Of a stretch of 64,000 nt of DNA, positions 1 through 64,000 are shown one piece after another (position 1 is the stretch's first letter; each line of letters starts with the position of its first letter). Under the pieces are notes generated by a model. It was given only the letters and a program-made list of their open reading frames with translations, was not told the DNA's origin and ran no database searches. The position numbers and the translations under genes are program-made. The DNA lies in assembly GCF_026151205.1 (NCBI RefSeq), contig NC_087074.1, positions 5,518,001 through 5,582,000 on the forward strand, in the 5' to 3' direction. The stretch is from Bolinopsis microptera (taxonomy: Eukaryota > Ctenophora > Tentaculata > Lobata > Bolinopsidae).

Positions 1-1
1 G

Positions 2-1152
2 TTCACAGGCTTTGAAACATACGGCGACATAGCTAGTGAATACCTTAAGCTAGTTCCGAAATCCGAACAGCGGAAAGTGATTGTTGTGTTTGATGGCTAT
101 GCCCGATCGACAAAAGATCATGAGCATCAGCGAAGAATCAAGGCATACTGCTCTGATATAGCTATTAAAAGTACTACTGTGTGCACAGTTCCAATGAAAA
201 AAACTGTTCAGCAACTCAAAGAACAAGCATGAGCTTATAAAGTTATAAAGCTTCTGTCGAACGTTTTTACAGTACATGTAATTGAAGTACATGTAGCTAC
301 TGATGATGCTGATACCATGGTAGCTAGTAAAGCTTTAAACTTGTCCTTCTACGAAGATGTTGAGGTAAAAGCAGAGGATACTGATATACTTTGCCTCCTT
401 ATTCATCATTTTACTGAGAATCACAATGAAATTGTGATGACGACCAAAAACGGTTCACACTCGATCAGTAAAATAGTAAATGCTCTTGATGCCAACATAA
501 AACGCATATTACTGTTTGTTCACAGTTTCTCAGGATGTGACACGGTCAGCAGTATACATGGCTTTGGTAAGGTGAAGATATTGAAAAAGGCAGTTTCTTT
601 TCATGAGGAGGGTCATTTAGCATCATTACTCTCTGTGAGAGTTTCAACAAATGAAGTAATTGAAGCTGGCCTCTCCTTGTTTCAACATATCTATGGAGAT
701 AAAACCAAGGCACTTGAAACTCTCAGATTTCTCAGCTACAGTAGAATGATAGCAAAGAAAAAACTCAACCCATCAAGGCTACCACCGTCTACATCCTCTG
801 CAACTGAGCATATATTAAGATCATATCTTCAGTACCATAACTGGGTGACACTCGACACTGCAAGTCTAAATCCACTACATTATGGATGGGAGATGAGTTC
901 TGAAGGATACTACCGGTCAATTCCGACTAAAGCTGCGATTGCCCCGGCAGGGATGCGCAACCTCATTTGCTGCAATTGCTCGGTGGAGGTTGAGAACCCT
1001 TGAAAAGTTGTAAGTACTTAAGGTGTTCCTGCCGGAAGTATGGCTTTAAATGTCTACCTGCATGTGGTCAATGTCGTGGATTAAGTTGCACTAATGCACC
1101 CGAAAGACAGGACGATTCAGGAGAATCAAACAACTCTGAGGAAATGGGATAG
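2..1152 (+). pseudogene. Broken nuclease-like / CXC-domain multi-copy protein
   Basis: One reading frame runs from the left edge through base 1000, interrupted by an in-frame TGA at 230-232. The fragment after it has DTDILCLLIHH near 377 and a later HSFSGCDT motif, as in an uncharacterised protein family that is multi-copy in many invertebrate genomes and looks FEN1/PIN-nuclease-like. At about 997-1003 the frame ends at TGA, but the next frame continues with a Cys-rich tail (CSCRKYGFKC, then CGQCRG) stopping at TAG 1150-1152. That tail resembles a Tesmin/TSO1-type CXC motif. One stop and one frameshift make this a pseudogene or decayed mobile-element passenger. The 5' end lies outside the window. 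Family assignment is from remembered motif patterns, so function is uncertain. Confidence 0.6.
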
Positions 1153-2700
1153 CCAGAAGTGACCTAATAGTTGCCAATCAAAGACACCATGCTAATAATT
1201 CAGGACCTTTTTTTACAGAATTTGATGTGATATGTATATTATTTACTATACTAATATAAGGATCAATTGACAATTGAAAGTAAATTTTAGAATTTGAATA
1301 CTGATAACTAGACAATGTTTTAATTGTACAACAATTTTGCTAAATTTCCAAATTTAAGTAAAATTTCAAAATTTTAGTAAATTTTTGAGAGGTCAGCCTA
1401 TAAAAATGAAATTATCTCAATAAGTAAAGATCTGACGACCCTGAAACACTGATTCGCCCCACATAATGTCACTATTGCGGTAATTTTACACCCCCTATGG
1501 TACTCCTGGGGGTCTTTATTACGATAGTTACGAGTTTTTCAAGTGCGGTCCTCAGGCTAATATACGCGCTTGGAGAAAATTAGCTGTAACTTTTTTTGCT
1601 CAACAGATCCAGATTCAAAACTCTTTGGGGTGGTTCCTGACACTATGGACAACACATTCCTGTAAAAATCAGCTTGTCGCAAATTTTTTCCCAGACATTT
1701 TGCATTATTCCCTAACTATATTTCTGTAGAACCATTTGAGAGAGCATGAACACCAAATGTTTAATGTTGAGCAGCACCAAATATTGAGCTGGTGAGACGA
1801 ATTACCCAAATGGAGGCCGGGAGGTCATGGATAGAAAATTAGCATGTGCTTAGGTGAATACACATGAGTATTACTATTAGCTTAATTTAGGTGAGTCTGG
1901 AAATTTGTGAGTTTGAAATAAACGTCAGGCTCTCCGGTTCGTATCGGTATACATGGCTTGGATTACTGGCTTACGAGCTGGAGGTCAGATTCACATATTT
2001 TAATCCCACAATTCAGAGCTAGTTCAGCTTGAGCTAGTGTGTAATGAGTTATGTCCAATTTAAGGTTAAACCTGGATCTGGACGAGTCATTTTAGGGCCT
2101 ATGAAATAATTTCCACCACAGCTAAATAGCAAACTTAGTGAATTCAGAGTGAAACTTAGATAATATTTATAAGAATTGAGTGTGACCTGCCTTGTTAATG
2201 CTATTCAGCTGTGTAAGATACACAGATCGTCACATAACTACCATACTTCTACCTACCTACCTTTGACCTTGTATCTTTATATAATAACGTACCATATGAC
2301 TGTAACCTGTATGTAAAATGTAAATAGAGAGTGGCAACATGTCACGCCATACTATTGTATCGTGTGCCAGCTTTATTGAATGTTATTAATATTATGTTTT
2401 ACTGGCCTGTCACGTGACAAAAACAGTTGTTTGCCCGTTACTCCTCAGGGAAGCATTTATACCCTACGTCATGTGGGGGGGGGGGGGGGGGGGGGTTTCA
2501 AAATACATCGATTTAAATTGGTTAGAAAAAATCTCGAAGTATATAGAGTTATTTAGCACGCTCGTATACGAACACGTGCCTAGGGGTTAAGCACGCCAGA
2601 AAACCTACCTACAGCAGTACTCCTTATCTTTAATTCATAGCCTCCCTACAACTAACGGACCAGCCCTTTCTCTCTTTATATCATAACTATACATACATGT
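1153..2700. other. Intergenic, no gene seen
   Basis: No supportable coding sequence. AT-rich DNA with a 21-bp G homopolymer at 2475-2495 and short low-complexity patches. It may hold decayed transposon sequence that I cannot assign. Confidence 0.5.
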
Positions 2701-2728
2701 TACATGGCGAGATCTCCATCCAAAAGGA

Positions 2729-3118
2729 TTAGTCTGCGTCATCTGCGTCATTACTTTGTATTATACAACTTCGGCGGGTAATATTTCTCCATCCTTTTCG
2801 ATCTGCAGCCAATCTTCTCATACAATCAATCGTGAGTCCATTACGATCAAATCTCTGCTCAGCATCTTCAATAAATACATCATTTAAGCTCTTCCTAGGC
2901 CTGCCTCTTGATCGTTTCCCATGCTTGGGTTTCCATTCAAGTAGATAGTTAGGTAACCGATCTTCAGGCATTCTACTGACATGTCCAAACCAACGTAGCC
3001 GTTTTGTTGCTATTATGTCAGTAATAGCAATAGTAATGTCATAACTATACTTAACATTAAAACTAGTATAGACAAGGGAGATTATATTAAGCTCAGACCA
3101 CATGCAAGCTAAATTCAC
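2729..3118 (-). pseudogene. 3' tail of a non-LTR retrotransposon reverse transcriptase
   Basis: The minus-strand translation contains RLRWFGHVSRMPEDRLP, then GKRSRGRPRKSLNDV and DRKGWRNITRR. This is the well-known C-terminal signature that follows the RT domain in many invertebrate non-LTR (endonuclease-RT) elements. Only this tail is present: no RT palm motif (YADD) or endonuclease lies upstream on this strand, so it is a 5'-truncated dead copy. The first 30 or so residues of the ORF do not look like the family and are probably not part of it. Confidence 0.75.
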
Positions 3119-3294
3119 TTTTAAAGTGTCTAGTGAGTTTGCAGAGATTTTTTAGCTCAGCACGTACTATACACGTGCTATACCGTTGCCGTTATCTCTG
3201 TTCATATAGTTCATTGAAACTAAAAAAATGAAAGATGGATTGCATGGATGAGACAGTATTCTGGATTAAATGGCAGTTAACGACCGTTATTTTA

Positions 3295-3385
3295 CCTGGG
3301 TACCCCAGCACCCAGGCTATTATAATATTCATAAACAATACTAGAGATTCGGCGGAATGACAGGCTGAGCGCCGCCCAGTAACCG
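3295..3385 (+). repeat. Dispersed repeat B, copy 1
   Basis: About 90 bp containing the conserved core GATTCGGCGGAATGACAGGC followed by a CCCAGTAAC end. The same block recurs near 26940-27045 (+), 27900-27995 (-) and 55425-55505 (-). It is probably the conserved end of a non-autonomous transposon family. Confidence 0.6.
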
Positions 3386-3761
3386 TTACACTTACTGAAC
3401 ACTGATATAATCCACGTGTAGCGAATTGATCAAAAGAAATGAGATTTTATTCACGAATTCTCCAACTGAGAACCGTTTAGTAAGGGGAATATTGTCTCGG
3501 CCGACTACCTAAACTGCTAAACTTATCCAGGCTACAAACTTATAACAATACTTTTTTAGTCTAGTGAGCGGTTGAAATTTGCATGTTTGGTCTGGTTTGC
3601 ACGTGTCGTGAGGTAAAATAAAGCAGTTTCTGAGTGTGTCCAAAACTTCGGAGACTGGATTGGCTGAGCTTTACTGTATAAGTGTAACGGAAAGATCTTG
3701 AAGCCTCGTGCTCATAAGTGAACTTGAAGTATGTTGTGCTGTTGGTGCGAGCTCTTGGTTC

Positions 3762-3970
3762 GATCAGTTCTTGGTGCGAGCTGTTGGTGCGAGCTGTTGG
3801 TGCGAGCTGTTGGTGCGAGCTGTTGGTGCGAGCTGTTGGTGCGAGCTGTTGGTGCGAGCTGTTGGTGCGAGCTGTTGGTGCAATCAGCTGTTGGTGCGAG
3901 CTGTTGGTGCGAGCAGCTGATGATGCGAGCTGTTGGTGCGAGCTGTTGGTGCGAGCTGTTGGTGCGAGCT
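3762..3970. repeat. 13-bp minisatellite
   Basis: Near-perfect tandem copies of TTGGTGCGAGCTG, about 16 units with a few short interruptions. Because no frame of the unit holds a stop, three overlapping open frames appear; they are an artefact of the repeat and not genes. Confidence 0.9.
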
Positions 3971-4204
3971 TCTTAATCTCAGCTCGTTTGCTGTACTTTG
4001 AACGACATTTAAATTATAGTTCATTTAATTTATTATTGTTAATTGTACTGTTAATCGAATATTTCGAGCCATGCTAGAAGAAACCCGTTACCTGTGTAAG
4101 CCTTAATAAAGTGGTTACTTACTTGGGTTACTTGGGTTGGGTTCCGAGCTAGAGTGCTACCAGGCCAAGAATGTCTTGCATCTCCACCGCCAAGTAGTAG
4201 CGCG

Positions 4205-4879
4205 TCAGAGGCACGTGCCACCGACCCACTCCAGCATTGAGTTCCTGTTCTGTCCAGTGTACCCAGGTGTTGGTGGAGTGTCAGGGAATTCATTGAGGAA
4301 AGCATCAAGAGCAGGTTTGAAAGTGGTCAAGGTTAGGAGGGACTTGATGCTAGGAGGGACCACGTTGTACAGTGCAGAGGCTCTAGAGGCTAAGGGGTTG
4401 AACCTCAGGTTATTCACACTAGTGTACTTGGAGGACCCTAGTGGTCGTATACACGTAGTTCCGTATCGTGAGGTCTCGCGGAAGTTGATGTTCATACTGT
4501 TTGGAGTGAGATTGTTATAGATCTTCCAAACTAGGATGATAGTGTATCTCTCACGCCGCCTTTGAAGGGAGTACATAGACAGGCGACGGAGGCGTTCCCA
4601 GTAGTTGAGATTTTCAAGACCCTGGATTTTAGCAGTGAAGGATCGTTGAACTGCTTCGAGTTTAATAATTTCGCACTGCATGTGAGGAGACCACAGAGGA
4701 CAGCAGTATTCCAGATGAGATCGTACGTAGGACTTGTACAGGAGCATCATGGTCGCTACATCCCTGGAGATGAAGGTGCGTAGCACCCAGCTAGCCATGT
4801 TTTTGGCTTTGGCAGACTTCATCGCTATGTGAGTGCGCCAGTTGAGGTCTGGGTCGATATAGACACCCAGGTCCTTCAC
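4205..4879 (-). pseudogene. C-terminal part of a CR1/Jockey-type LINE reverse transcriptase
   Basis: The 224-residue frame starts with KDLGVYIDPDLNWRTHI, the DLGV motif just downstream of the YADD palm in CR1/Jockey-like RTs. It continues with YKSYVRSHLEYCCPLWSP and a typical C-terminal region (RRRERYTIILVWKIYNNL). The catalytic palm, endonuclease and ORF1 are missing, so it is a 5'-truncated copy. It is not the same subfamily as the element at 46.7-54.1 kb, whose matching region reads differently. Confidence 0.75.
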
Positions 4880-4932
4880 GTGGTCAGAGCCCCCCTGTCA
4901 AGAGACAACAAAATTTATTTATTTTGCAATAA

Positions 4933-5099
4933 TGACACCAAATTTGGGACCTACAGTTTTTATTCCTTGGCCAATTTTGATTTCTTCGCACTGTCAAAGA
5001 GCTACAAAAGTATTCGACCCAGCAAAAAAGTTGCGATCGGATCGTATATCTTTTACGGCTTTCGCAGAAAATCGTGTTAACGTTATTGCCGTGGTGTCA
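4933..5099. mobile_element. Short MITE with TGACACCA/TGGTGTCA ends, copy 1
   Basis: The segment starts with TGACACCA and ends with the exact reverse complement TGGTGTCA. A diverged second copy with the same ends and order of blocks (CCTTGGCCAATTTT, then GCCGTGGTGTCA) is at 62142-62319 in the same orientation. No coding capacity. Confidence 0.6.
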
Positions 5100-5210
5100 T
5101 GATAAAATGGCATTAGATATATTTTGCTTTTATATTAAGTTATATAAGGTAATGTTATCGACTCACATTAAGTAATGTTAACAACTCACAGTTTTAGATT
5201 TACATAGAAA

Positions 5211-6824
5211 ATGTCGACGTTTCTTTTGTTGATGATCATCCAAGTATTTTTCCTACCAGCTTACATGAGTGGTAAGTAACAAAATGGTTTTATAATTAGC
5301 TTTTGCCCAGTTTGCTGATATATTTGATCACTTTCCTCACATATATATATTAATATGCTATGCAAGGTGAAGTTAAACAAAAGAACATATGCGAATAGGC
5401 AGTAATATAAATATAAGGCTTAGCCGCTTAGTCTGAATACTGAATATGACATTTTATCACTCATGTAGTTGATCGCAAAGTTTATATATCTTTTTCAAAG
5501 CCTATTGAAATTGTTCTAAATTTATTACTTAACATTGACATAATTATGAATATGAATAAACGTGTCAGAAAATACTCGAGACGTCATTATATCATGTGAA
5601 ATTTTGACATGTGCTTAATTTGAACATTTCAGATTTGAGGAATCGAAAAGTTGGTGAGGTTACACCAGTCGAAGCCGAACACTCCCGCTCTTTTAAGATA
5701 ACGAGGAAAAGTACGCTGCTAAATTCGCTATAGACCTGGATATAGAGACCAAATCTTCTTCACGATCTCCTGACCAAGTACCTTGGATAAAGTTCAAGCT
5801 TGATCAGGTGCGGTGTGTCGAGGAAGTAAGATCACTAGGGTGGAAGAATGGAAACTTTAAAGCCTTAAGAACCTGGACTTGCACAGAGGTTGACTGCTCA
5901 TCTTGTAAAGGTCAATATTGTGACTCCTTCTCCTTGACAGCTTATAGCGAGGGTGCTGCACCTGAAAACCTTCCTCTTTTCTCTGACTGTAAATATGGCG
6001 ACACCGTTCGACTACAGAGAACGATCAATAACATGGAAATACTTGAGATTGCTATATTCGAGAAAGAAGGTAATGATAATACAGGGGGGAGGGGGCAAGT
6101 CAGTACACATACGTTAGCATTAATAGCTCAGTCTGCAGTGAGTACCTGATTGAGTTAATTTTGTCTGGTATGACTTACTATTACCACTCATTCGAGGAAT
6201 ATGTCAAATCAAAGAATATTCATGTTCATTTATTTCGAATGAAGGTTCATTTTCGCATTTATTTGATAGATTGAATAATCGGATCGAGCCAAATTGTATT
6301 GGATTGCGTTTGGCCATTCAAATTACATTCACCCTGAAAAAATTGGTGTTTTAGCTTCTCAGATGACTGAGATATGAATTACAACGAGGTTATTCATTAG
6401 GTGTGATCTTGTGATTATTGGGTTGATACTATATAGGTCCGCATTATTGGAATCGTACAGAGAGCCTTATTACTGTGTCGTGGCATGATTAGCGATAGGG
6501 TAATCATTGATTACCCAATCAATTTTGCTAACGAGATAAACAAATTGCTTGTTTATAAACAACAACATCAAACATTGTCGTCAACCAACCAAGTATTTAA
6601 AGTGAATTTTTTAAGAACCTGACTCATCATCAAGTAAATATAATACTTTTTTAGGTAGCCAGGTCGACATGAACGGAAGCGGTGATGACGGAAGCAGCGA
6701 GGAAGGAAGCAGCGAGGAGGGAAGCAGCGAGGAAGGAAGCAGCGAGGAGACTTGTCATAATGGTCAAGTCCATCCAATTAGCGGATTTCCGATTTGCTTC
6801 TCAACCAGTAGGTGGTCCAGATAA
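5211..6824 (+). CDS. Small secreted protein, possible galactose-binding-like domain with GSSEE tail
   Basis: Three exons fit. Exon 1 (5211-5271) encodes a signal peptide, MSTFLLLMIIQVFFLPAYMS, and ends at GTAAGT in phase 1. Exon 2 ends at 6069 before GTAATG, phase 1. Exon 3 (6655-6824) follows TTTTTTAG and ends at TAA 6822-6824. Exon 2 contains YAAKFAIDLD, WIKFKLDQVRCVEEV, TWTCTEVDCSSCKGQYC and DCKYGDTVRLQ, which recall secreted lectin-like beta-sandwich domains of marine invertebrates (remembered pattern, not verified). Exon 3 has four GSSEE repeats and a short Cys-containing tail. Exon 2 has two possible acceptors: 5632 gives a coding-looking stretch that then needs a 1-nt frameshift near 5694, while 5697 (after a CT-rich tract) keeps the frame open. 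No neighbouring gene suggests a role. Confidence 0.55.
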
Positions 6825-7197
6825 ACGATGTAACAATTTTGAAATTTTAAAATTTCCCCCGCCCCTACCCAGCCCCTGGCCCTAACATTTAAAATAAACG
6901 ACTAAAGATAGTCGTTATTACTTAACTCAGATATCATGTCTTCAGCACAAAGTGCTCCTTAGATAAGCTAACACTTAACATACAGCTTACCCTTTTAATT
7001 GTATGCTCAGTACAGATAAAACATACACTTGTCCCACCACAATTATACAAGAAATGCAAAAAATGTAAAATAAATGGGTGTGTTAATACAAACCGTATAT
7101 AGTTATATCACCGTCCATTTCTTTAGTAATTTTGAAATTTTTATGAAAATCACAAGTAATATAAAATGCTATCTGATAAGTCAATTGATAAGACAAG
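6825..7197. other. Intergenic gap between two convergent genes
   Basis: AT-rich sequence separating the 3' ends of the secreted-protein gene (+) and the ARM/XK-related gene (-). It should hold the 3' UTRs of both. I see no gene or repeat in it. Confidence 0.5.
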
Positions 7198-10188
7198 TTA
7201 AGCTGTTACCGTAACGATGTGATGATTTTTACCAGGCTTTCTTCTAGAATTCTCCTTCACAGCACTTTCCCATTGAATAGCACTCCAGTAAAAAAAAGTC
7301 TGACACGTGTCCCTGAAATCCTCATATATTCCCCTGGTAGTGGTATCTTGCTTCATTTTGGATTGTAAAACCTCATATTTTCTCTCAATCTGAGATCTTA
7401 GCTCTAAGTTCTGACGATAAAGCTCAAGGAACCTTGGATTCTCCGAGTTTAACGTAACGGCCTGGTCAAGGTTAGGAAGTTCGGAGTAAAGAGCCTTAAT
7501 CTTCCTAACTCTCATCATCAGATGATTCAAGTTCTCTTCTCGGGACTCCCTTTCCTTATCTGTCCCGTTCATTGGCTCTACCATGGTCACGTGATGTGAT
7601 AATCCTTTACAACACACAATGCAAGCTTTAATGTCCTGAAGTCTGTAATTGAACTGCTCTGCTCTATAAACCGTTTTCCCGTCCATCGTGAACTTAGCAC
7701 CGTTATCACTCGTCACATCACAGAACTGGTTCCACAACGGTACAAAGTCGTTCTCTTGATTGCTGCTGTTGATGAGTTTCACTCTGTTGTTGGTGTGAAG
7801 AGAAGGGAGGGTGTTATGGCTAGAGGAATCAGGGTGAAGGTACCTGAAATATACCAGAAACACTACCCCTGACACAAGGTACAGAGCAATGGAACTGATG
7901 CCAATGTAGAAGGTAGGCGTGTCATGTGAGTGAGATAAGAAACACACCGCACTGACAACCACCAGCTCTGTCAAGTGGAGACAGTATATCAGAGCGAAAT
8001 GTCTCTCAGACCTCTGATGCTGGACGTGGGGATGTCCCTCCAGGAACTCTATGGGATGTCTCAGCATCACCACAAAGAACTCGCCCCACGAGAGAGCAAA
8101 AACTAGGAAGACCCTCTTGATCACTGAATGTAGAGGATTCCTGAGCTTTCTGTTGTAAAACTTACATCGGATGAAGTAGAGCACCGGGAAAGTCTTCTTC
8201 TGCGAAAGTCCGTAGAAAGGGTCGTATTCGAAGTGGTAAGAGAGAAGGTGAGAAAGGAACGTCAGTAGAATGTGAACACTGATGCATAGGGAGAAAAAGC
8301 TGTATCCACTGCCAGGACCATGGCTTTCCAAGAGGTGAAACAAAATGAGGCACATCATGGTTCTCGCTGTTATCATCGTAAAGTACCCTACATTCAGTGC
8401 TATCACCTGGGAAGATCGATCAAGGTCGGAGCAAATGGAGGGAGCGGCAGTACGACAGAGTTTCTCAAACTTAATCAGTGAAGATATCAGGGATATCACT
8501 GATATTACTGTCGTTATCAGTGTCAAGTAATCATCTGTCCGAGGAAATTGCCTTATTTCTCTCATGCTTGATATGTTCAGTGCCGAGATTGGTGGTGCCG
8601 CAAAAAGATTGTGATTGTAGTCCCTTATAGCTTTGTAAGTCTTGTAAATGACGAGAAGTTTTAAGAAAATGCACGGCACGTTTTCTAGGATTTTTGACTG
8701 TATGTTGAGTCTAGTAAAGTTGAACAATTTGCTCAAGATTGAGGGCATTTTCTGTGGTTTGTGGTATAGCATTTCAACAGCAGCAATGATTGGATGCATT
8801 TGAAGTATTGTCAAAATATTGAAGATCACGTGTTTGACAGAATCCCACTTCCAGTGAAACAAGTAGCTTGTGAACCTTCCCTGGCACTGTCCTTCAATTG
8901 ACACAATCTGGTCGGTATACAGCATCTGATGATTGCCCTTCTTGAACTGCTGATAAGATAACACATTGATGTAGACGAGAGGTGCAATTGAGAACACTAA
9001 CAGCAGATAACCCTCTTTATGTAAGGAAGTTTCACTATCAGTAATAGTGTTGTAACCAACAATCAGATCACCGAACAAGTCAGCTCCGTACACCAATATG
9101 AAGAACGCGAGAGTAAACTTACCTGAACTTGAAACGACTCTACATAGGTGTTTATCTTTATCACAACACAAATATTTCTTGACAATGGTAGCTGCAGCTC
9201 TACTTATATCCACGTTTGTATGAAAGTTTGCCAGGTCTTCAAGCTGCTTAGAGTGAGGTACTAGCAACTTCCTCATTTCGCGAGGATTGTTGCAGGTCAG
9301 GGCAGTAATGATCTGAAACAGAATCCGGTACTTTTGCTCCTCTGTTATGTTCTTTGATCTGATTAGAACGAACAAGCTGTCGATGAACGCTTTGTCCGTG
9401 AAATGTTCATGAAATAGATTATTTCCAAAGAGCAGACCCTCTATAATTCTGAGGTTCCTCTGAAAGAGCGATCCGTTTTCCTCAGTGGGGGTGGTTTCTA
9501 TGAGTATTTTCTGGAGAATAGCCGGGAGGTTGGTGACCCTACCATCTGGAAGTGTCACTTCACTAAATTTGAAGTTCGTCGTCCTCAGAGTGAGGTTACT
9601 GAGCGTCCAAAAGAGAGTTAACACAATTGATTTGTTGCTCTCCCACTTGTCTAGCAAAACCGTCATTTGGTCTAAAAATCCTGTTTCCACAAGGAATTTC
9701 CTGGTGGTGTTCCATTCTTTATCATGAGCAATGTTGTCGATAATAAACATCAGTCGAATCACCATCTTGTCATCCGACACCTTCTCAAGTCCTTTTAAGA
9801 GAGTGGGGACACCTTTCCTCAGTGCATCTGCACAAATCGGAGACTTGTCCGAAATTCCCGCGATTTTCCAGACAATGTATATGATATCTGCTTTGACAAA
9901 TTCTGGACAGTTCGCTGTGCCGTACAATTTGATCAATCTGGAGAATGTGTCCCCAGATGTTATACCCTGAACAACCTTTAATTGGTTCGCTCTGTCAAAA
10001 CTCCGTGCTGCATCTTTTTGGTACTTGAATATGTTCTTAAAAATTAAGGAAACTGTGCTAACCAACTTTGTTGGATCGGATATTCCTTGCAAGAGGAGTT
10101 TACTTGACTCAAGGTCTTTGGACATAATCCTGTACTTTGCTGGAAGTAGTTGTACATTTAGTACATATTTATAAACATAACTGATCAC
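7198..10188 (-). CDS. ARM-repeat plus XK-related membrane protein in one open frame
   Basis: A single 996-codon open frame. Residues about 25-345 are alpha-helical, ARM-like repeats (for example MVIRLMFIIDNIAHDKEWN). Residues about 355-800 are a polytopic membrane domain of the XK-related (XKR) type: FGDLIV in the first helices, KILENVPCIFLKLLVIYK at the family's conserved E..P position, then several further helices (SLCISVHILLTFLSHLLSYH, LSWGEFFVVMLRHPIEFLEG). Residues about 800-996 are soluble with a coiled-coil stretch. XKR proteins are plasma-membrane phospholipid scramblases or related proteins; some are caspase-activated. The upstream Met could be replaced by Met22 (base 10125). A perfect CAG|GTAAGT donor lies exactly at the domain junction (between 9123 and 9122), so an ARM-only spliced form is possible. 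Scramblase activity is inferred. Confidence 0.75.
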   Translation of the reverse strand: MISYVYKYVLNVQLLPAKYRIMSKDLESSKLLLQGISDPTKLVSTVSLIFKNIFKYQKDAARSFDRANQLKVVQGITSGDTFSRLIKLYGTANCPEFVKADIIYIVWKIAGISDKSPICADALRKGVPTLLKGLEKVSDDKMVIRLMFIIDNIAHDKEWNTTRKFLVETGFLDQMTVLLDKWESNKSIVLTLFWTLSNLTLRTTNFKFSEVTLPDGRVTNLPAILQKILIETTPTEENGSLFQRNLRIIEGLLFGNNLFHEHFTDKAFIDSLFVLIRSKNITEEQKYRILFQIITALTCNNPREMRKLLVPHSKQLEDLANFHTNVDISRAAATIVKKYLCCDKDKHLCRVVSSSGKFTLAFFILVYGADLFGDLIVGYNTITDSETSLHKEGYLLLVFSIAPLVYINVLSYQQFKKGNHQMLYTDQIVSIEGQCQGRFTSYLFHWKWDSVKHVIFNILTILQMHPIIAAVEMLYHKPQKMPSILSKLFNFTRLNIQSKILENVPCIFLKLLVIYKTYKAIRDYNHNLFAAPPISALNISSMREIRQFPRTDDYLTLITTVISVISLISSLIKFEKLCRTAAPSICSDLDRSSQVIALNVGYFTMITARTMMCLILFHLLESHGPGSGYSFFSLCISVHILLTFLSHLLSYHFEYDPFYGLSQKKTFPVLYFIRCKFYNRKLRNPLHSVIKRVFLVFALSWGEFFVVMLRHPIEFLEGHPHVQHQRSERHFALIYCLHLTELVVVSAVCFLSHSHDTPTFYIGISSIALYLVSGVVFLVYFRYLHPDSSSHNTLPSLHTNNRVKLINSSNQENDFVPLWNQFCDVTSDNGAKFTMDGKTVYRAEQFNYRLQDIKACIVCCKGLSHHVTMVEPMNGTDKERESREENLNHLMMRVRKIKALYSELPNLDQAVTLNSENPRFLELYRQNLELRSQIERKYEVLQSKMKQDTTTRGIYEDFRDTCQTFFYWSAIQWESAVKENSRRKPGKNHHIVTVTA

Positions 10189-11765
10189 TCAGAATAAAAT
10201 AAAAGTTATACAATGGGTAAAATGTACATTGTACATTATAAACAATAGATGACAATCGACATTTTCAAGCTAAAAACCAGATGTGTTCTGAAAGAAGTCT
10301 GCAGAAGTGTAGTCGTGCTTATAAAGCAGTTAAATTATCAACCAGATGGCAACGATTCAAATGCAGTATAATACCACGTTGTTCCTTTGAACAAAGACTA
10401 CCCATTATTGTTCAGTACTGCCGGCACCAATGTCTCAATGTGCTATAGCGTATTGTCTTAATTATTGTGGATCGGCCAAACAACAAAATGTATCATCACA
10501 ATGCAACAGTACATAATACAATACAATGCAACAGTACATAATACAACAAAAACACGAATTACGTGAGTTATTGAAGGGTTGCGTGTGGGCAGTTACTTCT
10601 GGGCCACCCTGTATATATAATAGTATCAGACTTTATTTGAGCGGATGGAATTGAATTTGAAGCTGGATATAATATTAATTATGGAGGCAATCAAATTTTA
10701 ATTTGAGCGCTCACGTAATGTCCGACCAAATAAAGTCCGATAAGGTAAATTACAATCGAGTGTAAATTAATTAAAATTTTATATGACAAGATTCGTTTTT
10801 AGATTTTGAAACAACTACAAACTAGCAGTTTAAGAATATTGAATACTAGCGTAACCATCGCAGTTGAAACGGTGCAAAAGAATAAATCCGCTCATTCGAA
10901 ATACACGCATCAAGCAATCAAGAATTAACGTTTGATGAATTTAATGTGACAGCAGACAGAAGAACATACCTCAAACAAAATAATAAAACGTTGCCAGTGA
11001 GGACAAAGAGAACACATGACGTCACACACACACTTCAACACACACAACATAATTATATGTATCGGAACGGAGTGTTCACTGTTCAGTGCAGTGCTCCAAT
11101 AATTTAACTTCCTATAAAGCACCGCTCACCCGACAGTCAGTATAAGTAAGCGCCACGCATGATGTCAGGATCACGGCCGGTAACCTCCATCACTTTCGCT
11201 GAGCTGAATAAGGGCCATAATAAATGACAACATGCTAGTATAGTCTTATAATTATATTATATCCCTAATGATACACAAAACCACCGATTAAACCATTTTC
11301 GGAATCTCCATTTCATAAAAACCTTGATTACTTAATTTTAGCTTCGTCAGGGTTTTGTCGGAACAAACAAAAGTCTAGTGATCGAATTCAAACTTTTGAC
11401 TTAAGCATTGGTGGACACTAGACATGTATCAGTATCACTATGATTAATGAAAAATTGTGTTCGAATTCAGAAGCAAAACTAAAGCTATATGACTATGACG
11501 TCTATGAGTATATTGCGTTGTGTGCACTAATGACTAACATTATAGCCGGAATTTAATTTGAACAGAAATTAGTTGGACGCTTTACTTAGTGTATAGCCCT
11601 CTTAACTGGAAATACTCGTAAAATTTTTGTTCAAAGACCGTCGACGAGTCCAACTCGGCAAGCGTTTTGGTTGGTTATTATATAAACCAACAATTATGTG
11701 AATGAGCCCTCCAACTCCAAGTCCAGCGCTCACGAAATCTCCGACTAATTAAACACCGATGGCGA

Positions 11766-11876
11766 TAAGGTAACAAAAGGCAAATTACACTCGAGTGTAA
11801 ATTAATAAATTAAAATTGTAAATCAAAAGGCAAATTACACTCGAGTGTAAATTAATAAATTAAAATTGTAAATCAT
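11766..11876. repeat. Tandem duplication of about 54 bp
   Basis: Two adjacent near-identical copies, each containing GGCAAATTACACTCGAGTGT. A diverged single copy lies near 10745-10790. The unit holds the palindrome ACACTCGAGTGT. Confidence 0.7.
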
Positions 11877-11929
11877 TTGGATTTTGAAACAACTAGCACT
11901 AGCAGTTTTAAAATATTGAATATAGAGCT

Positions 11930-12052
11930 TTCTGTTGCATCACGTCGTGACCCCCATCATGGCTCATGCATTGTCGTTTCACTAAATAATAAATATCGTG
12001 GCTTTCGCCACGATACAGCCGGGCACTCGTGCGCGGCAGGTCTTCAACTAAA
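11930..12052 (+). repeat. Dispersed repeat A, copy 1
   Basis: Shares ATCACGTCGTGA, GTCGTTTCAC, CGATACAG and a GCACTCGTGCGC core, in that order, with copies near 26560-26665 (+) and 27715-27895 (-). Non-coding and probably part of a mobile element. Confidence 0.55.
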
Positions 12053-12352
12053 AGTGCAAAGTGTGACAAGCTTTTTGTAAGTGTAAACCATGGTAAAGAA
12101 CATTGCATTATTATTATATAACTTTATTCAAATTATGCAATTATAACCAATCAATAAAATTAAAGTTTTACGCTCAAATAAAGAAAAACTTTGTGGAAAG
12201 TTTTCAAGCCACGTGGAGGAACTGAAGAAAGTATGAAAATTACAACAAAATTTATAACAAAGCACAAAGATAAACAATTAAGTGCCGCTATTTTAATTTT
12301 AAAGAAAGCGAATATCAAAAATTAGAAATATGTAGTGTGCTTTAAAAAAATG

Positions 12353-12402
12353 AAACTATTAGTATTACTATTAGTAATACTAATAGTATTATTACAATTT
12401 AA
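12353..12402. repeat. Short AT-rich palindrome
   Basis: Built from ACTATTAGTATTACTATTAG facing its reverse complement, able to form a hairpin or cruciform. No gene nearby that it would obviously regulate. Confidence 0.6.
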
Positions 12403-13064
12403 CAATTGTGTGTTCATGTTGCAGGTATATAGAAGTTATTTCAAAGTTTCGTTCGCAAGACAAAGACGTGTAGCCGAAACGTCGACAACATGTCGTTTAT
12501 TACACTGATAGTGATATAATGAGTGGAGACTCTCGCTTCGTCCCCAACAATCAAATATGATCGACTTACAAAAGATAACTAAATTGTAAATGAAATTATG
12601 ACTATAATCAATAATGGAGCCAGCTGAGCAGTCTTGAACAAACAAAAGTGAATTCAAACTTTTGACTTAAGCGATGGTGGACACTGGAATTTATCGATTA
12701 TAAAATTGAATGTTTCTTATGCTCGAATTCAGAAACAAAACTAAAACTATATTGCGTTGACGTGTTGTGTGCATTATAGTAAAGGTGGTCACAGGTCACT
12801 ATAATGACTAAGTAACTTCTTCATTAAAGTTAAAAAGTAATAACGTAATATGCATAAATGGTAACATATCCTAAATCTAATCCTATTACGACAGATTATC
12901 CGATTACGACATATGGTACATTGTAAGACTGTATAGTAAATCTAAATGTAACAATGACACAACACACATGGAGCATCGTAGGTTCTCGAGATCAAATTCT
13001 TTTCTCACGTGATCCCTAGCGTACTGTTTCTATGGGGTCTCCAGGTCCAAATATTCGCATACTT

Positions 13065-13155
13065 TATCGAACTTTATTTGAACGGACATTAATTGGTCGC
13101 TGGAGGCCTTAGCGTTCTTTTTAATGTCCGTTCGAATAAAGTCCGACAAGGTTGA
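13065..13155. mobile_element. Fold-back MITE-like palindrome
   Basis: The left arm ACTTTATTTGAACGGACATT pairs with a right arm that reads AATGTCCGTTCGAATAAAGT, leaving a short central loop. Fragments of the same arms recur to 13340 and at 10620-10740, which suggests a short inverted-repeat transposon family. Confidence 0.6.
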
Positions 13156-13576
13156 AGGTAGTAGTTAAATTAAATATATCAAATAAATGCCTTTGTGCGT
13201 TCAAATAAAGTCCGAAAAGGTAGTAGTTAAATTAAATGTATTAAATGAATGCCTTTGAGCGTTCATTTTAATGTCCGTTCAAAATTATGTCCGTTCAAAA
13301 AGTCAAAAATGTCCGGTAAAATAACGTCCGATAAGGTAGTACAACGAGTGTTTACATTTTAAGGTAATTATTAGAATTTAGAAAGGGGGCTTCAATATAA
13401 CATCACCAGCGAGGACTAAGGTCAAGGAAACACAGTCAATCTAATTAACGTGATTTCCAAGTCCAGCAATTGATCTAACAAAACACCGCCCATGATCCGA
13501 CACTGCGACAGTAAGTACAAAGTAGCAAGTAAGGGGACAGGGTGGGCTTACACTTCACTTTGTAAGTTCATTACAC

Positions 13577-13658
13577 GGGGGGGGGGGACGGGGGGGCGGG
13601 GGGGGGGGGGGGCACGTTTGCTTTTGTCAATTATGCTCCCCCCCCCCCCCCCCCCCCC
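13577..13658. repeat. Facing poly-G and poly-C tracts
   Basis: An interrupted run of more than 30 G is followed about 25 bp later by about 20 C. The two can pair as a long GC hairpin, or the G strand can form a quadruplex. Homopolymer lengths in such tracts are often unreliable. Confidence 0.7.
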
Positions 13659-13929
13659 GGCCAGTGGCTTGATATAGTAAAAATAATAAGTTTTGAGATT
13701 TGAAAGTATAATGACGTCTACCTCCTAAAATGTTATTTTGTCAAATGCTGCGCCTTGCATAAGCGATATAATAAAAATAGTGCGTGATCTGATGATGTGA
13801 TCTTAATATAACCGAAGTCCGAAACACGAAAGAAACTTGTACGTCGTTATAGCTTCAAAATTGAAAATGGTCAATCAGTTGGTCACACATACTTGCAAGA
13901 TTTAAAATAAAAGAAAGTGCGGTGACAAA

Positions 13930-13983
13930 TTCAATACTTCATACATTGTATTTGTTACAAATACAATGTATGAAGTATTGAAT
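13930..13983. repeat. Perfect hairpin of about 25-bp arms
   Basis: TCAATACTTCATACATTGTA and its continuation are followed after a few bases by the exact reverse complement. No transposase or gene is associated. Confidence 0.7.
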
Positions 13984-14867
13984 TTGTATGAAGTATATAT
14001 TTTGTATACGGTGCTATAACGAAAACATTTTCTACTAGACTCCAGCCCAGGGTAATCCGATCCGGGTCATCACTCATCCTGGTAATTTTTCGACTCAATT
14101 TTCAATTTTCCCACTGACTTTGTAATTATAACCATAGTAGATAGGAATGTGTGAAGGCCAGTCATCAAGTGGCACCCAGCCACTCACAGCACGCCCTCAG
14201 GTCACGTGACAGCACGTCACAAGGGTCACGTGACAGATCACATGTCATGTAACCACGTGACAAGCTCGTTAATTAAATGTCAAGGTCACGTGACAAGATA
14301 ATTGACCAATGAGGAGCCAGAACGTCATGATGAATAAATTAATAATCCCGACTGAAGGATCTAAAGTCTGATTAAACGGTTGCCAAGCAGGTTCATGTTA
14401 TTTGAATGACGAATCAATCAATAATCCCGACTAAAGGATCTAAAGTCTGATTAAACGGTTTCCAAGCAGGTTCCTGTTACTTGATCACTGGTCACGTGTT
14501 AAGCTTAGGCATCATGTGACATGAATGTTATTTGATCCTCGAGATCACGTGACAGGAGTCACTTGATTACCCGTTAGAACGTCATGATGAATAATTCAAT
14601 AATCCTGTCTAAAGGATCTAAAGTCTGATTAAACGGCTGCCAAGCAGGCTCCTGTCACTTGATTACTGGTTAAATGATTCTTCACGATTTACCCCGGTCC
14701 AGTCACCACTCCAAATAAGCAGAGGGTGACATAACGAAATGTGGTGTAGGGTTACCATCGCTCGACCTCCTGGAAATTACAAGTCTTATCATCAATTTTC
14801 TGACATTTAAGCAATAGCTACAGTATCTGAACCACATTTTCACCCTTTAAGATATAACAACTGATAG

Positions 14868-14940
14868 GTAGCCTAGTGGTTAGAACATCCGTCTTCTGCA
14901 CAAAAGGTTCAGGGTTCAAAGTCGAGTCTAGGGAGTAGCT
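14868..14940 (+). other. tRNA-like (SINE-like) block in left arm
   Basis: Contains a good A-box-like GTAGCCTAGTGGTTAGAACA and, about 45 bp later, a weak B-box-like GGTTCAGGGTTCAAAGTC. It looks like a tRNA-derived promoter or SINE head and not a foldable tRNA. A mirror copy lies near 19765-19840 on the minus strand in the right arm. Confidence 0.4.
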
Positions 14941-15158
14941 AAGGCTCCATACCATTCACTATTATTAACTATTAAATTTGCTTGTTATAAATTTGATAAA
15001 TTTCGAGAGACAAATAAAGCTACCGTTTAATTGATAATTTGTTGTTGTCAACATTATAATCATAAATTGAAATCATCAAGAGTAAGATTGGGTACATAAA
15101 TCATTGTATAACAGTTGCACGTTAATGGTGTTCTAGTACAGGTATTTAGTTCCACCAA

Positions 15159-15848
15159 CTACTTATTCAGATAAAGTTTGAGAATCTTATCGACAATAGT
15201 TGTGTTTTCGTTCATCAGTTTGTTTACATCAGATAGACTTGTAGTGGTGATAACTGCATCCAATAGAGATCGTTCTTCCAAACTTAAAATATCTGTTAGG
15301 TCTTTTCCGCTGTCAATTAAACGCTGCTTCAAGACAACAAACAATTCGGTTTTCATCATGTATGAGAATAAAATGTCAAAACATTTATTTTGCTCTTTAC
15401 ACAATTTACTTTGTAACAGGACGTCTAGAGATTTAAGTAAACTCGATATCTTTTTACTGTTTGGTTGTTTGATTGGTACTCCTTTCCGCTTGCCTACGTG
15501 TTGCCAGTCAGTATCAGATTCTAACTCTTTAGCACTATATTCTTTGTTGGACTCATCATCGCTACTTGTTACACCACTAAATTCATCATCACCACTACCT
15601 GGTACATCAGAGTTAGAACCACCTTGCTGAGATTCTTCAGAAACTATTGTATCAGCATCTGAATATACAGAATCAGGACCCTCCATTTTGACATCAATCA
15701 CATCTGAGTTAGCTTTTGACAGCGGCTGTAGAATTGCAGAACTTTCATCCGACTTTCGGTTCTCTCGATGATACCTACTAATGTGTGAGTACAGACTATA
15801 TTTATTGACAAAAGACTTGTCACAGAATGAGCAGGTTACAGAATTCAT
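15159..15848 (-). CDS. C2H2 zinc-finger protein in left arm of giant-TIR element
   Basis: An intact 229-codon ORF. Residues 6-27 form one classical C2H2 finger (C6-x2-C9-x12-H22-x4-H27). Residues about 50-115 are acidic and Ser-rich. The C-terminal half is basic then helical (SLLKSLDVLLQ, LEERSLLDAVIT). It differs from the mirror copy at 18853-19542 at residue 32 (K here, E there) and residue 212 (M here, I there). A single finger plus acidic region suggests a DNA-binding or regulatory role, perhaps for the element itself; this is inference. I do not recognise the family. Its start lies just inside a minisatellite-flanked stretch, which may hold its promoter. Confidence 0.65.
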   Translation of the reverse strand: MNSVTCSFCDKSFVNKYSLYSHISRYHRENRKSDESSAILQPLSKANSDVIDVKMEGPDSVYSDADTIVSEESQQGGSNSDVPGSGDDEFSGVTSSDDESNKEYSAKELESDTDWQHVGKRKGVPIKQPNSKKISSLLKSLDVLLQSKLCKEQNKCFDILFSYMMKTELFVVLKQRLIDSGKDLTDILSLEERSLLDAVITTTSLSDVNKLMNENTTIVDKILKLYLNK

Positions 15849-15888
15849 AACTGCAGTACAAACGTTTTATAATGCTATGCAACAACCA

Positions 15889-16200
15889 TTATATAGCAAT
15901 AATCGCATAAAATCGCAAATAATCGCAAAATAATCGCATATAATAGCATATGATAGCATATAATAGCATAAAATAGCATAAAATTGCAAATAATCGCATA
16001 TAATTGCAAAATAATTGCATAAAATAGCATATAATAGCATATAATCGCATATAATCGCATATAATAGCATATAATAGCATATAATCACATTTAATCACAT
16101 ATATAATCACGTATATTATCTCTTAAAATCACATTTTATTATTTATACTCGCAAATAATTGCATATAATTGCAAATAATCGCATATAGTAGCAGGGTGAA
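15889..16200. repeat. 10-bp AT-rich minisatellite in left arm
   Basis: Degenerate tandem copies of GCATATAATA and variants (AATCGCATAT, AAATTGCATA), mirrored at about 18500-18812 in the right arm. It sits just upstream of each zinc-finger ORF start. Confidence 0.8.
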
Positions 16201-16719
16201 TATGATCCAACTTATGCATTCAACCTATTAAAGATCTTTTCAAAGATTTATTTTCATGCTGATTGCCAAGCATCATCCTGGAGATGGAACTGTAACTCTT
16301 GAGTCTACCAAAGACTGCACCCAACATGTAGGAATACTTCCTAGTGGGGACATTAAAGGACCACACCAGACAGGACAAGGAGATCATGGTAAATTCTACG
16401 TCAACTAGTCAGACGGAGATCATCTTCGAGATCTATCACTTTCTGGATTATCATTCATAACCAGTAGTCAGCGCACCATTGATTTCTGCTTTCAAATGAT
16501 AACTGCTAATACTTTTGTCGATTTTATTGCACAGAAACCAGCATTTGACCGGGACCGGGACCGGGATAGCTCAAAATTGCCAATCCCGGTCGATTACTGG
16601 TGCATGCAACTGACCAGGTTTAGGTATCAGGTGATTTTTCCTGCAATTTGGTAGTTGTGAAACATCACCTTGGATTTCTGTTGTCACAAAACGTACCTTT
16701 TTAGACCTTTTCTCAAAGC

Positions 16720-17290
16720 ATATAATAGCATATAATCGCATATAATCGCATATAATAGCATATAATGGCATATAATAGCATACAATAGCATATAATGGCA
16801 TATAATAGCATATAATAGCATATAATAGCATATAATAGCATATAATAGCATATAATAGCATATGATAGCATATAATAGCATATAATAGCATATAATAGCA
16901 TATAATAGCATATAATAGCATATAATAGCATATAATTGCATATAATAGCATATAATTGCATATAATTGCATATAATAGCATATAATTGCATATAATTGCA
17001 TATAATTGCATATAATTGCATATAATTGCATGTAATAATAACATACAATCGCATTCGGTAGACTCAAGAATTACAGTTCAATCGCCAGCATATAATCGCA
17101 TATAATAGCATATAATATCATATAATCGCATATAATAACATTATATAATATCATGTAATCGCATATGATAGCTTATAATAGCATATAATAGCATATATAA
17201 TCGCATTCGGTAGACTCAAGAGTTATAGTAACATCTCCAACATATATTCATATAATTGCATATAATAGCATATAACATCTTATAATCGCA
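16720..17290. repeat. 10-bp GCATATAATA minisatellite array in spacer
   Basis: More than 30 tandem copies from 16720 to 17040, then looser arrays to 17290 broken by copies of a GGTAGACTCAAGA block that also occurs in the arms. All frames are open on the minus strand only because of the repeat. A shorter array of the same unit is at 17880-17980 next to the right arm. Confidence 0.85.
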
Positions 17291-17371
17291 TTTAAATGAA
17301 TACCAATGGTCGTTGCGTTTAAATAGATAAAATTAAATGTTTTAAAAGAGCGATCCATCTGGAGAAGTAGG

Positions 17372-17455
17372 CTAGGCGGGATTTGAACCCGCATTGTCCT
17401 GCATAGGAAAGTTGCCGTTAACTCACTAACCTGAGGCTCCAGATGGACCGCTGTT
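17372..17455 (-). other. tRNA-like sequence with perfect T-arm
   Basis: On the minus strand GCGGGTTCAAATCCCGC forms a perfect 5-bp T-stem and loop with a B-box, and GGTTAGTGAG resembles an A-box. The 7-bp acceptor stem does not pair properly. Instead a longer outer stem (CCATCTGGAG facing CTCCAGATGG) encloses the unit. Better seen as a tRNA-derived relic than a working tRNA. Confidence 0.4.
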
Positions 17456-17554
17456 AAAATGAAAATATGAACATGTTTAACAAGATCGTTACGAATATCA
17501 CGTGACGGATGCTTTTATGACGTACTTGCTTCTTATTGGTCAATTAATTGCTAT

Positions 17555-17632
17555 GTGGCACAGTTCGTTAGTCTGCCTGCTTGTGAAATGCCTCGCATTC
17601 ACAGGGTCCCGGGTTCGATTCCCGTCTGTGCC
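17555..17632 (+). other. tRNA-like sequence, degenerate
   Basis: GGCACAG at the start pairs with CTGTGCC at the end as a 7-bp acceptor stem, and GGGTTCGATTCCCG gives a B-box and near-complete T-stem. The D and anticodon arms do not fold into the usual 7-base loop, and no anticodon can be named with confidence. It may be a tRNA pseudogene or SINE head. Confidence 0.4.
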
Positions 17633-17774
17633 ACTAGCTATGGGGAGAGCATCTGAATTTTCCAAGAATCTATTCATGTGGAGTGTGGCACACCACAACA
17701 AAGGTGCATTCTTCCTAGATCAAGAGAACCGTGAGGAGTATGGTATGAGGTGATGTTGTATTGAGTTACATTGT

Positions 17775-17860
17775 CGGGGGGTCAATTGTCGAGGTGTCAA
17801 TCGTCGGGGGGTTAATTGTCGGGGGTCAACTGTCGGGGGACAATTTTCGCCCACCCAATG
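17775..17860 (+). repeat. GTCGGGGG short tandem repeats
   Basis: Five or so imperfect copies of a 16-18 bp unit of the type TCAATTGTCGGGGGG, just before the right-hand minisatellite. Non-coding. Confidence 0.65.
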
Positions 17861-18852
17861 GATTATATATGTGATCGAATGATATTACATGCGATTATAT
17901 GCGATTATATGCTATTATATGCTATTATATGCTATTATATGCTATTATATGTGATTTTATGCTATTATATGCTATTATATGCTTTGAGAAAAGGTCTAAA
18001 AAGGTACGTTTTGTGACAACAGAAATCCAAGGTGATGTTTCACAACTACCAAATTGCAGGAAAAATCACCTGATACCTAAACCTGGCCAGTTGCATGCAC
18101 CAGTAATCGACCGGGATTGACAATTTTGAGCTATTCCCGGTCCCGGTCCCGGTCAAATGCTGGTTTCTGTGCAATAAAATCGACAAGAGTATTAGCAGTT
18201 ATCATTTGAAAGCAGAAATCAATGGTGCGCCGACTACTGGTTATGAATGATAATCCAGAAAGTGATAGATCTCGAAGATGATCTCCGTCTGACTAGTTGA
18301 CGTAGAATTTACCATGATCTCCTTGTCCTGTCTGGTGTGGTCCTTTAATGTCCCCACTAGGAAGTATTCCTACATGTTGGGTGCAGTCTTTGGTAGACTC
18401 AAGAGTTACAGTTCCATCTCCAGGATGATGCTTGGCAATCAGCATGAAAATAAATCTTTGAAAAGATCTTTAATAGGTTGAATGCATAAGTTGGATCATA
18501 TTCACCCTGCTACTATATGCGATTATTTGCAATTATATGCAATTATTTGCGAGTATAAATAATAAAATGTGATTTTAAGAGATAATATACGTGATTATAT
18601 ATGTGATTAAATGTGATTATATGCTATTATATGCTATTATATGCGATTATATGCGATTATATGCTATTATATGCTATTTTATGCAATTATTTTGCAATTA
18701 TATGCGATTATTTGCAATTTTATGCTATTATATGCTATTATATGCTATCATATGCGATTATATGCGATTATTTTGCGATTATTTGCGATTTTATGCGATT
18801 ATTGCTATATAATGGTTGTTGCATAGCATTATAAAACGTTTGTACTGCAGTT

Positions 18853-19542
18853 ATGAATTCTGTAACCTGCTCATTCTGTGACAAGTCTTTTGTCAATAAA
18901 TATAGTCTGTACTCACACATTAGTAGGTATCATCGAGAGAACCGAGAGTCGGATGAAAGTTCTGCAATTCTACAGCCGCTGTCAAAAGCTAACTCAGATG
19001 TGATTGATGTCAAAATGGAGGGTCCTGATTCTGTATATTCAGATGCTGATACAATAGTTTCTGAAGAATCTCAGCAAGGTGGTTCTAACTCTGATGTACC
19101 AGGTAGTGGTGATGATGAATTTAGTGGTGTAACAAGTAGCGATGATGAGTCCAACAAAGAATATAGTGCTAAAGAGTTAGAATCTGATACTGACTGGCAA
19201 CACGTAGGCAAGCGGAAAGGAGTACCAATCAAACAACCAAACAGTAAAAAGATATCGAGTTTACTTAAATCTCTAGACGTCCTGTTACAAAGTAAATTGT
19301 GTAAAGAGCAAAATAAATGTTTTGACATTTTATTCTCATACATGATGAAAACCGAATTGTTTGTTGTCTTGAAGCAGCGTTTAATTGACAGCGGAAAAGA
19401 CCTAACAGATATTTTAAGTTTGGAAGAACGATCTCTATTGGATGCAGTTATCACCACTACAAGTCTATCTGATGTAAACAAACTGATAAACGAAAACACA
19501 ACTATTGTCGATAAGATTCTCAAACTTTATCTGAATAAGTAG
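18853..19542 (+). CDS. C2H2 zinc-finger protein in right arm of giant-TIR element
   Basis: The mirror-image copy of the ORF at 15159-15848, 229 codons and intact, with the same C-x2-C-x12-H-x4-H finger at residues 6-27, acidic middle and helical C-terminus. Only two residue differences were found between the copies (E32 and I212 here). The two genes converge outward: each start codon faces the central spacer and each stop lies towards an end of the element. That both frames stay open suggests selection, gene conversion between arms, or very recent duplication. No family recognised beyond the zinc finger. Confidence 0.65.
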   Translation: MNSVTCSFCDKSFVNKYSLYSHISRYHRENRESDESSAILQPLSKANSDVIDVKMEGPDSVYSDADTIVSEESQQGGSNSDVPGSGDDEFSGVTSSDDESNKEYSAKELESDTDWQHVGKRKGVPIKQPNSKKISSLLKSLDVLLQSKLCKEQNKCFDILFSYMMKTELFVVLKQRLIDSGKDLTDILSLEERSLLDAVITTTSLSDVNKLINENTTIVDKILKLYLNK

Positions 19543-20571
19543 TTGGTGGAACTAAATACCTGTACTAGAACACCATTAACGTGCAACTGTTATACAATGA
19601 TTTATGTACCCAATCTTACTCTTGATGATTTCAATTTATGATTATAATGTTGACAACAACAAATTATCAATTAAACGGTAGCTTTATTTGTCTCTCGAAA
19701 TTTATCAAATTTATAACAAGCAAATTTAATAGTTAATAATAGTGAATGGTATGGAGCCTTAGCTACTCCCTAGACTCGACTTTGAACCCTGAACCTTTTG
19801 TGCAGAAGACGGATGTTCTAACCACTAGGCTACCTATCAGTTGTTATATCTTAAAGGGTGAAAATGTGGTTCAGATACTGTAGCTATTGCTTAAATGTCA
19901 GAAAATTGATGATAAGACTTGTAATTTCCAGGAGGTCGAGCGATGGTAACCCTACACCACATTTCGTTATGTCACCCTCTGCTTATTTGGAGTGGTGACT
20001 GGACCGGGGTAAATCGTGAAGAATCATTTAACCAGTAATCAAGTGACAGGAGCCTGCTTGGCAGCCGTTTAATCAGACTTTAGATCCTTTAGACAGGATT
20101 ATTGAATTATTCATCATGACGTTCTGACGGGTAATCAAGTGACTCCTGTCACGTGATCTCGAGGATCAAATAACATTCATGTCACATGATGCCTAAGCTA
20201 AACACGTGACCAGTGATCAAGTAACAGGAACCTGCTTGGAAACCGTTTAATCAGACTTTAGATCCTTTAGTCGGGATTATTGATTGATTCGTCATTCAAA
20301 TAACATGAACCTGCTTGGCAACCGTTTAATCAGACTTTAGATCCTTCAGTCGGGATTATTAATTTATTCATCATGACGTTCTGGCTCCTCATTGGTCAAT
20401 TATCTTGTCACGTGACCTTGACATTTAATTAACGAGCTTGTCACGTGGTTACATGACATGTGATCTGTCACGTGACCCTTGTGACGTGCTGTCACGTGAC
20501 CTGAGGGCGTGCTGTGAGTGGCTGGGTGCCACTTGATGACTGGCCTTCACACATTCCTATCTACTAACCAT

Positions 20572-21978
20572 TATTACTATGTATTATTATTAAGTGTCAA
20601 CCCTACCAGCAACTGCAAACCTCAATCCGGCAACGCCTGAAAAATATTGCATGCCGTATAACACTTGTCTATTGGTATTGTTATTGGACTAACCCCGAGA
20701 AGAAAGTGGCTATACTTCGAAGAAATTTAGACTGGTAACATTTGTCAAATTGCTGTATAAACTTCTTTCAAACTTCGTGAATCGAGATACAAATCTTTTG
20801 CGATGTATTCATAATCAATACATGCACTTATACAAATCACTTGGAATACTTTTGAAAGAATTTGACAAGCTCAAAAGCGCCATGAGTCCGAGAGGCTGTA
20901 GATGAAAATGAATGGAATCTTATCGTGTTAATGCTGCTGTACCTGCAGAGCTGCCAAGAGGTCGAAGATATGTAACTTTCACCTTACAGAATCCAAAACT
21001 CTCTTATGTCTCACTTATTTGACACCACTTGTCGGCTTCGGTCAATTGAAATTGAACGAGTGGTCCTTTTCGTTCCCTTTGGAGGCACCACTAGAAAGAC
21101 TTCTTTGCGAGTTCAAAGACTCTGGCTACGTGACTCGGTGGAGGCTCTTTCTATATGAAAGCTTCAGTAAGAATATTTGTATGCCTATAATTTCATTACA
21201 TGGCTACTAAATGGCTACTAAATAGTGTAAATACACTATATCAGTATATCTGTCAAATGAGTTCAGTTCGTATTCAACTGCACTTTGAATTCCTTTAAAA
21301 ACTTTTAATGGACCATTAACAGATCAAAGTGTAGTAGAGTTCAACTACCATACTATCAGTTACATCTTGATGCAAGTTAGTAAGGTATCTTGATGCACGC
21401 AAACTACAGTGAAATTCGTTTTTGGACTGCCTTATTTAACTTGAACAGTGAAAAATTTTAATTTAATTTAAATTTATCACAGATCATAGTAACAGACTGA
21501 AGTGTAGCACAGTTTACCTACCACACTATAAGTTATATCTTGATGCAATTGCAAGCTAGTAAGGTATCTTGATGCACGCAAACTACAGTGAAATTCTTTT
21601 TTGGACTGCATTGTTTAACTTGAACAGTGACAAATTTTATTTTAATTTAAATTTATCACAGATCATAGTAACAGACTGAAGTGTAGCACAGTTTAACTAC
21701 ACTTAAACTACGAGACTACAGATATATCCTGATACAAGTAAGCAGAAAAGGAGGAATGTCGAGACCAAACATTTTGAGCACAGCTGTCCTTATATAGCTG
21801 CTTCACTTCCAGTTAACTAACATTCAGTTCTCTTGAAGTTCAAGTTCTAATTTGTTTAAGACTCTGGGACGATATTTCAACGAATCGTTATTTTTTTCAT
21901 GACTCTCGCCCAGACTGTATCAATTTAAGGCACCCGCTCCCTTCTTTGATTTACGATAATGATCGTGAACAAAATTAG
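20572..21978. other. Gap between giant-TIR element and neuropeptide exon
   Basis: No complete gene seen. 20640-21200 has coding-like fragments that I cannot assign. 21318-21720 holds about two and a half tandem units of roughly 160-180 bp (landmark ACAGATCATAGTAACAGACT at 21479 and 21658). The stretch from 21700 to 21978 resembles 23000-23250 and ends in the presumed splice acceptor of the neuropeptide exon. A signal-peptide exon should lie here or further upstream, but I could not identify it. Confidence 0.5.
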
Positions 21979-22718
21979 AGTCTGGTATCCAACAAATTTT
22001 AGATCTTGGAAAACGATCAGCTGAACCCCAGCAGAACAGTGAACCATTTGTTGATTTTGGAAAACGATCAGCTGAACCCCAGCAGAACGGTGAACCATTT
22101 GTTGATTTTGGAAAACGATCAGCTGAACCCCAGCAGAACGGTGAACCATTTGTTGATTTTGGAAAACGATCAGCTGAACCCCAGCAGAACGGTGAACCAT
22201 TTGTTGATTTTGGAAAACGATCAGCTGAACCCCAGCAGAACGGTGAACCATTTGTTGATTTTGGAAAACGATCAGCTGAACCCCAGCAGAACGGTGAACC
22301 ATTTGTTGATTTTGGAAAACGATCAGCTGAACCCCAGCAGAACGGTGAACCATTTGTTGATTTTGGAAAACGATCAGCTGAACCCCAGCAGAACGGTGAA
22401 CCATTTGTTGATTTTGGAAAACGATCAGCTGAACCCCAGCAGAACGGTGAACCATTTGTTGATTTTGGAAAACGATCAGCTGAACCCCAGCAGAACGGTG
22501 AACCATTTGTTGATTTTGGAAAACGATCAGCTGAACCCCAGCAGAACGGTGAACCATTTGTTGATTTTGGAAAACGATCAGCTGAACCCCAGCAGAACGG
22601 TGAACCATTTGTTGATTTTGGAAAACGATCAGCTGAACCCCAGCAGAACGGTGAACCATTTGTTGATTTTGGAAAACGATCAGCTGAACCCCAGTATTGG
22701 CTGGAAACGCAGGGGTAA
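21979..22718 (+). CDS. Neuropeptide precursor exon: 13 copies of an amidated peptide
   Basis: In one plus-strand frame the 51-bp tandem repeat translates as SAEPQQNGEPFVDFGKR, 17 residues, repeated 13 times from 22008 (the first copy has NSE in place of NGE). Every unit ends in GKR: Gly as amide donor and Lys-Arg as prohormone-convertase site. Expected products end in PFVDF-amide. In-unit cleavage after Pro could expose Gln for pyroglutamate formation, as is common in cnidarian precursors. An extra LDLGKR precedes the array, and SAEPQYWLETQG then TAA (22716-22718) follows it. The frame has an upstream TGA at 21966, so it must be joined to a 5' exon; AAAATTAG before 21979 is the likely acceptor (phase 1). 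The signal-peptide exon was not found. No Met occurs in this frame. The other open frames of the repeat have no such processing logic. Confidence 0.75.
22008..22695 (+). repeat. 51-bp coding tandem repeat
   Basis: Thirteen and a half near-perfect 51-bp units; GKR codons start at 22008 and recur every 51 bases to 22671. The extreme DNA identity between units points to recent unequal exchange or replication slippage within the coding exon. Copy number could therefore vary between individuals or be miscounted in assembly. Confidence 0.9.
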
Positions 22719-22728
22719 GGTGTGAGAC

Positions 22729-22875
22729 GATCACGAGTGAATTTCGTTGAATGACCATAGGTTTAAAAAGTTGCATTGAATATTGAATTTTATTTCTCTT
22801 AGATCACGAGTGAATTTCGTTGAATGACCATAGGTTTAAAAAGTTGCATTGAATATTGAGTTTTATTTCTCTTAG
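22729..22875. repeat. 73-bp tandem duplication after the neuropeptide exon
   Basis: Two nearly identical adjacent copies beginning ATCACGAGTGAATTTCGTTG and ending TTTCTCTTAG. Each end looks like a splice acceptor, so it may be a duplicated 3' intron or UTR segment. Confidence 0.7.
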
Positions 22876-22920
22876 ATGTGCAAAATATTGCAATTTACTT
22901 TATATCAAAAATGAAACATA

Positions 22921-23002
22921 CTCCTATCTATGTACCTCTTATCGAGGTTCATAGATGAGATAATAGTTTAGAAACTATTATCTTATCTATGTACCTCGAT
23001 AA
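22921..23002. repeat. Hairpin of about 38-bp arms
   Basis: TATGTACCTCTTATCGAGGT and its continuation face an inverted copy containing TATGTACCTCGATAAGAG, with a small loop around TTTAGAAAC. Non-coding. Confidence 0.65.
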
Positions 23003-23004
23003 GA

Positions 23005-23245
23005 GTACAGTGTAGCACAGTTTAACTACGGGACTACTATATCTTGAGACAAGTAAGTAAACAAGGAGTAATGTTGAAACTAAATCCGTTAAATTCAGCC
23101 ATTTCTTACAGCTCCTCCGACCTCAAGTTTACTAACAGTAACATTCAGTTCTCTTTAATAGTCTCTGGGACTCTCGCCCAGACTATACCCATTGAAGGCA
23201 TCTGCTCATTCTTTAATTTAAGGTTATTATCGTTAACAAAACTAT
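23005..23245 (+). repeat. Second copy of the region upstream of the neuropeptide exon
   Basis: Matches 21700-21990 in order: GTGTAGCACAGTTTAACTAC, then a donor-like ACAAGTAAG, ACATTCAGTTCTCTT, ACTCTCGCCCAGACT and a run of T/C-rich sequence. The copy stops at about 23247 where dispersed repeat C begins, just before the point where the neuropeptide exon would start. It looks like a duplicated and truncated paralogue. Confidence 0.55.
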
Positions 23246-23246
23246 T

Positions 23247-23375
23247 GTAGCGCGATGCACTACTGGGTCGCGCCGCGCATCAAATAATTCTTCTCGGTAG
23301 ATCGGCGAGATGCACCATTGTGCCTCACCGAGCTGCGAAGGATTGACATCGTGAATCAAACAAAACTACAGTTTG
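23247..23375 (+). repeat. Dispersed repeat C, copy 1
   Basis: Contains GCGCATCAAATAATTCTTCT and GAGCTGCGAAGGATTGACAT. The same pair of blocks is at 55765-55890, and a more diverged copy lies at 55120-55265. Non-coding. Confidence 0.6.
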
Positions 23376-23384
23376 GTATTTTTA

Positions 23385-25015
23385 TAAATACTGCACTGAG
23401 GCCATATTGCATATTTCACTGCTTCATCACAGTGCTGGCAAGCACGACCGTTGCATTTATTGTGGGTATACTATGTACCCCATTTACTATTATACCCCCT
23501 TTGGTACACGTTACAAGCCTCTTTCGTGCACGCGAAGCGTGCACTCCGGCCGGAGGCGGCGGCCGAAGGCCGCCGCCTCCGGCAGGAGTTTTTCAGGCAT
23601 TAACCCATATTCTTCCACGGTACTTTTAAAAGTACGGTTCATACGGACTCATCGGAAGTCGTTCGACAGATTTATTTTTAGTTCAAAACATTCTAATTTG
23701 ATGTCAAAGATGACAGGAATAAAAAATAGTTATGTTGAGATTTTTAAGAAATTTGCATAAAATACTCGCCAGCACTGTTATACGAAATTCGGTAAAAAAC
23801 CCAAAATCGCCATATTCAGGTGCCTTAAAAACCATGTTAAAATTGAGTTAGAGATCTGAAATTTTTTAGGACGTCTAGACGTTGACCAAATCGATTGCAA
23901 AAAAAGTTTCAAGTTTCAGGAGCATCGGGAAATGGGTTTTCTAGAACCCCTGTTTTACGACAGATTGTCGTGATACATACATATACATATACATATATTC
24001 AGGGATAGACGCTTTGCCAGTCAATTATAGGCTACATTCAGGTGTCTGTAGATTTGTACCTATAAAAGATACAGCCATTTCCGACCACAGGTCTTGCAAA
24101 TAATTGTTTACACTTTAGTTTACATTGTATAAAAAATTATTTGACGTCATAAACACCCCTTGATGCCGTCATCAAGTTAACCGTTTTTAAAACTTGATTT
24201 TTGACAAAGTAATAACTTTTAAAATTAATTTTAAACCATTAAGATGTAATTTTATTCAAAATCTGAGGAAATTTTCACCTTAGATAATTGTTCAAGCATT
24301 CTGAAAATCTACCGGAAAGTTTTTCTAGCTTGCTCCTTCATAAAGATATTCGTTATTGAAGTTTGTGCTTTTTTGAAGAATTATTTTATAAAAACGTCAA
24401 TTTTGCGATTTAGTATTCTCTGGTGTTGGGCCATGCCTTGGGTTGTGGAGCTTATTTCTGCTTCTTATAGGTATAAATTGTGCATTAGGCTAGTTTTAAA
24501 GTTGAAAATCGAAAAGTTGCACACGTGGGGACACGCCCAAATTGAAAGAAAATTGCTAAAATCACTGAAAATTGCTGTTTTCGTCATTTTCTGTCAACTT
24601 TAGAGTGCCGTTGTGATTACAGTTCTTCTTGAAATACTTTGAAACTTTGCATGCTTATCAAGCTATATATAAAACAATTACATGCAAAAATTTACGGCGA
24701 TTCAATATTGGATGCGCACGCAACGTCCGCTCAAAGTTTGCACGTGCGAAAGGTGAGAATTTTGCTCATTCGTGATTTCCAACAAATTCTGCTTTGCCAC
24801 GACAGTTTAATGTCATTATATATGAATTTAATGCCAACTTGAATAAGTATTAAGTGGCATATTCAGTCAGTGATCGACCGATATGCTTCCCTAAACACAA
24901 GGATATGTTTTTAAAGGAAAAATTTCGAAATTGTTGAAACTTCCTCCTTATTAATGAAGATATCAGTTTATATTTCGACTTTATAAAGTACCCTGACATT
25001 ATAATCAAAAAGAGA
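23385..25015. other. Gene-free interval, probable decayed element
   Basis: No supportable gene. Open frames at 23318-23760 and 24373-24842 are short with no recognisable domain. The sequence style (runs of short AT-rich blocks, GC-rich hairpin at 23536-23585 built on GGCGGCGGCC) is like the non-autonomous elements elsewhere in the window. Confidence 0.45.
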
Positions 25016-25020
25016 TGATA

Positions 25021-25534
25021 TTTTACCAAAACCCATAATCATGGGTAGAGTGGACCGCTGCCAGTGTCTCTCTTTCCCAAACAAAAGGAAATGATATTAA
25101 TTTGATTGACCGTTCTCAAATGCAAAATGATACCGAGAATGAAATCGGTCGCTCGCTTTTCCCATTCATTTACAATTGTAATAGATTAAGAAGAACTACC
25201 CAAAGGCAGCTGTACTCGGCAATGAAGATTCAATAAACTCCAGCTTGTTCAATAAGTAATAACTACCACCCTTGTCCCTTACCCCGAAATACTAGGTATC
25301 GACCCGAACGCAACCCAAAGAGATTTTTACAGCATCTGATTGATGTAATCAATCGAAACTTATTTATACAATTCGTAAGCCGTGAATGAATGGGAAAAGC
25401 GAGCGACCGATTTCATTCTCGGTATCATTTTGCATTTGAGAACGGTCAATCAAATTAATATCATTTCCTTTTGTTTGGGAAAGAGAGACACTGGCAGCGG
25501 TCCACTCTACCCATGATTATGGGTTTTGGTAAAA
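25021..25534. repeat. Inverted repeat with 151-bp arms
   Basis: The arm at 25021-25171 is the near-exact reverse complement of 25384-25534 (landmarks ACCCATAATCATGGGTAGAG and GAATGAAATCGGTCGCTCGC). The spacer of about 212 bp is unrelated. Possibly a MITE or a local inversion-duplication. No coding sequence inside. Confidence 0.75.
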
Positions 25535-25639
25535 TTGTTTTATCAGCAATCATGTATTTTTTTTGGCCATTGCATGGTTCATATACATGGAGCAATACTG
25601 TTTAATATTTTACCAAAACCCAAAAATAGGCATAGTTAA

Positions 25640-25865
25640 TGTGTAATGGTTACTCAAATTATAAGATACAAATACAATGTAATATCAACTAAATATGCTA
25701 GGTAAAAGGTAAGGTTAACTTTAATTGTAAGATACAAGGTAATATTAACTAAATATGTTAGAGGTAAAAGGTAAGATTAACTTTAATTGTAAGATACAAT
25801 ACAAGGTAATATGAGCTACATGAGTACATACATGCTAAGGTAAGGTTAACTTTAAATTTGAGGCA
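25640..25865. repeat. Imperfect tandem repeat of about 65 bp
   Basis: Three or four degenerate units sharing GGTAAGGTTAACTTTAA, TAAGATACAAGGTAATAT and AACTAAATATG. Non-coding. Confidence 0.55.
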
Positions 25866-26559
25866 GAATGTAACGAGAAGTGTACAACGGAAGGCTAGGG
25901 GACCATTTTTATAACATGAGGGTCAACCTATCCGTAAGTAGCCCTAACACAATCCTAAAATACCGTTAGTTCATCCTAAAACAGCTATGAAGACTTGAAA
26001 TACCGATATAGAAATCCTGATACAATCCTTGGTAGTCCTTTTCGATATTCGCTGAAATCCGTATTCGTTAATTTTATGCAAATATTTGGATAAATTTCTT
26101 TCGTCTTCTGAACTTGAGATCTTTCCTTCTTAAGCCCGATTATTAGCTGAGAACTAGTGGCGTCGTTGTTTACAGTTACTGAGATTCGGCCGCAGAGCTA
26201 AACCATGGTGCCACCCGATAAGCCGCTCAGGCGCTTAGCTTATAATAACATCCATGACATTCTTAACGGGTGATACTGATTGTAAAATATTTGTTCCATG
26301 TCAAATATCCAAGACCGTTGAAGAGTCCAACTCGGCGCGCGTCCTGCCCCTGGCCGGTAGGTTATAAACCTACAAATAACATTCAAGTGCATTTTAAAGC
26401 AATTTGCCCTTGAGTATGATAATTATAACCAGTTTTATTGTGTTTGCCGTCCTCAAAAACATATAGTTCGGTTACATGATTTTCGCTTCGCGTCGATATT
26501 CATTATGATTAACAAAAAATCCTTCTATTTTCAAATCTCTGGCCCAGCTGCCTGCTGGG

Positions 26560-26665
26560 TTTCAATTGTATCACGTCATGATCCCCACAGTCGTTTCACC
26601 CCTGTAGAGTTTCTACGATACAGGGGGAGCTGCGCACTCGTGCGCAGCGGGTCATACAACGTATG
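26560..26665 (+). repeat. Dispersed repeat A, copy 2
   Basis: Contains ATCACGTCATGATCC, GTCGTTTCACC, TACGATACAGGGGGAGC and GCGCACTCGTGCGC, in the same order as at 11930-12052 and inverted at 27715-27895. Confidence 0.6.
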
Positions 26666-26939
26666 CATATGACAACTACATGCAAGGTTTCAAAAGGTTA
26701 TACTTATATTTATAGTTATACCTGATCAATATGCATAGCAGCAATAGAATTAGATGCGCAGCTCCTATAATTTTATCCAATTATACACGATACACTATAT
26801 AATATTATTCCATATAAGGCCTGATCGAGTAGCTCAAGTTCGGAAAGCTAGAAAGCATGCTTTGGTACGTGACGTCACAGCCACGTGATCTCAGGTTCAT
26901 AATCACGTCACTTTTATAGGCACCTAATCAATTGGGTTC

Positions 26940-27045
26940 TGGCTTACCTGGGGACCCCAGGCAGCCAGGCTATTATGTTCATAAACATTATATAAAGATT
27001 TGGCGGAATAATGACAGGCTGAGCGCGGCCCAGTAACCTGTCACC
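26940..27045 (+). repeat. Dispersed repeat B, copy 2
   Basis: Begins ACCTGGGGACCCCAGG, includes a GGCGGAATAATGACAGGCTG block and ends GCGCGGCCCAGTAACC. Copy 3, in inverse orientation, is 0.9 kb downstream; the two could be the ends of one element. Confidence 0.6.
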
Positions 27046-27714
27046 AAATATTTTAAAGTGACGTACGAGTACTCGACACCTGCGTTGACCCAATCAATGT
27101 CTGAAAGGCATTGAAGGCTTTCGTTAATGGCCCGTGATTAGGAGGTGCACCATAAAAATAAACTTGCTCGGATTTTTAAAATTTTTGTACCATTGTTTTC
27201 TAGAGACGGTGAGAATTTTCACAATACCAAATTTGTTATACCTTTTTGGAAAGATCAGTGAGTTTCGCCTAGGTGCCATATTTGATAGTGCGCGGCTTTT
27301 GGAGCAAATTTAGCTGTAAAAGTCGCGTAATTTGACCAAATTGACCAAATTCGTTGATTTTTGTCGTATTATTTGGATATATCTTCAGTTCCTTGAATGA
27401 GATCATTCTGAAAATTGGCAACGACCTTCCAATAGGGTTTTTACAACTGTCCTAAAAATTTGGTGGATATCGGAGTTGATATAGTGATCAAAATGAGGCA
27501 AAATACGCTGCTTTTAGCTGTAACATAATGTCTGATGGTTGGGTATGCTTTAAACTTTTCGGACACTTTCCTTGTAAGTACTCTATAAGTAAGCTCACCA
27601 ATTTTTGTTGCAATCGGAGGTCGGGAAGGATACTTAATATCTATTTGTTTGAAGAAAATTGTGCTGGCCGAAATTAGCGCTAAAAAACCATCCTACAGTC
27701 GGCACGCGCGGCTC

Positions 27715-27895
27715 ACCGTCGATGGCGCACTAACTACCGTGATACAAATGTTGTCATACGTTGTACTTGTATGACCCGCCGCGCACGAGTGCGCGGCTCC
27801 CCTGTATCGTATAAACTCTACAGGTTGAGGTACACCACTGGCACTATATATAGTGAAACGACCGCGCGTGGAGGTCACGACGTGAAGAACTCTTG
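27715..27895 (-). repeat. Dispersed repeat A, copy 3
   Basis: Inverse of copies 1 and 2: GCGCACGAGTGCGC, then CCTGTATCGTATAAACTC, GTGAAACGAC and GGTCACGACGTGA. It adjoins repeat B copy 3. Confidence 0.6.
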
Positions 27896-27899
27896 TGGC

Positions 27900-27995
27900 C
27901 GGTAGTCGGTTACTGGGCCGCGCTCAGCCTGTCATTCCGCCGAATCTCTATTCGTTTATGAACATGATAGCCTGAGGTCCTCGGGTGCCGCGCTT
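27900..27995 (-). repeat. Dispersed repeat B, copy 3
   Basis: GGTTACTGGGCCGCGCTCAG, then GCCTGTCATTCCGCCGAATC and GCCTGAGGTCC, the inverse of copies 1 and 2 and almost identical to the copy at 55425-55505. Confidence 0.65.
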
Positions 27996-29029
27996 ACTTC
28001 TCGCTTTTGGTGTTATAATAAATCATATAATTTAATTTCCGAGGAATGTATCTTGGGACGATTATATTTTCCTGGAACTCATGTTAATCACTCAAATGCA
28101 CCATAAGTCCACAATACAAGTACAACACGGCAACAAAAGTCAAAAATCCACTCCGGTCATATCGGGACATTTACAAAAAACAGCGGCCGGCCAGTGGCTG
28201 TGGAGTGGCCACAATAGGCATCATAGCTGGTCTCAAACTCAGAGCAGTTTATACGTTGGCACGTGACCTGCATTTGCCAAGATGATTCGATCTTGTGACT
28301 ACTTCGTGACTCTTTAAGAACACTATGTTTATATTATTAAGCTATATTGTAAACTTATGTTAGCGTTGTGTGAGCAGCAAATTAAGCGGAACACGATATT
28401 AGGACTTTCAGATTAGTTTTGTAATCGCCCCAACTATGTTTTTGTTTGTTCTGAAAATCAGTGCGATTACTCGATTATTTTATTATACAATTGCGCTCCT
28501 TGTATTGTCCAGTCACAAGTTTTATTTAGTGCGCCCAGAGGAAGAAAAACCTAAAAAATCCGGTGCGATTATCAATTATGAAAAATATAAGTGGTAGTCA
28601 AATAGGCCAAAAAATGGAGTCACACTTATAATTCAATAGTATCACTTCATGTATTTGTAAAAAGGTTAAACTTAAGCTGTCGTTGTAAAATATATTATAA
28701 AATTGCGACAAATTAATGAATTATAATGAATAATAAGTATAAACGTATTATTTCAACATATCACACTAAATGACATCGTAAAATCCAGATGTGATTTTCT
28801 GCATATGGCCAGTCTTTTCAAACCACCTGCATCGAAGTTGAGGTGAATTTGTAAAACATTACAAGCTAAGTTTCATTAAGACTAAGAGATAATAGCCGTG
28901 TTCAAAAATGGTGCGTAACAGTATCTGAATCTCACGTTGAGTCTGTATGACATAATCCAGCACGTGCAAAGACAAAGAGTGTCGATGTTTTCATTTTGGT
29001 TATATTGGTTACTCCTTAATTGAGTTTGA

Positions 29030-30278
29030 TTACTCCGCCGACATTTCCATACATTCTTCAATAAACGATTTCAGTTTGGCTTCCAACTCCGTATGTTTCT
29101 CTTCCTTGTGAATCTTTTCTTGTTCTAGGTTGTGTAACTCGTTCTTGTTGGAGTCTATTACTCGGATATTATTCTCCATCTCCAGCTGCAGAAAAAGGGT
29201 GTCAACTTCAGCTATTTGTGGACAGCGAAATTACGCAAAATTGACTCTAAGTAAACGAGGAAATCCAAACGATAGTAGGACTCAAACTGAAACTCAAACA
29301 GAAGTAATATTAATATTACAAACCTCTAGTTCGGCGATCCTTTTGAGTTCCTCCACGTTCTCAGCAGTGATAGCCTCCACTTCTTCCTCTTTCTCTTCAC
29401 ATGTTGTCAGCAAAGTTGTCTTTTCGTTCTCCACCTGGTGACAAGTATACATATTACTGTAGTCAAAATAGGTGGAATCACTATAACAGTCAAGGTAACT
29501 TAACTTAACTTATTAACTGTGGGGATTCCCAGGAGACGTATTTTGACAGGGCAATTAGTTTTTGATTGAAAACTACTGCAACCTAATTGGTTCATTGCTC
29601 TAACGGTTACGGTCGTACTTATAGTTATAATGTTATATAATAATACTATCATCAATAATCAGATCGCATCCGAGTGGCCCCCAGTAGCGAACGCTACATT
29701 CACCAGACAGATTCGGTCAAACTTCAACATTTGTTTTAATATTTATACTGGCGCGGTTAATAATGATTTAACATTTAATCATTTAGTGAGTGGATACATC
29801 AACGTGCGAACAGCCGAGGGCAGCCTTACAGAAAAATTGACTAATATGGTCATAAATTATAAAACATCGTTTTGGATGAGCATATTCAAAGGTTTCATTT
29901 TTTGGTCACACGAATAATGAATATGTAGCAACAACCTGTCATGACGTCACTAAAAGTAAGGATTTTCAAGAATCACTGGTTATCATTACATACTTATAAG
30001 CTATAAATATTATATTTATAATTATAGCCAGGAGAAATAACGTAATATTATAAATGTGGACATACTAGCGTCGAACCACCCACCAGTCTCAGATTTCATG
30101 ATTTAACACTTCAACGTAATAAAATGTTTTAAACATGATTTAAACACCCATTTTCACACAGTACCTCTTCCAGTTTGAGCTTCATGGCCTCGATATCTTG
30201 CTCCAGCTCCGATATCCTGCTATCAGCCTTCTGTTTCTCCTCCATAAGCTTTTTCGTCATATTCTTTACTCTCTCCAT
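29030..30278 (-). CDS. Small coiled-coil protein, three exons
   Basis: Minus-strand exons 30278-30165, 29434-29324 and 29185-29030 join in phase 0 with GT/AG sites (donors GTACTG and GTTTGT, acceptors CACCAG and CTGCAG) to give 126 residues ending in TAA at 29032-29030. The start MERVKNMTKK is preceded in frame by TAA, so it is the true N-terminus if no upstream exon exists. Nearly the whole chain is charged heptad-like helix (MEEKQKADSRISELEQDIEA; LEAKLKSFIEECMEMSAE), with no membrane segment or other domain. It resembles short coiled-coil or tropomyosin/kinesin-tail-like proteins but I cannot name it. No single exon is long enough to be found as a large ORF. Confidence 0.7.
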
Positions 30279-30825
30279 ATTTGGGTTTTACTGTTGCTAT
30301 CAGACGGGCTCCTTTTCATGTGAGAATTATTATTTGAGGGATATTTTAAAAGGTGGACCTCCAGGAAGATAATCACTAGTGATCTTATTTTCCTAAAACT
30401 TAGTGGATCTCACCGGTTCTGGGTTTTAAGTTGACAAAGAGCAATGATCTCAGTATAATTAATCTCTCTCGCAGAATGTAAACTTTAACCGTGAGTGTGA
30501 TTTTTCCACATTGCGGTAAGTGTAACAGATCTTTGTAATAAAAATAAGCCGTTCTCGGATTAAATGACTGGATATTTTGGGCTAATTTTCTAACAAGCAT
30601 CGTCAAAAACTGCATATTCACTAACACTAGATACATTCAAAATCACCGCACAAAACACAAGCTATAAAAACCGGAAGGAAGAGAAAAGAGGTCAACAAGA
30701 TAACACGGTAACTGACTCAGTAACCGTGTTACTCGTTACAATATTACAATATTACAAGTGACAAGTGACATCAGTGCAGTCAGTGCAGCATGTTAAATAA
30801 CAGATGAGAACTCTAGAGATAAAGC

Positions 30826-30963
30826 TGTCAGAATGCAGGGAGAAGACATGCAGGATATTAAACAGTAGCAAACGGCACACTTCAATGGTAAAGGTGTCAG
30901 AATGCAGGGAGAAGACATGCAGGATATTAAACAGTAGCAAACGGCACACTTCAATGGTAAAGG
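30826..30963. repeat. 69-bp tandem duplication
   Basis: Two essentially identical units starting TGTCAGAATGCAGGGAGAAG. The resulting open frames on both strands are repeat artefacts. Confidence 0.85.
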
Positions 30964-31424
30964 TATTACAAGCTTATCTAACGTAAATGCAAAACTTTAA
31001 GTTAAACTCAACAAGCCTAACATTCCATTCAATCCTTATGCAATGTCGAGCGAGCTGAGTCACCAACGTAGGAGGCCTCCTAAAGTCCTAAAATAACGAT
31101 AAATTGTAACTGATAATTTCCCACCAAGTATGGGCATGAGAGAATTATTGAGATGCTATAAATAGGACGGATTACACAACAAGTTCATGGGAAGATAACT
31201 TAAAGCACGCCACTTAACTCTAAAATATCCTGAGAATTTCGGATTTTATAACACAAATTTCGATTAACACAACCGAGAGGACTGGTAAAGTGAGCGTTTA
31301 TGTAAAAAGGGAGGGCCGCAAGGACCGAAGCCGTGCGAAAGAGCCGATAATTATCAGTAATAGAGTTACTCTTACAAGCTTACAGCCCAGTGACACTCAG
31401 TGTACATAGCTGCAGGAGCTCAGA

Positions 31425-31880
31425 ATCACCGGCTGTAACCAGTATCTCCCGCCCACTGCTGGTTCATTACCGGCTGTAACCAGTATCTCCCACCCACTGC
31501 TGGTTCATTACCGGCTGTAACCAGTATCTCCCACCCACTGCTGGTTCATTACCGGCTGTAACCAGTATCTCCCACCCACTGCTGGTTCATTACCGGCTGT
31601 AACCAGTATCTCCCACCCACTGCTGGTTCATTACCGGCTGTAACCAGTATCTCCCACCCACTGCTGGTTCATTACCGGCTGTAACCAGTATCTCCCACCC
31701 ACTGCTGGTTCATTACCGGCTGTAACCAGTATCTCCCACCCACTGCTGGTTCATTACCGGCTGTAACCAGTATCTCCCACCCACTGCTGGTTCATTACCG
31801 GCTGTAACCAGTATCTCCCACCCACTGCTGGTTCATTACCGGCTGTAACCAGTATCTCCCACCCACTGCCGGTTCATGAC
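31425..31880. repeat. 41-bp minisatellite
   Basis: About eleven near-perfect units containing CCGGCTGTAACCAGTATCTC and CCACTGCTGGTTC. The period is not a multiple of three, and each unit can form a hairpin through AACCAGT facing ACTGCTGGTT. Non-coding. Confidence 0.9.
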
Positions 31881-32464
31881 CCTCGTTAGAACTATAATAT
31901 TCGACAGTATGAAACTTTCACCGACTGATTACTAATGTTATTTGCTGTTACTATAAACAAAATTGCACGAATAAGTTTAGCGACCACTGCAGGAAACTTA
32001 ATAAGCGGGAAAATGAGCACAGAACGATATCACAGAAAACTTGAAAGTGTAGAAAGTAACGTAAAAAAGCTACGTAAAGGGTAGGGCAATGAGGAATAAG
32101 TGAGTTGAGACGCCGAGAGAGCGGTATTACAGTGTGGTATTACTCCCCGTATTACGTCAAATTATAAGATTTAGGAATATCTAAGGATTGATGCAATGTG
32201 TAGCGAAATTAAACATTGGAATGATGTCCACTGTCCAGGTCTTCGTTAAAACTGCGGCAAGGACAGATTGCCAGGTTTTAATTAAGCGGATAGACGTAGG
32301 AGATAATTAAAATGGTAAGCTGCCAGTGGCCGGACGGGTAGGGGAATACCTGTGTGAACATTATGAGATAATTAAATAGTTTATTACATCCGATTTTCTT
32401 TGCAAGAATGCTCTGTCAAGAGGTCACGCTTTAGTTCACAACATTCCAACATTTCTTGGATTCT

Positions 32465-33154
32465 GGGGGGGGGGCCAACCATATTAAAGTATATTAAAAT
32501 GTAGGATTTTTCCCGATTTTGACCCGGGGATATACTTTAATATACTTTAATATACTTTAATATACTTTAATATATCCCTATCTCCTTGGAGGCCTACATC
32601 AAAAATTGTTGCCCAAAATAAGCTTGAAATGCAATCCTTAATCGATTCCAAAAAGTTCTTGAAAAATTATTGAAAACTGATGGAGTTATTTCAATTTTAA
32701 TGAAGTTATTTTGGCTAGTATTCTGAACCGAGATATTATGTGCAATTTTCCCAATTTTGTTCATGGAGGTCTTTTTACTTAGTATCCACTATATCCAACA
32801 AACACTGAGTTATATCTTTCACATAGAGTTAGTCTCATTAAAAAATATTGAAATTTTATCGAATTTGGGCAAAAGCGAATTTGGACAAAAGCGTATGCCC
32901 AAATATGGGCATATTTTTTAAAGCTCATAGCTCAGCCAATTTTTGACCAATCTGGATGGAAATTCATGTACTAGTCCTAAAACAGGCTTATCTTGCGAAT
33001 CTGAGTGAAAAATATAGTTCATCATGTAAATCTTAACGAAGAATATAAATCTTCTAATTGTAGGTATATTAAAGTATATTAAAATGTAGGATTTTTTCCG
33101 ATTTTGACCCGGGGATATACTTTAATATACTTTAATATGGTTGGCCCCCCCCCC
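32465..33154. mobile_element. 690-bp element with G10/C10 inverted ends
   Basis: Starts G10-CCAACCATATTAAAG and ends with the inverse, CTTTAATATGGTTGG-C10. GATTCT flanks both sides (32459-32464 and 33155-33160), a likely 6-bp target-site duplication. A subterminal block near the left end is repeated inverted near the right end. Internal phrases (GCCCAAATATGGGCATAT, GGAGGCCTA, AACTGATGGAGTTATTTCAA) are diverged versions of one arm of the palindrome at 48239-49596, so the two are related. No coding capacity. Confidence 0.7.
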
Positions 33155-33802
33155 GATTCTTTATTCCGTGAGACACGGGTTTGTTACAGTTACGCAGTGA
33201 ATATATTGATTAAGGGCTTGTAACAAAATTTATTGAAATAAATACACTTATATCTTGGCAGATCCTCTCAATATTGTCTGTTAAATCTAAAAATAAAGGA
33301 TAAACTTCAAAATTATCTGAAAACCTACTTTATCCTTTGTGCACTGTGAACAGTGAACTGAACTATCGCCTCTACAAACAGGCTTAAAAACGACAAAAAT
33401 CAGAAAAATATACACTGTAAATCAAAAAATGATGTAAATCAATGATGTAACTTAAATCGGTAAATTAATTGGTTCAGCTCGCCAACCGCGAACAATGATC
33501 TGAAAATAAAAGAGAACGTGCAGACCTCATTAAAGTTTAAACTTGTGTAAACATTGTGACTTCTAAGTTCTAACATCAACTAAGAAATAGCTTTGTTACA
33601 CGAAAACTAGTTGGAATGTTCGGTGTAACTATGTAACAATTCTAACTATTTTTATGCAAGATGTGTAATAGCTGAATAAACACAATAGCCCTTTTTAAAT
33701 CATCCTAAACTAACTGCACGTGAATAGTCTAATCTACGGCGCAACCAGCAGTGGAAACTCTATTTACATTACAATGTCCCATAATCGAACTTTGAGCTCT
33801 TT

Positions 33803-36800
33803 TTAAGTCCTTCTCATTTCACCCGAAAGTGAAAGAGAAACATTGCTGATCTGAACGCCAGGGATCTGACTGGAAAGTGCTCGAGTCCGGTCCAACAGGC
33901 CCCGGACTCTGTTGGTGTACTTGGACATCATTTCCCCAGTGACGAGCAGCAGAGCAACGTAATACAGGACGTCTGGTAACCAGCCCCACGGTAAGAACTG
34001 GGAAATAGGAGATGTTTATAATTCACTCTGGTTTTGAAACTTATCTGCACCTATTTTATATTTACTAAAGAGAACTGAAGATTGTTATAAAAACTGTAAT
34101 TTGATAAATCGAACTTGAAGTGGCAAAGACCGGAGATAACATAGATAAGACAAAGGAGAAATGGGTGAAAGTAAAGGTATGCACTAACCGATATAGCTCT
34201 TGCGAATAAAAGCCTCATCAACGAAACACCGCTCTCGCGTTTCATCGCTGACATAACATACCTGAAATAACTTTATACAGACGTGGAGACAATTTCATGG
34301 GAATAAAATATAAACATTCGTTTAATATAGACGTGAAACCTTACTCGATATAGTATTGAATTTCAGTGCCGCTAGAGCGACCTGGTCTATTTGTATTTGT
34401 ATAATTATCAGGAATACTTATAATTACAAAAGTGACAACTGAATGTGACTCACTGTTCACGGTCATGTTGCAGATGGAAGATTTGTCTGACGAAGAAAAA
34501 CAGCTCCCAACACTCTATCCCGGAAATGACGATACTGATTATCGCAAGCACGTATTGCTGCTCGTGAACAAAAAGGGGTATGAGCCATATGTGCGGCACA
34601 ACTGCGCCCCATATCATCACTTTAAGCTGTAGTCCGAACCCTAATGTCTGAAAATAGCGAGATTTAATTTAAAGCAGCCCGGTGTTAACGAGGTAAAGTA
34701 AATATGAAGTACGAATAGAACAATAAGTATTCAATTAACAGCTAGTAATCTGTAATATTCGCTAATTATATGCGTTTGCTAAGACACTGAAAGCGTTTCT
34801 GAGAATTTGTAAGTATAATCAAATGTTGGTATTTGGCGAGTCATTGACATTTCACCATCGACTTTAGCGCTGCAAATTTATCGAGGGATCGGATCTCAAT
34901 AGACACTTTATTCATGATATCGGTAAGCAGAGTTTCAAGTTAGCATCCAAGGACAATAGACACAACGGCACAAGATAACCCGAGACCTTGTGAAAAACGC
35001 ATGTGATCCAACATTCGGACAGCAGTCACCGATTAGGTGTTAGGACTCTTGTCCGACAGCGCTGATGTCGGATAACCTCATTTCGGATTTGAATGTGGGA
35101 CAATTTTGAAAAGTATTATCAGTGGGTCGTAGGATATTTATATGTAATATCGATCGAATAAATCACATGCTACTTGAAATTCAAACGCGCGCTGTATAAT
35201 CTAACGAGGCGCGCGCGCGACACAACATGATCGCGCGCGCGACATGCGCGCAAATTTTGCGCTATCGGTACAGTGAATATAATTGTCGCGCGTTCCAGAT
35301 GATCTTTTTCCAAACTCTCTATTTTTAGACCCATTATGTGTTACGGCTCATTATAAAATTGGCCAACGATAACTTTAACGGAATAATATTAGCTACTACG
35401 GACGGAGTTTTACCTGATTAAACATCACTGATACTATTTTGAGAGAAGGGAAGAAAAGACTGCTGTACCAAAACAGAACGACATATGCCCCGAGAAATCG
35501 TGGACACTGTATCGCTCCGACCAACAGAAATATAAGCGTTCTTCGTGAGTTCTGAAATGGTCAGGCATCTTTAAAAGTGATGAGAACACCAATGTTTACT
35601 TTATAACTGTTTAGCTCAACAATAAACAATTTAAGTGATCACTTATAGAAGTGTTAATAAAAGCACTTACCAAGCTAATGAAAGCCGTTACATTGTCAGG
35701 GCTGTCTTCTTGGTCGCCGGTTGGTCTAGGTAAAATGTAAACAGATAGCGAGATGAAACCTGGTTTGAAATTGGAAACTATGTACAACAAATGTAACCAG
35801 CTAGCATACCACGGGACACAATTTCACAAACCCTGATCGACCGGGATAATTTCCTTTCCCCGATAAATTGGGGTTTGACTGCACGTATCAACAGATTTTA
35901 AAACGGAAAAATCTATTTTTAGGAGAATATACTAACTGGTTGACGGAGTCAGAGGAAGCGACATCAATGACAGGCATGAAGGGAGATATTACCTTGCTTC
36001 CCACCCACAAGATAAAGATAAGACACATTCCTCGTTTTAAGAACTCATACTCTAAGTTTGTGTGATTGTATGCCCGTCCGGACGCATCTCCCCCTGCAAG
36101 TTTAATAATTGTTATGTAATAAGAACTCTTATTGGATAGTTTATAAAAAGTTTTGGTATTCTGTAAAAGGCAGATAAAGAGTAAAGACGTATGTATAATG
36201 TTACTACCCAGTACCCGTTTATTTAGACCTCATTTAGAGGTTGGATTAGACCAGATTCCCATCTTACTTAGCAAAGTAGTTATTAGTGGACATGTAAAGT
36301 AAGTGAGTAATAACGTGGTCTCGTACAGTAATTGCGGCCAATCTAGGAGACCAGTACAGACTCACTAACAATTGTAAAGCTAAGCCAGTATCTAACCACA
36401 TACTAACTATCAAATACTCTATATATAATATATATCATTCATTAATCTATCAAATACTCTGTATTTTTAAACATCATCCATTAGAAGCTATGAATATGCT
36501 TGGTTCTATACCCCCTTCCACTATTATGCAGCATGTAGCAATGCAACTGGATAGTAATTACTACATAAGTTGCTCGGTTTCCGACTCAGCTAATCCATTA
36601 TCTTAGAAACCCACATTATTACAGCTAATCCATCATATTAGAAACGCCCATTTCTCCACAGAATAGCTGGCTAGAATCTAGCTAGCTTCAAGATTTACAC
36701 GACTCTTAAGTCTCAATTTAATCTAATCCAGCTTTAAATCATCTCCCAGAACTAATTAACCCACCACGATTAGCTCATTACATAAATAAGATAACAAATA

Positions 36801-38857
36801 TTAGCATACAGATTATTACACAGTGAGCCTATCAAGTTACCTTGCGTGCTGGAGGGAGAGGCGTTGTGAGGATTTGAGAAGAAGTTATCAAAAGCTTCTC
36901 TGTTTCCACTGGTCGTCCTCTCAATCACTTCCTGGAGAGATAACAGGTCAGAGAGATGAGAGGTTACATTATACTGCACGTGCGGTATGTACGCAGTACG
37001 CAGTGTACGCGGTGTATGCTGCTTACTAGTGATGTGGAGTAATACAGCTCTAATTAAGCTAGTGAGTTGGGTATTTAAGACTGTAGACGCAAACCATCAG
37101 AACTCTCATTACAGAGTGTGGTTTAAGAGGCGACTATTAGACGACTATTAGGCGACTATTAGGCGACTATTACGGGGGGGGGGGGGGGGGGGGGGGGGAT
37201 CATACACTCAGTATCGTACGTGACGTTGGGGGGTGGGTCATATTTTCTTCCAAAACACAGTTAGTACATGCTGCTTATTAATATGGGAGTTTCAGGGATC
37301 GCTTTGAAATTGATCACGGAAATAGTGAATCAAACTTCTAAGACTAGCCAGTAGCCAACTTCAGATATAAAAACAATAGACTGGTCTAAACTTGATCCTG
37401 AGTATTTTCCTCGTGTGCGTGACTAAACAACATGATGCTGAACTTTTACTGCATTGAAATAGAACTGCACGTAAAATTGGAAGCGACCGTCTTTAACTCA
37501 ACCATCAAGATACATAAATCGAAATATTAGAGGTCTAAATTACAAAAAAATTGTTTGAATCCACCGAATTATGTGCCGAATATTGTGCAGGGCACTATCA
37601 TGTGCAGGATATGCTAACCCCGCCCTAACCCTGGTAAGTAAGCTAACCCCGCCCTAACCTTGCTAAGTAATGCTAACCTCGCCCCTGGTAAGTAAGCTAA
37701 CCTCGCCCCTGGTAAGTAAGCTAACCCCGCCCTAACCCTGCTAAGTAAGCTAACCCTGCCCTAACCCTGCTAAGTAAGCTAACCCCGCCCTAACCCTGCT
37801 AAGTAAGCTAACCCCGCCCTAACCCTGCTAAGTAAGCTAACCTCGCCCTTACCCTGCTAAGTAATGCTAACCCCGCCCTAACCCTGCTAAGTAAGCTAAC
37901 CCCGCCCTAACCCTGGTAAGTAATGCTAACCCCGCCCCTGCTAAGTAAGCTAACCCGCCCTAACCCTGCTGAGTAAGCTAACCCCGCCCTAACCCTGCTA
38001 AGTAAGCTAACCCCGCCCTAACCCTGCTAAGTAAGCTAACCCCGCCCTAGCCCCTAACCTGCTAGTAAGCTAACCCCGCCCTAACCCTGCTAAGTAAGCT
38101 AACCTCGCCCTAACCCTGCTAAGTAAGCTAACCCCGCCCTAACCCTGCTAAGTAAGCTAACCTCGCCCCTGCTAACCCTGCTAAGTAATGCTAACCCCGC
38201 CCTAACCCTGCTAAGTAAGCTAACCCCGCCCTAACCCTGCTAAGTAAGCTAACCCCGCCCTAGCCCCTAACCCTGCTAAGTAAGCTAACCCCGCCCTAAC
38301 CCTGCTAAGTAAGCTAACCCCGCCCTAACCCTGCTAAGTAAGCTAACCCCGCCCTAACCCTGCTAAGTAAGCTAACCCCGCCCTAACGGCTAACCCTGCT
38401 TAGTAAGCTAACCTCGTTGTCGTACAGGACAGGTATCAGGTTCTGTAGAGCGATGTTCACTGCAGGTACAGTATTTATACTGTGTCTACAGGCTGGACAC
38501 CTGAATAGAGAGAGATAATGTACTACAATGTACATTGTAAATGTACTGGAGATTTATTGTATCAGATACATTGTAGATACACCCTAGCAACTTCCAATTT
38601 GGGTGTCCCTGAGATGCTAAAGTTTGTCAAAGCTTTGATCGCAGCTTTCGGATAAAAATATTATATTTTTGGCTCAAAATTTAAAAAAAGAGGTATAAAG
38701 TATCTCACGAGAATCTGGATCTGTCAGCAGCCCAGAGATTAGAGAGGCAATCTCTACAGAAACTGTGCCCACAGGTTAGGGTGGTGGGCTCGTGTAACAA
38801 CTCCAGACATATCGTACATTCTAGATCCTTCCTGTAGCTCGATTCCTGGTCACTGTC
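33803..38857 (-). CDS. BFAR: BFAR-like RING-finger multi-pass membrane protein
   Basis: Minus-strand exons found: 38857-38709 (RING first half, CTICLELLHEPTTLTCGHSF), 38500-38413 (CPACRHSINTVPAVNIALQN), 36931-36841, 36051-35993 (short hydrophobic, less sure), 35725-35671, 35551-35414 (RRTLIFLLVGAIQCPRFLG and a second hydrophobic run), 34626-34454, 34261-34189 and 33997-33803 (stop at 33805-33803). Most junctions are phase-consistent; the join between 35993 and 35725 is not, so an exon is missing there. C3HC4 RING followed by several membrane helices matches bifunctional apoptosis regulator, an ER ubiquitin ligase that restrains apoptosis. The SAM domain expected between RING and helices was not seen. 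A possible first coding exon is 39357-39316 (Met, 14 codons, phase 0), or the gene may join the PH exons upstream. Confidence 0.65.
37174..37198 (+). repeat. 25-bp poly-G tract
   Basis: Uninterrupted G run following three copies of GGCGACTATTA, inside an intron of the BFAR-like gene (so poly-C in its transcript). Confidence 0.85.
37612..38410. repeat. 29-bp minisatellite with CCCTAACCC motif
   Basis: About 27 units of the form GCTAACCCCGCCC, then TAACCCTGCTAAGTAA, with some shortened units. It lies in the intron between the second RING exon and the 36931-36841 exon and runs right up to the splice donor at 38412. CCCTAACCC resembles telomeric repeat, but the array is not a telomere. Confidence 0.9.
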
Positions 38858-38892
38858 CTGGGGTGATAAGGGTCAGGGTCAGTTGGGTAATC

Positions 38893-39262
38893 CACATAAT
38901 ACTGAATAAAGCACAACATACCGAATAGTGCACATAATACTGAATAAAGCACAACATACTGAATAGTGCATATAATACTGAATAAAGCACAACATACTGA
39001 ATAGTGCACATAAAACTGAATAGTGCACAACATACTGAATAGTGCACATAAAACTGAATAGTGCACATAAAACTGAATAGTGCACAACATACTGAATAGT
39101 GCACATAAAACTGAATAGTGCACATAAAACTGAATAGTGCACAACATACTGAATAGTGCACATAAAACTGAATAGTGCACAACATACTGAATAGTGCACA
39201 TAAAACTGAATAGTGCACAACATACTGAATAGTGCACAACATACTGAATAGTGCACAACATA
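38893..39262. repeat. 19-bp minisatellite
   Basis: Tandem units of CATACTGAATAGTGCACAA with regular variants (CATAAAACTG, CATAATACTGAATAAAG). Three minus-strand frames stay open through it, which is a repeat artefact. It abuts the acceptor of the first RING exon. Confidence 0.9.
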
Positions 39263-40557
39263 CTGAATAGTGGCTCATGTAACAGCACTGTGGTGATGCG
39301 TCAGTAACTACTTACCCAGTTACCCTGCACACTGCACTTTATACACAGTGTTGTCATGGTAACAGGATATGGAAGCACGGTAATGCCTACAATTAGATTG
39401 GAAAGTAAACATGAGTTATGAGCATTATGTTATGAATGTTAATTAATATGTTAATATGTCCCACTACCCTGGCTACTCCTCTAGTATGTTTATAATACTG
39501 CACTGTCTCCTATGAAGCTGGCAAATAGCCAAACTATACCACTGTCAGTACAATAACACTGTGTACACATTAAACTATTACACAAGGATTGGGAGAGGTA
39601 ATATTTACCAATGTATTGACTATAAACAGTCAACACATCTTTAGCATTACATGACACTTTTCCCTTCTGCTTTATTATAACAAACACAATATATTTCTCA
39701 ATAAAATAGCCTCTCCGTTAATACAAAACCTTCCACAACTACTATGATTCCTTGTACTAAAATGGCTACCGTTACACCTGTGCTCTTCTTGCGCTGTCTT
39801 TTTACACTTTTACAGTAATCATTTGCTGGTATTATAGTATGAAAATCAAGAGGTCAAAACAAAATCTGGGAAATTTCAAACAGCAATGAAAGACCGATGC
39901 TTCACACTACCTTTAAGATAAACAAAATAACAAAAGCTTCTGGAATTTGCTTAATACTCTGAGGTGATTGGTTAAAGGTTCTCACGTAATAGCTTTGAAA
40001 TTACAGCTGATCCGGGATCCCTCTATAGGTAAACAATTAGATTGCATAACTATTGCCTATTAGCGATATCACCATAAACCACATTTGCTGTCATTCTTTA
40101 ATAACCAAACCCAATTATCAGATAACCTTTCTAAAAGCTAAATTTTATTAGCTTTTCTTGCAAAATATACTAATGCAATGCCAGATCTGCACACGGCAAC
40201 ATTATTTGAACACTTTTTATTGAAGTGAGAATAATACAGCATTATGTGTCTTGTAAACATACAGTATACAACTATAAACTGTACTACCAAACTCCCACCT
40301 TATGTCCTAATCTACTGGATGATGTCCACGACCACGTGTATAATGTATACATAATGTATACATACTGTGTACGAGTCTAATGTATATCATTTAACGGACT
40401 CATTAAGCTATAAACTGGAGTTATGATCATAATGTCTGATTAACTCTGTTGCAATTAAAATACCAGATGTGCACACTTTTAAGTTAAACGACCAACATGA
40501 GTATATCAATTAAAACGAGCCAATATATAACATGACAATCAAGATATAAAATCTCAC

Positions 40558-42627
40558 CTCCTCGATAACACTTGAGTGTCTAGATTTAGGAAGAGGAGGA
40601 GCGGAGGGGAGCGCACGGCCATCAGAGTCCACCTCCATATCTTGTTTACTGGCTGTGCTGTTTAGTGACCAACTAGAGACGGCTCTGCAGTTCAAACCTT
40701 GACATTAGGGTTACTGGTGTTACAAACGTGTTGCAAAGGTGTTGCAAAGGTGTTATCAAAGTGTTACAAAATTGTTGCAAAGGTGTTACAAAGGTGTCAC
40801 AAAAGTGTTGCCAAATAGTGGGACGTGTCACACAATAAAAAGAGAATGTAACAGTACACACTACACAATTGACAGGCTCACAACAAGGGAGCTGTTTCCA
40901 AATCTGTCGATTAGTAGCAGATGTTGTGTGACAGATGGGCAGGTATCGTGTGTGAGATGGGGGCCGGGGCCAGGGTCGGGGCCAGGGGGGGAGGTCGGGG
41001 GCCGGGAGGGGGTACAAATGGCTGTGTTGCAATATTTCACAGCTTGTACATTTCACGACACAACTACTGTAACTTTCTATTGTGTGCTGAGTAATTAATT
41101 ATCTCTACAAAATGCTGTGCTCTAATTCCGGATAATATCTCTCTAATTTCTGAGGAATATTTTGAATTATATTATGATCCTGTACCTGATTCGTCTCCAA
41201 GCGCTATGTTCAGAAGCTTCCTGTTATATATTTTAGAGGTCCAGGTCAGTAATTCGTCCTCTGATGTGGCCTTCAGGTACCATGTTGTGTTGGTGTCAGA
41301 TGATATCTGGTGAGATATCTGTTAACGGTAGCAAGTGAAACTAACGGTATTTCTGTAAGGGTACCCGGTACAGCCCCCAAAATACAGTAGATCTCCAATT
41401 TAAGAGACTTTTGAGAGACCTTCCCTTGGTTTTGAACAGATAGCACGGGTTCTCAACGTCTCATTTCATGTTTCTTAAAAGCCTAAGGCCTGTGCCACTA
41501 TACTTATATATGACGAGTCGAAGAAACGCAAAATTTAAGTGCGTTTATTAATTAATAATACATAAAATATGAGATAAAGAATATTTAAAAATGAATATTT
41601 CTTAACGATATTTTTAGAACGTACCACATCAAAACCAAACTTAGTGCCACTGCGAGTAACAGAAACCTTCCTGTTCATAAGATAAATAGTACCTCGTCTC
41701 ATACCAACACTTTCCTCATTCAGATAATAGCACAACCTGTAAGAACAGAGAGGATGAGGGGTCATGACTCATGATGCAGCTTATATTAATAGCACAACAG
41801 AGAGTTTTACTAAATAAGGTATTATCAAACATAGAAAAAATGTAATCAATCTAGACTTGGAGGGATTCTCCAAACATAATATAAATGATCATACATATTA
41901 CATAAGGTTTTATTAGCAGGAGCTTTAAAAAACCATGTGTATACAGTATATATCATCTTCAGCTAGGGACTGACCTGTCTTTGTACAAGATAACATATCT
42001 TTGTTGCCATCCCTTGATCACATTTGTCCACTTTTTCAAGGAACCAGAGTACAGTATATTAGCTGAAATGGTTATACAATATAAACTAAATATATTTCGA
42101 TCGGGTAAAATAAATAAGTCTCAAGAATAAAGACAATTTCAAGAATTAAGATGTCTATGGCTTATTTAAAAAGCATATGATTAGAACGAACATTTTAAAT
42201 ATCCAATGATTTGCTTGAAAAACCTACCAATTTGTTGATTGATAGCATTAATCCACTCAGTCTTTTCTTCTAAAGATGGAGCTTTTAAGTACATAGTGAT
42301 ACTAGATGCTCTGTTGACAATGTTGAATGAATTGCCACCATCATTGTGAACTACAATGTTTTTCAGATGACAGTATCCTTCACTTCTTGATGCCTGAACA
42401 TATTCGCGATCAAGATCACATTGCCATGTGAGCTTAAAATAACTCATAATTAGTAACACAACGATAACTCATTTAGGTAAAATAAAACATGACGTATCAA
42501 CTAAAATAATGCTACTAACAGAGCTGTATGTTAAAGCTTCGGAAGTCAAGACAAAGTTCTTTGAGGACCATCTCATCCATGATTTGTATTTGAGGAGTGA
42601 TCCAGTGTAAACAATGTTGTCTGCCAT
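40558..42627 (-). CDS. Tandem PH-domain protein (at least six exons)
   Basis: Minus-strand exons 42627-42520, 42432-42228, 42062-41975, 41736-41625, 41306-41186 and 40682-40558 join in consistent phases with GT/AG sites. Start is MADNIVYTGSLLKYKS. PH domain 1 spans the first two exons (WMRWSSKNFVLTSEA to YLKAPSLEEKTEWINAINQQ, with the conserved Trp in the last helix). PH domain 2 spans the next three (YSGSLKKWTNVIKGWQQRYV to WYLKATSEDELLTWTSKIYN), close in style to OSBP/CERT-type PH domains that bind phosphoinositides at Golgi or ER membranes. The last exon seen is Pro/Ser-rich (ALPSAPPLPKSRHSSVIEE) and ends at a donor in phase 0, so the protein continues. The next compatible exon found downstream is the RING exon at 38857; fusion is possible but unproven. 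Confidence 0.75.
40720..40815. repeat. Short GTTGCAAAGGT tandem repeat
   Basis: About eight imperfect units of 11-12 bp (GTTGCAAAGGT, GTTACAAAAGT) between the last two known PH-gene exons. Intronic, non-coding. Confidence 0.7.
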
Positions 42628-43345
42628 GAGCGTGAAGCCAAACTGTGGTACATCTCCTTCGCTCAACAACTCACTTCATCAGCTGGGCTATTTTAAAAAG
42701 TTATGTTAAGAAAGTTTATTACGTAAGGTTTTGTTCTTGAAGAAAACCAAACCAAGAGACCTTCACCCTGCTTTGATCTTATCACCTATCGCCAAAAAGT
42801 GTGAATTTAGCAACTTTTTGAAATGGTTAACCTTACAAGGCCAGGCCTTCACCTGACAAACACTCCCCGACAATTTGTGATCAGTGTTTATCAGATCTCT
42901 ATAAACATGATCACCTAGAAGGCCTGCATATTCCTTGCTCCGTTAGTTGCCTATCTGTTTACAACCCAATTAGCAGTTAAGGACAGAAAGTCATACACCA
43001 AATGAGCATTATATTTTCATTGTTACATATTTGTTGACTCTGTAAAATGTGCTAAAATTGAATTTCTTGTTTCATTGAAATTTCTTGTTTCATAGAAATT
43101 TTCCAACCATAATCATCGTATTTGTCAGACCGAACCCAAGGGTAAATACAAAATAAGGAAAAAGGTCAATTTATAATATAATATAAAGTTTGTCATAGTT
43201 TAAATTAAAGAATAAGCTGCATTAGAAATTAAAAATTGCATGTCCAACGTCTGCATTGGACTCTTTTGATGTGTTTCACATAAAACGTTTATTTTTAAAT
43301 GTGCTTATGTGCTGAAATTTTTGTTTAACTGAAATTTTTGTTTAA

Positions 43346-45376
43346 AGGACCAGTTAACTGTAAAAAAAGTTATCCTCATATTTTGACAGATTGTGACAAA
43401 TAGCAAACTAAGCAACGAGTCGAAATTCCTAAATCTCTAACTGCTCTCTAACGCGTGTAAATAGCGTTTGTATTATTTTGGCGATGACGTCATAAAGTCC
43501 CTTGCGCGCGCAGAAGAGCTCGTGAGACTGTATTTTACAGGTAGAAAATGGACATAATACAATGTTTTTCCCCGAATAACTCGAAAAGTAAGTAATTTAG
43601 GGTACATGTCGCTTCATAAGTTGTATATAAACATGGCCATTCTGCACAATTTGCACACATTCAAAAACCTTTACCTTCATAGCCCAATTTACCAGATACC
43701 CATAGTTTTGCATGATTTCTGGAACCGAAAATCAGTTTTTCGCCAATAACTGAAAAAGTAAGCACTTTAAGGCATATGTTTGTTCGTAAGTCATATATCA
43801 ATATGCTAATTGCGGTTCTTTTGCACCCTGTCTAAAGACTCTATCACGATCCTATCGAAAATGGGCTCAGCACCACGCCCAAAATGGTTTTTGGCGAATT
43901 TCTCGAAAAGTAAGGATTTTAGGCCATGTGTTGCTCAATAACTCCTATATAAACATACATATGCGGCTTCGTTTAAGCCTATTTTGAAGTCTCTACGATT
44001 GTCAGAAGCAAGGGGTCGGTTACGTTATTGGGTCAATATGGTCGTGGCCCTCCTGGGTTTTCTCCACGGTCAAAAAAATGTCTCCAAACGAAAATCGTTT
44101 ATTCATACCTTCAGGAAGGTCTGTGCAAAGTTTCGTGAGTATTTGAACATTTGCAAGTTCATTTCCATAAATGTCCATAAATGACTGGACTACACAACTT
44201 TAGAGTTAACTTTAGAGAAACTCATAAGTCATTTATCTCAAATCAAGCTGTTAGTGTCCATGATCAACCTGTGGCGACAATGTTTTACGTGAAATGTAAA
44301 AATCAGGAGTAATATAAAAAGTGTATTTTTAGATTAAAGTGCTAGCTCATAGTTTTAGAATTGTATAGATTAACGTTGGTCGTTTAGCCATCTAACAATC
44401 GATCATGCCGTAATATATGGCCAGAGAATAATAGAGTCTTGGAAATTCTATATTTGTTCAGTGGGTCGATTGACTGAACACGTTTGCACTTGGTATTTAA
44501 ACTTACCAGTAGTTTATTTATGTTATGTACCGATGATAATGCAATTAGGATAACAACTAGGTAAGCCGTAAGTCTAATTCAAAACACACCGCACACCGTA
44601 CACTCCAATCAGTATTACTATTTGGTAGACCCGAGACCGGGTATTTTGGCGGGAATTCTGTTCCCGCTGCACTGTTCTGATAGAAGCTACTTCTACTAAT
44701 GGTCCCAGAGGAACGGCCGTAAAGTAGCCAGACTTCTTGTCTCCTGTACTGGCTGACACATGCGGATTAAAGATATAAATTTCGCTATGCTATAAATATA
44801 ATTGCTCTCGGAATTGAACAAACTCCTACTTATCTAGATCCTTTCTAAATTCGTTAGAGTTTCATGGACTGGGGAAAAATAATCGGTACAGTCTCCCTAG
44901 CTGCTTGTGTAATTAAGCAATGAAAACAATCCAAAATTATCACATATGACATAAGTTGTAATAGCAGAAACTTTCTAACCGTACATTCACCCGCCACTGT
45001 TCAAGAACCTATATCACTGTTTAAAATCATGACGTGAGCACTGTACATCCAATCAGCTATTCCTTTAGTTAGAATGATAGCCAAAACTATATAAGGATTT
45101 TGGAGAACTAGGGTAATAGTCATAATTCTAAAATTTGAGTGAGTTACACGTGTTTTATTGACGATGATAAACATTTGTAATGTAAATTACGCTATGCAAG
45201 CGCGCACTGAGGGACTTTATGACGTCACGAGGCCACAGCTTATTATTGCAATAACACGCGTTACACGTACGCTAGAGAGTTGGTTCTTTCGGCGATACGA
45301 TTCTTTACCAGTTTGTCACAGCTGATTTAAATCTTAGCCAAATTGGAGACTACAAATTTTTCAGTTAACTGGTCCT
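43346..45376. mobile_element. 2.0-kb TTAA-flanked element with inverted ends
   Basis: Left end AGGACCAGTTAACTG and right end CAGTTAACTGGTCCT are exact inverses, each bounded outside by TTAA (43342-43345, 45377-45380). Similarity continues inward on both sides, including TGACGTCATAAAGTCCCT facing AGGGACTTTATGACGTCA. The interior has three degenerate units of about 150 bp (landmark GAAAAGTAAG) and no transposase. A TTAA target fits piggyBac- or Kolobok-type transposases acting in trans; which one is inference. Confidence 0.7.
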
Positions 45377-45397
45377 TTAACTGACTTCTCAGTTCAA

Positions 45398-46640
45398 GAA
45401 AAAAACAACAATTTCAAGAAAACAACAATTTTATTTAGTATCAATTAAAGCAGACAAAAATATATTTCATATATATATAACTAGCACGAACTTTAGATCA
45501 GATATCTTAGGGGACTTGGAGTAGCAAGAGATTGACTAGATTGTATATAACTTTTACAAGGATACGTCGAGAAGAATCCAGGGTGATACAGGATCGGAGA
45601 GTGCAGACCAAAAGTTTACGCACCCACCTTTGCCTCCTGAGTTCTTGGTTGGATAGAAATTTATGCAAACTTGGTTGTTTATACTCCAAGTCCCTTTCTT
45701 AAAAGAAGTAGTATTAACTATGTCTAGAGTTAGCTTCGTTCAATAATAACAATATCAATATAATCAAGATTATCAATACCAGATAAGCCTACCGAATAAA
45801 TTATTAAATATCAATTAATTCATTCCTATAAAAAATTTTATAAATTTAGATATTTAACTTATCTAAAAACATTACAACAAATGCTTAAAAAGCGCCCAAA
45901 ATCGATTTGAAAGATTTTCTGTCTATAGTACAATCATGATAGTAATAGTAAGTGTGTGCCGCTGCAATTAGATTTGATTACTGCAATTTAAAATTGTTTG
46001 GAGTCCAAGTATCTTTTAAGTCCGCTGCCTGTGCTTGTATTAATAGTGCTTTGGTTCTCAGTTTTATCAAGCTAATGGACGTTTCTAAGCAATTGCTTGA
46101 AGTTAAAATTTTTTTATGAACAGCGTTCCAAAGCTTGGCTGCATTAAACAAAAAGGTATTTGATTTATTTAGGAGAATAACCATTAGACTCGTTGCACGG
46201 TTTGAAATGTTGATAGCCTCATAAAGGGAGTATGGGCAGTGGTACTTGATAATCTTAGAGAATTCTAAAATACAGTGATATTTGTACAAGTTTTGAGCCG
46301 TAAGAATTTTTAATCTATTAAAAATGGGTTTTGTATGCTCCTTTTCAAAGTGTTTATGGTCTAGTTTTTGCATACCGTATGGTCTAGTACGTGCACATGT
46401 TCATTGTTTATCTAAATATGAGTCAAGGTCGCCAAAAAGGATCCTTATACAGTGCTTCTGTGTGATGAAAAGACTATCATTGGACCGTTCTTTGAGGACA
46501 ACACCCCAAACACTTATACCATAACTGAGATGTGATTCAAAAAGAGCATTATATATTTTCAAATATAGTTCAGAAGGTATCGAGTGCCGAATTCTGCAGA
46601 TTGCACCAGTCATAGATCGCAGTTTGTTAAAAACAAAAAT
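45398..46640 (-). mobile_element. 5'-truncated second copy of the AlkB-LINE family
   Basis: Minus-strand translation from 46613 matches the C-terminal RT region of the element at 47334-48218 almost residue for residue (ELYLKIYNALFESHLSYGIS). A frame break around 46374-46401 separates it from the rest (down to TAA at 45978). The 3' UTR also matches and ends in two copies of an AAATTGTTGTTTTC unit, the 3'-terminal repeat of this family. Nothing upstream of the RT thumb survives. Confidence 0.8.
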
Positions 46641-47333
46641 TCAATTTTATGCTATTTATTACAGAGTAAACAAGTTTACAATAAATCAATTTGATATTTA
46701 AAGGAATCCTAATTCAATGTGTAGTATGGTTGTCACTCTTTAAGGAAAACAACAATTTCAGGAAAACAACAATTTTATTTAGTATCAGTTACAGCAAACA
46801 AAAAATATATTTTATATAATATAATATAACTAGGACGAACTTTAGTTTAGAAATCTTGGGGGACTTGGAGTAGCAAGAGATTGACTAGAAGGTATATACC
46901 TTTTACCAAAAACGTCGAAAAGAATCCTGGGTGATACAGGATCGGAGAGTACAGACCATAAAGTTTACGCACCCACCTTTGCCTCCAGAATTCTTGGTTG
47001 GTTGAAAATGTATGCTAACTTGGTCGTTTATACTCCAAGTCCCTTTGTTAAAAGAAGTAATATTATGTACGTCTGGAGTTAACTTCATTCAATAATAACA
47101 ATATCAATATAGTCAATATCAATATCAGACTAAACTATCAAATAAATTGTCAAATATTATTTGTTAATTCGATCTGAATAAAAATTTAGTTAAGTTAAGA
47201 TATTAAATAATTAAAAACATTACAACAAGTGGTTAAAAACGCCCAAAATTGATCTGAGAGCTTTTCAGTCTATAATACAATCATGATAGTAATATTAAGT
47301 GTGTTAAGTGTGTGCTGCTGCGATAAGAATAGA

Positions 47334-50300
47334 TTACTGCAATTTAAAATTGTTTGGATTCCAAGTATCTTTTAAATCAGCAGCCTGTACTTGTAATAAT
47401 AGTGCCTTGGTTCTCAATTTTATCAAGTTAATGGAAGTTTCTAGGCAATTGCTTGAGGTTAGAATTTTTTTATGAACAGTGTTCCAAAGCTTGGCTGCAG
47501 TGAACAAAAAAGTATTTGATTTATTAAGAAGAATAACCGTTAAACTCGTTGTACGGTTTGAAATGTTGATGGCCTCATAAAGGGAGTATGGGCAGTGGTA
47601 CTTGATAATCTTAGAGAATTCTGAAATGCAATGGTACTTGAACAAGTTTTGAACTGTAAGAATTTTAAGTCTATTAAAAATGGGTTTTGTATGCTCCTTT
47701 TCAAAATGTTTATGGCCTAATCTTTGCATACCATATGGTCTAGTTCTTGCACATGTTGATTGTTTATCTAGATATGAGTCGAGATCACCAAAAAGGATCC
47801 TTATACAGTGCTTCTGAGTGATAAAAAGACTGTCATTGGACCGTTCCTTGATGACAACACCCCAAACACTTATACCATAACTGAGATGTGATTCAAAAAG
47901 AGCATTATATATTTTCAAGTATAGTTCAGCAGGTATAAAGTGCCGGATTCTACAGATTGCACCAGTCATGGTCCGCAGCTTTTTACGGATGTAGTGCATG
48001 TGGGCAGACCAGTTTAGCTTACTATCTATAACAACACCTAAGAATTTGGTATCCTTGACTTTAGTGATAACCTTACCATCGATGAATATTGATCTAGATT
48101 CATCTAGCAGGTTAGCAAATGGTCTAGTCCGCGCACAGGTGTCATCATATTCAGAGGCAGGTTTAAAATGTATGTAGCAGCATTTGGACATGTTGATATG
48201 AAGTAGATTACATTTCATGTAAATCGAGACATGTTTAAGGGGGGGGGGCCAATGGATATTTTTTTGTGAAACTTGATTTCGAGATAGTAGTTGACCAACA
48301 AACTAAGACCAGTGACCGAACTTTTGAGGGGGTCCCGGACCCCAACCGCCAAACGGTGCGCGCAGGGCAGCCACGCCCATATTTGGTCCAAATTAGGCCC
48401 AATTTAGCTAAATACCCTGAACATGCCCAAAACCAAGGTTTATGGTGCTCTACTTGTAGCTAGTGGTCTCCTGAACTCGTATATGAAATTTCATCAAGAT
48501 TGGACGAAAAATGACTGAGTTATGAGCCAAAAACCATATGCCCATATTTGGGCATACGCACCAAATTTGGTAGATTTCGGCCCATAAATTGGTCAAATAT
48601 CAATATTTTTGAATGAAACTTACTTTATATGAAAGGTAAGCCTAAACTACATATTATCTGTAAGTTATAGCTTTATATCTGTTTAAATGTGGATACTAAG
48701 GCGAAAAAGCCACAAAAAATGAACTAAATTGCCCATATCTCGGTTCGCGATATTTGCGGAATTGATCTCATTAAAATTGTAACAACTCAATCAGTTTTCA
48801 AAATTTTTGCATGAAATTTTCGGAATCGACTCGAAATTGCATTTCCACCTTATTTTAAATACGGATTTTTGATTTAGGCCTCCAAAAAAATTTGGCGGCC
48901 AAATTCCAAAATTATCTCACAAAAATTCAGAATTTGGCCGCCAAATTTTTTTGGAGGCCTAAATCAAAAATCCGTATTTAAAATAAGGTGGAAATGCGAT
49001 TTCGAGTCGATTCCGAAAATTTCATGCACAAATTTTGAAAACTGATTGAGTTGTTACAATTTTAATGAGATCAATTCCGCAAATATCGCGAACCGAGATA
49101 TGGGCAATTTAGTTCATTTTTTGTGGCTTTTTCGCCTTAGTATCCACATTTAAACAGATATAAAGCTATAACTTACAGATAATATGTAGTTTAGGCTTAC
49201 CTTTCATATAAAGTAATTTTCATTCAAAAATATTGATATTTGACCAATTTATGGGCCGAAATCTACCAAATTTGGTGCGTATGCCCAAATATGGGCATAT
49301 GGTTTTTGGCTCATAACTCAGTCATTTTTTGTCCAATCTTGATGAAATTTCATATACGAGTTCAGGAGACCACTAGCTACAAGTAGAGCACCATAAACCT
49401 TGGTTTTGGGCATGTTCAGGGTATTTGGCTAAATTGGGCCTAATTTGGACCAATTATGGGCGTGGCTGCCATGCGCGCTCCGTTTGGCGGTTGGGGTCCG
49501 GGACCCCCTCAAAAGTTCGGTCACTGGTCTTAGTTTGTTGGTCAATTGCTATCTCGAAATCAAGTTTCACAAAAAAATACCCATTGGCCCCCCCCCTTAA
49601 GTACTAAGTTGGCTTTTTTATATGTTGCTTCTCTAGATGGTCCTGATATGAAGATATTAGTGTCATCAGCATAAAGTACAAATTTCACCTCACTGTCTGA
49701 AAAACAGTTTACTATATCGTTCATATACAGTAGGAAGAGTAGTGGCCCAAGAATTGACCCTTGTGGTACTCCAAATTTCACGTCCATTGTTACTGATGGT
49801 ACATCGTTATACATAACATACTGCTTTCTGTTAGTCAAATAGCTTTTAAGTAAGGTAAGTGCTGAACCCCTAATACCGTAGGAATTTAACTTGCTTAGAA
49901 GAATATTGTGATCAAGGGTGTCAAAGGCTTTGCTCAAGTCAATGAATATGCCCAATACATGTTTATTGCTAGCCAGAGACTTTGTAACGGAGTCTATAGA
50001 TTTGTGTAGAGCATGAGTGGTAGAATGGCCTTTTCTAAATCCAAACTGTGAGTCTGTTAGTACACCTTTAGATGTGAAGAAATTATAAAGGCGTTTGTAA
50101 ATGATCTTCTCAAAGATTTTTCCAAATAAAGGTAATATTGATACAGGCCGATAATTTTCAATGCATTCCTTATTGTCTTTCTTGTAAATAGGAATAACTT
50201 TACCAGTTTTAAATATACTTGGGAATGTACCACTTTGTATACATGTGTTGTAAAGCCTGGCCAAGGTACCAGCAATGAGCTTTGTCGATTTTTTTACAAC

Positions 50301-52100
50301 GATTATAGGTATGTCACTCGCCTTGCCATTTTGAAAATCTCTGATGACCTCGACAATCTCGTCTTCATTAGTTTCTTCTAGGTATATGGAGTCAGATACT
50401 GAATTAGACATGAACTGAGCAAATGATTCTACTGGTTCCAGAGAAATACTATTGTTTGACAATACATTTTTATTGAGATTACTTGCAAGAGATGTAAAAT
50501 ATTCACAAAATTTGTTAGCAATTATTCGTCTGCAAGTAACTCTCTGGCCATCTATGACGAAATCGTCCTTACATCTAGACAAATTTTTACCACGGAGTTC
50601 ATTTATAACTTCCCAAGTCTTTTTCGAATTCATGCTGTACTTCTCGAATTTTTGAGTATAGCACATAGCCTTTGCCATATTTATTGACCTTTTGAGAAAC
50701 TTGTCGAATTCCTTGTAGTAGATGTGCTTGTTTGGGTCCCCGTCAGGTAGTTTTAATGTACAAGTCTTCTTCCATTCGAAATACAACCTAGCTTTCTTAT
50801 CGATGGAATTAATTAGGCCCTGGGTAATCCAAGGGTTGGTTATGCTGTTACGTTTAGTGGTTCTAGGAGTTAGAAGTTTGCAAGACAAATCTATCTTTTC
50901 TTGAAATAACTGCATGAAAGAATCAAATGTGTTACAGCTGTGGTGGAACCTATCTACATCGTTTTCTATTTCAAGACAGAGCTTTTCTAAGTTAGCATTA
51001 CTATAGTCGTAGTGTATAGTAATTTTGTCTGATGAATCAGGTGTTGGCACAGAGTCAGGGGAAAGTTCAATAAGAGTGAATATAGGGTGATGGTGGGAGA
51101 TCTTGTCAGATATCACACCAGAAATAAGGGTTTGATCTACTACATTGGTATGGATATTGTCAATACAGGTCCTGGAACAGCCAGGCATTTGGTGAGTTGG
51201 TACTGATATGGTTGGTATGAAGCCGTTGTTGAATATTATTTCTTGGAATTTGTCCTCTGATGGAGATGGGTCCTTCAACATGTTTATATTGAAATCACCA
51301 AGAATATATACTTTTTTGCCATTCAGTTTTGAGAGAATACATTCATATGCTTCGTTGAACAGTTCAAGTGATGCGTTTGGGGGACGGTATATAACCCCTA
51401 CAACAGTTGGGTCTTGCAAGCTAGTGATGGATACGAACAGTGATTCTATGTGTTCATTACAGAGAGATAAGCCAGGGATTTTGTTAAAGTTAAAGGAGTT
51501 GTGCAGGTAAAGACACACTCCTGATCCTTTGCCCTTGAACTGGTTTTTCTTTTGACAAAAATAACGTGATTGGTAACAGGAGGAGTATCCGTTAAGCTGA
51601 TACAGAGTTCCATTTTCGGGATTAGTATTTGTTTCTGCAAGACCGATAACAGAGAATTTGTGGTCGATACAAGACAGCTCAACTGCAAAGTTGTCAAAGT
51701 TTGATGCATTTCCATCAATATTTAGGAATAATTTGGACAAATATTTAGCTGAATTTTTAGGTAGGACGGTAGCATTCAACTCAGTTATGGAGAATGTTTT
51801 GCAATTTTCAAGAATCTTTGAGCTATTGTAGATAGATTCAATATAATTAACTGGCTCATCATCAATGAGGCCATTGTTTGCAAAGTGTGGAGCTTGGTAG
51901 AAAGGGTTGTACCGTACAATATCATTGGCATCAGTGCATATTTTGCAGTATGTTGCATCTCGAAATTTGGTTATGTTATCATCAGTTTTACATTTTTTGT
52001 GCATTATTTTGTCACACATCTGACAAATCAAAAATGGATGTCCAGCACGCACAGGTCTATCGCAACAGCAGCAGATTTCGCATATCAGTTTGACTACCAT
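47334..52100 (-). pseudogene. LINE ORF2: zinc finger, endonuclease, reverse transcriptase (split by insertion)
   Basis: Order from the N-terminus: a Cys/His zinc finger of PHD-like spacing (C7, C10, C26, C29, H34, C37 and a further CKIC pair); an APE-type endonuclease with GLAETN, YRPPN, LGDFNIN and SDKISHHHP; an RT domain with ENYRPVSILP, GIFIDLSKAFDTLDH, GVPQGSILGP and the catalytic YADD. The frame is open from 52100 until it enters the inserted palindrome at 49596, then resumes at about 48234 and ends at TAA 47336-47334 with the thumb and C-terminal region. Removing the insert and one TTAA copy keeps the frame (1362 bases, a multiple of three), so the gene was intact when hit. In its present form the product would be truncated just after YADD. 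Confidence 0.85.
48239..49596. mobile_element. 1.36-kb near-perfect palindromic fold-back element
   Basis: Two arms of about 665 bp are almost exact reverse complements, meeting at a loop of some 25 bp near 48905-48930 (between GGCGGCCAAATT and AATTTGGCCGCC). Ends are G10-CCAATGG and CCATTGG-C9. TTAA flanks both sides (48235-48238, 49597-49600). It sits inside the LINE RT gene, dating it as younger than that copy. Related in sequence to the 690-bp element at 32465-33154. No coding sequence. Confidence 0.85.
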
Positions 52101-54127
52101 GACTGGATTACAGATCTACGAGAACGTGGGGAAAATCTATTTTGGGCCTTGGTAACATCACTGAACAACCTCCCATCAACGGGGCTACCTAGAATCTTAT
52201 GGGCAATTGCCCGGGAGAGTTTGAAGATACCGCTTGACCCCAGGTGGATTGGGTCATCCGGCTTCTTGTACCTACAAAACTGTTTGTTCAGTAGACCCTC
52301 CTCATCGACAAAACTATCAAAATCTAAATTTCCTATTCTAGCGTTGGTATTACAGTACCCAAACAATATACTATTAAACTCCATGGCTCTCTCATTTAGC
52401 CAGGAGGACCTAGTTGGTAGGATTGGTGAAACTATAACTTTAGAGTAAGGACAAATTTCACAAATATTCGTGAGCTTCTTCGTCAGCTCATTAGCCCAGT
52501 GTTTAACATCACCCCCTCCCCTCTTAATATTATTTACACCACAGTGTACTACAACATTCTTATATCCTACACAAAGGGCAGGGTCTAACTGATCTATTGT
52601 GAAGCATTCAAGTCTTTTTCCAGGCAGTTTGTGACCGAATGTCCCTTTTCCAGCACCAAATCGGAGGAACCGGGTATTTGAGTCACCAATAATCAATGTT
52701 GCATTGCTACTGCTGCTCACGTAGCGGAACGTTATACTGAATCTCACGTCCCTCCTTTCACTGCTCTTATCTATTCTGTGGTCCCAGAGGAACTGAGACT
52801 GCTTGCTCATGATATATAGACTGCGTCCCTCTATTGTCTCAATGACTTCCCCACTTTCTGATCCTTTCATTGAGAACTTAACTGAACACTGGCTTCCTAA
52901 CGATACAGTGAAAATCGAACTATCATGCACAAGCGAGTTCTCGTTATCCGAGTGTTTAGGGAGAAAACTGCTCTCATCATTGTACCGGTTGATCAGGCAT
53001 TGATTAATAACTGTTTCAGGGCAAAGCTTCTTTATCCTTGAGGCAAGTTCAGCAAGAACTTCAGGCAGGTCTTCTGATATGGGCTTAGCAGCTTTTGCCC
53101 CGGGGTAATCATATCGTTCACCAAAGCTTATAACTCCATGCCCGTTTTCTGTGTTCTTGACAAAATCATCGTTCTGTTGAGCAAGGAAATCTAATAGCTG
53201 AGAGTTCAAGGTTGTATCAATGAATTCTGGTAAATAAGACATGATGTGCTTAGACTTAGGGTCGTCTGCACTTGAAGGCTTCTGTGCATCTAGCAGGAGC
53301 TGTTCATGGTCTGTTTCACAGGCTGCTGGTGGCCCTATGATAAAAGGAGGCATGGGCAGGTCAGGAGTGGATACGTTTGAGGATCTGCTGTTTTTGAAAC
53401 AGTTAATATCAACTTTGAGCTCAGCAAGCTTGGTGTTTATGGAGTCAAGAGTCCTAAGGTGGCTATCATTGTCTTTCAAGTTTTTAATGGATGTTTGAAT
53501 ATCTTCTAAGGACTTGTGTATAGAGCTTTCGTTAAAAGTAGTATGACCCATTGGAATGCTGGAGGGGGCTGACAAATAAGAAGGGGACTTAACCTCGTGG
53601 TCACATCTCTTGCCACTTATTACAGCACAGACATTTTCTGCAAGGCCAAGCAGGGATAGTAGACCCTCTGCTAAGGTGAGTTTTTTAAGAGATGGGCAGC
53701 TCTTAACCATAGATGGCGTTATGATTGCAAATTTGTTCACATCAAGTTTTAGAATGTTACAGATGTTGAGCTTAATGATATCTACCTCTGAGCGCAGGCT
53801 CTGCGAGTGAGTCAACAGGAAGTTGTCAAGGGGGGTAGACCCTGAGAAGAAACTAAGGAGGCTGCTACAATCTTTATTTTCCTCTGATTCGTGGTATTCT
53901 GAAAGAATTATATTTTCAACATCCTTCAGTACTTCGTCAATTTCCACCATAACGGTAGGAGTCGTGGGTGCAGGTGTAGTCTGATCCGGAACCGTAGTAG
54001 TTGAAGTCTGGTCCGGAACCATATAGGTTGACGGGGCAAAGGAGTGTGTGTGCTGTTCGCTATTGCTCACACCAAACGGCAACCTAGTAAATGTTTTGTA
54101 TGGACACCGGTCTCCATCACGATACAA
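52094..54127 (-). CDS. LINE ORF1 with AlkB-like dioxygenase and SGNH hydrolase domains
   Basis: 677 codons. Residues 1-70 are Thr/Pro-rich; residues about 60-250 are helical with a possible coiled coil (SIHKSLEDIQTSIKNL). Residues about 325-470 match AlkB-type 2-oxoglutarate/Fe(II) dioxygenases: LINRYNDESSFLPKHSDNEN with the iron ligands H392 and D394, distal His H450 (WDHRI), and RFSITFR giving the 2OG-binding R462 and the family's second Arg R468. Residues about 475-645 match SGNH/GDSL hydrolases: GDSN with S483, HCGVNN around G530, and DPIH with D625 and H628. All key residues are present in both. Esterase-type ORF1s are known in CR1-like LINEs; an added AlkB domain is unusual to my knowledge. 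It could demethylate element RNA or cDNA, which is inference. The stop overlaps the ORF2 start (ATGGTAG). Confidence 0.8.
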   Translation of the reverse strand: MYRDGDRCPYKTFTRLPFGVSNSEQHTHSFAPSTYMVPDQTSTTTVPDQTTPAPTTPTVMVEIDEVLKDVENIILSEYHESEENKDCSSLLSFFSGSTPLDNFLLTHSQSLRSEVDIIKLNICNILKLDVNKFAIITPSMVKSCPSLKKLTLAEGLLSLLGLAENVCAVISGKRCDHEVKSPSYLSAPSSIPMGHTTFNESSIHKSLEDIQTSIKNLKDNDSHLRTLDSINTKLAELKVDINCFKNSRSSNVSTPDLPMPPFIIGPPAACETDHEQLLLDAQKPSSADDPKSKHIMSYLPEFIDTTLNSQLLDFLAQQNDDFVKNTENGHGVISFGERYDYPGAKAAKPISEDLPEVLAELASRIKKLCPETVINQCLINRYNDESSFLPKHSDNENSLVHDSSIFTVSLGSQCSVKFSMKGSESGEVIETIEGRSLYIMSKQSQFLWDHRIDKSSERRDVRFSITFRYVSSSSNATLIIGDSNTRFLRFGAGKGTFGHKLPGKRLECFTIDQLDPALCVGYKNVVVHCGVNNIKRGGGDVKHWANELTKKLTNICEICPYSKVIVSPILPTRSSWLNERAMEFNSILFGYCNTNARIGNLDFDSFVDEEGLLNKQFCRYKKPDDPIHLGSSGIFKLSRAIAHKILGSPVDGRLFSDVTKAQNRFSPRSRRSVIQSW

Positions 54128-55119
54128 AATTAGGATTGTAGAATTTATTGTATACCTTTTAGTGCAGTGGAGGTAGCAGTGTGGTGCATTAATAGAATGA
54201 CAGCCTACTAATTTAGAGTTGTTTTTAAGTGAGCATAATGGGTATTTTTTTGGACCTAAAGGTTTAAGTATGGCAACTTTAAAATTGGTTCTTTTAATCG
54301 TTTATTAAATATCAGTTTAAAAATATATAAATCTGGAATCTGTTCACACTGTGAACCAGTCCTATAAAAATTTCAAAAATCCTCTTAAATTAAATATTAA
54401 AAACGTCTCAATAATGGAAATAGTCATACAATTAATAAATCTACCAAATTCTTAATATATACCTAAGAGAAAAAATACCTACCTAAGTCAATGTCTACCT
54501 GTAATACACTAAATATTAGGTTAAATACATAGGTGGTGGAGTCAGCACACATTTACCAAAATCAAAAATTTGTTTTATTTTTTATAGGAGGAACCTGTTA
54601 GATGGGCCGACAACACTGGATTAAATTTGATTTTGATGAAGGGGATTGTTTTCAAATGATAGCTGCACTTCTAGTTAGTTTCGTGAGCTACACATATTTT
54701 GATGTTTGCATTTTTCAATATTTCTACTAGACAGTGCAAACATATTAATTTGTAATTTAGTATAACAAGTTTTAAAGTTTGACATGCGTTAGAATTTATA
54801 TTTTGATTGCTTTTTCAAATTTGCTTGTGTCATGGATTCAATTGAGCAAAACGTTAATTTTTTGATCCAGCTCGTAGTTTTAACTTCGATCTTTAAAAAG
54901 TAAAAGTGTTGTTGCAAGAACAAAAATCAAATTATCAGACTTTACTGTTATGTTTACTGGGTTTATCGGCACAAGGCAAATTATGTTAGAAGGGTTAAAA
55001 ACCCAGCATGATCATGAAATAAATTATAGTATATTGCAGTAATTTTGTGTTGCTAAGTTAATTACAACATTGGATCGAGCCGTGCAACTAGCTAGTTGAA
55101 GGTAAAGATTCAACAAAAT

Positions 55120-55265
55120 CATGTGTAGTGTAGTCATGCACTACTGAGCCGCGCATTTAATAATGCTTAACTTGGTGCAACCGTTAAATCAGCAAAACAT
55201 GCATTATTGGCATGGACCACGCCGAGTTCCGAAGAATTGACATTTGCATTGTCAAATCAAATCGA
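55120..55265 (+). repeat. Dispersed repeat C, diverged copy
   Basis: Contains CATGCACTACTGAGCCGCGC and GCCGAGTTCCGAAGAATTGA, matching the order of blocks at 23247-23375 with many substitutions and an insertion. Confidence 0.45.
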
Positions 55266-55424
55266 ATCGAGTCAAATTATAATGACACAAACATCATCAC
55301 ACATCATCAAAAATATATTTAATAAAGCTAAAGTTTAACAGTTATCTTAAATCTATTGGCCTAAACAACCAAATTAAAATGAATCTAATTTACATACTTA
55401 CCACTGCTATATAAGTTACTGGGC

Positions 55425-55505
55425 CGCGCTCAGCCTGTCATTCCGCCGAATCTCTATTCGGCGTTAATTATAAACATGATAGCCTGAGGTCCCCAGGTAA
55501 CTATA
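55425..55505 (-). repeat. Dispersed repeat B, copy 4
   Basis: TACTGGGCCGCGCTCAGCCT, then GTCATTCCGCCGAATCTCTA and GATAGCCTGAGGTCC, nearly identical to 27900-27995. Confidence 0.65.
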
Positions 55506-55719
55506 TAAGTTGATAAAGCGTTTTTTAATCAACAAATTATTTTAAAAAATAAAAAATAAAATGCGCGTGCACCTGCAGCTTAACCAAACGCCGCGCAATT
55601 AATTTTTAATTGTGCTTATATTTGATTCACATTAAAAAATTAAACTTTTGTACCAAATCTATCAGCTGTACCAAATCTATCAGCTGTCGTGCGGCGCACC
55701 ATTTGCGCTCACCATTTGC

Positions 55720-55890
55720 AGCAGTTAGCAGCAGTTAGCAGCAGTTAGCAGTAGTTTCGTTGCACTTTAGTCTCCTGTGGGCTGCGCTGCGCATCAAATA
55801 ATTCTTCTCACAATCACAGTAGATCGTCGAAATGCACCACTGGGCCTACCTCGCCGAGCTGCGAAGGATTGACATCGTGAATCATAGATT
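55720..55890 (+). repeat. GCAGCAGTTA short repeat and dispersed repeat C, copy 3
   Basis: Three or four GCAGCAGTTA-type units at 55720-55755 lead into a repeat C copy (GCGCATCAAATAATTCTTCT, then GAGCTGCGAAGGATTGACAT) ending at about 55890. Confidence 0.6.
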
Positions 55891-57404
55891 TGGACTTAAG
55901 ATACAACCTAAAAATGAATATTTAAGTATTGATACTATGATATGTTATTATTATCAAACATCTTCCAGGATTTCCATTTGTAACTAAATAATTAATATTG
56001 GCTATAATAGAACGAGCTCACTTTTTGTATATTAAACTTAACTCCCAATATCACAGGATTGAAACTCTGTCCATAGCATTATCCTAATAGCATTAATACA
56101 AATGTTTGCAGTAGGTTTACGTATTTATTAGAATCTTTCTGCATTCATAAAGAGTGGCTTGGTGCAATACAATAGTCACTTTTAGAGCTTGTGAACATCA
56201 AGAAGTCACATATGTCAAGTCCACTCAGTCCAGCCTTTCACTTTAACCGAGGAATTTTCAGCCACTGCCCAAATATTGAACATACTCTGTGTCATGCTTG
56301 CTTTTTAATTTTTGTTTTAATGTTATTTAATGTAAGTATAAAATCTAGGCCATATTATTTCATATTCCAAATTAACATCACTAACTTTACTCTGCTTTTA
56401 TTTATTTGTTATTTATTTACTTTGTTTATTATTGTTTATTTACTTTGTTAAACATTTCTGTGACATAATCAATGTTGAGGTATACCTGTGACATTTATTA
56501 TAAATCGTTACATCTCATGGCATTACTATTCATGTTCATGAAATTCCAAATTTCACCATTTAAAAGTCGACTATCAAATTAATTTTACAATTCACACTAT
56601 CCCTTATCACTATCAAATAAGAGTTTATTGTGTTAAATAATGAGCGAGAACTCAATAAAGACTGTTATGAGCCACTATATTTTTGATTTTAATTATTTTA
56701 AATATGACTAATTTGAAAATTACTTATATTTAGAAAACCTGATTCTAATCCCTTATGGGTGTCCCTCGGGTCTTCCAATCAATCAAATTAACCCTTGCCT
56801 TGTCCATTGTTGTAGAAACTATAAAAATTAGCGGAGACAATTTGATTTGAATCAAAACTCAAGAGATTTTCTTTCTGAACTTGTGGCGGGACAGATTATA
56901 GTTTTTGTATTGACGCAGGTTTTATTTGAGAAGATATGCTAATGATAACTTTCCTAAATTTTATTGGCTTTTAAAATGTATGGTCAAACAAAATGGCCGA
57001 TAGTTGGACAAATTTTACAAATCTTAGTTGTGTTACAAGTAGTTTCAGCTACAGTTACATTACCCTGTGTTGTGTAGGTATGTCCTGGTTTAGACTTGTT
57101 TATTGAACTTTAATCTTAAAGTTTGTCCTAAATAAATAAATAAATATTGAGTTTTGTTACAATTGTCACTTGTACAAGTACAGAGACAAAGTATACGGAA
57201 CTGAAACTTTGATCCAGTTTTGTCAATTAGTTAGTGACACAATCATTACCCCAAAAACAGCATGTGTTGAAATTGGTATTGGTGATGATTGCAATTGATA
57301 TTTGAAATTGGTATTGCTAAAGAAATGTTAATTATACCTCTCTGTTTATATTCAATTTGTTTCCTTTCTCTGTTGGAAATTTAAATTGATCTTTTACATC
57401 TCAG

Positions 57405-60400
57405 CTATGACATGATACTTGTTCTCAATCTTTGAGGCTGCAAACTGAAGTTATGGACTCTACTCACCATGAGCCTAAGCAAAAGACATTGGTTGGGGTG
57501 TTTCACGATCTTCCCGAGACTTTAAAAGCTTGGGAAGTAGTCAAGAAGATTGCTACTGGCACTGGGGAGGTAAGAGCTGTCTTAAGCTTTCTTTAATGTA
57601 TAAATATTAATTTCCATTACATATCTAGTTTTATAATTATCCATAGAGATCTTCTAATCATTGTTGAAGTGTAGTATATAGTTCTATCCACGATAAAAAG
57701 ATGTTTATATTTAGTATGAAAGGGTACAAGGGCTAACTGAGATTTAATAATCAGGTATAGAGTGCTGTTTTTATGCTTCAATGGCTTGAATATATCATTT
57801 TAGGATATTGCAGGTTTTCATGAATACTACATGATACTATGATTAATTCATTTATTTATTCATGATATTGTCTCAATAATGCAGATTTGTTCTTTCAGAA
57901 ATACTCTTACGATTGTGAGTTGATCCTGTTTGAGGAGTTACTAGAGATCAACAAAGGGTCCAGGTTTTGTAATGCTGATGTGGCTGTCGTCGATTTCTCA
58001 GTCAGAGAACAGTGTGCAGATCTGAGCTACAACCTTGGAGGTAAAAATTATTTTGGTATTTAAGATTCCCAGTTGAACTTTGAAGATGCCTTGTAAATTT
58101 CTTGTGTTCAAAAATTATATTGTATCCAAAAAATGTGTCATTGTGGGTCGACAATTTTAATTTCACTATTATTTATGCAATGATTGTTTCAGTGAGGATG
58201 TTTTGGGAGATGACTAATAGTATTGTGGTTATGTGGGACAGAGATCCAAATCAGACTCTCATCGTCAAGGTATTTTAATAAACAATCATTTCGACTCACG
58301 AATAATGAATGAATCATCTCACTTCAATTTCTTACCATTTCTGGACGTTAAATTTGTAACAACATTCACTAACCGAATTGTTCGATTTCAGACCCAGGTT
58401 ACCCCTAACAAGTACAAGTTCATTCCCTACACAATCAACGAACAAGGTCAGATCTTGCTATCCGATGACTACGGGCAAAACCAGGTCCTCTTTAAGAAGA
58501 GGTTCAAAGAAACAATCAAGAACTTACAGCCTGTTAAAAGGTGAGGAATTTAGTTTTAAATCAGAAGCAACATGTTAACTGCACATTTTATTTTGAATAC
58601 CGCTATCTATTTTGTTTTTCTATTCAAGTAAACAATGGTACTGTATAGTTATTCGGAGCATTTTCTAATGTAAAAGTGATGAAGCATCACACGCTTTAAC
58701 TTACGAAGTGTTGACTTTTGTTGCGTTAGTATAAGTATGTTTAGTAGATAATATTTGCCCGTAAAATTATTCATGTCTATTTTTCAGGAAACATTTGAAA
58801 ATGTTCTTCCATCGAGATTTACGAAGAGCTAGGGAATCCAAAAACAATTTAAATCTTACCAACTACAAGCGGGTAAATAAATACTATTTATATTATATCC
58901 TAAGATGGCGTTTCTCTTGTCTCATATAACAGCTACTTTCAGTGAAGTTGGTGTAAGATATATCATAAATTCTTCAGAAGATTCGTTTATTTCATTCCCG
59001 ACCCTTTCTAAGTCAGCTGGCAACCTGCCAACAAGAATCATCTCAGTATCTGATATCACAGCAATCTGCTTCCTTTTAAACTAAAAGATGGAGCCTGAAT
59101 CGACCGAATAGTCAAACTTGGCATGCTGAAATCCCATTCATAAATGCAGATAAAAGTTCAGCATAACTACACTTATTCAATATTCATGTAATCACACTAA
59201 TCACATGTATACAATTAGTTTTTAACTATGTGCACGACAAGCTTGTTTGACACATTAACACGTTGCTTCTTGAGATCTGCTAAATAACTTCACTCTTAGC
59301 TCCACATGATCAGTGGCAGGTGGCCGGGGGCAGTACTGTAGTGTCAGTACAGTATTGGCAGGTGGCCGGGGGCAGTACTGTAGTGTCACCCTCTACTGTC
59401 ACCTCTTATCGGCTCCCCCCAATTAAACAATTACCTAATTATTTGATTAGTTTAATGTAACACTGCTGATAACCACTATGTTATCTCTAGGAGCTGAGGA
59501 AGTTTGAGAGAATGATAAAGGAGCAGCCCGAAGAGCTGTACTGTACTGATACTATCCATGATCTGCTGATATCTTACCGTGATATTAAGGTAAAACCTGC
59601 ACAGCAGCAGATCTCTAGCTTCTACATTTAATGATTGTGACATCTCCCACCTGTTTAATGGCGCCAGCTTATTAACCAGAGCGCAGAGCTGGTACCAAAT
59701 TTCCAGTTGAGTCTGGGGTAGGGAAGGCCCCAGACGATTACCGGTTTTACTCATATATCTTGGTACTTTTACTCAGATATCTGGTACTGGGCCGTTATTC
59801 TAATTATTCTAATTATTCAGGATTACAAGAGTATGATCAGTTTTGTAGACAGTCTCCCGGACAACAGTGCTAAATCTCACCAACACATACAGTATCTGTA
59901 CGCTTTCGCGCTCGAGAGGTTACCATCCACTTAAATATTCTTATGATTGAACAATATTATTTAATGGCCAGATATCGTATCATCATAACAAAGCATCCAT
60001 TCTAGATTGATTAATAGGTTGTCCGGCACAATATCCGTCTTACAACCGCTAATTCCCCCCTCCCCCGTCATCAGACACTCACCAGACGATCATTCCGAGA
60101 GAGACCGAGCACTGGAGATACTCCTCAAACTTATGAAAAATAAAGATAACTTGACAGACATACCATCTTTGTGCGGCAGAATCTACAAGAGCAAATACGA
60201 GGCCTCAGGTAATGTTTCTTGTGACGTAGTTCTTGTGACGTAGTTCTTTTGACGTAGTTGTGACGTAGTTCTTAATGGCTTTCTTTGTATTTAGGTGGTG
60301 GTAAGGTGCTATATAATATCTTAGAATAGGGTGGGCCTTTTGTCGTGCCGGTGATAAGAGTCGTCCTAGCGTGCCATATCGTACAGTGCACTACTGCACT

Positions 60401-63390
60401 AGTACTGCACTAATGCACTGCAGCTGGAGGCACTGATATCAATTTGGACTTGGTAGCAAAGTTTTTGGCTTAATTGGCATTAATAATTGGCACGTATATA
60501 ATTTAATCAATAAAGGTATGTGTATTATCTAGATCTGGTATATTATACTTCAGTTTATTTCAATTAATTGAATTGAAGAATTAAATTAAATTCTGCACTG
60601 TTAACCAGACATACACAGTATATATTGCACAGTACACATGGTATTTATTAAGGCATGTTTTATATATTCATTATACTGGCTGTGTTGATGGCGACATTCC
60701 ATAGTGCCTGTATTTACAATAGGTTGGCATGGTAACAAAAGGTTGGCATGGTAACTGTGCTGATATACAACAAGGCCAGACAACATGCCAGCGCAACAAT
60801 ATCAATAATACATGTACCAATAATACATTCCAGACCCCTGCTGAGGAACTTTAAGTGTGCTTCCTTTGTTACTCACTACGAACCTGCCCCACAAATATTG
60901 GAATCGATATAATTGTTCAAGTTTTTCTCTGCACGTGTCTGGTGGTGTATTGATCACGTGTTATTACTACGGTGAGAAGTGGGTGGGAAGCTGTATATTT
61001 TATTATAATTGTTTGTTCGCAGTGACTGGAATGTATTATAACGTGATATACTATAACGATAGTGCGATATAAAATGTCTGGCCTTGTAAAGAGCTAGAGA
61101 TCTTAGTCTGGTAATATTTATCAGTTAACCTCACATTAGTCCAGACTTCCAGACAATCAAGTGTAGAGTTCCACCCTTTTTATCTGTCGGAGACTTTTAC
61201 CCTTTTCTCTATATTATATTGTTTAAGAGTGTAGTATCTTCACGTGGGTATACTTATGAAAACCTTGCTTTAACCAGATTTCAGAGTAGAAATAACTGGA
61301 ACAGTTATATACATGTTCCGGAGAACTGTCAAACTTGGCAGACTATCTGATAAGAGTAATACAATATACTTATTAAAATGTACAGATAACACACAGCGTG
61401 TCCAGATATTCTGCATATAATATACGTGTTCTGTACTACTGATAGATGTATTGGAGTAGTCGTGCTATTCTAACAAATTCGAGAACAGTCTAGGGGTGAT
61501 ATTAGTTATTACACAAAATTTTATTTATGTTTTAAGGTAAGTTGCATAAAATGTTGATAAACGCTCCGTGCCTCTGCATAATATGTAAGAGAAACGTTTA
61601 AGTACGATGTGTTTTACTGGCTACTTGTAATATTAACAACACACTGCAACTGGGAATGCTTTTATTATATAAGTTCGTCAACAATCACTCTAGCTTTAAA
61701 TATCAACTTTACAATGGAACTTTTACACGATGTGAGATTCATTAATTAAACAACTTACTCACTTGTTCACACCGCAATCACAAAATATGTGCTTCTTTAT
61801 TTCTAGCAGTATGTTTCTGCATAATCTAATCAATGTTTCGAATATTCAAATTTAATATAAAATATGTAGGTACCTATGTTTATTTTTTTCAAACTATTGG
61901 GTGTAAACTGAAATAACTTTCTATCATGTTGATTCAATTATTATAATTATCTATTGAAATGTTCAGGAAGGACCAACACGGAGTACCTTGATCTAGCTAT
62001 TGAGTGGTACGAGAAAGGGTTTAAAGCACAGAAAAACTTACTCGCAGGTATTATATTTAACTAGCAGGAACCCGTCTAACCCTAAAGTGGTGTCAAGACT
62101 CGAGAGACTAAAATAATTATTACCTATTTAATTCGCGTTTTTGACACCACTTGAGAGTCCAAATTTTGGGCACTAAAATTATTATTCCTTGGCCAATTTT
62201 TTATTTTTTCATGCTGATTTGAAGGCCATTAAAGCATTTGACCCAGTCAAAAAAGTTTCAGTTGTATATGTTTTACAGTTTTTGCGGAAAGTCGCGTTAA
62301 AGTTGATGCCGTGGTGTCAGTAAAATGGCACGGATATATACACATATATATATCGTCTCGCTTTATATATAGTAAGATATCCATGCAACTTTAATTTACT
62401 TGGTTATCTAATTTAGTTTGTTTAATTCTCGAGTGAACTTTGTATTTTCTCACGCTAAAATCAAAGCAAATATGCTCCGTTTACCGTCCACAGAGAATAC
62501 CCGTTATTTCGCTTGCATTAACTAGGAGGTATTTTACGACTTGCCGGCTTGGTGTAAGTTCCCTGCTCGAAAATATCCGGTTGGATACGGTTGAATGGTT
62601 AAGTAACAATTTATCAAAATATAACGGTTATAAAGCTTGAAAGCTTGAAACATTCCACCGGACGTGGAAACATTTCCGCATTATTATACTGTCCTCTAGA
62701 TAATATTATACTGTCCTCTAGATAATATTATACTGTCCTCTAGATAATATTATACTGTCCTCTAGATAATATTATACTGTCCTCTAGATAATATTATACT
62801 GTCCTCTAGATAATATTATACTGTCCTCTATAATGTACTGTCTCTGGTTTAGAGACTCGAGAGTCATTCTTCCTGCATCTAATGGTATTTAGAGCAGTTA
62901 AGCTGTGTTGCTGGTAAATACCCACTGGGTACTAATGGCTTGACTGAGCATTCATTGTGGTATGCACAATATGTAATGACTCTGAGTATTATTGATTAGA
63001 TATGGGGGTTGATCCAGGTTCCTGGATCTTGAGTTGGGAGATCTCCGACTGTAGAGTAGTTCTGCAGAGCGCATACCTCGCATACCTCGCTGTGATTCCC
63101 ACAGTTAATTATTAATGATTAATTATTGTAAGATATTTTGTCTGCTCCTTCGATATAAGTAATTTAACTTGAATATTAACTACTTCCCCAGGAATCAATC
63201 TGGCGTGTTTGATCGTGTTAAAGGGAGAGGAGCCCTCAACTAACTACCAACTTCACTCTCTCTGTAAGTTAAATCACTTATTAGTATGATTTACTGTGAG
63301 TTAAATTACTTTTTATTATTTACCTTATTTAGTTGTCGGTGTTACTGAGGATGAGTATTGGTGTGATACCCTGGCTTTGTCAAGGATTAG
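57405..63390 (+). CDS. MAP3K5: ASK1/MAP3K5-like kinase, N-terminal exons (gene continues past the window)
   Basis: Coding exons: 57453-57569 (5' UTR from 57405 after ACATCTCAG, with an in-frame TGA upstream of the ATG), 57899-58040, 58193-58269, 58392-58540, 58789-58872, 59491-59589, 59821-59918, 60075-60208, 61967-62047, 63192-63263 and 63333-63390. Translation covers the N-terminal regulatory part of ASK-family kinases: FCNADVAVVDFS and LSYNLGVRMFWEMTNSIVVM (thioredoxin-binding-like region), then helical TPR-like repeats (HDLLISYRDIKDY, LCGRIYKSKYEAS, AIEWYEKGFKAQKNLLAGIN). The kinase domain lies beyond 64000. ASK kinases activate the JNK and p38 pathways under oxidative stress. All joins keep phase except 58540/58789, where the good GTGAGG donor gives phase 2 but the next exon needs phase 0; an alternative GTTAAA donor at 58531 or a 1-nt sequence error would fix it. 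Confidence 0.8.
59310..59380. repeat. Tandem duplication with GGCAGGTGGCCGGGGGCAGT
   Basis: Two adjacent units of 36 bp or so within a kinase-gene intron. Non-coding. Confidence 0.7.
62142..62319. mobile_element. Short MITE with TGACACCA/TGGTGTCA ends, copy 2
   Basis: Same termini and block order as 4933-5099 (CCTTGGCCAATTTT, GACCCAG, GCCGTGGTGTCA) with substitutions and small indels. It lies in an intron of the ASK1-like gene. A further TGGTGTCA at 62090 faces its left end, forming an extra inverted pair. Confidence 0.6.
62683..62835. repeat. 22-bp minisatellite
   Basis: About seven near-perfect units of TACTGTCCTCTAGATAATAT plus two bases, in an intron of the ASK1-like gene. Non-coding. 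Confidence 0.9.
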
Positions 63391-63394
63391 GTAA

Positions 63395-63660
63395 TGTGTC
63401 ATGTGAGTGATACTTGACAGACAAGAACAAGATTGATTGTAAAAACTTCAATAATAACAAAATAGCTGTCTGGTTATTGGTAAAGGTTAATAATACTCAT
63501 ATTATCAAATCATTTCTTCACTGAGTCTATTAAAAAACAATCAGAAATTTGAATGAATGAAATATCATGTGAGTGATACTTGACAGACAAGAACAAGATT
63601 GATAGTAAAAACTTCAATAATAAAATTGCTGTCTGGTTATTGGTAATGGTTAATAATATG
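63395..63660. repeat. Duplicated block of about 100 bp
   Basis: ATGTGAGTGATACTTGACAG, then ACAAGAACAAGATTGAT and CTGTCTGGTTATTGGTAA, occurs at about 63400 and again at about 63567, separated by 60-70 bp. Intronic. The remaining bases to 64000 show no exon I can support. Confidence 0.7.
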
Positions 63661-64000
63661 GATATCTAAACTGCACTAGTGGATGATGTAATTGCAAATC
63701 CCAGCACAGTATTCCAGAGGTTTTGCAAATACCACCAAAATCCAATCCTAAAAAAAGTATAATTATGATTAAAAGGCCCATCCCTACTTTTATATTTCAC
63801 CACCATGGTGAATTACAAATATCTCTATTGTCAATAATATGGATATTTAAACTCCACTAGTTGAAATGATGTCATAGACAATGCCAGCACAGTGTTCCAG
63901 ATTTTTTGTATCCATCATTATAAGATCCAATCCTGAAAACAGTATTTACCGTTTCACCAGCAGGAGCAAGGTGTGGTAAGATTAAAGTAGCACACTTGAT

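What the first reader, a model, noticed from the sequence alone, without database searches (positions are those of the whole stretch)
21979..22718. Neuropeptide precursor hidden in a 51-bp tandem repeat
One frame of the repeat reads SAEPQQNGEPFVDFGKR thirteen times, each unit ending in Gly-Lys-Arg, the amidation plus dibasic-cleavage signal of peptide prohormones. The frame has no Met, so ATG-based ORF calling reports only two meaningless frames of the same repeat. The predicted C-terminus, PFVDF-amide, is not one of the well-known cnidarian or bilaterian amide families that I recall (RFamide, LWamide, PRPamide, RYamide). It could be an undescribed peptide family.
Basis: partly seen in the sequence, partly recalled or inferred. 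Interest (0 to 1): 0.9.

Follow-up and report, generated by a model that had tools for sequence, protein, structure and literature searches.

The report
Headless copy of comb-jelly peptide gene
The repeat is a copy, missing its start, of a gene from a family that appears to encode small secreted, amidated signalling peptides in what looks like a comb jelly; this copy probably no longer works, but complete sister genes lie elsewhere in the same genome.

Summary
The array is real: 13 in-frame SAEPQQN(G/S)EPFVDFGKR units, 14 GKR sites and a stop. The window lies in a 264.65-Mb genome whose statistics fit the ctenophore Bolinopsis microptera. The same genome has 18 loci with one near-identical leader, MTKVFCFLLVLGLIALTQC, running in one frame into SAEP-linked payloads: 15 of 18 have Gly-[Lys/Arg]-Arg, 5 of 18 encode EPFVDF units. 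Other cores are QPPGL, QENGGAYSDY, QQNGDLNLLNI and QQNGEEFVDF. The leader is constrained as protein: 0 of 38 codon-position-1/2 columns vary among 14 genes, against 75 of 241 flank columns (P 2.4e-6). So frame and peptide-precursor reading are supported. The window copy is headless: a deletion at 22006/22007 joins upstream flank to a repeat unit; about 370 bp, the ATG and the signal peptide are missing. No upstream signal exon was found. Databases gave no homologue with this leader; the papers searched lack the motifs. Expression, processing and neural function are inferred; the PAM search did not complete.

The parts
20984..22006 (+). 5' flank shared with leader-bearing copies at C5 (L009) and C10 (L011), including a 179-bp tandem duplication
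   Evidence: longest blastn pieces 92.7-95% identity to L009 and 90-95% to L011; TRF 21327-21700
22006..22007 (+). Deletion junction: upstream flank ...ATTTTAGATCT fused to ...TGGAAAACGATCAGCTG inside a repeat unit; about 370 bp of flank/5' leader plus ATG and signal peptide are missing
   Evidence: L009 and L011 continue from GATCT for 373 and 384 bp to the ATG; sequences
21969..22718 (+). Open frame without Met, 249 codons plus TAA: 14 GKR sites, 13 SAEPQQN(G/S)EPFVDFGKR units
22002..22694 (+). 51-bp tandem array, 13.6 copies, 99% matches
22729..22877 (+). 3' untranslated-type element, here duplicated (73 bp x 2); present once in L009 and L012 as read
22910..22915 (+). Position of the polyadenylation-type hexamer: AATGAA here and in the interrupted copies L009 and L011; AATAAA in the other 17 of 20 rows matched
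22803..23240 (+). 3' flank 99% identical to C5:2157281-2157718 and 98% to C10:1096061-1096498

Best explanation
The array is a 5'-truncated, probably dead copy of a multigene family of secreted multi-copy amidated-peptide precursors in an animal that fits the ctenophore Bolinopsis microptera. Shown: leader-bearing copies consist of a near-identical stretch (about 50 bp before the ATG plus a 19- to 20-residue signal peptide), a variable payload, usually tandem repeats, in the same uninterrupted frame, a stop and, in 15 of 18, a shared 3' element; most payload units read core-Gly-[Lys/Arg]-Arg-Ser-Ala-[Glu/Asp]-Pro; in the window a deletion removed leader and signal. Inferred: the signal peptide sends the precursor to the secretory pathway, convertases cut after KR/RR, a carboxypeptidase trims the basic residues, PAM turns the Gly into an amide, and trimming of Ser-Ala and Glu-Pro exposes Gln, which cyclises to pGlu. 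Predicted products: pQQNGEPFVDF-amide, pQPPGL-amide, pQENGGAYSDY-amide, pQQNGDLNLLNI-amide and pQQNGEEFVDF-amide, most likely acting as neuropeptides or peptide hormones.
For: 18 leader loci by protein search, each an ORF of 37-300 residues headed by the leader; 15 of 18 contain G[KR]R, 10 of 18 FVDFG[KR]R; 79 of 92 dibasic-SA[ED] sites are preceded by Gly, and 80 of 92 SA[ED] are followed by Pro-Gln (71) or Leu-Gln (9). Independently of the leader search, 13 of 18 places found with the repeat carry the leader. Leader codon positions 1 and 2 are invariant in 14 genes (0 of 38 columns) while 75 of 241 flank columns vary, P 2.4e-6. Cores differ while the linker is kept: PFVDF, EEFVDF, AYSDY, LNLLNI, PPGL. 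The leader is strongly hydrophobic around residues 4-14. Shared 3' element. Window truncation. Ctenophore PAM genes have the domains needed for amidation and are expressed in Mnemiopsis peptidergic clusters, and amidated peptides of B. mikado were found by mass spectrometry (PMC9525235; sections 6 and 19 and passages read).
Against: No transcript or peptide data were available. Selection on the payload was not tested; third positions in the leader are not more conserved than flank (2 of 11 fourfold columns variable, P 0.29). Three of 18 leader genes (L042, L043, L045) lack G[KR]R. L009 is interrupted by an insertion of about 1 kb and L011 by a frameshift, so some leader-bearing copies are damaged too, and two more leader copies are decayed (L050, L051). 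Two exact patterns built from B. mikado peptides (NRVWY-G-dibasic, GTRRWF-G-dibasic) gave 0 matches in this genome, and NRVWYG gave 3 against 2 for the reversed control, none convincing, so known ctenophore neuropeptides were not recovered as a positive control. The search for PAM in this genome did not complete (8 tries).
Confidence: 0.77

Rival explanations
1. Same precursors, but the products are not neural: secreted defence, venom, tentacle-glue or mucus peptides. A fixed leader with a rapidly changing payload is also the layout of toxin and skin-peptide families (recalled).
For: Conserved leader with variable cores, many copies on several contigs, dead copies; by inspection the cores differ mostly by amino-acid-changing substitutions (not counted).
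Against: The main cores are short, mostly acidic or neutral and without Cys, unlike typical cationic antimicrobial or disulphide-rich toxins (recalled); Gly-basic plus an N-terminal Gln is the layout described for cnidarian and placozoan pGlu-amides (PMC9545775 passages).
Confidence: 0.28
2. The window locus is itself a working gene: a distant signal-peptide exon is spliced onto the array.
For: The array is open for 249 codons with its GKR sites intact.
Against: Relatives have the signal in one frame with the payload; the junction at 22006/22007 is a deletion against L009 and L011; no leader match on C3 among 21 and none of four leader motifs found in the window; a recently homogenised array can stay open without selection; the hexamer is AATGAA as in the other interrupted copies.
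Confidence: 0.06
3. The 51-bp array is only satellite DNA; the frame is a coincidence of a repeat divisible by three.
For: Four of six frames are stop-free; headless copies with broken frames exist (L013, L014, L023).
Against: The SAEP frame is the one joined to ATG and signal peptide at 13 of 18 repeat places; leader codon positions 1 and 2 are constrained; divergent cores keep frame and linker.
Confidence: 0.04
4. A true gastrin/cholecystokinin relative outside Bilateria.
For: Pfam Gastrin scores E 1.8e-24 on the window frame, 2.1e-25 on L010, 4.9e-9 on L017, 3.4e-7 on the shorter L010 gene, 2.7e-5 on L018 and 0.0077 on L016; shared DFG[KR]RSAE with recalled vertebrate precursors; F-V-D-F against W-M-D-F.
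Against: The best stretch covers only 9-11 of 127 profile positions, no stretch passes on its own, and the score grows with repeat number; the four members given that have one FVDF unit and no array (L015, L020, L021, L046) show no Gastrin match up to E 10. Sibling cores such as LNLLNI and PPGL bear no resemblance. [quoted passage not shown]
Confidence: 0.03

Closest known systems
Amidated neuropeptides of the ctenophore Bolinopsis mikado (NPWa, FGLa, RWFa, VWYa, WTGa, NVFa/NIFa and others; PMC9525235)
   Same: Same genus as the inferred species; short amidated peptides from signal-peptide-bearing precursors.
   Different: None of the peptide names or antigens in the text parts read resembles FVDF, QPPGL, AYSDY or LNLLNI; the supplementary tables could not be read, so absence there is not shown.
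Cnidarian and placozoan pGlu-amide precursors (Antho-RFamide pQGRFamide; placozoan pQPPRWamide; PMC9545775, passages)
   Same: Many copies per precursor, Gly-basic amidation signal, N-terminal Gln for pGlu; QPPGL is close in style to QPPRW.
   Different: There an acidic residue or Asn directly precedes Gln; here the spacer after the dibasic site is Ser-Ala-Glu/Asp-Pro. No sequence homology shown.
Gastrin/cholecystokinin (Pfam PF00918)
   Same: DF-amide C-terminus followed by G-basic-Arg-Ser-Ala-Glu (vertebrate motif recalled).
   Different: Only about 9 residues match; members without an array give no match; leader and repeats unrelated.
Families with a conserved leader and hypervariable payload (conotoxins, frog skin peptides; recalled)
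   Same: Fixed signal peptide, changing mature part, many paralogues.
   Different: Payload is mostly Cys-free tandem repeats with dibasic linkers.
Yeast alpha-factor and fungal KEX2-processed repeat proteins (recalled; PMC9769878 seen in a search listing only)
   Same: Tandem peptides with dibasic sites and short dipeptide spacers.
   Different: Amidation Gly present here; animal-type genome.

Membership tests
Amidated multi-copy peptide precursor (prohormone) | N-terminal signal peptide in frame with the repeats | tested here: met
   13 of 18 repeat places; 18 of 18 leader loci by construction of the search; the window copy itself does not meet it
Amidated multi-copy peptide precursor (prohormone) | Gly followed by dibasic cleavage sites flanking each peptide | tested here: met
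   15 of 18 genes; 79 of 92 dibasic-SA[ED] sites preceded by Gly
Amidated multi-copy peptide precursor (prohormone) | Amidating enzyme in the same organism | tested here: inconclusive
   Own-genome search for PF03712 unanswered; PAM in ctenophores reported in PMC9525235 (passage)
Neuropeptide | Expression in neurons and release of the mature peptide | not testable with these tools
   no RNA or peptidomic data
Gastrin/cholecystokinin | Homology over the precursor beyond the C-terminal motif | tested here: not met
   9-11 of 127 profile positions; no match for four members without an array
Known B. mikado neuropeptides | Same mature sequence | tested here: inconclusive
   no match among names and antigens in the main-text parts read; supplementary lists not readable
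Intact gene (window copy) | Start codon and signal peptide present | tested here: not met
   no Met in frame, deletion junction, no leader motif in window

The most novel reading that the evidence does not exclude
A lobate ctenophore carries a young, fast-diversifying peptide-signalling repertoire: one leader cassette in front of exchanged amidated cores on many chromosomes, with mosaic arrays that mix cores through their identical linkers, so that new ligands arise by core replacement while processing sites stay fixed; one branch has arrived at an FVDF-amide end resembling gastrin/CCK by convergence.
Probability: 0.3. Interest if true: 0.8.

Novelty: new member of a known kind. Interest (0 to 1): 0.58.

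Why it matters
[quoted passage not shown] A family of 18 leader-bearing loci with predicted amidated peptides not found in the papers and databases searched would add testable ligands. Arrays in which linker and leader stay while cores change also offer a view of how new peptide ligands arise. The window copy alone matters little: it looks dead.

Tried and rejected
Splice from an upstream signal exon: rejected, see the junction evidence. Gastrin/CCK homology: rejected as repeat-inflated. Extra conservation of silent sites in the leader (suspected): not supported, 2 of 11 fourfold columns vary against 75 of 241 flank columns, P 0.29. Leader as a mobile module: 18 loci share roughly -50 to +62 around the ATG while upstream sequence falls into three groups; recombination, or old divergence with constraint, both fit; undecided. 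Transposon capture: 5' and 3' flanks share short direct repeats (71-81% identity) and pieces of the 3' flank occur elsewhere, but I identified no element ends or target duplications. Protein homologues: 8 hits to the 300-aa precursor at E 4.9e-12 to 1.1e-3 and 27-45% identity; the seven read share the GKR[SED]AEP-type linker but not this leader, the eighth is labelled as from the spider Oedothorax gibbosus. Alignment A1 (13 of the 18 leader genes) gave none at E 0.01 or better; in both searches only about 8000 word-sharing candidates were scored. NCBIfam with two members, viral contigs (5 pattern stretches, none a relative), prokaryote genomes (11, none) and PDB sequences with one member: no relative.

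Full report
What was checked. The array is at 22002-22694, 51-bp period, 13.6 copies, 99% matches. In the frame open from 21969 to 22718 it reads 13 units SAEPQQN(G/S)EPFVDFGKR, with 14 GKR in total, between TKLESGIQQILDLGKR and SAEPQYWLETQG-stop. There is no Met. Because 51 is divisible by three, four of the six frames of the unit are stop-free, so the open frame by itself says little.

Which animal. The own-genome tool places the window at G000:C3:5518001-5582000 of a 264,652,675-base genome in 232 contigs. Eight contig lengths were seen (C1, C2, C5, C7, C10-C13), from 15.2 to 26.2 Mb; C1 is 26,206,493 and C11 20,825,282 bases. A table in PMC11797021 (passages read) lists Bolinopsis microptera with 265 Mb, 13 chromosomes, largest 26.2 Mb, N50 20.8 Mb and GC 38.5%; the DNA fetched here has GC 38.3%. 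The table gives 346 scaffolds against 232 contigs here, so the assembly version may differ. The species is an inference from these numbers: the genome carries no name, and two exact patterns for known B. mikado peptides gave no match, so there is no independent positive control.

The family. Searching with the repeat found 91 matches, which I group into 18 places on eight contigs; counts are lower bounds by the tool's own note. Fifteen 10-kb regions read around them showed genes in which an ATG and signal peptide run straight into the repeats. Searching with the leader found 18 loci, each an ORF of 37 to 300 residues headed by the leader. Thirteen of the 18 repeat places have the leader; five do not: the window, C5:13099464, C10:11945123, C10:11958951 and C10:12022642. 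A DNA search with the leader gave 21 matches, the extra three being two decayed copies and a 5' fragment in front of the headless array at C10:12022642. Of the 18 leader genes, 15 have G[KR]R, 10 an FVDFG[KR]R unit and 5 an EPFVDF unit; 79 of 92 dibasic-SA[ED] sites are preceded by Gly; 80 of 92 SA[ED] are followed by Pro-Gln (71) or, in one gene, Leu-Gln (9). Distinct cores are QQNGEPFVDF, QQNGEEFVDF, QENGGAYSDY, QQNGDLNLLNI and QPPGL. Arrays can be mosaic: L009 (after its insertion) and L017 mix QPPGL and PFVDF units, and L018 mixes AYSDY with one EEFVDF. L042, L043 and L045 have no amidation site.

Evidence of coding constraint. Among the 14 leader genes that share one type of upstream flank, none of 38 codon-position-1 or -2 columns of the signal sequence varies, while 75 of 241 flank columns do; a hypergeometric test gives 2.4e-6. 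It treats columns as independent. Fourfold sites (2 of 11 variable) are compatible with flank (P 0.29), so the leader is conserved as protein, not unusually as DNA. The four genes with other flanks (L017, L018, L045, L046) were left out of this test; across groups some position-1 and -2 differences occur (15 and 45 of 1121 compared). A 3' element lies downstream of 15 of the 18 leader genes, in L045 some 2.4 kb away, and was not matched for the two L010 genes and L042. Among the 20 rows matched for its hexamer, 17 have AATAAA and 3 have AATGAA, namely the window, L009 and L011.

The window copy is headless. Its 5' flank (20984-22006) is 92.7-95% identical to L009 and 90-95% to L011 in the longest pieces, and its 3' flank is 98-99% identical to both. 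In those copies the flank continues from ATTTTAGATCT for 373 and 384 bp to the ATG; in the window it jumps at 22006/22007 into the middle of a repeat unit. ATG and signal peptide are gone, and with them any QPPGL units such as L009 and L011 have. No leader match lies on C3 and none of four leader motifs was seen in the window. An assembly artefact at the junction cannot be excluded without reads. The closest relatives are themselves damaged: L009 has an insertion of about 1 kb in its array and L011 a frameshift.

How it most likely works. In the leader-bearing genes the signal peptide would direct secretion; cleavage after KR/RR, removal of basic residues and PAM action on Gly give C-terminal amides. 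The spacer Ser-Ala-Glu-Pro consists of X-Ala and X-Pro dipeptides, the kind removed by dipeptidyl peptidases (recalled; a role for dipeptidyl aminopeptidase in sea-anemone precursors appears in a reference title in PMC9545775). That would leave Gln, prone to pGlu. These steps are inferred. PMC9525235 (sections 6 and 19 and passages read) reports amidated peptides and PAM in ctenophores and acidic as well as basic cleavage sites, so cleavage at Glu would be an alternative to dipeptide trimming.

Comparison with what is known. Pfam Gastrin scores strongly on long arrays, but only through 9-11 of 127 profile positions repeated many times; four members without an array give nothing. The resemblance DFG[KR]RSAE plus F-V for W-M is worth recording but is not homology evidence. 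A search of about 5.8 billion proteins with the 300-residue precursor returned eight hits (E 4.9e-12 to 1.1e-3, 27-45% identity); the seven read share the GKR-AEP type of linker but not the leader, and the eighth is labelled as a spider protein. An alignment of 13 of the 18 leader genes returned none. Text searches for the motifs gave two unrelated papers each. The 2021 Mnemiopsis neuropeptide paper and the 2014 Pleurobrachia genome paper are not held, and supplementary tables could not be read, so earlier prediction of some members is possible.

Verdict. The family is new to the sources searched; the kind of gene is known.

Noticed in passing
window 14327-20374: Large inverted repeat: near-identical 235-aa C2H2 zinc-finger-like frames at 15159-15866 (-) and 18835-19542 (+), 79-bp tandem pairs at both outer ends, 10-bp arrays inside and a tRNA-like Rfam hit at 17368-17432. 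Possible foldback element or palindrome.
   Followed up: no
window 49560-54301 (-): LINE-like pair of frames: reverse transcriptase and a frame with a 2OG-Fe(II) oxygenase domain.
   Followed up: no
window 7198-10188 (-): 996-aa single frame without Pfam or PDB-sequence match; only three relatives, at 92, 63 and 40% identity, among the candidates scored in the protein database. By eye it looks multi-membrane-spanning.
   Followed up: partly
L023 4158-5733: Another array, SADLQSFQGRRGKR, where the leader region is cut before the ATG: an independent headless copy.
   Followed up: partly
L019 and L022: Copies on C7 and C13 share about 6.2 kb at 96.5% identity, a recent inter-chromosomal duplication or assembly duplication.
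   Followed up: no
window 31428-31881 and 37613-38387: Other well-preserved tandem arrays (41-bp unit, 11.1 copies; 29-bp unit, 26.6 copies).
   Followed up: no
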